Assembly: GCF_024713975.1 (NCBI RefSeq)
Contig: NC_091100.1
Coordinates: forward strand, 19,229,501-19,293,500
Reading direction: 5' to 3'
DNA from: Paralichthys olivaceus
Taxonomy: Eukaryota > Chordata > Actinopteri > Pleuronectiformes > Paralichthyidae
Length of the DNA: 64,000 nt
The first letter of the stretch is position 1; each line of letters opens with the position of its first letter. Below are positions 1-64,000 of this stretch, piece by piece. Position numbers and translations under genes: made by a program. The notes below the pieces were generated by a model. That model saw nothing but the letters and a program-made list of their open reading frames with translations, was not told the DNA's origin and ran no database searches.

Positions 1-479
1 CAGATTGGATTCAGAAATGGTGGCACCAGAAGGACACACAAACAAACACACATTTCAAAGTGAGCTTTCCACGATCATTATCTTTTGTCCCTCTGAGGAG
101 CTGAATTTTTCTTCATAGACACGACACATCACTTCAAACGACTCTCTCTTCCTCCCCTTCATTCCTCCACTTCTTCACTTGTCTGCTTCAGGTTCCACGA
201 TGTAACAAGGTGGGACTTGAGCGCTCTTTTGTGCATCAGTCAAAGTTAACATTAATCATGACATTTAAGCAACATGAATAGGTTTTTAAGGTCAGTTAAA
301 CTGTTGTACCTTTGTCTCCTTATCTCAATTTGATGTGATGTTGCAAATTAAGCTGCTGAAGGCAGAAATAAAATAACTTTTGTGTTTTTCCATTTGTATC
401 TCTTTGCTCTCGATTCTAACTGTACAGATCACTCTGAACTCGAAGGCAACAAAACATCAAGGCTGCCCATTGCTCTAAA

Positions 480-498
480 TGTGTGTGTGCATGTGTGC

Positions 499-533
<35 letters not shown>
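480..533. repeat. (GT)n microsatellite
   Basis: An interrupted GT run lies at the left edge of the window, downstream of the last aspscr1 exon seen. The rest of 1-1353 shows no recognisable exon. Confidence 0.9.
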
Positions 534-1353
534 AAGATCAAAGCGAGGCCTGTATTAACCCCATGTGCCAGCCTGGGAAAAATCAAGCCCAGCTGGGGTC
601 AAGGACAGTGGAGAGAGGGGGGAACGAGTGTGAGAGTGTGTAGGAGCGAGAGAAGAGGGGGAGAATGGGAATGTGCTGGGGCTTTGAAGAGGAGAGAGCG
701 ACCAGCAGATACATTTTACAGTCAGTCTGTGCATGTGTGTGTGTGGATGTATGCATTGGCTTCTTTTACTGTATTCATGAGGTCTGAAAACCAGTAGCCT
801 ACTATGTTTGTGGGGTCCAAGAGCCTTTAGGAGACCAAGTTAAAAAGTCAAATAATTGTGTTCTGGAGTTTGATTCACATCCACATTACATGTTTTCATC
901 TGAAAATGCTTCAACCCTGCTACAGACACGCCTGGTGTCCACACTACTCCAAAGTATAAGAGGCGTTAAGACAGCTGCTCCCTGATCTAGATAGAAAAGT
1001 CTTTGCTCACAGCTGTTGTACGGTTACAAATTCAAACTTTTACAATGATTACAATTATTCAAGCAATCTGTGACAATTCCCAAGTCCAGCTGGACACACA
1101 TGCCTTCCTGTTTACACCAGCATGCACATGCCTAGTGCATGAGAGTGGTCATGTGGATGGGAGGTAAAACTGTTATGGAGCAATAATACTTGTGTGTAAA
1201 GAGATCATTATAGTTTGAAAACACTGTTTTTAATAGTAGTGCGAATGTAGCCTGAGCGTGATGTGGTTTCTTTGTGTCAAACTATTCTGATTGTTGTTGA
1301 GCTTTGAATAAAGGGATGTCTTCATGCTGAAAAGTCAATGTGAGAATTCTTAC

Positions 1354-11428
<10,075 letters not shown>

Positions 11429-11611
11429 TGTGTGCCGTGACGTCACAGTGTTTGTTTGAAAAAACTTTATTGACGCTACACTGGCACAATGATTCAGGCA
11501 GTTCACCTAAATTATATGGACCAAAAAAAAGACACGAGTAAGATGAGACATTTATTTCACATGCAATCAATAATAATAATAATATGAGTCATCATCTTGA
11601 TCTGTATGCCA
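11429..11611 (-). promoter_or_regulatory. aspscr1 upstream region with a consensus CRE
   Basis: A perfect palindromic cAMP response element, TGACGTCA, lies at 11438-11445, only 10 bp upstream of the predicted aspscr1 ATG. No TATA box is evident nearby. CREB/ATF sites this close to the start are common in TATA-less housekeeping promoters. The element is seen directly; promoter function is inferred, and the site could instead lie in the 5' UTR. Confidence 0.4.
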
Positions 11612-12058
11612 CTTTTATATAAGAGTCCTGAAAGAAAGCTGATTGAAGATTACCTTGTCAGGAGAACATGCAGAAAGACATATCAGCAAAAGGAAACAAC
11701 ACTTTCAAAGCAAGGTAGTTAACTTTGAAATGATGTGACGATGTCAGAATGGGGAAAAATATCATAATCCGTCTGTCTAACATGCTCATCCCTTATCAAT
11801 AATAAAAACTTAAGCTTTCAGGGTTATCAAATAAATATATTATCAAATCAAATTAATAAATATCAATAATTAGAATAATAAAATGATTTCAGTGTGTATC
11901 TTGGAACTAACCTGGCTGTCGGCTGCAGCTTGTTTCCTTGTACTTGTGACCATTTCCAGTTTAGCATTATTGGGCAGGTTGGCAAACCTCCATGGCACCG
12001 TCAGGTCAATGACAGTCCTCTGAAACCTGCCGCAGGATGATGACAGAGGAGAAATATA
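11612..12058. repeat. Second copy of the 447-bp duplication, placed upstream of aspscr1 exon 1
   Basis: This is a near-identical direct copy of 9435-9881. It sits about 180 bp upstream of the aspscr1 start codon rather than next to its parent, so it is a dispersed duplication with 1.73 kb between copies. The few differences suggest either a very recent event or an assembly artefact such as a partly merged second haplotype. Confidence 0.93.
11912..12026 (-). pseudogene. Orphan duplicate of aspscr1 exon 3
   Basis: This 115-nt copy of exon 3 encodes the same 38 residues (FQRTVIDLTVPWRFANLPNN and on), and both splice sites are intact. The only exonic difference from the parent at 9735-9849 is silent (GTT to GTC, Val). 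It lies 5' of exon 1, so it cannot join the normal message. It could be spliced in only from a promoter further upstream, where it would enter a 5' UTR or an alternative N-terminus. Confidence 0.85.
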
Positions 12059-14549
12059 CCTTTTCTTAGAAAAGTTACAAAGTTACTTCACAAGAGGATA
12101 AAAACAATAAAACAACAGATTCAAATTCAAAATAATTATGACTAACAATCTGAGGATCTCCCTTTTCATGAGAACCACTGAAGAAAAACTATTTTTGTTT
12201 ATTTCATTTCATTTTTCCAAGAATAATTCTGGAGACTGAGATCAATGAAAACAAATTTGTCTATGTCCATTTAACTAATTCATGATAAAAAAAAAACATA
12301 CATATAATTTTCTACATATGGAGTCACACTAATCTGGCTAAACAAGCCTTTCCACCTCATGCACAGTGACCCACAAAAGAAAGAAAAGATAGATCCTGTC
12401 TGTAAACCGGCAAACAACATCTCCAATCTGTTCCCCATATGGATGACTTCATACATGATGGGCCATATGCAGCTCCACAGACAACCTTTAAAGAAATGTA
12501 CAGAATCAAGGCTGTTTTCCCTCAGAAAGAATCCAATCAGATCAAAGCTGGAATCAGAACGGACAGACAACAGGACACATGGTGCCAACAGATGGAGAGG
12601 TGTGAGGCCTGAGCTTCAGAACGCCTGCAGCTGACCGATCGACCACCTCACATACACAAGTCCACCTGGAAGTGAAAGAGAGAGAGAGAGACGTGAATAC
12701 AGCCCTCAGTTCTGGGGGGAAATTGCCGCCGTCTGAATAAACAAACAAACAAACAATCTGTTTCCTTCCTCAGTCAGCAGGATAGAAACTTCAAAACTAT
12801 GCCTGAATAAAATTCAAGCACATGGAGGCCTCTGTGCTGGGAGTTAAGAATGTTCTACACATTTTCACAAAAAACAGATTTGATCACTTGAATGTCAAAC
12901 AGATATACAAATTAAATACAGGGTCTGAAAATAAACTTTTAATGGCAGCATGTTACTGAATGTCAGACTTAGAGTGGATACTGAAAGTGGTTAAGATCTT
13001 TTATGGCTTCAATCAGAACCAATTTAAATCTTCTTCAAGATGTGTTTTGTTGTTTGGAATAAACTAATAAGGGCTTTAGATGAGGCTGAGTCAAAGTAAA
13101 TTTAAAAAGACAAATTGTCGATAGTGTCTGGAAACGTTTTAGCAAACAACTGCATTCATTGCCTTTCCACTGTGGTGCTGGCATGTGGACAGACCAGTGT
13201 ATTATCAGATGAAAACATTATCATACTTCTGATGTCTGAAGATTCAGTTAATCCATCGCAAAAAAATGATGGCTTTAATGGGATACTTCATTGATTCAAT
13301 GTTGCTCCTCCATTAACTTCAGGGTCATGTGTGAGACCGATTTTAAAAAACAAAAACAAAGAGAAAGCTCAAAAGTGAGGCAGCAGACACAGAGATTGGC
13401 TTTTACAGCAGGTAAAGGTCAAATTTACTCTTGGGGTATGGACGATCACCAGAGGTCACATCATGGACAGAAATAACATAGGCCTTGAATGTTAAGGATA
13501 TGATGAGTTTATTTATTTGTTGGTGTGTTTGTTTGCGTATGTGTGCCTGTCTGAGAGTGTGTGTGTTTGTGTGTGTGAGTGTGTGTGGGCCAGCTATTAC
13601 TCATGTAGAGACATAATCTGTTTACAAAGTCACAGTCAAGCCACGGAGACATGACTGTGTGTGTGTGTGTGTGTGTGAGTAAAACTCAGAGAGAAAGAGA
13701 GAGATGATGATCAATAGCTTACGTATTTAATTCCATGTGTCTGCACATGCCACAACTTGTATAAGGACAAGCAACTCAATCCTATAAACATATCTTCACC
13801 AACCACAAACAAAAGCCACAATTTCCTTTTTGGGCACATTCCATCAGAAAACCGCAAAACATGCGCCTGATCATGTTTGTCTGTGTCTGCAGCGGATCCT
13901 TCTGTCCAGCAGCGACTTTCCCCTCACACCACATTCAACCACAGACACTTCAAAGGCAGCGTGGTCATATGATGAGCTCAACATCAAAGGGATCGAGTGT
14001 GTGAGCGAACCGAGCGGAGGGGCGTGCCAGGCATACGCGCGCTCTTGGTGAGAGACCGACGCCCCACCAGGAGCATCAGCCAACGATAATAACGATTGGC
14101 CCGCGAGAGTGAGAAGCACGGGGCAGGGAGGAGGGTGTGTGTGTGTGGGGGGGGGGGGCTCTTCAAATAAAGTCCCTTCTTAGTCCGCAGCTCGTGAGGA
14201 CCTCAACCCAGAGTCAACAGGTCGACCACTGCGCTGGTGAAACCGGGTTTAAGGCGGATTTACGCGTGCGTAATGACGCATAAATACTGGATGAGGCATA
14301 GACAATTTTGGGACTTGAAATAATGCAGGAGCTTCATTTGGGTTGAATAAAAAAAAAGCTGTCAACACGTCGAGGCACCATGGAGAACTTCGACCTGCCG
14401 TCTTTCAGCACACCTTGCGTGAGCGATCGTTTCCAAGAGGCGTCCGTGCGTTTTCAAACAACTCCCCACCTCTCCATCGATTCCTAGGACATGCTGTGTT
14501 TGATCCAGACCCCTCGCACACACTCGAGAGAAGTTTTCCAGTAATAGAG
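12059..14549. other. Intergenic region between divergent aspscr1 and notum
   Basis: No coding exon was recognised here. The region holds scattered GT-rich microsatellites (about 13548-13588 and 13657-13678), a poly-G run near 14148-14158, and from about 13980 a rise in GC and CpG toward notum. An AUG at 14343 is in frame with the notum start, but the 69 codons it would add have no likeness to notum. Confidence 0.7.
14240..14549 (+). promoter_or_regulatory. Probable notum core promoter and 5' UTR
   Basis: A TATA-like cataaata sits near 14279-14286, directly after an AP-1/CRE-like tgacgca, about 265 bp upstream of the chosen ATG in CpG-containing sequence. Notum is a Wnt target in vertebrates, but I did not find a clear TCF/LEF motif cluster. 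The assignment rests on position and the TATA-like string only. Confidence 0.3.
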
Positions 14550-16040
14550 ATGCAGGGCCGTTGTGTAGTGAGAGGCTTTGCCGGTCTGTCCGCGGTGCGC
14601 TCCTGCAGCCTCCTGCTACTCCTCCTCCACTTGAGCGCACCGGTGGAGGCGAGGAGAGTGCGCGGCGGCCGAGCGCAGACTCGGCGGGTGCAACAGCAGC
14701 AACAGCTTCAGCAGCAGCAGCAGCAGCAGCCGGCTCATACGCACAGGGAGCGGGTGGAAGGAGCAGAGAGCTTCCCTTTAGACTTTACAGCCGTGGAGGG
14801 GAACATGGATAACTTCATGGTGCAGATTAAGAACTTGGCGCAGTCGCTGTACCCGTGCTCTGCGCAGAAACTGGAGCAAGACATGAAGCTGCACTTTTTG
14901 AAGAATGCGTCTGTGACGTGCAATGACGGGTCGCCTGCAGGGTAAGTGTCTAAACCTAAAACATAAATGTCATTTACAATCCCTGTCAGCTGTCATTGTA
15001 GCCTATAGTGGAGATTTTTTGGGATAAACCCACGGAAGCGTTACCTAGATACTTAATTGCGCTTCTTCACACCAAACATGCCACCTTTGTCACTAAGTCC
15101 ACTGTGTCCCTCCGCTGTGACCACACTGGATCAAAAGCTCAGATCAAAGAGAGAGCGCGTAGTGCGCACTGCCGCTGAGCTAGAGACTGCGTGAGAGGGA
15201 CCATGCGCACTTTTCTTCCCAGCAGAGATGACTTCTTTTATGGATGGACCAAAGTTGTTCGGTCTAATACTTAAAACACAACAATTCTCTGAGAACTTAA
15301 AAAGTGTTTGACATGAATCATTAAAGATCCTTAATAATTGTGCTTGTTTAGTCCACTTGATGGATGTGCAGAGTGCGGCCAAAGCGCAAAGACTAATGCG
15401 TAACGCAAACATCTCTCTTCAGACATCCGCACATTATTCAAGTCAGTGTAGCTTTGACTGATTTCTGTTGTTATTCCCAGCAGCTACAATACAACAAGGA
15501 GGGAACTACTTCAAAATAAACTGGCCCATCACTGCAAGAACCCAGTTTTATTATATCATGCGAGAGGAGTATTATTGGGGTGTAGAGTCCCAAATGTGCC
15601 TATTGTCTGAGTGCCCATATTCAATGAGTAGTTTATTTTTTGGTTGTCTAGTATGATCTTAAACATCTGCATCACTTGCTCCTCAGTATTCTTCTTCACC
15701 AGCAATAAATAGACTAATATTACTTTTTGAATCAAACACTTGATTCCCAATTATGTTTTAATTATCACACACTGAAATCACAAATGAAATGAACCATTGT
15801 GATAGTGTCAATGAGAAGATCTACTATCTCACCCAAGCTGTCATTGCTGTGAGTGTTCAACTGTGTGTTCTGCCAACAGCATTCTAACTTATCTCTTCTC
15901 GTGTTTTTTAATAAGCAATTAGAGCTCAGAGGTGTTTAGTAATGTGATCAGAGCCCGAATCTTTCTGTCAGCATCAAATGTAGCATCCCAATCACAGCAC
16001 CTCTGATGTGCTTGTTATGTATATATCTGTGTGATGCACG

Positions 16041-16073
<33 letters not shown>

Positions 16074-19000
16074 TTCAGTGACTTGTTGTGGTGTTCTCAT
16101 GCAGGTACTACATCAAGGAGTCGAAAGGAAGCAAGAGGTGGCTGCTGTTTTTAGAGGGTGAGAAATAAAGCCGATACTGAACAACACACAGTGCTCAACA
16201 CAGTGACAGACAACTGTGCGTAACCTGTTAACAAGCTCCTGTGTGTGTGTGTGTGTTTGTTGTTCAGGTGGATGGTACTGTTTCAACAGGCAGACCTGTG
16301 TCAGCAGGTATGAGACCATGAGGAGACTGATGAGCTCCACCGAGTGGCCACAAACCAGGACAGGTAACAAAGCAAAAACTTATTATTATAATATTATTAT
16401 TATTATTTCTTGCACAATCGCGGCACTCTGTGTCATATGCAGAAACGCACATGAAAGTGTTACACATTTGTGCAGCTTTTGAAAAATCTCCTCACAGCCC
16501 CCGCAGGCATTTTGCCTTCCTCTGGAAAAAAGAAACTTCCCCTGAATGAAGGAGATTCATAGACCTATTTATGTTTCCTTTTAAGCTGAGTTTGCGTTAA
16601 TCTTTTAAAGTCAGACTCTCTGGTTCTTTTCCCTCCGTCCATCAGGGAACCCCTTGTTTTTTTATGACTCTTGGCCTTCAGCTCCCTCTCTGTGTACACT
16701 TTACACTGGTGGCCAGGGCAGCAGCCGCACAGCTCTTCAATGGCTGCATGTAATTGCTGACCAGAGCAGAGAAACTTAATGACTTGTTTACCACAGGGAA
16801 ACACACACACACACGCACATACACATACACTGATACACACACTTCAAGGTCTGTGAATTTTAACAAGTAGCCTTCAGCATTTAACCCCTTCTTACTTTTA
16901 CTTTGGGTTTTTGACTCTGTGATGAGGACATTTGTGCAGAAAGTGAAATGTAATGTTAGATCTCGTGTGTGTATTCCACAGGAACAGGAATTCTGTCTCC
17001 TCAGCCAGAAGAAAACCCACACTGGTGGAACGCCAACATGGTGTAAGAGCTTTCATCTCCTCTTCAGTTTAGAGTTAATACTCTCCTGTGTTCTGCTAAG
17101 TTTTCTCAACTACATTCAAGTCTTCTCCACTTACTGTAGTGATAGGAGTGTAGGGTGCACATACATGGGATAGTATCACATGTCTGTCATCTTATTGGCT
17201 GATATTAATGTTAAGTGTTTATGTTTATATATTATTTACATTTTTTCACATACTAGTGCTTTATATGACTATTTCCAATTTGTGATTCTCATGTGAACAT
17301 TGTGATTGCTGTGTTACACTACAGAGCTTTATAGCTAAAGATATGTAATGAATAAATAGAAGAGTAGTAACGTATTTATTATTGGACAGAGGGAATATTG
17401 CATTTAAAAACTTTAAAAGGTTAATGCATGAATAATTTTGCACTCTACAGAGCGAGTAGTAAAGCTACCATTTCTTTGCTTTTACTAAATTTGAACTGTT
17501 AATGGTTTATGTTTAAAATTAATAATGGTAGCTCTACTGGTGTTGATTTGTTATTCATCATCCATCCATACAAAAAAAAAGTAGTTTTGTTGCAGCAGCA
17601 ACTTATTATTGTCAGAAAACGAAAGATACACAGTCCTATCCTTTTTATCTTCTAACACATTTATATGTCTACCGTCACACAGCTGAGTTGTACACTTTAT
17701 ATTTGACTTTATCTGATTCCACGTTGTCTGTGTTGCTGTCTCTCTCCTGCAGGTTCATCCCATACTGCTCCAGTGACGTGTGGAGCGGAGCCACCCCAAA
17801 GACACATCACAGTAAGACACAGTAAATGAGATAACACGTGACTCAGTGTGGGAGCTCGTCTGGCTCTGGTCGTAGAGATCTATTGAAATAATCATAAATG
17901 TCTTGGAAATTTAAAGGAAGAGAAAAAGGGCGAATACATAGAAGAGTTGGAGATAAAACAAATCTAATTCATCAGAACCAACTTCCTCTATAATTTCTTA
18001 CTGAAATATCATATGAAGTGTTTTTTTGGATACTTCAAAAAGTTAACGAATAACATAACACACACATATTATGCAGGTACCAGCCCACATTATTGCATCT
18101 GCCTTACATTCTCCATTAAATCAAGCAAAATATAAAAAAAATACATTTAAAATGTGTAGTTGAATTATTTTTATTTATTTAGTTTTTTTTCAGTCAGATC
18201 CCATTTCGATGAATCAATATTTATATCCATTATGAAAACATTTTTATTTTGGGTTGTCAGATTTAATTCCTCTTAGTTGTGTCATCTCACTTTTAAGTTT
18301 TCAGCTGAGTGAGAAATCATATGTTATATTACTAATTACTGGTTTTTGATTATATTCTGATAAATCCATAATTTTCCCTGACAGGTGACTATGCGTTCAT
18401 GGGGTCACTGATCATAAAGGAGGTGGTGAACGAGCTGCTGACAAAAGGTCTGGACAACGCCAAGGTTCTCCTTCTGGCAGGAAGCAGGTCAGTCCTGAAT
18501 GTACTACTGTGTGTGTTGTTACCAAAGATAACTGCTCAGGTGCACCTCTCCAACCTCAGTCTAACCACACTCCTCCTGTCACTAGTGCGGGCGGCACAGG
18601 GGTCCTGCTGAACGTGGACCATGTTGCTGAGCAGCTGCAGTCACAGGGCTACACAGAGGTGCAGGTGAGGGGCCTTGCTGACTCCGGATGGTTCCTGGAC
18701 AACAAACAGTACAAATTCACAGAATGCCTGGACACCATCAGCTGTGCCCCCACCGAGGCCATAAAGAGAGGTGTCAGGTAAGAGGACGTGACGGATGGAC
18801 AGACTGACGGATGGACTGAGGAGGTCAGGATGCATGTAGTGACACTTTATGCTTGTGCAGGTACTGGGGCGGACTGGTGCCTGAAAGCTGCAGACAGGCC
18901 CATGTTGGAGAGGAGTGGAACTGTTTCTTTGGATATAAAGTTTACCCCTCGTTAAAAAGTGAGTGAGAAATCACCCTGAACTTCTCCATAAGGCCGACAC

Positions 19001-20182
19001 AGACATTAAAGACGAAAGCTGGTGAGTTATAGAAAGTCTGACCCGCAGAGTCGTCCACTCTCCTGTCCAGGCCCAGTGTTCGTGGTGCAGTGGCTGTTTG
19101 ATGAGGCCCAGCTGACTGTCGACAACATCCACCTGACGGGACAACCCGTCCACGAGGGCCAGTGGAGGTACATAGAGACCCTGGGGCAGGAGCTGAGGAG
19201 CACGCTGCGGGAAGTGCCGTAAGACTGACACACAAACACACTCAGATACACAAACACACACATACGCACACACAAGAGAACATTCAATAAAGGTGCTTTT
19301 GTTGAATGTGTGGTTCTGCGTTTTGATTGGCAGGGCGATGTTTGCTCCGGCCTGCTTGTCTCATGAGCTCATTACCAGAAGGTGAGTGAATAAAACTATA
19401 ATAACAGTCTGCTATTGATTCTATTCACAGAGCAGGTCAGATTAATGAATGGAGTGAAGAGTCTTTTAATAAAATTGAAATGAAACACAATCTATAGATA
19501 AAATAACAGATGGTTAAGTCCAGGTTTGGCACAATCAAGCAGCCAGAAGTCACTGAGTAGAGTACATTCTGCCTCCAAGACCAAACAGTCCTTAAATGTC
19601 TAAATATTTATTTCCTTGGAAAACTGAAAATGTTGATAAAAACGTTTCCTGCATCCTGGTTCTTCCCCGACCCATCCTGCATCCTTCTACCAAGTGTCAT
19701 GGAAATAAGTGTAAAAACATTCATACAGTGATAATGTGGATTATTTCTACAGCATTTTGAAAGTGTCAAACATCAGTATCTCCTGTTTCTGTCTCATCGA
19801 TCATTGACCCTCTGCGACTGTGCCCCCCCCCCACACCAGTTACTGGATGGACATTCAGGTAAAGGGCACCTCCCTGCCCCGTGCCCTCCACTGCTGGGAC
19901 CGCAGCCTCCAGGACAACCTCCACATGAACAGTAGCCATGGCAACCATAGCCACCACAGGCACAAGACCCCGCCCCTGAGGGGTTGCCCCCAGCATCTGA
20001 TCGACAGTTGCCCGTGGCCTCACTGTAACCCGACCTGCCCGACCATCCGGGACCAGCTGACTGGGCAGGAGATGAGCGTGATCCAGTTCCTGAAGCACAT
20101 GGGCTTCGATGTGCAGAAGATGGCTCAGCAGCAGGGCATGGACCCCAGGAGGCTGCTGGGAATTCTAAACAATGGGAACTGA
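14550..20182 (+). CDS. notum: Notum, secreted palmitoleoyl-protein carboxylesterase (Wnt deacylase), 11 exons
   Basis: Notum switches off Wnt by hydrolysing the palmitoleate ester on a conserved Wnt serine outside the cell. Exons: 14550-14941, 16105-16157, 16268-16363, 16982-17042, 17753-17811, 18385-18487, 18586-18777, 18861-18958, 19071-19218, 19334-19381, 19840-20182; phases close to 530 residues (human 496). The start at 14550 precedes a hydrophobic signal peptide ([11 protein letters not shown]). A Gln-rich stretch follows, then the highly conserved [18 protein letters not shown]. The alpha/beta-hydrolase motif GSSAGGTG carries nucleophile Ser255, split by intron 6. Asp362 lies in WLFDEAQLT and His411 in CLSHELI, matching the known triad. 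Cysteine-rich blocks such as [26 protein letters not shown] and [11 protein letters not shown] agree with the disulphide-rich fold. The gene diverges from aspscr1, as neighbours do at human 17q25.3. Teleosts can carry more than one notum1 copy; I cannot say which one this is. Confidence 0.97.
14692..14733 (+). repeat. CAG/CAA repeat coding a poly-Gln tract in notum
   Basis: CAA/CAG codons encode [15 protein letters not shown] just after the signal peptide. Human notum has a Pro-rich stretch here instead, so the segment is a variable linker. The uninterrupted run of seven CAGs (about 14711-14731) is likely to be length-polymorphic. Confidence 0.9.
16040..16071. repeat. (AC)n microsatellite in notum intron 1
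   Basis: About 14 AC units lie shortly before the exon 2 acceptor. Confidence 0.95.
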
Positions 20183-21574
20183 GCAAGGCCACACGAGGAA
20201 AAGGACTGAACATAAATGGAAGACACAAGCAAAACTCTGATGAGAAAACTGTCAGTTCTTCCAAACTACAAATTAAATTGACTCAGCATTTGAAAAACTG
20301 AGCACCTCAAAAACTCTCAAGTGCCTCATGAGTTTTAAACACATAGATATGCCATTATTGTGAGGTGTAACCAGATACAATGAAACCTGGGCACAGTGTG
20401 TGTGTGTGTGTGTGTGTGTAATGTAAAATCATGATGTGTATATGCAGATGAAGCCCATGGTAATAATCTGAAATAGTCTGATGATTTTCGTTGGGGAGGC
20501 ACCGGACTGAAAACACCTCTCAGTTTGTGTTGTGAGGATTGGGTGCTTTCTTCTGTCATCTCTAAAAATCACCATCAGAAATCCATCTGTGGTGCTGCTG
20601 TTTCTACCCTCCACCAAATATGCTGCTTTTTCTCATTTTGAAAAAATAATTTAATGGGTAATATTTACAAATAAAAGGTACAAAGAGGTATTATTCTTCT
20701 TCAGGCTACTTCAAGGCGCTTGTGTATTTATTTTTCAACTGAAAATATATTTTATGTAACATACATTTGGTGTAATGTACATTTTTTTATGTGCATGTTT
20801 GTAAAAAAAAAAAAGAAATCCTGTATGCTAACAGTACATATCATGTTCATACAGCCTGTCGAGTTCGTAGCTAATCATTTCCTTTGCTGTCGCAGGGTCC
20901 ACACTTTACATATGTACTAAAAATGCAAATACACACCAATTTCATAAAAGATAATTTAATTTGAAAAGTTAGACTATACAGTTGCAGTTATCACCCTAGA
21001 AAAACGAATCCATACACAAAATAAAAAAACATTTACAGTTTGTATTCTCACACCCACAACAACAAGCTCAACTACAACATGGACACTGACAAAATGTTAT
21101 TTATAAAAAATCAAAGGGATAAAAAAATGTTCACAGTCAGTATAAAAGTGCTTCTACAAGAGATGATTCAAATCTTTTTAAACGGACGATATCAGTTTAA
21201 AGATTTTCATAACTATACAGCAGCTTAGTTTGAGTTTTAAAACTTAAAAAACAAAAAAACAACTGCAAACACAGGTTTTTTCTTCCTCTAATGTGCTACC
21301 TCTGATTCTGTCTGTTCTCAGTTCCTCTTTAGTAGTCTAACTATCTGTCGATAGTCATGCACAGCTAATGTCCTTACGAATGGTCTGCTTACGAAGCAGA
21401 CAGCTTTATTGCTTTCGATTTGTTTGTTCCTCCGCTAAAATACTGCAGCCAGTAAAAATATTAAAAAAAATATTTAAAAACCACCAAACATATAATATAT
21501 CAGATTTTGGCTCCTTTCTGATAATATTCCAGTTATATTCCCATGGGTGTAAGATTTTACCAGACGCAGCTGTC
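20183..21574. other. Convergent 3' UTR / intergenic region of notum and tmc6
   Basis: No coding exon was seen. A canonical AATAAA at 20670-20675, about 490 bp after the notum stop, is the likely poly(A) signal. A GT microsatellite lies at 20396-20420. The rest is AT-rich and probably holds the tmc6 3' UTR on the minus strand, for which I could not choose a poly(A) signal. Confidence 0.6.
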
Positions 21575-24500
21575 TCAACATGAAGAGTCCTGGAAAAGAA
21601 AGAAAAACTGCATGTAAGTAAAAGTTGAGTTTACAGATGTGCAACGTAGCTTCAGACAAGAGGAACGAACGAGACGCTAAAGCTAAGACGAGCAAAAGAG
21701 CAGCACAGACTCACCTGACTTGAGAGTCTTTGAGTGGGCATTCGTCTCTGCTCATGGATGGACTGGAGGCGAGTGATGAGGAACTTTTTATCCTCTCCCT
21801 CCTGAACAGAGAGAATGAAGACAAAAATCAGACATGTCAAAAACAGGAAAACACTTTTCACTTCAGTCTGTTCTAAATTATGTAGGTCCTGTCTTACAAT
21901 GGTTTGAAAATACTACTATTTGTCTACAAAGCTCTTAGTGGTCTTGCCTCTGATCATATCACTGATCTCCTGATGTCAAACTTTGCCGCCAGGTCACTTA
22001 GATCGTCCTCTCAAAAACTCCTTTCAATCAATAGATCATGTGCAACTTGCTAATTCTAAATTTGTTACATTTAAAAAGATATTCATAATATATTTAATAC
22101 TATTGAAATTGCAAAACCTACTTTTTTAATCTTGCTTTTAATTCAGCTTGATTCTGCTGATGTCTCTATTTTTTTTATCATATCTGTCTCTGTTTTTCTC
22201 TTTCTTTTAATCCACACTTGTATCATTTTTTTCTTCCTTGTGATTGTAAAGCACTCTGGCTCAGCTCCTGTTGTTTTTAACATGCTACAGAAATAAATCT
22301 GACTTGACTTGTCTTACATTCTCTATCTGCTCCTGTAGTAAACTGATGATCTTCCTTTGACCCCCCACCACCTGACTGTGGAAGTAGATGATGATCCTGA
22401 CGGACACAAAGGATAGAGTTGATTAGAGTGGGACAACCAACACTGATCTTAATGATAAGGCAGTGCATAATACAGTTTGATAATGAATAAAACACACTAG
22501 AGCTACTGCAGCTTTGTGTGTGTGTGTCTGTGTGTCTGTGTGTGTGCGCTCACAGAAAGATTCCTGCCCCCACAAACAGGAAGAGAGGGTTTTCCACCAA
22601 GTAAGAGTGAGCCCTGGCCAGCACGGACAAATTGGGATTATCTTTTTCCAGTTCTTCCACCCAGCGTTTCCCCGCCTGGAACATTGTTTGGAGTCCACGG
22701 AATGGGCCGCAGGAGGAGGACGGCCTGATACTGAGGACAAAAGACACATATAGAGATTGTACTTTGGAAAGTCTCTATTCTCATGTCACAAAAAGAACCA
22801 GTCACACAGTGCTGTTCATTCATTAATCCCCAGAATTATGTCACGAACAGGAAAACCCTGAAGTATAGTTATGATGCATAACTTAAGCAGTGTTCTAAAT
22901 CATTGCGAGAGACTTTTAGTTTAGTAGTTAGTGTTGGTGCTTTATTCAAAATTCAAAAATTGTATCAGATTTTTATAGTGCAATGAGGTCTCACAATTCT
23001 GGAATCTTATCCTGCTTTAGAACATGCACCGAACTCTAGACATTCTCCTAAAATTATAATTAAGGGCTGCATGTGAGAATGCAAATGTCTGAGTAAGTTG
23101 CTCCAGACATTTTCCGAGAATTTTATTGCCCACCCCAAGTAATCATCTAAAGAATGTCCGAGGTAGTGGGCTCATGCGAGAAAGCAGCAGGATGAAATGA
23201 AACGCAATGTCAGAAAAATTCCCAGTGAATTTCTACGTCATGTCCTCCCTCCTCTATGCTCCTCCCAGATGACACCCCTCGTCTGAATGTTCTGGTTATT
23301 TTCCTGTTGTTCTGAACACATCTGATCCCCACAATCTCCTGCTGTGTTCTTCATGTGTGAAAGGCAAACTGGAAAATATGTGGACCCAATTGTCCTGACA
23401 GTTCATGTCTGAAAACAGCTTAAGGAACAGTAACAATGGTATCAATACAATGTTAATGTAACAACATAATCTAGATCTGGAGTTTGGTTGGACAACACAG
23501 TGCCATGTCAGATTCAGTTATATTGAATTTTGGTAAAAGTGGAGCTGAACTGCATTTAAGGTTAGTGTCCCTAATAACTCAACACTGTGGCTTCACTGAG
23601 ATGAGTGAGCAGACTTGTTTTCACATGAACTAAAATTTAGATGAAGGGGTGCGATAAATGTTTAAGTGATTACGATCTAGTCCACAGTGACTTAATATAA
23701 ATGAATGTCGTGTCTTTTTGACAAAGACAAACAGTGCAGGTACCTCCACATGGTGTATGTGACACACACAGAGGCACCGAGGAAGGAGGGGAAGCAGAGG
23801 AGGGTGATGAAGATGGTGGTCATCTGGCTGACTCTATACGGTTTCCTGGGAGCCTGACAGTTCATCATCACACTGCTCTGTGGGAAAACAACGACAACAT
23901 CAGGCTGTTTGTGAAAGCATGCATTGGGGAAAGCATTAATTAAATAACAGACATTAGCAACATTAGGTCATTTAGAGGTTATAAATGTTGGGTTCATCTT
24001 CGGCACTTTACTACAGATAATAATTGTAACCACAACATTTAAAAAAATGACTGTTATAAAACTTAACAATCCAAACCTTTCTTATCTTTTGGAAAATGTC
24101 TGTTTTTATTTTGTGCTTTTTAATTGAAAACTTTTAGTTGAAATACCTTTTTAATGTAGAAGAGCAGCAGGAGTTTGAGAATCTGCACTGCAGGCAGGAG
24201 AGGAGTGAAGAGAACTCCCAACCTGAAAAACACAATGTTCATCGTTGTAACTCAGAAACAATTTGATTCACTCAGCTCTGCTGTGAGAACATCTTAACTG
24301 TAAGTTTCGCACCAGGCTAAAGTCTGTCCATAGATGAGTTCAAGGACATTCCTGGCGATATCAAAAACTGGTTTCCTCCTTCTGTTCAGCACCTTCGTAG
24401 AAAACAACCTGCAGAGATCAGGAGGAGACATAAAATGGATTAACACAGAACAGTTAAGAAACGATAGAAAACAACAGAGAAATAACTACAGAGAAATTTG

Positions 24501-27221
24501 AAGTGCAAGTTTTACTGTCCCATAGGTTATTGAATAAAAAAAAAAAAAAATTTAAACTGTGAGAAACTTCTGCAACAAAGACAATACATATATGTCTTTT
24601 ATTCTGTAATAAAAAACTTTATCTATATAGCACGTTTCTTAACAATGTTATAAAGTGGAAATAATACCAGACAAGCAGAGAGTCACTCCAAGTAACATGA
24701 GCAGAGAAAAGTAGAAGGATAAAATAGATAGACAAAACAAAAAAAGTTTAAAGTTGGGATATTAAAGAAGCTATAAATTCAAGTCAGAGTATAGTGAGCA
24801 GTAAATTCCATAACGTGAAGGCTCTAATAAGAAAAAACTTAGTCTGAGGAAGAGAAATATATTCAAAGAGCTAATTGATGCATTGACCCACCTCCACATA
24901 AACTCTCCTAACAACGTGTCCAGCAGAGTGAAGATGAAGTCCATCAGCAGGAAGCGATAAAGCTCCTGGCCAACAAAACTCTCCCAGCACTGATGTGTCA
25001 AGACAGAGCACAGAATCAGTCATTAAGTATCACACTGAAACAGAAACTCAAACAAGTAAGATTAGAAAAATATTCCTTGATGCAGCTGTGAGCATAAAGG
25101 TGTGAAAGTGAGAATGGTGTCTAATCATTAATATTACCTTATGATCATTTTGAGAGTCAGTGGCCACCCGACCCAGCCAGTGGTAACAGAGGACGCCAAG
25201 AATACTCACTTTTAACATCAAGTTCCTAAAAAACACAGCCAGCAAAATACATTTTAACAATGACATCTCAAACATGCACTGAACTCCAAATAATCTCCTG
25301 ACATTATGAGTAATTCACTGCAAACAAGTGGACATGGCATTTTTAAAACCAAAGGAGAAAACTAAGAAAATAAAAAGAATACAAATATCTCATGATGAAA
25401 AAGAGGTGTCATACAGGTAGAAGATGTCAACTTGGAAAGACAAGATTCTAGAGCTTTTGATGATAAGATGCTGGTGTAGAAATTCCACAGTGGAATTTAT
25501 ACGTTATGTCCTTCCTCCTGCGCCAAGATTTCCCTGTTGTGAACTGAGCTTTGAATCTCCTGCTGCATTCTTTTATGAAAGGTAAACTCCAGAGAGAGTC
25601 CAGACCCAATAGTTCAGACATTTTCATGTCTGAAAACTGCTTAACAGCTCTGCATTTTCTTGCGTCTCAAATTTAACTCTGTGCTTTTCCATACAGTTTC
25701 GTTGCTTGTACCTGCCAATGGCGACATATGTGCATACAGAAGGTGATTGATAGTCCTCCATCCAGGCCGCGAGGTTGAACAAGCCGGGCAGCAGCAGGTT
25801 GATGAGCGACACCACCACGGGCAGAGCCAACAGGCTGGCCTCATTCAACAACGTGTTCTTGCTGGTGATTGGACTACGAGCTCTTTCCTGGCGGTCCTGT
25901 GGGGAAAAGAGACAAAAACAGAAAATGCAGCGAAATCTCAGTGTGTACTTAGATGATGTTTTTTCTTTAGTGTTTCTACAGCTTGTTCCCTCATCTACCA
26001 GCTGCTCCTTTTATGGGCCAGCAGGTTTTTGATACCGCCACTAGGAGGCAGCAGAAACTTTCAGATATGAAATATAAACAGTCCCAATGGAGATCTTACC
26101 ACCACCGAGGTCCAACAGTCCCCTTGATTTCAATCTCTAAATATGCCTGATTTTTTCCATCCAGATTCATGAATTGCTCTGCAAACCAAATTTAACGGGT
26201 TCTTCTGTGACCCACATCCTCACACCAAGTTTCATGGTAATCTGTCCACTTCTTTTTGTTGTTTTGCTGCTAGAAACCACACCAACAAGCAGACAGGGAT
26301 ACTGAGGTTTTTCGTTAAAGAGGCAATTTACTGCACAGCTGTCTTAGTCTACGTCAACAGAAAAACAACCTCCGTCCACAAGAGCGATTTAGCTTTGTAT
26401 CAGTCATACAACAGTGCATCTCGATTTTAACAGACCAGGACTGCGTTCAGTCCAGAAACAGAAGCAAAATGATTTGAGATCAATGAAGATGAATGTGCCA
26501 CTGAAAATGTATATCATGTGACCAGTCATGTAAACTGGGCGTGTGTCTGCCAGTGTAAACAGCAGGCAGATTGTCGACTGCGCAGGCAGATTGTCGACTG
26601 TGCAGTCAGACGATTGGCAACAGAATACACAGAATTATAAATGAGGAGCAGTGATGGTCAAAAGTAACAGCAGGGAGTTCTTCTCTTGGAGCAACAATGC
26701 ACTGTTACTGACAGAAAATCCTTTTTTTTATTCCCAGTGAGTTGATGTTTAGTTACCAAGTGACAGACTGGTGAAAGTGCCTCACCTGGTGCATGAAATC
26801 AGAGAAGAAGTAAATGCCGAGCACACAGGCAGTGGTGCTTGCTATGCAGATAGCCCATGCCAGACAGTGAACCATCAGTCTACACAGCTTCTGGCACAAA
26901 GTGTTCTTGACATGTTTATGGTTCACCTCTGCTAACAGCTCCTGGAGAGAGAGAAAAGGAAGGGGAGAGAGAGGATAAGGATATTTTGAAGGAGGGACAA
27001 AGACAGAGAAGAATGCTTTAGATTATCACATTCCTGTAAATCATGTGACAGAGTGGAAAACAAAGTGAGGGAAGGATGTGTGCTTGTACCTATATCTCTG
27101 TGGGAACCATTTTGAGCATTGACCCAATGTTAGAATCACACTTATGCATTTTGTTAATGCTTGACGGTGGCGTGGCCGACACTAGGTGCTGACACAGTCA
27201 TCATAATGAGAAGATTCAGAG

Positions 27222-27259
<38 letters not shown>

Positions 27260-30200
27260 CATGTACCTTGAGCTGGGTGCAGATATTCTCCGACATGAGT
27301 TTGACGGATGTTTTCTTGATGACTTTAAAGTCCCAGGAGCAGAAAACCTTCACAGCCAGGATACTGTGAGATTTGTCAATTCTGAAGCTCTGACCAAACG
27401 ACTTGGACATGCTGTTGGGAAGTTGCACATTAAAAGGATGCAACAGATTTTTGATACCGTATAATATTGATGTAGTTTGTGTTCAAGAGTTTAAGCTTCT
27501 CTTACCTGTACACAAGGATGATACATGTGATGAAGAAGGCCACTACTATTGTGAAGAAGTATGCAAGAGGCATGTTGTAGGACAGATGCTTCACACAGTT
27601 CAGCGAGGTGCCATTGGACACAACAGAGATATTCTGCCCTCCACCATCATCCCTGCAGTGTTCACGCATGGTGTAGTTACAGTAGTACCCATAGTACATC
27701 ACTGTGTCTGAGAAATAGCCCTGAGACAAAATGACATGGACAGAAAATATAATATACATACAATTATCAAATGAATATGATTATTTACCTAAGTGACATT
27801 GTTAGATCCAAAGATCTCCTCCAGACATGTTTTAGGATATATAAAATGCTCTGCTTTGTATAACTAAAAAATGTCATCTTATATATAAAATAATTAAATT
27901 GTTTTCCACCTTCTCCTCCAAGGAATGAAATCTTTTCTTTTTCTTCTTTAATCTTCTTTTCATTTGATGTTGTCATTGTTTCCATTCATATGGTCCTAGT
28001 TCTCTGTGACATCAAGAATGTCTGGGGCTTTGTAGCATGAGAGAGGTTTTGAAACTATATGTCACCACAGCACACTACTTACTGCCCCAGTGAGGAGCTC
28101 CAGTCCAGAGAAGGAGCGACTGACAGACAGTAGCACTGGAGGATGCACTGCCTGAGGCAGCACCATGAACACACCCATCAATAGGAACAGGAAGAGGTTG
28201 AAGAAGAGTAGGGTCTTGAGGAACAGGAAGAATGAGAGAACTCCTGTGCCAAAGCGCCCGCTCACTCTCTTGAGCGCCACATGCCATGGCTGGAGGGAGT
28301 GCAGGAAGGATAGCCAGCTGTACCAGCCCTGTCTCATAGCCTGGGGAGAGACAGAGTGGGAAAACAGTGGAGGAAATGGTATATATATATAGATATATAT
28401 CTATATATATATAGTGTACTTGTATTTGCACAAGAGTACAACAGATTGTATACAGGTGCTATCATAAACAACAGACAATAATTTAAAGAATACAAACGGT
28501 ATTGATTTAGGTATAATAATACTAATTCTAATGACAATAGGAATATATGTATGTGTATATATATATATTTAGTGAAGAAGAAAAAGAAGTGTTTGGTAAA
28601 AAATGCCTCACAAAGTTTAGCAGCAGAATTCCAGTGTACACGTATTTGTTGTAAAGCTTTTGTGAGTCTGAGGTATTTGTGTGGGCAACAAAGAGATTAC
28701 ACTTGCTTGATAACAACACCTACAGGAAATACCCCCCTACACTCATTTACAGCTTTTAGATCTGCCGTCTGTGTTCCTGTGTATCTACCATTTGAGCACA
28801 GTGTAAGTATACATTTCTTCAACAATGTTTTACAATACAGAAACTATTATGATTGTATGTATAGACAATTGACGTGATTATCACATATAACACTGAGAAC
28901 ACATAATGAAATAAGCACAGCGTTCCCTCTGGGAATAAAGAGAAAAGCCCGGTCATCAACCAGCCAACGGTCAGTTAATCTCTACAATCAAATGAAGTGG
29001 GCGGCAGCATGACTCTGGCTACTGGACAGAGGTTTACTGTGAGAGTCACACACCCTATACTACTGTTATGGTATTTTGTTGTTGTTGTTTAGCAATGTTC
29101 TATCATTTCATCTCGCTCCAATGAAACTCATCTGGGCCACAGTTTACACAGAAGAGCTGATTATATGTCCAACATCCTAAATATTTCCTGATTCAGTAAT
29201 GTGAACATTTAAATCATTCCTTGTTTACAGTTAGCTCTATAGCTTTGAGCTAAATCCCATATGATTGAAACATTTTAAGCACACTGTGTTCTTCAAAACA
29301 GCTTATAAATAAAAAACCTTAACAATTTGTCACATTTATTGTTAGTAAGTGATTAGTTTATTTTAAAAAAAGACTGCTGACAGACCAGCGCCACATCCAG
29401 GAAATCAGATTTCAGCTGGGGTCAGTGCCTTTGGCCTCGGCCCTGCATCTGCCCCCGCTTCCCTGAATTAGGGCCAGCTCACACATATGTCTTTGTGAGC
29501 GAGAAGGTAAATAAAACAGAAGTTACATCACAGCCAGGCTTGATGTGGAGTTCCACTTCTTTGAACTTTGACCCTTGATATTCACTTCCGTTTGCATACG
29601 TGTGACCATGTGTTGCCTCACTAACATTAACTAGGTTAATTCAGCCATAAGCCACTGTCTATCATTGATTTCCTGTATTAGATCTTTTTCAGGGACAAAC
29701 AAAAGGAAGAAAAACAGAAGTAGAAGAGGCAGAGGGTGATTTGAATGTGTCAACTGTCACTAAAAGGAACAACTCTTTAGTAAACTTGCTTGATCCAAGA
29801 AGGTGTGGCAAAATAAATACAGGAAGTAGAACACAGACAAACGTTGCTGGTGGTATAACTTACTATTATGATGTAATATTTGAGTCGACTACAACAGGGG
29901 ATTTGACTTTCAGAAAATGTGCGTCTCTCCTTTTGTAATGCTAACCTCCTGTAGACAGAGGTGAGAAAAAGAGGGATTTAGACGGATAGATTAAAAAAAC
30001 AGATTTAATCTAAATATGAATAATGAGAACAAGAAGCCTTTGAACCTGAGTTCACTCTTCTCAGCCACACTGAGCGGCATCGCTCGGAGCATCCGCACTC
30101 TGTCGTTAACTGAAAGGTTCTGCAGGTTGTTCACCAAACGTTCCCTTTTAGTCACTGGAAAACATACAGACATAGAGAGTGTGATAAGTGAAGTGACCCA

Positions 30201-33200
30201 CAAATGCAGTAAATGTGTTTACGTCTGAACAATTTAATTGTAGCCGGTGAAGCTCCTAACCTCCTGCGCCCTCTGCGTCAGTGCTGTCCTCCATGCCGTA
30301 GCCTCGTATGCTCGGCCTGGCAGAGCGTGAAAAGTCCCGGATGGAAGGTCGGCTCTGCTTGCGTCTCCGCAGCTGCATGGTCCTGTTGTAATACTGAGAA
30401 ATGATGGCTCCCCTGCTGCGGCCTGACAAAGAGAAGGGGTCAGATGGGTCAGAGATGGGATCAGCAATTGGGAATAGTTTTGCCGCTTGTTAAAAACAAA
30501 GACTTAAAGTGTAACTGAGTTCAGCAAACATTGCTTCAGGATTCGTCATCTCTATCTCTAGTCTCTCCACAGTTTGGAATGCAATGAGCCCATCATGACA
30601 AAAATATGCCAGATCTGCATCAGCAATTGCTACATCCAACTAGGAATTTGTTTGCAATTGCATCAACTCTGCTACAGGTACGCCTGGTGTCCTCCCGACT
30701 CTGGAAATCTAGAGGTACTCAAATAGAGAAGTATAGAAATGCTCCTTTTTAGTTTGAACACTCCGGAGCAGTTTTCTAGTCTGGACAAGCAGAGGCGGAA
30801 ATGTTTTGAAAGAATGATGTGAACACTCACAACCATTTGCTAATTGGGTCATTGCTGTCACAATGTATACTTCATTGTTTTGTCAGGCTCTGTTCTGGGG
30901 CATTTTGGAATGGGGATTAAAACTGAGACAGTGCCAAATGCTTCTGTGTCCAATTTTAATTTGAAAATGTTTTCAAATAAAAACGTAGCCTTAAGAACAG
31001 AGATGCAACAAAGTTGTTCAGAGTGACGCAGAAAGTTTAAACAGGAAAATCATTTTGACCAGGGAGCACACTACCATGTAGACTTAAATGATTTTATGTG
31101 GCTGTGAACAGACGGGTAGCACTGAAAAATAAACAGTTATCTCTCCTTCTTATGTTTCTGATGTTGAAAGTCAAACCAGCAAATATATCATGTGGCACAG
31201 CTGAAGAAATCAGCCATAGAGCACCTGACACGCCACAGATACTGACAGGAAGGTCACACACAAACGTCTTCCCCATGAAACTGCTGGACAGAAACAAGTC
31301 TGTTTTTACAGCTCAACAGGTCAGGGTTGAATGTTAATGTTCCACTGAGGCTGAGACATAGTAAGTTACTGTGGTGGTTAAATAAAGTTCTATAAAAATG
31401 ACTTTCAATTATCTAGTCACAAACAGCCTTAATGCAATGAAACTTTGTGTGGCAAATATGTAAATTTTTCAGGAACTATAACAGCCTTCTTCCCAGCAGC
31501 CACTTTTTGCTGAGCTTTGAATAAGTTTCAACACATCTGAGCTGGTAAAAATGTTCTCAAACTATCAGTGAACTTGAGATATTGAAAGCGATTTGAACTC
31601 CAGAAAAGGTCAAAAAAGTTGGTCCGGACATTTTCCGGGGTTTGTCTTTCACATGTTAAGCATGTGTGTTAATGTAGCGGGAGATTGTCTGGGTCAGACC
31701 TGTTCACAACACCGGGCAGATGTTCCAGAACATTTAGGCAAGGGTGGCGCCTGAGAAGAGTATGAAGGAGGCAGGACATGAAGTATAACCTCTGCTACAG
31801 AAATCACAGTGGTTTTGTTTATCCTCTCTCTGCATAATCTTTTAATTTCGGCAGGACCCACCGATGGTGCGACTGGGCATGGACGACAGGATCTTCAAGG
31901 TGGCGGAGGACCAGCGTTCGCCGGGGTCTATCCTTTCATCATCTGCCCATTCAACCTCTCTTCCTCTTGGCCTCCTTTCCCCGTGATCATGTCCAGGGCT
32001 GGACAGGTGGGACACAGTATCTGTGGAATCAAAAGAAAATAAGAAAAAAACTGAAACACATGACAATTATTGCTACTGCTGAAAAAACTAACAACATGTT
32101 TAAAATCTGACTATATGATTAACCCGTTTTTATTGAGAATGACCACAGGCTGTTTCAGGTGATATTTAGATACAAAAATATGACCATGGTGAACTAATAT
32201 AATACAGAGAGGGATTTACTTTTTATTTTACTCAAAACATTTAGTACTTAAATATTGTGTGGATTTAGAGAGCAAAATGGGACATTTAAACCAAATCACA
32301 ATACGACTATAAACAATTTCCCAAATATCTTTTCCTATGTAGGGACCAGGTTTGACAGCATTTCAGCAAATTGAAATCCAGTATCAAATCCATGGAATGT
32401 GAATCCTCTCTAATCCCTCTTAGCCTTGTGTTCACAAACTGTACCTTCATCCTGGAAATGAGATGAGATAGTATATAAAATGTTTGTTTTGTTTTTTTAA
32501 GAACGAGTATAGGGAGAGATAGAAATTTGTCAGATTTCTCAATGTCGGAGGAATGAATCAGAGTACATTGCTGACCGGGATCCAAAATGAGACCAGCTGT
32601 GGAAACCCACCCATCTTATGTTTTATTCACATTAGAATCCCATAACCCCCAGTTCTCATATAAACCCAGCCCTTGACATGCTTCACAGGCAGACATGCAC
32701 ATACACATCTGTGTGCGCTTTTAAAAACGCACAGTACCTCGACCCTCGTCGTCCAGTTGTCTCTGCAGCTGCTGGAGCTCGTAAGCATCAGACATTCCTC
32801 CATTCTGGCTCTGCTCTGCTATCAGCTGGTTGAACAAGTCATGAACACCTTCCTCATCAACTGGACTCCTGACGGGAGGACAAACGGACATGAAGACAGT
32901 TGCCATGACAGGAAATAGGAGGATAGGGGCTCAGCTCGATTCAAAGAGGAACTTCAATACAGATCCACGGTGCTCTGTTTATCGTGGGTCACTGACAACA
33001 CTACAGATATACTACAGATCAAACACAATGGTGCAAATTATCTCATGGGAGGAAACAGCAACCAAACAATCCAAGAAGAGTGTATGAAGTCATTTTCATT
33101 CAATTGTGAACAGTAAAGCTTTTCAAAGATTGCCTTCAGTGTGATCTTCTTCCTGTGTTATCTACAAACCAAAGCCAACTGCTTCGACTGTTTCTGTCTT

Positions 33201-33658
33201 ACAGCAAGCAGAGAAAAACACAGTAAATCCAGTTCCTTTTGACTTAGCACTTTTACAAAGATAGCACAGGAAGTTACACACAGAAGCCAATCACTCCTGT
33301 TTTCAAGTGGAAACATTCACTCACACAGGAGCCAACCGCAAACACACATAAACATGTGCGTCCTTTCTATGGAGACAATGGTGTGGTAGTTAGAAGTTGG
33401 TCACTTTGAAAAGAATAGAAAACACATGGATGGAAGCCTTTGGGAAAGTTTCCATTCTGATCTGCCCTCTCGTTCAGTGTCTGTTCACGCTGTCTGCTCT
33501 TCTCTCCGCCTTCACAAGCAGTGCGAGGTAAGCCGACAGCTGACAACAGCCAAACTAAGAAAAAACTGGAAAAACAGGGCAGATGCGAACTTTGACACTT
33601 ACTCCAGTCCAGCTTCCATGAGAGGGTGGTTCAGGTCGAAGTTAACATTTCGAGCCAT
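21575..33658 (-). CDS. tmc6: Transmembrane channel-like 6 (EVER1), 20 coding exons
   Basis: TMC6 is an ER-associated multi-pass TMC protein. In mammals it works with TMC8 and CIB1, binds ZnT1, and its loss causes epidermodysplasia verruciformis. Exons in gene order: 33603-33658, 32738-32868, 31862-32020, 30261-30422, 30046-30154, 29864-29948, 28083-28340, 27506-27720, 27267-27411, 26786-26941, 25712-25896, 25138-25225, 24892-24989, 24313-24408, 24147-24222, 23744-23877, 22554-22730, 22318-22396, 21715-21801, 21575-21589. All phases close to 836 residues (human 805). Landmarks: [78 protein letters not shown], the TMC signature [13 protein letters not shown] (residue 584 on), [16 protein letters not shown] and [13 protein letters not shown]. 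It is convergent with notum and divergent from tmc8. The last coding exon supplies only DSSC and the stop. Confidence 0.95.
21890..22317 (+). mobile_element. 3' end of a decayed L2/CR1-type non-LTR retrotransposon
   Basis: This lies in the tmc6 intron just after exon 22318-22396. Plus-strand translation gives [18 protein letters not shown] and [17 protein letters not shown], the C-terminal end of a LINE reverse-transcriptase ORF. An AT-rich 3' UTR follows (tgattgtaaagcactctgg) and ends in a short gacttgacttg tail. It is 5'-truncated and broken. The exact clade needs a repeat library. Confidence 0.7.
23040..23412 (+). repeat. Dispersed repeat family R2, copy 1
   Basis: It contains tacgtcatgtcctccctcct, tattttcctgttgttctgaa, tctcctgctgtgttc, tgtgaaaggcaaac and catgtctgaaaacagctta in this order. 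The same ordered blocks recur at 25478-25642, 59950-60112 and, inverted, at 31600-31800. No coding potential was seen. Confidence 0.7.
25478..25642 (+). repeat. Dispersed repeat family R2, copy 2
   Basis: It carries the blocks tacgttatgtccttcctcct, ttccctgttgtgaa, tctcctgctgcattc, atgaaaggtaaac and catgtctgaaaactgctta in the same order as the other R2 copies. It lies in a tmc6 intron. Confidence 0.65.
26561..26601. repeat. Short tandem duplication of about 20 bp
   Basis: The unit gcaggcagattgtcgactg occurs twice back to back in a tmc6 intron, followed by a partial degraded third unit. Confidence 0.8.
27223..27258. repeat. (GT)n microsatellite beside tmc6 exon 27267-27411
   Basis: About 17 GT units start 9 bp past the exon's donor side on the minus strand, so an AC-rich tract lies immediately downstream of this 5' splice site. 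Confidence 0.9.
31600..31800 (-). repeat. Dispersed repeat family R2, copy 3 (inverted)
   Basis: The reverse complement reads tatacttcatgtcctgcctcc, taaatgttctggaaca, gtgttgtgaacag, atgtgaaagacaaac and aaaatgtccggacc, matching the other R2 copies. It ends about 60 bp from tmc6 exon 31862-32020. Confidence 0.65.
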
Positions 33659-36600
33659 TCTTCTTTTTCCTTCTTCCCCCTCCCAGACAGTCGTGATCTG
33701 TGCGGACGTCAGTTTCGAATTGCTGAGGGATCACACCCTCACCTGCTCAGAGCGGCACTCCCACCATGGTGTTTTCTCTACCTGAGAAAGGGGCGGGGAA
33801 AAGTCAGGGTAATGAGCAAGTTAGAAGGAAAAAAAACATGCCAAGCTGACTTTCTTTGGAATTTGAACGCACTGGTCATGTCACTGCTTGTCCTCCACGG
33901 CATTTTGAGGAAACAATCCTAGAGGATTGTATACATGACAATGGACTGTGGCAATTCCAGCCTGAGGTCTTGTTTACACTATGCAACATTTATTTTAGTA
34001 AGGATAAAAATGTATAATTACCACCAACCCTCACATAAAGAAAGAAAAGCTCTGTTTAACACTTTTTGCATCTTTTTCATGCAGTTAACATTTAGTGGCC
34101 TTTACTGAAAATGAGATGTGACCATTTCTGTCAGGAAGTTGTCGTGTCATGAGGAATTACGTAATTTTTTCCAGAATCCATCCACTGCGTTACTCCTTGT
34201 GATGGGGACTGTGGTCAGAGTCAGAGGGTGCAGTGTCACCAGTGAGATGAATATTCATAGACAGAGACAGAGCAATGCATTGTGACAAGCGCTGTGTCAT
34301 ATGCAAGATTTCGAGGAAGCGTGCTGCTTCTTGTGTTTGTGTGCATTTTTAATTAATTTTGCTCTGAAAATCTGCCCTCAATTATGGGCATCAACTGCAT
34401 ATAAAACTTTCATCAAAGCGAGAGGTTTTAAAACATAATCACAAAAGCCATAAAACAAGGAATTAGATGAGTGTTTGGCATTCAGGACAATTGAATCCAG
34501 ATATCCATTAGTGACTAATAAAACCTCTTAATAAAATTTGTCCAACACAGTCTTGACGGTGGATAATCAAAGCTGCAACAAAAAAAACCCACATGATCTT
34601 TATACTTATATCTATATACTTGATAGGTAAGAGGTGTGGATGAGAGGATATAATATGACACTAACCTTTCAAGCCTAATAAGAACAGGCTGGGGACAATA
34701 GATGAAAATGAGCCTATACAGCTAACTCTGGCTCATCTACAGTATTTTCTCTGTTGATCAATCAGCACTTTTCCAATAAAATAAAATAACTAAAAAATAA
34801 ACTTCATAAACTTCTATTAGTGTTTTAGCATAAGCAATTATTTAGAGAGACAATAAACAACGGTAGTGAATTATGACCATTTACTGTTCAGTAACACTGG
34901 ATTAGTCTAAATTATCTGAACTGGATATCTATTGGATCAAGAAGCAGCTTCTCTAAAAAGCCTGAAAAATGAAATTAAAATGTTTCCAGAGATGGAGAAC
35001 TGGTCTAACCACAGAGTATGTTTTAATATCTGCTTAAGTTTCAATGAATGCTGTAAGCACTTCCTGTTTGCATGCTCCCACAACAGAAAACGTCAGTGCC
35101 AATGTATCTCGTCGAATTGAAAACATGTGTTGAACTTGTTGATAAAAGGATAACAAGAACCATCTTTGTAGTTTAAAGCCTTGTACCTCCAGTGCTGCGG
35201 GTGTTTCCCCTGTATACGTACTTCTAAGCAGAGCTGCAGCTTATCGATCCCACAGAAACCCAGTGATCAAACAGCTAAACTAAATGTTCAACAGTCAACT
35301 AACCTTCAAACTGCATATGAAAGAGTTTGTCTCATTCTGGGTTAATCAGAAAAATCCCCTTTAAACTGATCTGTTCCTTCACCACTAACAAGCTCAGTTT
35401 TTCTAGGACACCAGTTTCACACAGTATCCACTCATAGTCACTGCAAGAAACCCAAGATAAAGACATCCGCTACATCACAGGTACAAACTGGATGATTCTG
35501 TTTACTGTGAGTGTGCAGAGTTTGCTGACGGAATAGCAACAATGAGAGCATATTGTAAGGATTATACACGCATCACAGTGTGTGTGTGTTTTAGACACTG
35601 GAGACCTGGATTTTTTACTCAGGGTGGAGGTCCTTCTGGTTCTGGTCCTGAGTGAATATGATATCAGCAGCATACTTAAAGCAGGGCGCAGCTCTGAACA
35701 TCAGCCAACACACTGACGACATAACTTAAATATGTCATTCTGCCAACATGAACCTTAAATCCTTCTCTTGAGCTCAATATTTCCAGGCCTTCTTATACTG
35801 AACAATCTACTGCACACATCTGCTTCTTCTTTACTCATCACCCGGAGATTCAAAGGTCGAATTACAATTTCCTTTAGTGTCTGTTTCCTTTTCCATTTAA
35901 TCCTTTAAGTCAATATCTTTTTGTGCAAAATGTTAACGCAACACTGCACACACCTGGCGTCGCAAGTCCTTCTCTTTATGACAGTGAGTGTTCAGCCGTG
36001 CTTTGTGTCTTATCTTGATGTCTGAATATTAGATAACTAAAACTGAGGCAGTCCTCAGAGACTGTACAGGCAGGGGATGAGATTGTGGGAGGGGGACAAA
36101 TGCTCAACATAGCTGGACCAGGGGTCAGAGTTGAGCTGCGTGACTGCCAAATAAAATATGCTGGGAAACAAAGCAGGGGATAAGAGAATAGAGCGTTTCT
36201 GTGTGGGTTTAAGTTGGGTCACTTAAAGTTCATTGAGGAAAACATTTTTGCTTCAAAAGAGCAAATATGACGTTTGGGACAAAATCAGAGTAGAGCTACA
36301 TGATGTCTAGAGGATTAGTATATTGAAGTCACAAAGATAACACTGGCTTCAACATCACAGGTGGAGTGAGGCAGTGTTGACAAAAGGGATGAAGGAGAAG
36401 GCGGTTATCAGTAGATATGAGGTCAAAGAATACGGGTGTGCAAGAATCTGTCCACCCCTAACAGCTCTCAACTACTGAAAGGCAAACAGTCCCCACTGTG
36501 CTGACAAAAGCCAACAGAGGGATCAGGGAGGCACAATGCCACAGTAAACACACACGGCACCGGAGCAAGTATTTCAGTACCCCAGATAAGCATCAGTGTT

Positions 36601-37529
36601 GAATCCCAGGGAAATGTTGGTATGGCAGAGAGGGGAGGAAGAGAGATGAAAACCTGGAAGTCAGTACTTTAGTGCAAAGGAAGAAAAAAGCAGGCAGAGA
36701 AAACGGATCAAAATAGAGCACTTCTAACAGGAGGAATGAAACCAAGCAAGAGGAGAGCTGCTTCCAATTGCTGTTTCTATTATGTATACACGTACACAAC
36801 TACAGTGTTACTGAGGGCCATCACACTGCATGCCACTCTGCCTTCATTCAGAAAAACAGCACATAAAATTACAGGTTTGCTGCTGCCAACATCACAGACA
36901 CTGGAATCATGTGTGCTATGACACAGAAACATCTATCTCTCTTTATATCTATGTATTTAGAAAGTTATATAGATAGATGGGCCCAAAATAAACACACATG
37001 TATGTAAGTATGTATTTGTGTGTTTGTACACACACAAATACATACTTACATACATACTCACACACACACATATATATTTATATATAAAACAAACACACAC
37101 ATATATAAACATGTAAACATACATACAAAGAAAAGACATGCACACGCACATACATATACACACATTTATGTATGTGTTTATGTGTGTGCATGTGCATGTC
37201 TTTCTATAGTTATGAGGGTTAATTTTGGTTCAAAACCATCAATGTGAGGACATGAAAGATAGAGAGACAGACAGACAGAGAGACAGACAGATAGAAAGAC
37301 AGACAGACAGAGAGACAGACAGATAGAAAGACAGACAGACAGACAGAGAGACATACAGATAGAAAGACAGACAGACAGACATACAGATAGAAAGACAGAC
37401 AGACATACAGATAGAAAGACAGACAGACAGAAAGACAGACAGACAGAACTTTATCGCTCCCAGGAATGATTGACGTTGTGAGGACATTTGGGCTGGTCTT
37501 CACAGTCTGTACTTATTAAACAAAGCTCG
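33659..37529 (-). other. tmc6 5' untranslated/intronic region
   Basis: No protein-coding exon was recognised. The ATG exon (33603-33658) probably continues into 5' UTR; a plausible acceptor lies near 33731. The rest looks like a long first intron: AT-rich DNA with no convincing ORF, plus (ATAC)/(AC)-rich microsatellite DNA at about 36990-37190 and a tetranucleotide array at 37257-37447. Confidence 0.55.
37257..37447. repeat. (AGAC/AGAT)n tetranucleotide array next to a retroposon 3'-end remnant
   Basis: About 190 bp of agac, agat and agag tetramers end in gacagaactttatcgctccc. Read in reverse, this is gggagcgataaagttctgtc, the signature 3' end of many fish LINEs and SINEs, followed by their tetranucleotide tail. 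The array therefore looks like the expanded tail of an old insertion. Confidence 0.75.
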
Positions 37530-37910
37530 CTCAACCGACACAAAGACAAACTGTGGACTCAGAGACAAACAACACACTGACACGGTCCAACTCTTGAAAA
37601 CATTTCTCTGGAGCTCATTGACAGGCGGCGGCGGACTTCAGACGTGTCCCCCTGTCTCTCGAGCTGACACACGTCGCCCTCGGAGCGGACAGTTGGTGTG
37701 ATGAGTTGTAAACCCAGAGGAAAAGTCAGACATGTTGGACACACACAGGTACACGACGCTCACTCACCAGCTCAGTTGATCCTCTTCTCTCTCACTTTGT
37801 CACAATACACGCTCCGCCGGAGACCGCGGGACGAACCACTTTCTCAGAGGGGTGTACGGTAAAGACCAAGCAGCCACGACAACAGCTGAGGTTTCGGTCA
37901 CATGATACAG
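37530..37910. promoter_or_regulatory. GC-rich, CpG-containing region: likely tmc6 5' exon and tmc6/tmc8 promoter side
   Basis: Within AT-rich surroundings this stretch is rich in CpG (around ggcggcggcggac near 37625, cgtcgccctcggagcg near 37672, and ctccgccggagaccgcggg near 37812). It also holds gtcacatgat near 37895, an E-box-type motif. Its place at the 5' end of tmc6, about 2.1 kb before the tmc8 start, fits a CpG-island promoter. No transcript data support it here. Confidence 0.45.
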
Positions 37911-39979
37911 TCACTGTTAGAATATGTAAATGTTCCTAAAATATAAATGTTAGCTGCACTCTTGAATAAAGGAACGATTAGCACCTGCAGCATCACATAG
38001 TGACACTGAGGTGGCGTTTATTTGACACCCGTACAGATTTGGTACATGGCACAGTCCTATTCAAGTCCTTCAAACTTGTTCTTCTACTGAAACAATGCAG
38101 GATCAGTCTAACGTACTTCTTAGACCTCTCACCGTTCACTGTGCGTTATATTATCTGCTAGTGTCTTCTCTTGTCCACGCAGACAGCTGAGAAACTTAAC
38201 TAGACCCACAAGTGGAGTAACACATCCCAGTGGGGACAGCAGCCACAGCCCCAGCAGTGGATACAAACAGTACTACCTTAGTACCTGGGCCCTTCACATG
38301 CACACACCTGACCACACCCAGGCTGTCTCTATGTAATCTATAGATGCATCTACGAGTGAACAGCTTCAAGTAAAGGGATGGAGAGCGTGGTCACACTATA
38401 AGGCCCTTTGCACTCATCTTTATGTCACCGAAGGAAAAGAATGCGTATGAACTAGAATGTCACTCAGTACAGTGCGTGCCTCCTCCGAGGCCAAACGGTT
38501 CCCTCATGAGACCACTTTTAAATTCGTTGAATCCAGATTTTAATGTTGATCTGCACAAAATACCACACACACACACACACACACAGACAATAATGAATAT
38601 AAGTTCCCCACACATGCCAATTTTGTCATCAAGATCCATGGGTTGTTCCCTGAGAAATCAATGAGAATGTCAAAAAACACCCCATATCTTACAATGTTGA
38701 AGAATATAAATCCTGGACTCATTTCCTGAACTGGATTTGTATCAATATTTAATGGGTTCTTACCTGACACATACAGTATCACATCCTTTCATCAAGTAAC
38801 ATGGTAATCTGTCCTGTAGTTTGAGCTTACTCCTGCAAACAAACTAACAAAACAAACATTAGTTCTATTTCACTGCCTCAGTTTCAGCGTCCTAGTATCT
38901 TTCATGCTGGGTTGTTGATACTTTAAGTACATTTTCTGCTAATAACACTGCAGTTGTACAGTAAGTAAAGGTCTGAATGCAGTATTTGTATTTGTAGTGA
39001 TGTATTTTTACCTTGAGATTTAACTGAAGTGGCAGATTTGAAATGTTTATGTATTACTACATGTTCAGTGGCGTGTGCTTGGCCTGAACGGAACATTCTC
39101 CCTGCTACAAAGTCTGAGTAGAATTGAAACCAAGTTCTTCATAAGAAATGACACCCATGCACACTCATGTCTCTTTGTAAAGTGTTCTGACCAGAAACCT
39201 CAAATGTCTTTGTGGTTAAAAAAAGTGGGTGGAAAGAGCCTCTCTCCGTCATCATCCTGTACATTCGATTCAGACGCAGTTTCCCAATGATGAAATGCTG
39301 TACAATGTAAACTGTATTTGTTTTTGTAAATAAACTCACGAAAAATGAATATCACACCTAAACTTTTTTTTGATGTACATAATGTGTACAAGGAACAATT
39401 TTCAAAATATATTCAATGATGTGTGAGTTTACTTAAAAATAGAAAAAAATCATAGCTCTGCCAATGCTGCATCCTTGGACATTTACAGTCATCTGATGCT
39501 GAGTGGATCCAGTCATGATCCAAACCTCAACCTCACTTACTGAAACATGGACCTCAACATTTTCTCAGTCATATATAATTTATCATTTGCATTTGTGGAT
39601 ACTTCTTATCATGTTGCAAAATGACTTGTGATATTTTCAGCCACCAGTGGGGCACATGTGTCGACATCCTGTCACGTGATTTCCTGTGAACTGTCAAATT
39701 CAGCCAGTCTCAGTTAGCCAATGTGTGGACAGATCTAACATCAGCCACAAAGTGAGCCACACCAACAGGGCTCAAGGAATAACACAGACTCCATGTCAGC
39801 TGTTCAGGTTAAGGGGTTTTCACATTAGTGAGACGTTTGATGTGCGAGGGCAGAGAGCAGGATATTTTGGTGCAAATTGCGGAAGTGATTTTAGAATCAT
39901 AAGTTGGGTGGAGATGTGTGTTGAGTTGAAGTGAGAAAAAGTGGGTGTTTTCTGTTAAAGAGGAAGTTCAGGGACAAAA
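37911..39979. other. Intergenic region between tmc6 and tmc8
   Basis: No coding exon was seen. It contains an (AC)n run at 38563-38585 and fragments of two common fish repeats: one ending in catggtaatctgtcctgtag near 38830, and one at 38911-39050 with the taagtacattttctgctaat block. Confidence 0.55.
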
Positions 39980-40185
39980 ATGGAGGAGCACCGTTCTGTC
40001 AACTTTATGAGACTCTTATCAGGTAAAAGAAAATATTATAAACTTACCTCTTCATTTATAATTTGTAACGTCTTTATGTATAATCCATCTGTAATTGATC
40101 ATCGGTAAGTGTGTTTGTGTGAGTGAGGACATCTTGCTCAACACCGTTCTTTTATTTGTGAATGAGTAGGATTACACAGAGTTAC

Positions 40186-40233
<48 letters not shown>

Positions 40234-43200
40234 ACTAACACAGTCACATCTAAAATTACATGCAAACAATGTGGCATGCTATGTTTTTATTTACTTTGAG
40301 GAGACCAGCTGATGTTTTATATTGCAGGCAGCTTCCACTAAGAAAGGACAAGAGGCACAAATAATGCTGTAAAGCAAGTGCGCTAAATAGCAACAGCCCT
40401 GCTCAGGTCTTATTCATGCAAATAAGGATATTTATATTCTAGTGTTTTAATTGTGCTCAGATGTTTTGGTGACACATCAATCATCAAAAAGAATACACTG
40501 GTCCACAACTTTGTCTACTTTTGTTTTGACGTCCTGCACCCCAGGGTGCCCATGCAACACTTATGTACAAGACACACAATAGATAAAGGGAACATAAAAC
40601 CAAAAAGGAAAGCAAGGCGACATATGGTATGGTATCCACTGGTTGAGTATATTTCAAATTGGTAAATCAAACATGCAGCAACTGAAACATCTATCAATCA
40701 ATTAATCTAGAACTATGGCACTTTGTAGAATGGAAACACATTTAAATTCACTAGATGCAGATTTCTATTTGATCTAATGTGAGGATTTGACAAAACAACA
40801 CATCTTAAACTTTTACTGCCATTTTCCAACATTTCAATAACAAAACAATAAAAACAACTTGTAAAAAAGCTGAGCTCAGTGAAAACACACATGTATGAGT
40901 GTGTCCCAACAGACACTATTTATTTAAGTCAGAAAATCACTTCTGTCCTTCTCACCACAGATGAGAGCACTCACTCAACGCTGTCGCTGGACTCCTGTGA
41001 GTACTACCAGACAGAGATATTTGATCAGCTGCCCAGCATCCAGGCTTGCCGACCTGGGTCGAGCATACAGGATATTTTGGAAGCCTCCGAGGCTCAGGGT
41101 AGCACAGAGCCGGGGGAGAAGCCCAGCAATGGCCCCCCGTCCAAAGGATCCAGAGACAAGGAGTCAATGCACCCGCTTCGGAACCTGCCTATGTGTATTA
41201 AGGCAAAGAGAGGAGCCAGGTAAGAGATCTTATTATGCACTCCTCCCCTCTGCTTCTTCTCAATCTTACTTTGACATTCAAATGGAAATGGTGGTCACAT
41301 TCACTTACTGCATATGCTTTCATTGGGTTAAATGAAACAAGAGTACCTTGTCAATTAATTAATTACAATATTCTGTCATGCTGCATCACTTTGAATAATT
41401 GTTTTCAATCTTTCTGGTCTCTGCATCAATAAAACACTTTTTTGAATTCAATTGAAAGGCTGCATATGTAAGTGAATGGTGGCCAGTTTACTTGAAGCCA
41501 ATTCAGTTATAATTCCCTCTCATATCATTGTATTTAAGTAAATAAAGCCTAAATATAGAAATAGTAGTAGAGCTATTCACATACAAAAGGAAATGTCATA
41601 TCAATTTAGTTCAATTTTATTTTATTTATTTTTCCAAAAGCAGACTCATAAGCACACTCTGTCATCATATTTCTATTGAGGAATTAAAGGGGCATTCCAC
41701 TGACTAATAAGTTAATTTTAATGATTTGGAAAACAGATGAAGATGATCAAAAGGCAAAAATGTGAATGAGGATCTAGCTTAAAAAACACTACAATTCCCA
41801 TAAAGCATATGTGATTACACTGGTGAACACATGTCTTTCACACCTCTACAATGTCCTATATTTTGAGTCAAAAAATTGCAGTAGAAACCCGAATATTTTC
41901 AAACAATGGTTCAAACCCTCTAATCTGATGTTTTGTTTCGATTAGTTAGGTGCTCCATGATGTAGATGTGGGGGAATTCATGGAATATAATGTCTATGCT
42001 GTTGATTAGGGTCAGGAGGAAGATGCAAATCAGCAACATTGGTTTTTGGGAGTCCTGGAGGCGGAGCCAGAGCATCAACAGGAAGAGGGTGTGGGCGCAG
42101 ATGGGAGGAGCTCTGACTGGCCTGTTGCCATGGCAGCAAACTCTTAGCTTCATTGAAGGTGAGGAAGGTCTATGTCTATGGGCTTGTATCACACCTCTCA
42201 GTAGCTTCTGTGTTGTAATTTAATGAATCATCTCACCATGCACTTTAATGTTATTGCATAATTAAATTCCTGAATCTGAGTGTTGATGTGTTCCCAGGCA
42301 GGTTTGGAGTCGGCGTGAAGGCCTACTTTGTTTTCCTCAGATACTTGATTTACTTGAACGTGCTTCATTGTGCTCTTATCTCGGGTTTTATTCTGGGGCC
42401 TTCATCGTTTTATGGCAGGGGCAACAGCAGTGGTGAGTCACATGTAATGTCAGGTCACAGCACATGTAACACAACACGATACAGACTCACAAAAATACAC
42501 TAATGATTGTTTGTGTTTTACAGAACCTTTGAAGTTCGGCGGCAATGATTCCGTTTTAGATTTCTTCCAGGGATCGGTAAGAGCTGTGTGCGTTTGTTCG
42601 TGTGTGTATGTGGCTGTTTTTGGGTGTGTGTTTGTTTGTGAGTGTTTGTGTGCATTTGTGTTTGTGTATAAATAAATATATATTTATATATATGCATACA
42701 GTATATATATAAATGGCTGTGACTTTGTGTGTGTGCCCTATTCATCTTTCTCCTCTCCTCTGTACAGGGCTTTGTGGATCGTTCTCCTGTCTTCTTTGGT
42801 TTTTATACTCGTGGGTCCCTGAATTTCCCTTGCTTGAACACGCCCCTGCTTTACTTTGCTGGGATCCTCACCATCCTCTTTCTCAGTCTCATCATGGTGG
42901 TCCGCAGGTCAGTCATCTGTGATAACACGGCAAAGAAAAACCTCCAGTTGTTATTTTCCTTGCATCCTACAAGCAAGTGTTTGATGTGTTACCCTGCAAA
43001 TCTCTCTAACAGAACAGCAGTTGGCTTCAAGCACAGGTGGATGCTCGGGAGGCGCTACACTATGAATGTGAGCTATAAGGTCTTCTGTGGCTGGGACTTC
43101 ACCATCCTGGACCCTGCTGCAGCGACTCTCAAACACAGCTTCATCAAGAACGATCTCAAGGTGCCGGGACAGACGCGTCTTCTTTTCATATAGTGTGCTA

Positions 43201-46160
43201 ATTCAGCTACTAATCAGATACTATATATATACGTATTTATATCAATCATATCTACCCAGGCCGTAATATATCTGAAACACCGCTCAGTACAAGTCAATAC
43301 TTTTCAACACAAAGTTCAGCCTTCACAATTCACTAAAGCAGTTTCAACAAAATCTGAACTTCATAACATTCATAAAGGGAGGAGTTGTATAAATGAAGGG
43401 CTGCTTTATCCAACAGCTGTGTTGTTTTTAATGAAGGCTATCAAGTAAAATGGCAGTAGAGTCTTAATCTTCATAAATAAAAATCAAATCTGGATAAACA
43501 TACACAACTTAAAATAATGATTCACAATTGTGTAACTAAGATGATTATCACTGACGTCAAATGCAAGTGATTATTATTTCAGATTGGGACTTTTAGTGTG
43601 TCCCCATATGTTTAGTTTAAATTTATGAATAAGTGGCTATAATAATAATAATAATGACTTTATTCATATGGTAAATCCCATAACATAAAAACAGTCATAA
43701 AAAAATAATAATTAAATGATCTAAAGGTAAGGTGTACAGTAAATATGATATTATTCTTCTTTAATGCATTTGTGATGTTTAGTTGTGTCTTGTGCCGCTG
43801 TGTTGAAACAGTCCTTTGGTTTATAAAAGTCTCTGTGACTGTGTGTCCTCAGCTCTTCCTGGAGGAGCAGAGTTTCTCACTGCGAGAGGCTCAGAGGACT
43901 TTTAGTCAAAGGATACGTCTCTACCTGCTCAGGTTCTTCTTGAACATGGTCATTCTGTCTCTGCTGGGTGGAGCCTTCTACCTCATCTTCTTTGCTACAG
44001 AGATGTCACTGAAAGATGTAAGACCTTAACACTCAATACGTCTGGTTCTGTCGCTGCATGTCCTGGATTGTCTGATTCGTGTGTGTTTCTCAGAGTGGGT
44101 ACCACTGGTTGGTCAGTCTGTTCCTCCAGTATCTTCCTCCCATCACCATCACCTTTGTCAACCTGCTGCTTCCCATCTTCTTCCATAAGATCTCCCCTTT
44201 TGAAGATTACTCTATCACCACACAGGTGAACACCACGCTTGTGAGGTATGCGCTGAGATACAAACACATGAAAATCTGTTGTATACACAGACACACGCTC
44301 CTGCATAGATTCACACTGTCTTCTCTGCAGGAGCATCTTCTTGAGGCTGGCCTCACTGGGGATCTACTTATTTTTCCTCTTCAACCCTGCAAAAGGGCCT
44401 AAACAAGTAAGCTGAGAGATTTTCGAAGTCCTCCTGACGGACCCGTAATGAGGAATTATTAAAGTAATGCTATCTACATGATTGTGTGTGTTTTACTTAG
44501 TGTTTCATTTGTGTGTTTCTTTGCAGCCACCGTGCTGGGAGAACCACTTTGGCAGAGAGATGTACAAGCTGTCTATTTTCAATTTCCTCGCCACCTTCTG
44601 CAACACCTTCCTGTTTGACTACCCCAGGAAGTGGGTTTGCTCATCAGTCTCTGTTTCTCTCTGACTGTCAGAGATTGTTCATATCAGGCCTGGGATGATT
44701 ATCCACCCTCCGGGCTAAGAAAGCTTGTATCTTTCCTCTGTTTGACAGGCTGGTGCAGGAGAAGTACCCCACATCCTTGCTGGCCCGGTTGTCGGATAAA
44801 CAACTATTCTTGATCCCTGTCAATGTGCTGGATCTGGTGTACAGTCAGACTGTGTCCTGGGTGGGCATCTACTACTGCCCTCTGCTGCCTCTGATAGGAA
44901 CTGTCACACTGGTGGCCATGTTCTACATCAAAAAGGTCTGGAACAGAACAGTTACTCTACACATGAGCTGTTCAGTTACAATACATATTAGAAATATAAT
45001 ATATATACAGTGTGATATATATATATATATTATATGTTATATGTATATATATATACAGTATATATCTCACACTGTGTCCATATCTCTATTTGTCCTAATG
45101 TAAGGTCTGTTGCTCTGCTGTGACCATCAGTTGTATTTGTCCAGTAATGTCCACGTGTCTCTCTTTCCAACTCTGTTTTCAGTTCACACTGTTGCGATGC
45201 TGTGTTGCAGAGGACCGCATGTTTCGAGCCGCCACGTCCTCAGTTTTATTCCACTTCATGTTGCTGCTCGGTCTCATCATGGCTGTATTCACACTGGGCT
45301 TCAACCTCTACCAACAAGTCACACTGGACAATGGGTACTCTTCCTATTGCAACTCTGATATCTTTTTATCATTTTACAGTTATTGTTACAGAGAACAGAA
45401 GATTTATTTCTGTTTGTCTGTTTCATATTACTGTTTCCTCTCCAGGTCCTCCTGTGGTCCACTTGGAAATAGAGAAACAGTGTTTAATGTGACAGGGGTT
45501 TGTGTGAATAGTCTGCCCAACCTGGCACAGAGCACTCTCCACTACCTGACCTCCATGGCCTTCGCCCTGCCACTCATACTTGCTGAAATGTAAGCGTGGT
45601 AGCTAAACTCCAGCTCTGTATTTGCAGTTTGCTTTAATTTTCCCAGGTAAAACAAATTTAAATAGTACATTTTACTATGAAGCTGTTTCAACCTTAGGGT
45701 GAAGGAACAACAGTAGAAGCTATGTGTGTTCAGCTACATACATGTGGTGATCATCAATGAATAGAAGCAGTGATGAAAGTAGACGTGCCGTTCTCTGCTT
45801 TTTGAATTTAACATGAAACACATTGTGTTCCCTCAGTATAATCTTAACATCCTATGTGTCACGGGGTCGAGCCAATCAGAAGGCCATTGAGAGACTGAAA
45901 GACATGCTGGTTATGGTAAGACACACATCACCAAACAACTTACATATCTTGAAATTAGCCGCAGAATGAAAATAGGACATATTCGCGTTACACAGCATAA
46001 TTAATATGGAGTCCATATGTATGTTGAGCTTTTCCACTGTGAGTGTGTAAATGTGTATGTGTCTCCCTCGCAGAGTAGCTCAGATAAGCGTTTCCTGGTG
46101 AAACAGCACACCACAGTGCTCAGACGTCAGAGGGATACCCACAGACTCCGCACAAAGTAG
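39980..46160 (+). CDS. tmc8: Transmembrane channel-like 8 (EVER2), 16 exons
   Basis: TMC8 is the partner of TMC6 in the ER-membrane EVER complex, expressed mainly in lymphocytes in mammals and linked to zinc balance and skin virus control. Exons: 39980-40022, 40961-41219, 42010-42158, 42298-42432, 42524-42576, 42768-42907, 43013-43160, 43853-44017, 44094-44245, 44331-44406, 44527-44630, 44749-44935, 45183-45334, 45446-45589, 45837-45915, 46074-46160. All phases close to 690 residues (human 726). Landmarks: a long hydrophilic N-terminus, RFGVGVKAYFVFLRYLIYLN, VFCGWDFTILDPAAATLKH, LFLQYLPPITITFVNLLLP, the signature CWENHFGREMYKLSIFNF (residue 443 on), NVLDLVYSQTVSWVGIYYCP and a basic tail ending DTHRLRTK. 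Position head-to-head with tmc6 and before syngr2 supports TMC8 over TMC7. Poly(A) candidates lie at 46251-46256 and 46528-46533. Confidence 0.93.
40189..40229. repeat. (AT)n microsatellite in tmc8 intron 1
   Basis: About 20 AT units. Confidence 0.95.
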
Positions 46161-46932
46161 CGGATTCAAGTGCTCAAGCTGTCCGGCCTTCTTGTCCAAA
46201 GACTACCACTCAAAAAATGTCCTCTGCCAACCAGACTGGAGCTGCCTGTAAATAAAAAGTAAAAAACTCCTGAAGTCTCACTTTTATAGTGAGATTATTT
46301 ACAAATATAAGAAGTGTAGAAGTTACAATTTCCTGCAAATGTCACAGTTGTCTTTTGAATTAATGCTCAATTTAACTAATGTCTGCATTCATTTTTTATG
46401 TGTGTGAATTTTTATACTTCATTCATTAATTTACGTTTTTGTTGAGTGAACTATCCCTTTAAGCTTGTTTTACACAGTAAATATACTGTGTATGTTTTTC
46501 AGTGTAAATGTATAAAGACCTAATATAAATAAAGATTAAAATCCTGATTGCTGAAAATGTCTTAAGGTTTTTTGTTGAGTGGCTTTTACCTGAAATTGTT
46601 TGAAAGTATGTCTCCTTTATTGTTGTTGCTTTTTCCCTCCTCTTTTTCATCTCTGTAATTGAGGGTCATCCCTCAATCCTTTCTTTAACAAAAGTAGTAA
46701 AATTGTGTATTTTGAATGTTTTTCATAAATAATGCTCATTAAAGAAAAACAACCATTTGTGTTGTTGTTATTGTTTATCTGACAGATCGTTAAAATGATG
46801 CCAAATACGGAGCCTAATATGTTATCTATTAGCAACACATGCGTAACACCCCTCACCCTGACACACACACAGAGTCAAATATGCACCTACACATATACGA
46901 AACCATGTCAAAGATAAATACTCAGCAGTGTA
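46161..46932. other. tmc8 3' UTR and spacer before the Ig genes
   Basis: Two AATAAA signals (46251-46256 and 46528-46533) suggest tmc8 transcript ends. Near 46448-46461, gaactatcccttta resembles the end of common fish miniature transposons. No gene was seen. Confidence 0.6.
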
Positions 46933-49900
46933 ATGAAGAATCTACAGACTCTTTTTTTGTTGCCTCTTTTGGGTGAGTTTTATTCAAAATGACAACAGAA
47001 ATAAATGATTTAATATTAATACTATAATATTCTTACTGCAACATGTTGTTGATTTTGTTTTCAGCTCTGGCAAGTTTGTTCATCAAGATAAGTAAGTGCT
47101 TGAGATATTGAGCTCAGTTTTCTGAAATTTTTTGTTTGTCTTTATGTACAATAATCATGATTGTTGTATGAGTTGCTTCAATGTGAATGAATGAAGTCAG
47201 TGACTTTACTGTCATTTCTTTTATTAAAATGTATTACAGGTATGCCAGGGGTCTATAGCCAAACTATTTCCACTACTTCATATCTTTCTTTCGGTGGATC
47301 AATGAATCCTCACCCAGTCCTGACTGGCCCTCACATGGCCTACCTCGGCTCGAGGGTAGCTTTCTGGTGTATTGCACACAACTCCTCTCCACCAGTCACC
47401 TATCAGCTGATAAGAAACAGTAGTATCCCAATCGCCACAGGCACGGATCTCCAAGGTGACCAACCTGCATCATTCTTCCTGAAGGTCACTGCAACATCAG
47501 AGGGGTTGTACCATTGCAATGCAACAGCTGAAGGAAGCACAGGAGTCAGCAACATCCTCACGCTGAGTGTTGTCAGTAAGTACCACACATCGGTTGTTAG
47601 AAAGAAGAAATATTCCCAGATGTAACCTCTTCCTTTCCTCCCTAACCATCTGCCATTGCCTCTCATCTATAGTTCCAGCATCAAATACCAGAGTGACCTC
47701 TGAACCTTCCCCCCCAGTCGCATACGAGGGATCACGCATCGTCCTGAAATGCACCGTCACAAGAGGCTCCCACCTGTCCTACACCTGGTTTTTCAACAGG
47801 AAGGAGATAACATCTTTAACCTCTCCTCTTTTCCACCTCACTGGTAACGAGCTGGTGATGGAGCAGGCGACTCCAGAGCATGCTGGGCACTACTCCTGCG
47901 TGGCCTCATCCATGGTTCAGGACATCAGGAGGTTTTCCAGCAGCACTGAGGTCAAGGTGACAGTCAAAGGTACATATCTACAGAAATATTAACAGAGGAT
48001 ATAGACGACTTGGTGGAAGGATGGGCTCTGGGCTTGGGAAGAGTCTGGATTTTTAATTTTCTTATTATATGCAATGCTCCGATCTCAATTTTGCTGTTTT
48101 GTGACCAAAAAAAAAAAAAAATAATAATTATGATTTTCATTTTATTTTTCCACCATAACGATGTGTAGCATTGTTCAGCCTTGGTTGAGGTTTGCGCTCT
48201 TCTGAGCTTCTTCTAGTTCATGGTATTTCTTAACATTTTTTAACCATGCTGGTTGTTGGTCATTCCAAATCTTAATTTGGACTTAATTTTAATTTGCTTT
48301 ATGACCAAATAGCTGCAAACTATCAACATTCTCATTAGCCTCGATTGTGCTATGTGTTAAGCACTGATAGCAAATGTAAGCATACTAAAGTTTAAACTGT
48401 ATTAGCATGTTAGCAATGTCACTGTAGTGTAAATGAAATGGATTTATTACCACATGGAGCCTTTAGACCAAAGTTATTGCACAACTTCTTTTTGAAAATA
48501 AACTGTGGCCATAACTACGTGGACAATTGAGAATCGTCTTTTTTCCCAAATCATGGTTATTCAAAATGCTGCCAAAACATGGCCCACTGTTCAAGGGAGG
48601 ACTTGTAAAAAGGTGTGGAACATGGCTGCAGGAATTTGTTTCCCATTCAGGACTGACGGTGGGATTTGTGAATATGGGCTATACAAATAAAATGTGATTG
48701 TTTGATTGATTGATTGATCCAAGGGCCTTATAAATGATTATTATTGTTGATGCAGGTTCAGTATTATTACTGTCTTCTCCCGTCGTTTTGCCTCCACCAG
48801 CTTATGTATCAAAGCCAAAGATCTCCTTCTCCATCATCAGCAAGGGAGACGGTTACCAAGGCAACATCACCTGCTGGTCAACCAGAGGGAGCCATCCGGT
48901 CAACTTCTCTGTCTCAGTAAATGACGAAGAGGTGAGATCCCTCACAGTAAACGAATCCCTCACTGTCTGGTTCCTGGTCCACGTGGTACTAGGGCAGGAC
49001 ATGGGCGTGGCGCGATGCTGGGTGAAAACGGAGGCGCAGGAGCTGATGAGTGAACCTGTGACTCTGGAAGTGGGTATGAGCTACACAAACATGTGAAGGA
49101 GATGTGTGATGTTTCTGTGATTCCCTTACTCTAATTTCCCTCCTCTTCACGGATGTTCCTCTCTCCTCCACGTTTGTTCAGTCCCAGTTGGAGGTGAGGT
49201 GAAAGCAGAGGTGGAATATCTCTACAGAGCCGACTCCAAGCGTGCCGCCGCCGCCAAGCTGAGGTGCATGTTCAGCAGAGGAACCTTCCCTCACATCTCC
49301 TGGCTCTTGAACGACTCAGTCCTTCCCTCCGAAACACATGAGGACCTCCAGTCTCGGGCTAACCTGCCTCATGTTGCCCTCGCCAATCGCAGTCAGACAC
49401 TTGTCCTCACTAAGCTCGCCTCAGAGGAGTCTGGGAATTACCGCTGCAGGGTCAGGGACAGCTTTAATGACTCAGGGCCCTGGGTGGAGAGTGGAGATGT
49501 GCTGGTCCAAGTCACAGGTAAAAAGATCAAAACTCAAATGAAAGTAATCCCAGTGGAATAATGAATATTCCATATATACGTGTAATATACCACACACATG
49601 AGGGAAGCATCATTTTTCTCATCTTGCTCTTGACAAGAAGACAAAATAGGATATTACCCCAAATGTCAAACTATTCCTTTAATGTGTGCCTTTTAATAAA
49701 TGCCTTCTGTGTATGTGGGGCCTCTGCACTCTATATCTTTTTTACTTTCAATCAGACAGGATCCTGAACTCCATGCCTCGAGCAACATCTTCCACTGAAA
49801 CACCACCAAGTAAGCAGCACATGTTGGTTATTCAAATGACTCACAAGCTGACACTACAGTACGTCATGGCTCACTGTTCATGTCTCTTCTCCTTCACAGA

Positions 49901-50843
49901 GGTTTTCATGACCACTACAGAGAACATCGCCATAGCCTTCTGCTGCTTCCTTTTTCTCATGTTGACAGCTGGCGTGGCCTGTGTTTACAGGATGTTTGAC
50001 CACAACCAAGGTGTGTGTGTGTATGTGTGAAGGAAACATTCACTGTACACAATTTTCACTTTATAATTCATTATTTAAAATATCCCTATATCTCCACCTC
50101 TTACTTCTTTTTCAGCTCAAGCCCACATTGCTGTGACAAAGTAAGCTTTTCCCTAATGGAACTTAGAAGGTTTATCGTTTCTGTGATTAAATCCAACCAC
50201 ATCAACCACGTTTGTACCTTTTCCTGTCAGTTCTGATGCACTTCCTCTGTCTGTGCCCTCGTCCCAGTCCTGTGCAAACTGTGATGTCCTGAGTCAGGTA
50301 TACAGGCCGTCATAACAGCACATAAACACAAAGAGTTTAAATCAGGGAACTGCCTCTTCTCAACAGGTTTGTAAATTCATATTAAAGTGAGATTTTAAAG
50401 TTATTTTATGGGTGTGGTTTTCATATAAGCCATAACATAAAAATTGTATTCCATTGGGAGAACTAAACAAAGGTATATATTAATCATTTCCTTCTTGATA
50501 TTGTAAACTAAAATGTTTCAACTCACTTGTATGCTTGCCTGTAAACATATTTCACATTTTCATCATTTAAACACAAAAATGTCTCACTATTAATCCCAAC
50601 CTACTATTCTCCTTAGTTTTTATATATGGACACATGAAATAAAGCATTATTCAATTAAGAAGTTTTAAGAGCACCACAATTTTTTTGTTGTTGTTTTTTT
50701 TAGCTTTTAATGGAGCAACTCTTTCAATAATCTCCTTCAGGAGCTTTAAGATAAAAACATCTTGTTTTGACAAACAGACTAGGTGCTAATATAATGACAT
50801 CTTTTCTGTCTGTCTGTTCCAGACCATAGAGATCACAGTATGA
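46933..50843 (+). CDS. Four-Ig-domain type I membrane protein at the IL-40 (C17ORF99) position, gene A
   Basis: Exons: 46933-46972, 47065-47091, 47240-47575, 47673-47969, 48801-49073, 49182-49517, 49756-49809, 49900-50010, 50116-50140, 50231-50297, 50823-50843; phases close to 528 residues. A split signal peptide (MKNLQTLFLLPLLALASLF) uses a 27-nt second exon. Each Ig domain is one phase-1 exon with its cysteine pair: FWC/LYHC, LKC/HYSC, ITC/VARC, LRC/NYRC. A Ser/Thr stalk, a TM segment (IAIAFCCFLFLMLTAGVACVY) and a 44-residue tail without tyrosine follow, ending TIEITV. The architecture is FCRL/PECAM1-like. The position between tmc8 and syngr2, same strand, is that of human IL-40, and D1 shares motifs with it (PPVTYQL versus PPITYSL; QPASFFLKVT versus EPASFNLNVT, recalled). 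The function is unknown; a leukocyte surface receptor is inferred. A poly(A) signal lies at 51094-51099. Confidence 0.85.
48640..48721 (+). repeat. Retroposon 3' tail with (TTGA)n in gene A intron 4
   Basis: The string gggctatacaaataaaatgtgatt, followed by a short ttgattgattgattga run, is the typical 3' end of fish LINE/SINE elements. The body upstream is not recognisable. Confidence 0.55.
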
Positions 50844-51688
50844 CACAGCATGAAGTTCCTGCTCCTCTCAACTCATCACATTCATCACTTTGTCCAAATA
50901 TTTCATTTTGATATTGTAGCTTTTTTGTTCTCTACTGCATTTGATACTTTTCCTGACCTGTAAAGTTACATAGTTACTTAAGAGTTTAAACACAGAGAGA
51001 TGGGATGTTTTTCAGCATAACCACTGAATACTGTCAAGTTTTTTTTTTGTCAATTAAAATTTTTACCACTTAATGTTTTTATGAAACCAGTGAAATAAAA
51101 TGAATGCTTGACTACATCACTTCATCATGTGTCAGACATACCATTCACATTTGTATGCATCTGCACCGGCGACAGCCAGTAGCAGAGGCATTATGCTTTT
51201 GGGTTGTCTCTCTCATTCTTGTGAACATGGTATCTCAAGTACACCTTGAGGGACAATTTTTCAAATTTATTACAAATGCAAATTTGGAACAGATTAGATT
51301 TTGTTGATCAGAGGTCCGAGGTCACAGTAACATTATGTTCTTGTGAATGTGATGTACAGATTCACCCATAGTGAATTTCATTACATCTGACCCTAACTCA
51401 AGGATGACCTACCATTAAAGGTCAAAGGTCACGGTGGCCTCATATGAGTCTGGAAAAGAGTGCATGTAGACTGTACCTGCATTGGTTGGTGGATGCATGC
51501 AATCGCAATGCAGTGTAAAATGTAACAGTTTAACAGTTAAGACATGAAAGGAGGGAGGGGTAGTGTATTGCTATCAGTTATTTGCACGTTTCTAAGTGTG
51601 TGTGTGTGTGTGTGTGAGTGTGTTTATCTACTGTGTGTCATCCCTCCATTCGAAACTGGTCAAACCTGATGCATTACAGTGTAGCAAG
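50844..51688. other. Spacer between the two Ig genes
   Basis: It holds the gene A 3' UTR (AATAAA at 51094-51099). About 51225-51450 resembles a dispersed fish repeat with taaaggtcaaaggtcacggtggcct. A GT run lies at 51596-51616, 70 bp before the gene B start. No exon was seen. Confidence 0.55.
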
Positions 51689-54600
51689 ATGGAGGTTAGC
51701 AGTTGTATGAAAGTCAGTCATTTTTCTTTGAGAATGTTTGCCTTCCTCCTCGTGGTCACGCTGGGTGAGCAAATCAACACAAACCACACAACAGTTCACA
51801 ATACAGTATCTCGCAGTTTGAGACTTTTGAATTTTTTTATTTCTTCTTGCTCTCTGTAGGGTCATGCTACTGCAGAACGAACAGCAGTAAGTTAGTTGTA
51901 TGGATTTTATGTGTGCAGTCAATAGAAAATATGAGTTAAGAACATTATAGAGCATTTGACTGTCCGTGCACTTTTTATTTGTCTATTTTTTTATAGGTCA
52001 GACAATTCTGGGGATTCCAGAGCTGCTTGGCCCTTCAGAGGCTTTGCCGGGACACATTGTTATATTCAAATGTGTAGTATCAAACAACACAAAGAATGAA
52101 ACTCTCCTAATGCAGTTATACAAGTGAGTAATAATACTGTATTCCAAAATGAACCACTGTGTTAAAATGTATGAAAACCCCTCTATCTATCAACCTTTTT
52201 TAGGAAGGATAACAATACCAAGCTGTTGGGTGAGTCTACTGCTCTGTCTGGGGAAACTGGGGTCTTCAACCTGGTCACCAAACTGTCCCATGAGGGCAAC
52301 CTCGAGTGTGTGGCCAGAGCACAGAACAACTCTCACGTCGAGCCCACTGTCAGCAGAACACACTACCTGAGGGTGGTCGGTGAGTCTCTTGATACCTGAG
52401 ATCACTGTGCACATTATGTGTAAACACTCAACACCGTGAGAAACACATTTCTCAACAGAGTAGTGGGATGTAACAAGTTACTGTACTTCAGTGCATTTTC
52501 CATGTATCTGTAGTTTACTGAAGTAGATTTATTTTTGGTTACAGTTCACTTTTACTCCACTACATATATCAGCAAATATCTGAAGAAAATTTGACATTAA
52601 TATGATTTAACATAACATTAACATAAATAACATACAGAGAAAATAATAATTTGACTAAAGTAAAATGTTTGACTACCTCCTCCAGCACTGTTTAAAAGGC
52701 ATGTTGATTCAAGGTGAATACTATTAGTTTTTTCTATTAGTCTTAAAAACTAAGTACAGCCGAGGCACGTTAATAGTATTATTTGGTTACGAATAATACG
52801 CGAGTTGAAATTTCGACCCAATAATAGCAGCAGATGACAGCCAAAGTTACATTTAAACGTATTGTGTGTGGGACCTTGAACTCTGGTTTCAAATTTCACC
52901 ACTATCTTGAGGCGATTTGTTGATTTTTTTATCAGAGGGGATGATTAACACAGTTTTTACAATAACTGTAAGAGTTGATTTGAAATAAGAGTGTGATCTC
53001 AGTGCAGTGTGCTGCTGTGCTTGTCCTGCAGAGGGAGTGGAGGATGCACAGATTTTTCTTCATCCAGATCCAGAGGAGTTCTTCAACGGCCAGAATGTGA
53101 AGCTGGTCTGTGAAATTGCTGCTGGAAACCACGTGTCCTATAAATGGCTGCTGAATGGTCAGCTCATCTCTCCGTCTTCAGGTCTCTCAGATAACTTTCT
53201 CCATATCTTCAGGTCAGTGGAAAACCATTTGGACACTCAATGGATGGGTGCTGTTGTTTCATCAGGTGGTTGCTATGACACTGTCCATGAGTCAGGAAAA
53301 TGGATTTGATTATTTGATCACTCTTCTAAACTGTGTTTGGTAGTTACCAGGCTGTTGGTGGGATGTTGCTCGGTGGTTGCTATGGTTATTCTGTCTTCAT
53401 CCATCTTTAATATAAGTCTCAGGGATGGATGGGGCTTTCTTTGCAGGATAAATAACTTAAGGATGGTAACAATTATAATCTCTCTCAACAAATATCTAAC
53501 ACTGTCTGATAAGATCCTCTTCATCCAAACAAGCAATCACAATGTTACTAAAATAATAATCGGTGCCACCCTCAGAATCACTTCCAGAGACAGCGGCTCC
53601 TACTCATGCGTGGCTACCAACTACTACAACCAAACAGTCTTTTCAACCTCCAGAAGTCCTGGAATTGAAATAACAGTCAAAGGTGAACCATTTTGACTAA
53701 TGAATAAGCTCTATGGACTCTCTGGACAATAATAACATCCTCACGTCCTGCTCCCTCAGATGTGGTGTCAGACCCTGATATCTCCTTCACTGTGCTGAAG
53801 GAGGATTCCCACAACTATTCTGCTGTGGTTACATGTGAGTCGGCGGTAGGGACCCCACCTGTGATCTTTTCACTCTACGACAGGACACGGCTGGTTGCCA
53901 GTATGATGAGTGAAAACAGGAGCGGCATGTTTAAGTTACCACTGGTCTTGGATCAGTACTTGGGAGAGCTCCAGTGCGAAGCAGACAACAGAGCCCAGGT
54001 TGCTCACAGTCAGTGGCTGCCCTTGGAAGTTGGTATGATGGCGTTGTATGCAATCGTTGACATGACTCTATGATACAGATGACTTTTTATTAATCGTCAA
54101 ATCTATGATGTGTCCTTCAGTCTCAGTTGGTGGGCCTGTGACCATGCGGTACGACCGCGACATCGGAGAAAACTTTGCTGTGGTCGGCCTGAGATTGTAT
54201 TGCAAGGTGGCAAAGGGATCTCATCCACGGTACCAGTGGTTCCTCAACAAAACCCTTCTCCGTGACAGAGGAAGTTTCTACTATGTGGTCGACCAGCCGC
54301 CAGAACTGTCAATACTCCTGCTGTCAGTGGGGAGGAGCAGCGCTGGGACGTACCACTGTCAAGTGTCTGACAGCTTTGACAACGCCACTGCAATAAGCAG
54401 CAGGAAGCTATATTTGGATAAACAAGGTACAGTTGATTCATTAATGTAATACATCTTTGTAACCAGTGAACACTGTTAATTCATCTTCTTCCTGCACCTC
54501 CAGTGCTGAACCGTCTCCCTGTCTGGGTAGTGGCGGTTGTCTTTGGATGTTTCACAGCCTTGATTCTCCTGGTGTCCATCTGTTGTGGGATTGGAGTGGT

Positions 54601-55528
54601 GTACAGTAAGATCACAGATTTCTCCAACATTTTAGGGTCTATTTTTTTCAGGAGGTGATCCTCCTCATTTGTTTCTGATAGTTAATGCTGTTTACTCCTC
54701 TTTTCAGGGCGAAAGGTTTTTGAAGAGAAATCTCTGTGAGTTACTTCTGTTAAGTTCTAATACCTTAACATTTTATATTACCACATTTCTGGCTGTGAGT
54801 TTATGCAAAATATTCCATTAAAATGAATAATGGCAGATGATGGATTAAGTGAAAATACAATGACCCTCTTCCTGGTTTCCTTCTTTGTGCCATAAAACCA
54901 GTGCATGCAGCTTTATGGTCCTAATTGGTATAGCTCACGATTGGCCAACTTTTTTATCAATTAAGATTTAAGATAAGGCTTGAAAGAAAATAGGGATATT
55001 TTTGGATACAGTAAAGAAAATATGAGGTTGCATCTTTCTCAAATGTTTGCTGGGCGTGTGTAGACAGCTGTATATGTGACATCTGGCTGTTTCCTCCTCT
55101 CAGGTTGGGTCTGGAGATGGAGCGAAAGGTGGTTGTGGACGAAAGCGAGCTGGTTCGTCACTATTTCTGTATCTGCATCATTCAAAGCTTCAACCACTCA
55201 TTTACTCTCAAAAGAGAAACTTTCACAGCACATTGCTCTATTTCTGTTGTGTTTGATGTTTTAAACCATGACAGTGCTCTCTTCTTGTAGGATCTGTGTG
55301 AGTACAACGAGGATGTGGATGTGGTGAGAGCAGCCAGAGGTGATGAACTTGATCAGGTGAGACTAGATTAACCAATGAAATCCATCAGCCAGTCAAGTCA
55401 GTTACATAAACAAGTCAAAGTCTCATGTCTCTTGCACTCCTCAGACATCTGAAGCCTCTGTAGACGAATGGCCCCAAATTGCAGCGCAGAGGAAGACGTT
55501 GGAGGATGAAGCGTTTGAGGAACCCTGA
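51689..55528 (+). CDS. Four-Ig-domain type I membrane protein, tandem paralogue, gene B
   Basis: Exons: 51689-51764, 51860-51886, 51997-52123, 52204-52379, 53032-53212, 53534-53682, 53760-54032, 54121-54426, 54504-54605, 54708-54735, 55104 to about 55128 or 55152 (donor uncertain), 55291-55356, 55445-55528; about 539-547 residues. The signal peptide is split by a 27-nt exon as in gene A. Four Ig domains have cysteine pairs FKC/LEC, LVC/YSC, VTC/LQC and LYC/YHC; D1 and D2 are each cut by an internal intron, which gene A lacks. The TM is VWVVAVVFGCFTALILLVSI. The tail is acidic (EYNEDVDVV; DEAFEEP end) without a canonical ITIM or ITAM. D3 (273 nt, as in gene A) resembles IL-40 D2: VGTPPVIFSL versus SGSPPITNSL, and CEADNRAQVAHS versus CQAANNANVQHS (IL-40 recalled). 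Ligand and function are unknown. A poly(A) signal lies at 55836-55841. Confidence 0.85.
52480..52640. repeat. Fragment of a common fish dispersed repeat (tacttttactccactaca type)
   Basis: The string cacttttactccactacata, with gttactgtacttcagtgc upstream, matches the terminal part of a repeat widespread in teleosts. The opposite end of the same kind of element appears near 38911-39050. It lies in gene B intron 4. Confidence 0.5.
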
Positions 55529-56399
55529 GGACTCTGATCTTTTGCTCCATATAAACACACTGCTGTGGTTGAATACCTGCTTGTGATGCCTCCTGTCTGT
55601 TCAATGTACAAAAATGTCTATTGTTGCTCTCTAAACAAGGGCAACGCAGTGGTTAGCACTGTTGCCTCCCAGTGAAAGGTTTACCAGTTCAAATTCAACT
55701 GCTTAGGATTATTAAAAACTCTACATTGATAATTGTTGTAAATGTGAGTGTGTTGTCTACTTATCAAACAACACAATTGGGCCACTGAGGTGCATGATGG
55801 GACAACTTGTTTGGACGCGTGTTCTGAGCTCCAACAATAAACCATGTCCAATGCATTGTGTATCTTTGAGAATGGCAATTCATTTCCATCACAACACTGT
55901 TAACGTTGCTCATCATCATTATTGTATTCACCTTCACACAGATGAGAAGCAGTCAATATTTCAGTTCACCACAGTCCAGTTTCCACGAGCAATTTCAGTT
56001 TAACACAACGTACCCACACGCCACACTTCCCCCTATCACACTGTGCTGATGGAGGCGAGGGTGAAGTGGGTCCTGTCTATTAAGGCTGCCATGTTTTTGA
56101 CTTGAGTCCAAACTGGACAAACTAAAAACCTTTTGAGTTTTTACGACAACTGAAGCTCACAGGTTCTCTTTCTATCTTCCCATGTTTGGAAGGAGAGGGT
56201 GAGGTGAGGGGTATTCAGCTACAATATGCAACTTCACCACTGGATGTCACTAAATTCTACACACTGAGCCTTTAAGAGTTGTGAGAGAAACTAGAGTCAA
56301 ATACTTAAGTTGTAATAGAAAATGTACGTTGTGATATATTCAAATAAAACTGAGTAGAATCGAACATGACCGTGTCTCCTTGTTGCTGATATCCGCCCC
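55529..56399. other. Spacer between gene B and syngr2
   Basis: It holds the gene B 3' UTR and then gcagtggttagcactgttgc at 55648-55667, a well-known signature of a fish dispersed element. A copy of the TTAA miniature transposon follows (56068-56275). No coding exon was seen. Confidence 0.6.
56068..56275. mobile_element. TTAA miniature element, copy 2 (left end lost)
   Basis: It matches the right two-thirds of copy 1 in the same orientation: aaccttttgagtttttacga, atgtttggaaggagagggtg, and an end at ctacacactgagcctttaa. The left inverted repeat is missing or too diverged to see. Confidence 0.75.
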
Positions 56400-56599
56400 T
56401 CTGACGCGCAGCCCCTGGTGCGCAGCTCCTGCCCCACTGGCTCGACTCGCCCTCGCCTGCAGGAGGTGGTGACAGCGGCGGCTCTGTCTCACTTGACTTC
56501 AGTTTCAGTTCAGCTGCCGTGTGCCGTGCCGTGCCGTGCCGTGCTGCGAGGCCAGGTCAGAGCACACTGTGGGCTCCGGAGGAACTGCTGCCGAGAGAC
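56400..56599 (+). promoter_or_regulatory. GC-rich syngr2 5' region with (GTGCC)n repeat
   Basis: The 200 bp before the syngr2 ATG are CpG-rich in an AT-rich neighbourhood. They include a pentanucleotide array of about four GTGCC units at 56521-56543. This probably forms the core promoter and 5' UTR; no TATA box was seen. Confidence 0.5.
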
Positions 56600-58051
56600 A
56601 TGGAAGACGCGGGCGTTGCGAGTGTGTACGGGGCTTCGCTCGCAGGAGGAGGCTTCGACTTGAACAAGTTTGTCAGACAGCCGCAGACCATAGTGCGGCT
56701 GCTGAGCTGGGTGAGTGTGTTCATGTGTTCAGCGCTGTGAGAGGAGGAAGGAGACGTGGCCTGAGAACAGGTGCGAGGAGCCCTGTGCAGCGGATAAATC
56801 ATATATATAAATATATATATGATTTATCCGCTCTTATACATGTGTTTATTTGTATCTGTGTTGGCCAGAACAACAGGCTACTATCTGCAGCGTCTCCACG
56901 GGGAGCGTCATGTTGCACGCAGCTGGTGTATGACAGCAGCTCGGTGACAGCACAGGTCAACACTGCTGTTGTCAGAGGACAAAACACAGGAAACACACAC
57001 ACACACACATTTGTATTTCTATTTTAGTGATGGCACTCATTAGCATAATCCAAACTAAACGTCTAACCTAATTCTAACCCTAAAACCTAGTCTTATTATC
57101 AAACAGCTCTTTGGAAAAGTGAGGACTGGTCAAAATGTTCTCAGTTTCCAAAACAATTTTAAATAGATCACAAAGATATAAGTACAGGAACACACACTCA
57201 CACTGGAGGCTAACCAGCTAAATAACATCTCTATAATAATCTCTTGTTGTCTCTAACTCTGTTGCCCTCAGCTGACTTTGTATTATGACTCTTGAAAGTC
57301 AGATTACAATTTATTGCTTTCTACGAAAGTATTCAATGTTTTCAAAATGAATATGAGAGTGTATATTAATAGACTTGTTGAATGGGGATGTTATTAGAAG
57401 TGGTATTTGCATAGAGAGGAGAACTCACATCCCAGGAAAAGTTCTGGGAAGTTGCTACACATGGCTGATCATCTGTTGCTAGGTAAATCAAATGGCATAG
57501 ATTTGTATTATGTGGTGAGGACATTGATATGCCATGTGTAAAATGAAACTCAGCCAGGCAGGTTGTGGCATTAAAAATAGTGGCGTCTAACCCTGAGTGT
57601 TTCTGAGCTCACACACTCAAGGATTAGCTTTTAACTATCGGTCCTTGGTGAAATTAAACTATAAGGATCATCATTTAGTGGGAGTTTCACTGCTTTCATT
57701 TTGTTACAGGTTCATATGGAGGATCACTGTGAGGGCGGTTGAATTACAGGTTTTTGATTCTCATGAGGCGTAAACCATTGGTTAGGCCTCTGGCTAATGT
57801 ACATGCAGGGTCAGGGAGAGGGAAACACAGCTTACCTGAACACTGTGGTGGATAAGGACTGAGGACAGAATGTGCTCTTGGTTGCCACAACAGATGTTTA
57901 TATGCATGTGTGTGTTAAAGAGAGATTAGGTGTGTGTCACCAGTAAACAGGGGCTGGTGGGCAGGTAAGATGATACCTTCCCCTCGCTGATCCTCTCTTA
58001 CTCTTGGAGAGTTTGTGTGTGTGTGTGTGTCTTTCTCTCTATGTCTCTCTC

Positions 58052-58083
<32 letters not shown>

Positions 58084-61000
58084 CCATACTTTGCAGCTGT
58101 GTCTAACCCATCAAGTATTCACCTGGGTTCGACTACCATCAATCTCTGGTGCTTTTATTCGTGCTTCATTGATCAAGCACCTGCAGTAAGAGAACAACGT
58201 TGTTTGCTCTGTAACCCCGCCCACATGTCCCACAATGCAATACACCTGTTCCCAGAACAAGGAAAAGTCTTGTTCTAGGAATAGCCATCTCATATTCTTC
58301 ACCGTCTTGGTGGTTTTAGTTTATGGGTAAATACAAGACGTCATTGTTTAAGGCAGAGCTTCGTCACATCCACCTAAACAATATTCCTTTTGTTCACATG
58401 GAACATGTTGTCGTTTATTTAACATTTGTCACTCAACGCTTTCAATCTGTGTATTTATGTAAAGCGACATCCATCTGTTTCTCTAACAGTCCCCACTTTT
58501 GTCTCATTTTTTGGAAGTCCCTGCGTTCACAACCCTCAACGTCTCTGCCTCCTGCTCAGTCACTTTACCTTTTGTCTGGCCGGGTTACGGCCTCTCCTCC
58601 TTCCCACGTGTTAAACAGTCCCTCTCTATCCTCCTCCCAGATCTCATTATGAGTGTTGTTAGGGAACTGGTGGCATCTCCAGAGTCACATGGCAGGCAGC
58701 TGCACTCTGAAGTAGGTCACATGGTTAGGTGGGTAACCAGAGCAGACAGTAACAGACCACGGGACGGTCAGAGGGACCTGGCAGCAGTTAATGCTCTTCG
58801 ATTTCTGAGCAAAAGAACTTGAGGGTGTTGCAAGAGTCAGCAATAAGACAAGACTGTGGGCGACGATGCCTAATATTCCATTTTGGCTTGAAAGTAGAAA
58901 TGGATACAGGTTTTTGTGAAATTGTTGAAACTGGTGCCGTTCCCGTTCTAAACTTGCCTGTTTATTACTTTAGAATCATTGCCCGTCATTAGTGAGTCCT
59001 ACTTAATGTTTGTGTGCTGCATGTTGTTTGCAGAGCTTTTGATAAACAGTCTATGGTGCAGAGTGAAGTTTCATAACTTTCATAATAGAAAACAAGCTGA
59101 ATTCACACATTGTCATCGCAGCCACAATGGTTTATTTTCCACTGGGGCTGCTGTTGTCTTCATTGAGATGTCTTTTGGAAGCAGTCTCAAATTCCAAATG
59201 TCAAGGTGTCTGTTGAATGCACCACCAAGGAAGAGTTTTCCAAATCATTCCTTGAAATGAACTGAAGACAGTGATGTGAGCTTGACACAAAATATTGTGC
59301 ATTACCTGTTTTTGATTAAGTCATATTGTAGATTTTAATTTCGTTAATGAAATGAGACCTATTGTTTCAACATTTGGTCAGGAGTCATGTACGGTATGCA
59401 GTGTGAAGTTAATGGGTAAACTTGAAGTAAACTGCCAAATGCTCCTTTAACTGAGATAGTTAAGTGTTTGCAAATCATTGATTGTTTAAAAAATGTAAAT
59501 AAATCTTGTATTCCTTCACTTTACACTATTTGCAACCTTCCTGCTCTCTTTGTTTGGATGTAGATATTTGCCATGGTGGTGTTTGCCTGCATCACAACAG
59601 AGGGATACATCAACAGTCCCCAAAGTGCACAGGCAAAGTGCTTCTTCAACCAGAATGACTCAGCGTGTCAGTATGCTGTGGCCATTGGGGTGATTGCCTT
59701 CCTGGCCTGCGTGGCCTTCCTGCTGTTAGATGTTTACTTACCTTTCATGAGCAATGCACAGGAGAGGAAGTACGTTGTCATGGCCGACCTGGGATTCTCA
59801 GGTGAGCAAAAGCTTTATTGTTTAAAACTGGCATTAAAACTGCACTTATCAGTCTTTTTATAATAGCAATGGATCAAATTGCCATGTGTTGTCTGAAAGG
59901 TGCCACTCACTCAGTGACAAGCCTTCATGAAATCATTACCAATTCTGCAGTAACTTGAATTTATACCTCATGTCCTGTCTTCTGCATGCACTACTCTGGT
60001 GCCACACCTCACCTAAATGTTCCAGACATTTTCCTGTTGTTGTGAATGCATCTCCTGCTGCGATCATTATATGTGAAAGGCAAACATTGTTCATGTCTGA
60101 ATACGACTCTAAGGTTAACAATCAACTAGAAAGTCTTGTAAAATGACTCACTTTGATACTTTAATCTTGCACCACCAGAAGAGACATCTCAGAGAGAGAT
60201 CCCAAATCCTCCTGTACTGTCTTTATCTGCTGCCCACAGATTTGTCCAAGATTTTCATTTGATGTGTTGCAGATAGTTAATAGTTCCCTTCTATCCAGAG
60301 GTTTGGCCAAAGCCATGAAAAGCCTCATGGCCTTAAAAACAATTTGGATCTGTCCGTTCTGAATAATAATTGGCCCACACTAAACCTGTCACCTATCAGT
60401 AAAATCACTGAGAAAGCTGTTTTAAGTCAATTCAACATCTTTTTGTCAAGAAATAATTATTTTCGACTTTTGCCACTTTGGATTTAGACCCCACCACAGT
60501 ACCGAGACTGCTCTAATCAAGGTTTTGAATGACTTTGGTCTCTGTCCTCGAGCTACTAAAGCTCCTTGCTGCTTTTGATACAGTTGATCACAGTATATTA
60601 AAAAACAGACTGGAGCACTGTGTGGGTCTCTCTGAATGTGCCCTGAACTGGTTCAAGTCCTGCATCCATGACAGAGACTACTTTGTACTATGTGGTAGAT
60701 GCGCATCAGAGCGTCTCCCAATAACGTGTGGAGTGCCGCAAGGGTTGATTCTTAGAACTAGAAAGATATTCAATCTTAATACGCCTCAATTATGCCAATG
60801 TCATTAAAGATGGTATGATTTCTGATCACATGTATGCAGATGACACTCTGTGCCACCAAGCAACTATAGCTCATTAGATTCCTATTAAAGTGCATGAAAC
60901 ACATTAATAGGTGATGCTTCAAAATTTACTTCAGTTAAATGAGGACAAATTTATTCTCTTTGTTGCTGAGGAATAAAGCCTCAGATTCTCTGCTGACTTC

Positions 61001-63274
61001 TTTGAAAAATCAAATATCAAACTAGAAACCGTGTTGTTATCCTCAATTCCAACCTTAATTCCAGTGATCACAAAATCAGCCATCTACTATCTCAAAATTA
61101 TGGCAGGGATCTCAATCTGGATAACTTGTACTTTCATTTATCTCCAGCAGGCTGGATTGCAACAATGGTTTACAGGCCGCACAGTTTAGTTTCACATGTA
61201 AATTCCATTTTAAAACTAAAATACAATGTTAGTCTATGTCTGCATAATGCGTATTGTTAAATGTTTGATAATGTGTTAACCACATTTAAGGTTTCTGCTT
61301 AAAAAAGCTTCTTAGTGCAGAAATAATACAATTAAGGTGATAGTAGTAAAAAGGGCTTGCAGACAAAGTAGTAAAAGGTTCCCAGGACACTCAGTTTTTA
61401 TTTGTGTGAGAGCTGCAAACGTATATATTACACCAGAGAAGCTTTTAAAGGATGAAAGTCACGAGAGGGCAGTATCTTCTAATCCCATTTTTTCCACAGC
61501 ATTATTAACTGTTTTTAAGCTCTGAGTGGTTGTTTCTCCTCATAGGTTCCCCATCTGAGTTTTATTTTGCTCATTTACTATAAATGTGAACCTCTTAGTA
61601 CAGAAAGCCTCTGATTGTTGGTGTAATGTGGGACAGACCGCCTGCCTGTGTTCCTGACATAACACAACATGTAGGCCCTATTATTCCTTGTAGTGTACAG
61701 TCGAGGAGCGAGCAGCCGGGTGGGGGGGTAGAACAACCTCACAGATTCTTCTAAATTAAACATTCATTAGCTACAAACAGCACAGATCACAGTCAGCCAT
61801 TCATCAAGGGAAACAAAGAAGTGGTAGTTTGTGAAACAGCTTGTGATCATTTGAGCAGATTACGACAGGAGCGACCTTTTTGTTCTGTTGACATTTTTCT
61901 TCCTTTGTCTAGTGGAATTCATTTTCATATCATTTTCAACTGAGTGCTTGTGATGTTGTTTCACACAGTGTGGAAAAATGATCATTCACATCCACGTCTG
62001 CACATCTGTGTGTTTTCTAGGGGTGTGGGCCTTCCTGTGGTTTGTGTGTTTCTGCCTGTTGGCCAATCAGTGGGGTCGCACTTATGATGTCAGAGGTATC
62101 CCCCAGGACGCTGCACGCGCCGCCATTGCCTTCTCGTTCTTCTCCATCGCCACCTGGGTGAGCAGGACGCTGTCTGTGTTTTTATTAAAACAGCTCAAAT
62201 GTTACCATGTCACTTCAACACTGAGCTGCAGCTGGAGAAAGAAGTTTAATAATATGATTGTTGCCCAGACTAAGATCTGACACAGATTACTAATGGTGCT
62301 TTTTACTAATAAAGTTTATAAATTAGCTTCAGCTTTCATTTTCCAATAAGATTCATTTTGAAAAGAGAGAAACCATAAATCGTCTGGGTAATCTCGCCTC
62401 ACAAGTATATCCAGCAGTGAAAGGTCTCTGAGTTACTCTTTAGACTTTAACATCAAAAACCACGTTGATAATACTACAAAGCTGCCAATTTCCATCTTAG
62501 TGTTTACTGTCAAACCTTTGCCTGGTAACACAGCGGAAGTCATTTGACTCTATTGTGTCAGCAGCTAAACCAACGTTTTATTGCAAGAGACTCTTATTAA
62601 AGGTACAGTGTGTAGAATTTAGAGATATCTGGTGTTGAAATTGCCTGTTGCAGCTGAACACCCCTCACCTCACCCTCTCCTTCCAAACATGAAAAAGAAC
62701 CTGTGGTAGCTTTGCTTGTCATAAAAACTCAAAAGGTGTTTAGTTTGTTCAGTCTGGACTAATGTAAAAAATATGAGGATTATTCTGCCAATAGTTCCCT
62801 TTCACCTAAATCTTACACACTGGACCTTTAACTTGACCTATAGACTTCCATGCTGTGTAGCTTTTGCACTTTTGCACAGAAAAATATTACCTTATTGTCC
62901 AAATTTTAAAAACATCCTCAGCATTAGTGTGAAGTCAAAGTGATTTATTAAAATGATGCATAATCTTTCAATGTACCTGGACTGACCTTTACATTTCTCA
63001 CCTCATCGTGCAGGGAATCCTAGCCTACTACGGGCTGGTTCGTTTCCGCCGTGGTACCACTGAAGTCACGCTCCCGACCTACACAGAGCCGCCATCGGAT
63101 CACCACGCCACTTACCCTCCGACCTACCCCCCCAGCACCTACAACCCCACCACCTACACCCCTACCAGTTACGCAGCCTATCCCAGCAGCGTGCCCGACA
63201 TGCACCAGCAGCCTCCCTTTGCCTCGAACCTTCAGCCGCAAGGAGACGTCGGCTACCAGCCGCCCACCTACTGA
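56600..63274 (+). CDS. syngr2: Synaptogyrin-2, four-TM MARVEL-domain vesicle protein, 4 exons
   Basis: Synaptogyrins are tetraspanning proteins of synaptic and synaptic-like vesicles; synaptogyrin-2 is the widely expressed form. Exons: 56600-56710, 59564-59801, 62021-62157, 63014-63274; phases close to 248 residues (human about 224). Landmarks: GGGFDLNKFVRQPQTIVRLL, TM1 (MVVFACITTEGYINS), CFFNQNDSACQYAVAIGVIA into TM2, DVYLPFMSN, WAFLWFVCFCLLANQW (TM3), DAARAAIAFSFFSIATW (TM4), then a cytosolic Tyr/Pro-rich tail ending GYQPPTY. Sequence alone does not cleanly separate synaptogyrins 1, 2 and 3; adjacency to tmc6-tmc8 supports synaptogyrin-2. Intron 1 (2.85 kb) and intron 2 (2.2 kb) carry repeat debris. 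The 3' UTR occupies 63275 onward and probably leaves the window. Confidence 0.92.
56789..56832. repeat. Perfect inverted repeat (20-bp arms) at the start of syngr2 intron 1
   Basis: The left arm agcggataaatcatatatat pairs exactly with the right arm atatatatgatttatccgct across a four-base AT loop. It lies about 80 bp after exon 1. In RNA it would make a strong hairpin, in DNA a cruciform. Confidence 0.9.
58014..58083. repeat. Opposed (GT)n and (AC)n runs in syngr2 intron 1
   Basis: A GT run (58014-58030) and an AC run (58056-58083) are separated by about 25 bp of pyrimidine-rich DNA. The two runs are complementary and can fold on each other. Confidence 0.9.
59950..60112 (+). repeat. Dispersed repeat family R2, copy 4
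   Basis: It carries tatacctcatgtcctgtctt, gacattttcctgttgttgtg, catctcctgctgc, atgtgaaaggcaaac and gttcatgtctgaa, in the same order as the other R2 copies. It lies in syngr2 intron 2. Confidence 0.65.
60340..61010 (+). mobile_element. Broken reverse-transcriptase segment of a non-LTR retrotransposon
   Basis: Plus-strand translation in shifting frames gives LSPISKITEKAVLSQFN, then AAFDTVDHSILKNRLEHCVG, ALNWFKSCIHDRDYFVLCG, ITCGVPQGLIL and MYADDTLC. These are the finger and palm blocks of a LINE reverse transcriptase, including the catalytic YADD. Frameshifts and stops make it dead. It resembles the L2/CR1/Rex type and may be the same family as 21890-22317. Confidence 0.8.
62597..62831. mobile_element. 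TTAA miniature element, copy 3 (reverse orientation, internal deletion)
   Basis: It begins ttaaaggtacagtgtgtaga and ends cttacacactggacctttaa. Internal blocks (cctcaccctctccttccaaa, aaactcaaaaggtgtttagt) are the complement of copy 1. At 235 bp versus 359, it has lost the middle. It lies in syngr2 intron 3. Confidence 0.8.
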
Positions 63275-64000
63275 GACAAAGGGAGCTGGCGCGGGCGAGG
63301 TGGTGTCCCCACTCATCTGTGGATAGAGAGATTGGAGTTGCACTGCACAGACTAGGAGCTATATCATATTGATGTGGTTTTACATTTGATTTAACCCTTT
63401 TTTTGTTATCAGACGTGCGAACCTGAGCAGTGCAACTGCGAGCCACAGATGTGGGACACTGAAGTTTACATCAAACGTTCTATGGTCGGATCTTGAGACG
63501 TCAGGCAGGAGTGTCGTGATTAGTCCTGACGACGATTGAGTAATCTGACTTTAGTCCTCTGTGCAAAGATGCAACTCTTACCTCAAATGGGCCGATCCCA
63601 GGGAGAGGGATGATGGAATGTACCCAGGAGGTCAAAGGTCACATCATGTGACTTTATGAAGCTCCAGTCAGAGTGGAAGAAAACAACACGGAATGTGTTT
63701 ACACTTTACTCTCTGTTGGAAACTGAGAATGTGCATTTGTACATAATTGAGGCTTTGCAAAGCTGCCATTTTTATGGTTGTATGTGCGATTTACTTTCTT
63801 ATTTCATTAAGTAGATTTATTTTTTCTCCTTCAGTGCAGTAACAGTATCTTGAGGCCCTGTAAATAGTTAAATAGATTTTAAATTAAATAGTACAGTGGG
63901 AACAACCTTTATAAAGCTTAATGTCCTATCTTTGTAGGATTTTGCAGTTAACTATTATCACCATAAAACACCTTTGAAACAAAGATTTTTAGTTTTTCTT
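63275..64000 (+). other. syngr2 3' UTR and flank
   Basis: No further exon was seen. No AATAAA occurs close after the stop. The AT-rich end (attaaatag near 63882) gives no clear poly(A) signal, so the transcript end may lie beyond the window. Confidence 0.45.

Follow-up and report, generated by a model that had tools for sequence, protein, structure and literature searches.

Two intact genes, here called A and B, lie in tandem between tmc8 and syngr2 in the window, a 64,000-nucleotide stretch of Paralichthys olivaceus DNA. The reading we prefer, with a probability of roughly 57%, places their products, type I membrane glycoproteins, in the FCRL/PECAM1/MILR1/IL-40 Ig group and takes the two genes to be, most likely, the positional equivalents of IL-40 in fish. 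This cytokine is described as a secreted, exclusively mammalian protein of 27 kDa, with neither a known receptor nor high homology to other proteins (PMC12967690). Among the matches listed from the open-licence literature, none concerned a fish IL-40 or an Ig gene between tmc8 and syngr2.

The tmc8-syngr2 interval

The first-pass annotation had proposed two membrane Ig receptor genes between tmc8(+) and syngr2(+), the interval of IL-40, and this was borne out by intact tandem models on the plus strand, with the coding exons of gene A at positions 46933-50843 and those of gene B at 51689-55528. In a six-frame scan of stop-to-stop ORFs of at least 25 aa, with an HMM built from the 25 assembled Ig domains, 10 ORFs had an E value below 0.01, every one of them an exon of A or B, and the next ORF had an E value of 0.11. 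TMC domains were encoded upstream at 24297-24485 on the minus strand (31.9 bits) and at 44699-45100 on the plus strand (PF07810, 71.7 bits), and MARVEL domains downstream at 59564-59860 and 61954-62277, both on the plus strand (PF01284, 34.7 and 33.5 bits). As to which TMC and which synaptogyrin these are, we take them to be tmc6, an exon of tmc8 and exons of syngr2, respectively. No useful Pfam match was obtained for the window exons at 27505-27780(-), 42723-43190(+), 43712-44026(+), 19808-20179(+), 26756-27022(-) and 25627-26010(-), and the NCBIfam search returned nothing useful.

Both genes occupy the position that marks IL-40, between TMC8 and SYNGR2 on the SYNGR2 strand, the exact human order being partly our assumption, as are the order and strands presumed for human TMC6 and TMC8. 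Positional orthology of A and B with IL-40, read at this one fish locus, is likely, and it seems improbable that genes belonging to such a small group would have arrived independently in the same interval and with the same orientation. The pair could instead be FCRL/PECAM1-like receptors of an ordinary teleost kind, formed at or moved to this locus independently and sharing the interval with IL-40 by coincidence; we regard this as improbable, and it requires arrival in the very interval that houses a member of the same group in mammals. Still less probable is that A and B are fish counterparts of MILR1 or PECAM1, with IL-40 a cousin from one ancestral 17q cluster and not their orthologue: the neighbours are those of IL-40, and not those of MILR1 and PECAM1, whose genes are at other loci, elsewhere on human 17q. 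The human interval itself is touched on in two reports, through C17orf99-SYNGR2 read-through transcripts, which show same-strand adjacency (PMC7544212), and through one 151-kb duplication at 17q25.3 that spans TMC8, C17orf99 and SYNGR2 (PMC7801512).

Structure of the two genes

Gene A encodes 528 aa on 11 coding exons, with all 10 introns of the GT-AG type and a TGA stop. The signal peptide is split between a first exon (46933..46972) that begins with ATG and ends at a GT donor in phase 1, and a 27-nt mini-exon (47065..47091; AG/GT, phase 1-1) that is probably included. Four Ig domains follow on exons that are all of phase 1-1, namely D1 (47240..47575), D2 (47673..47969), D3 (48801..49073) and D4 (49182..49517), and then a stalk exon (49756..49809) placed by splice sites and phase. 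In the TM exon (49900..50010), the 21-residue hydropathy maximum was 2.45 at residue 464, and residues 464-484 include no charged residue. The short tail was predicted from splice sites and phase only (50116-50140, 50231-50297 and 50823-50843, with the stop); it contained no ITIM by pattern search, and no Tyr was present past residue 484.

Gene B has 13 coding exons and encodes 533 aa, again with GT-AG ends at every intron (12/12) and a TGA stop. Its signal peptide also lies on two exons, 51689..51764 and a probable 27-nt mini-exon at 51860..51886 (AG/GT, phase 1-1). D1 (51997-52123 and 52204-52379) and D2 (53032-53212 and 53576-53682) are each interrupted by one intron, and D3 (53760..54032) and D4 (54121..54426) lie on single exons of phase 1-1. 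An earlier second-half exon for D2, 53447-53682, was replaced by 53576-53682, as the acceptor at 53576 gave a continuous Ig domain. The TM exon (54504..54605) had a 21-residue hydropathy maximum of 2.71 at residue 431, with residues 431-451 uncharged, and the short tail was predicted on four exons from splice sites and phase only (54708-54735, 55104-55152, 55291-55356 and 55445-55528, with the stop). Pattern search of this tail found no ITIM; Tyr residues were at 458 and 489. A hidden ITIM exon was considered and rejected: raw frames did contain the pattern, in one case where reading continues from the gene B TM exon into the intron, and the predicted tails of both genes did not. The architecture given before for the fish proteins, four Ig domains with a TM segment and a tail, was recovered in both models, the tails and the signal mini-exons from splice signals alone.

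These predicted features bear on both alternatives. A and B resemble FCRL proteins as membrane Ig receptors, but FCRL are recognized by an ITIM- or ITAM-like tail or a charged TM segment, whereas the predicted A and B tails have no ITIM and at most two Tyr, and the TM segments are uncharged. The missing ITIM likewise counts against counterparts of MILR1 or PECAM1, both of which have ITIM tails; a second signal exon of 27 nt, as predicted in A and B, may also be that of PECAM1, which would favour that explanation. The coding signal exons measure 40 and 27 nt in A and 76 and 27 nt in B, versus 30 and 21 nt in mammalian FCRL1-6, and the second exon of 27 and not 21 nt argues against a coincidental FCRL/PECAM1-like pair, although only a fraction of the frog genes comply with the 30/21 rule (PMC2413239).

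Domain types and closest relatives

PF17736, the Pfam model of IL-40 (Ig_C17orf99), scored 47.1 bits with gene A and 26.1 bits with gene B, the latter barely at the cut-off of 26. When the eight domains were scanned singly, matches were found in two, A D1 (41.5 bits) and B D3 (23.5 bits); there was none in A D3 or B D1, none in the four D2 and D4 domains at E up to 10 with the HMMER filters on, and none in three control Ig pieces, from DCC, contactin-2 and CEACAM1, at E up to 1. PECAM1 (72.1 bits), MILR1 (61.3 bits) and FCRL5 pieces (43.6 and 45.8 bits) also passed, and PF17736 was dropped as an IL-40-specific test. A likeness specific to IL-40, as suggested in the first-pass annotation, was not supported by this comparison, with PECAM1 and MILR1 above gene A, the FCRL5 pieces about level with it, and all of them far above gene B. 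Because the model is common to PECAM1, MILR1 and FCRL5, it supports membership of the group and does not show a special closeness to IL-40.

D2 and D4 are ordinary Ig domains. D2 matched Ig_3 in A (51.2 bits) and B (53.1 bits), as did A D4 (31.8 bits, cut-off 30); B D4 was slightly under this cut-off (28.5 bits) and above that of I-set (24.6 bits, cut-off 23.7). Scanned alone, A D3 reached only 13.0 bits and B D1 18.1 bits with Ig_2, both under the cut-off of 27, and they were called Ig because of their paired Cys, exon phase and paralogue. The predicted structure of A D1 had 8 strands, with a mean pLDDT of 65.6 and a pTM of 0.61, too weak for further use.

The C-strand column separated two domain types. 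Trp was absent there from the four D1 and D3 domains and from all 14 IL-40, MILR1, PECAM1 and FCRL5 domains, and present in the four D2 and D4 domains and the three outside controls. Together with PF17736, this upheld the resemblance of D1 and D3 to the Ig group that includes IL-40. The Trp in D2 and D4 distinguishes A and B from PECAM1, with six Ig domains, and from MILR1 (Allergin-1), with two, all of which lack it. Two of the four FCRL5 domains had a Trp one residue before this column. The [EDQ]PAxF motif was found in 6 of the 25 domains, A D1 (as QPASF), both domains of IL-40, both of MILR1 and PECAM1 D5, and in none of the four from FCRL5. PAxF goes with Leu in A D1, IL-40 D1 and MILR1 D1, whereas FCRL5 lacks the motif and carries Phe in place of that Leu, a difference that speaks against the coincidental origin.

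The sequence blocks quoted in the first-pass annotation were present in the window. For pairwise comparison, the IL-40, MILR1 and PECAM1 sequences were provisional, with PECAM1 D1-D2 alone matched against a record. A D1 was identical to IL-40 D1 at 26 of 88 residues and B D3 to IL-40 D2 at 23 of 88, the corresponding domain pairs measured having 26-30% identity; z scores over shuffles were about 11 (10.7-11.3) and 7.4. Among 24 other domains, A D1 was the top partner of IL-40 D1, which was nearer to it (11.3) than to MILR1 D1 (7.0), a point against counterparts of MILR1 or PECAM1. In the reverse direction, the top partner of A D1 was MILR1 D1 (12.7), above IL-40 (11.3), and B D3 scored higher with FCRL5 (13.3) and PECAM1 D5 (10.5; 28/88 identical) than with IL-40 D2; the MILR1 and PECAM1 values favour that same explanation. 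In all eight comparisons, whether with IL-40 or with MILR1, D1 favoured the first and D3 the second of the two domains, the comparisons being non-independent and two of them, for B D1, based on low scores; MILR1 shares this preference with IL-40, which again agrees with MILR1 or PECAM1 counterparts.

Whole proteins were compared with joined Ig domains by phmmer. FCRL5, PECAM1, MILR1 and IL-40 scored 85.4, 54.8, 28.1 and 21.9 bits with gene A, IL-40 falling below the DCC control (27.7), and 64.8, 36.0, 16.9 and 7.6 bits with gene B. The three unrelated controls scored 16.2-19.8 bits with gene B, in each case more than IL-40 and in two cases more than MILR1. In the PDB, too, FCRL5 was the top match for each of A, B and IL-40. 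These matches favour the coincidental FCRL/PECAM1-like origin, as does the existence of FcRL5-like genes in fish, of which zebrafish has four, divided equally between chromosomes 3 and 7 (PMC4016189). No relative of gene B in viral contigs or of gene A in genome contigs was confirmed, as expected for fish DNA.

Domain trees and the origin of IL-40

The backbone of the maximum-likelihood domain tree was unsupported. A D3 paired with B D3 (SH-aLRT 97.7, UFBoot 98), and the four FCRL5 domains, which were the whole FCRL sample and came from one FCRL, formed their own clade (UFBoot 98) with no A or B domain inside. This separation speaks against a coincidental FCRL/PECAM1-like pair and weighs little, because the four domains are repeats of one protein. 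In the AU test, 10 of 11 constraints were kept in the confidence set, including IL-40 placements and, in favour of the coincidental origin, trees joining D1 or D3 to FCRL5; the sole constraint rejected was monophyly of all A and B domains (p 0.006). The likeliest of 12 trees joined A D3 and B D3 to IL-40 D2, and since this constrained tree beat the one found first, the first search was not exhaustive. The trees were dropped as a deciding test, given the unsupported backbone and candidate placements that the AU test did not separate. A firm grouping with FCRL or PECAM1 that leaves IL-40 outside, which the first-pass annotation had named as evidence against its view, was not obtained, as FCRL/PECAM1 and IL-40 trees were all in the confidence set.

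Collectively, likeness to IL-40 consists of the TMC8-SYNGR2 interval, the PF17736 matches, the absence of the C-strand Trp from D1 and D3, the PAxF motif of A D1, and D1 and D3 in the order of IL-40 D1 and D2. The differences are that A and B, arranged in tandem, encode membrane-bound proteins with four Ig domains, whereas IL-40 is secreted, with two Ig domains and no TM segment. The earlier proposal that IL-40 is a shortened, secreted remnant of an older membrane receptor, or has its relatives in these fish genes, is retained as regards locus, D1-to-D1 similarity and the mapping of D1 and D3 onto the IL-40 domains, and is not supported as regards IL-40-specific likeness.

Beyond the positional reading preferred here, we put forward tentatively, at slightly less than even odds, that IL-40 is not a mammalian invention and is what remains, as a secreted protein of two domains (D1 and D3), of a membrane receptor with four, located between TMC8 and SYNGR2 since the bony-vertebrate ancestor, with A and B as its fish orthologues. 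On the preferred reading, a gene of the FCRL/PECAM1/MILR1/IL-40 group would already have been between TMC8 and SYNGR2 in that ancestor. The line to mammals would then have lost the TM segment and the ordinary domains D2 and D4, so that a secreted protein made up of D1 and D3 remained, and the fish line would have retained the receptor form and duplicated it. The fish ectodomains may serve in recognition or adhesion at the surface of leucocytes or endothelium, and any signal may be relayed by a partner, given predicted TM segments free of charged residues and predicted tails that lack an ITIM. A membrane relative at its locus would give IL-40 an origin and a place in the PECAM1/MILR1/FCRL group, and it would suggest that IL-40 interacts with a binding partner of these receptors or serves as a soluble decoy.

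The receptor genes and their neighbours

The gene content of the window suggests ray-finned fish DNA. Splice-site modeling placed a pair of complete + strand genes in the space separating tmc8 from syngr2. Gene A has 11 coding exons running from 46933 to a stop at 50843 (528 aa), and gene B has 13 running from 51689 to a stop at 55528 (533 aa), the second half of its second Ig domain (D2) using an acceptor at 53576. Every intron is GT-AG, and the tail exons and mini-exons were assigned by splice signals and phase only. In each gene a first exon and a 27-nt second exon together encode the signal peptide. Both models encode the four Ig domains, predicted transmembrane (TM) segment and tail claimed by the first-pass annotation, and the tail is short. 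The TM segment is uncharged in both proteins, the predicted tails contain no ITIM, and from the TM start onward A has one tyrosine (484) and B two (458 and 489); N-glycosylation sequons number 9 and 10, respectively. The gene A tail exon 50231-50297 encodes ANCDVLSQ, recalling a tyrosine motif with Cys in the Tyr position. Introns within domains were seen in gene B, at differing places in D1 (51997-52379) and D2 (53032-53682), and none in gene A. Domain by domain, A and B are 28-34% identical, suggesting that their duplication is old.

TMC domains encoded at 24297-24485 (- strand) and 44699-45100 (+ strand) are consistent with tmc6 and tmc8, and a pair of + strand MARVEL domains, 59564-59860 and 61954-62277, is consistent with syngr2. 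In human, read-through transcripts join C17orf99, the IL-40 gene, and SYNGR2 (PMC7544212), and one small 17q25.3 duplication covers TMC8, C17orf99 and SYNGR2 (PMC7801512). Given this linkage and the matching neighbors, genes A and B lie in the IL-40 interval, in agreement with the proposed position.

Farther upstream, + strand exons at 14319-20179 resemble notum, and a pectinacetylesterase-family domain was detected at 18389-18778 (PF03283, 40.5 bits). NOTUM and IL-40 are both on human 17q25.3, so the fish order would be rearranged. A stretch of ~450 nt, 9435 to about 9885, recurs nearly identically 2177 bases downstream (98% identity over a 300-nt core), either a recent duplication or an assembly error; minus-strand ORFs at 9696-9890 and 11873-12082, which resemble an aspscr1 exon, share their last 62 residues. 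A long low-complexity tract at 37181-37512 repeats CLSV on one strand.

Two Ig types and the PF17736 model

The C-strand column, a tryptophan in ordinary Ig domains, was read from an alignment of 25 domains. Tryptophan occupied it in all four D2/D4 domains of A and B and in 3/3 outside controls. In the four D1/D3 domains, as in all 14 IL-40, MILR1, PECAM1 and FCRL5 domains used, the column held Leu, Val, Ile, Phe or Glu instead; two of the four from FCRL5 have a Trp one position before it. Along A and B the two types therefore take turns. The Pfam IL-40 model PF17736 (cut-off 26 bits) matched A_D1 and B_D3, two of the eight domains, with B_D3 just at the cut-off; A_D3, B_D1, the D2/D4 domains and the controls DCC, contactin-2 and CEACAM1 gave no match. 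IL-40 scored 239.7 bits, and PECAM1 (72.1), MILR1 (61.3) and FCRL5 pieces (43.6 and 45.8) also exceeded the cut-off; PF17736 thus marks an Ig group and does not single out IL-40.

Relationship to IL-40

Inside this group the evidence conflicts. In favor of IL-40, A_D1 was the top partner of IL40_D1 among 24 domains; a PAxF motif occurs in A_D1, IL-40, MILR1 and PECAM1 D5 but not in FCRL5; in 8/8 comparisons with IL-40 and MILR1, the D1s favored the first domain and the D3s the second; and D3 joined IL40_D2 in the likeliest of 12 trees compared. Against it, whole proteins scored highest with FCRL5 and lowest with IL-40 among FCRL5, PECAM1, MILR1 and IL-40, and for gene B the IL-40 score was below those of unrelated controls. 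Also against it, MILR1_D1 was the preferred partner of A_D1, B_D3 favored FCRL5 and PECAM1 D5, and domain trees did not separate placement with IL-40 from placement with its rivals. IL-40 appears to evolve rapidly, and this would lower its scores. The likeness proposed earlier is supported as to group membership and the A_D1/IL40_D1 pairing; that it is specific to IL-40 is not supported.

The whole-protein scores would suit FCRL/PECAM-like genes of independent origin, which we consider unlikely. Mammalian FCRL signal exons follow a 30/21 nt rule that frog genes obey only in fraction (PMC2413239), and the 27-nt second exons of A and B depart from its 21 nt. This departure and the separate clade of the FCRL5 domains carry limited weight. 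That A and B are counterparts of MILR1/PECAM1 is less probable still. Common descent of A, B and IL-40 at this locus best explains the shared interval and the shared small Ig group, with a probability of roughly 0.57.

A link between FCRL and PECAM-1 has long been known, as the title of a 2002 paper by Guselnikov shows. Derivation of PECAM1 from FCRL5 has already been proposed (PMC7916592), and FcRL5-like fish genes are published, including a zebrafish pair on chromosome 3 (PMC4016189); these may be genes A and B under another name. Passages in three sources call IL-40 mammal-only (PMC12967690, PMC10923619, PMC8566875), and none of the matches listed in the open-licence literature joined IL-40 to fish genes.

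Under common descent, the mammalian line would have retained D1 and D3 in IL-40 and lost D2, D4, the TM segment and the tail, and the fish proteins may serve in recognition or adhesion through their ectodomains, without a signaling motif of their own.
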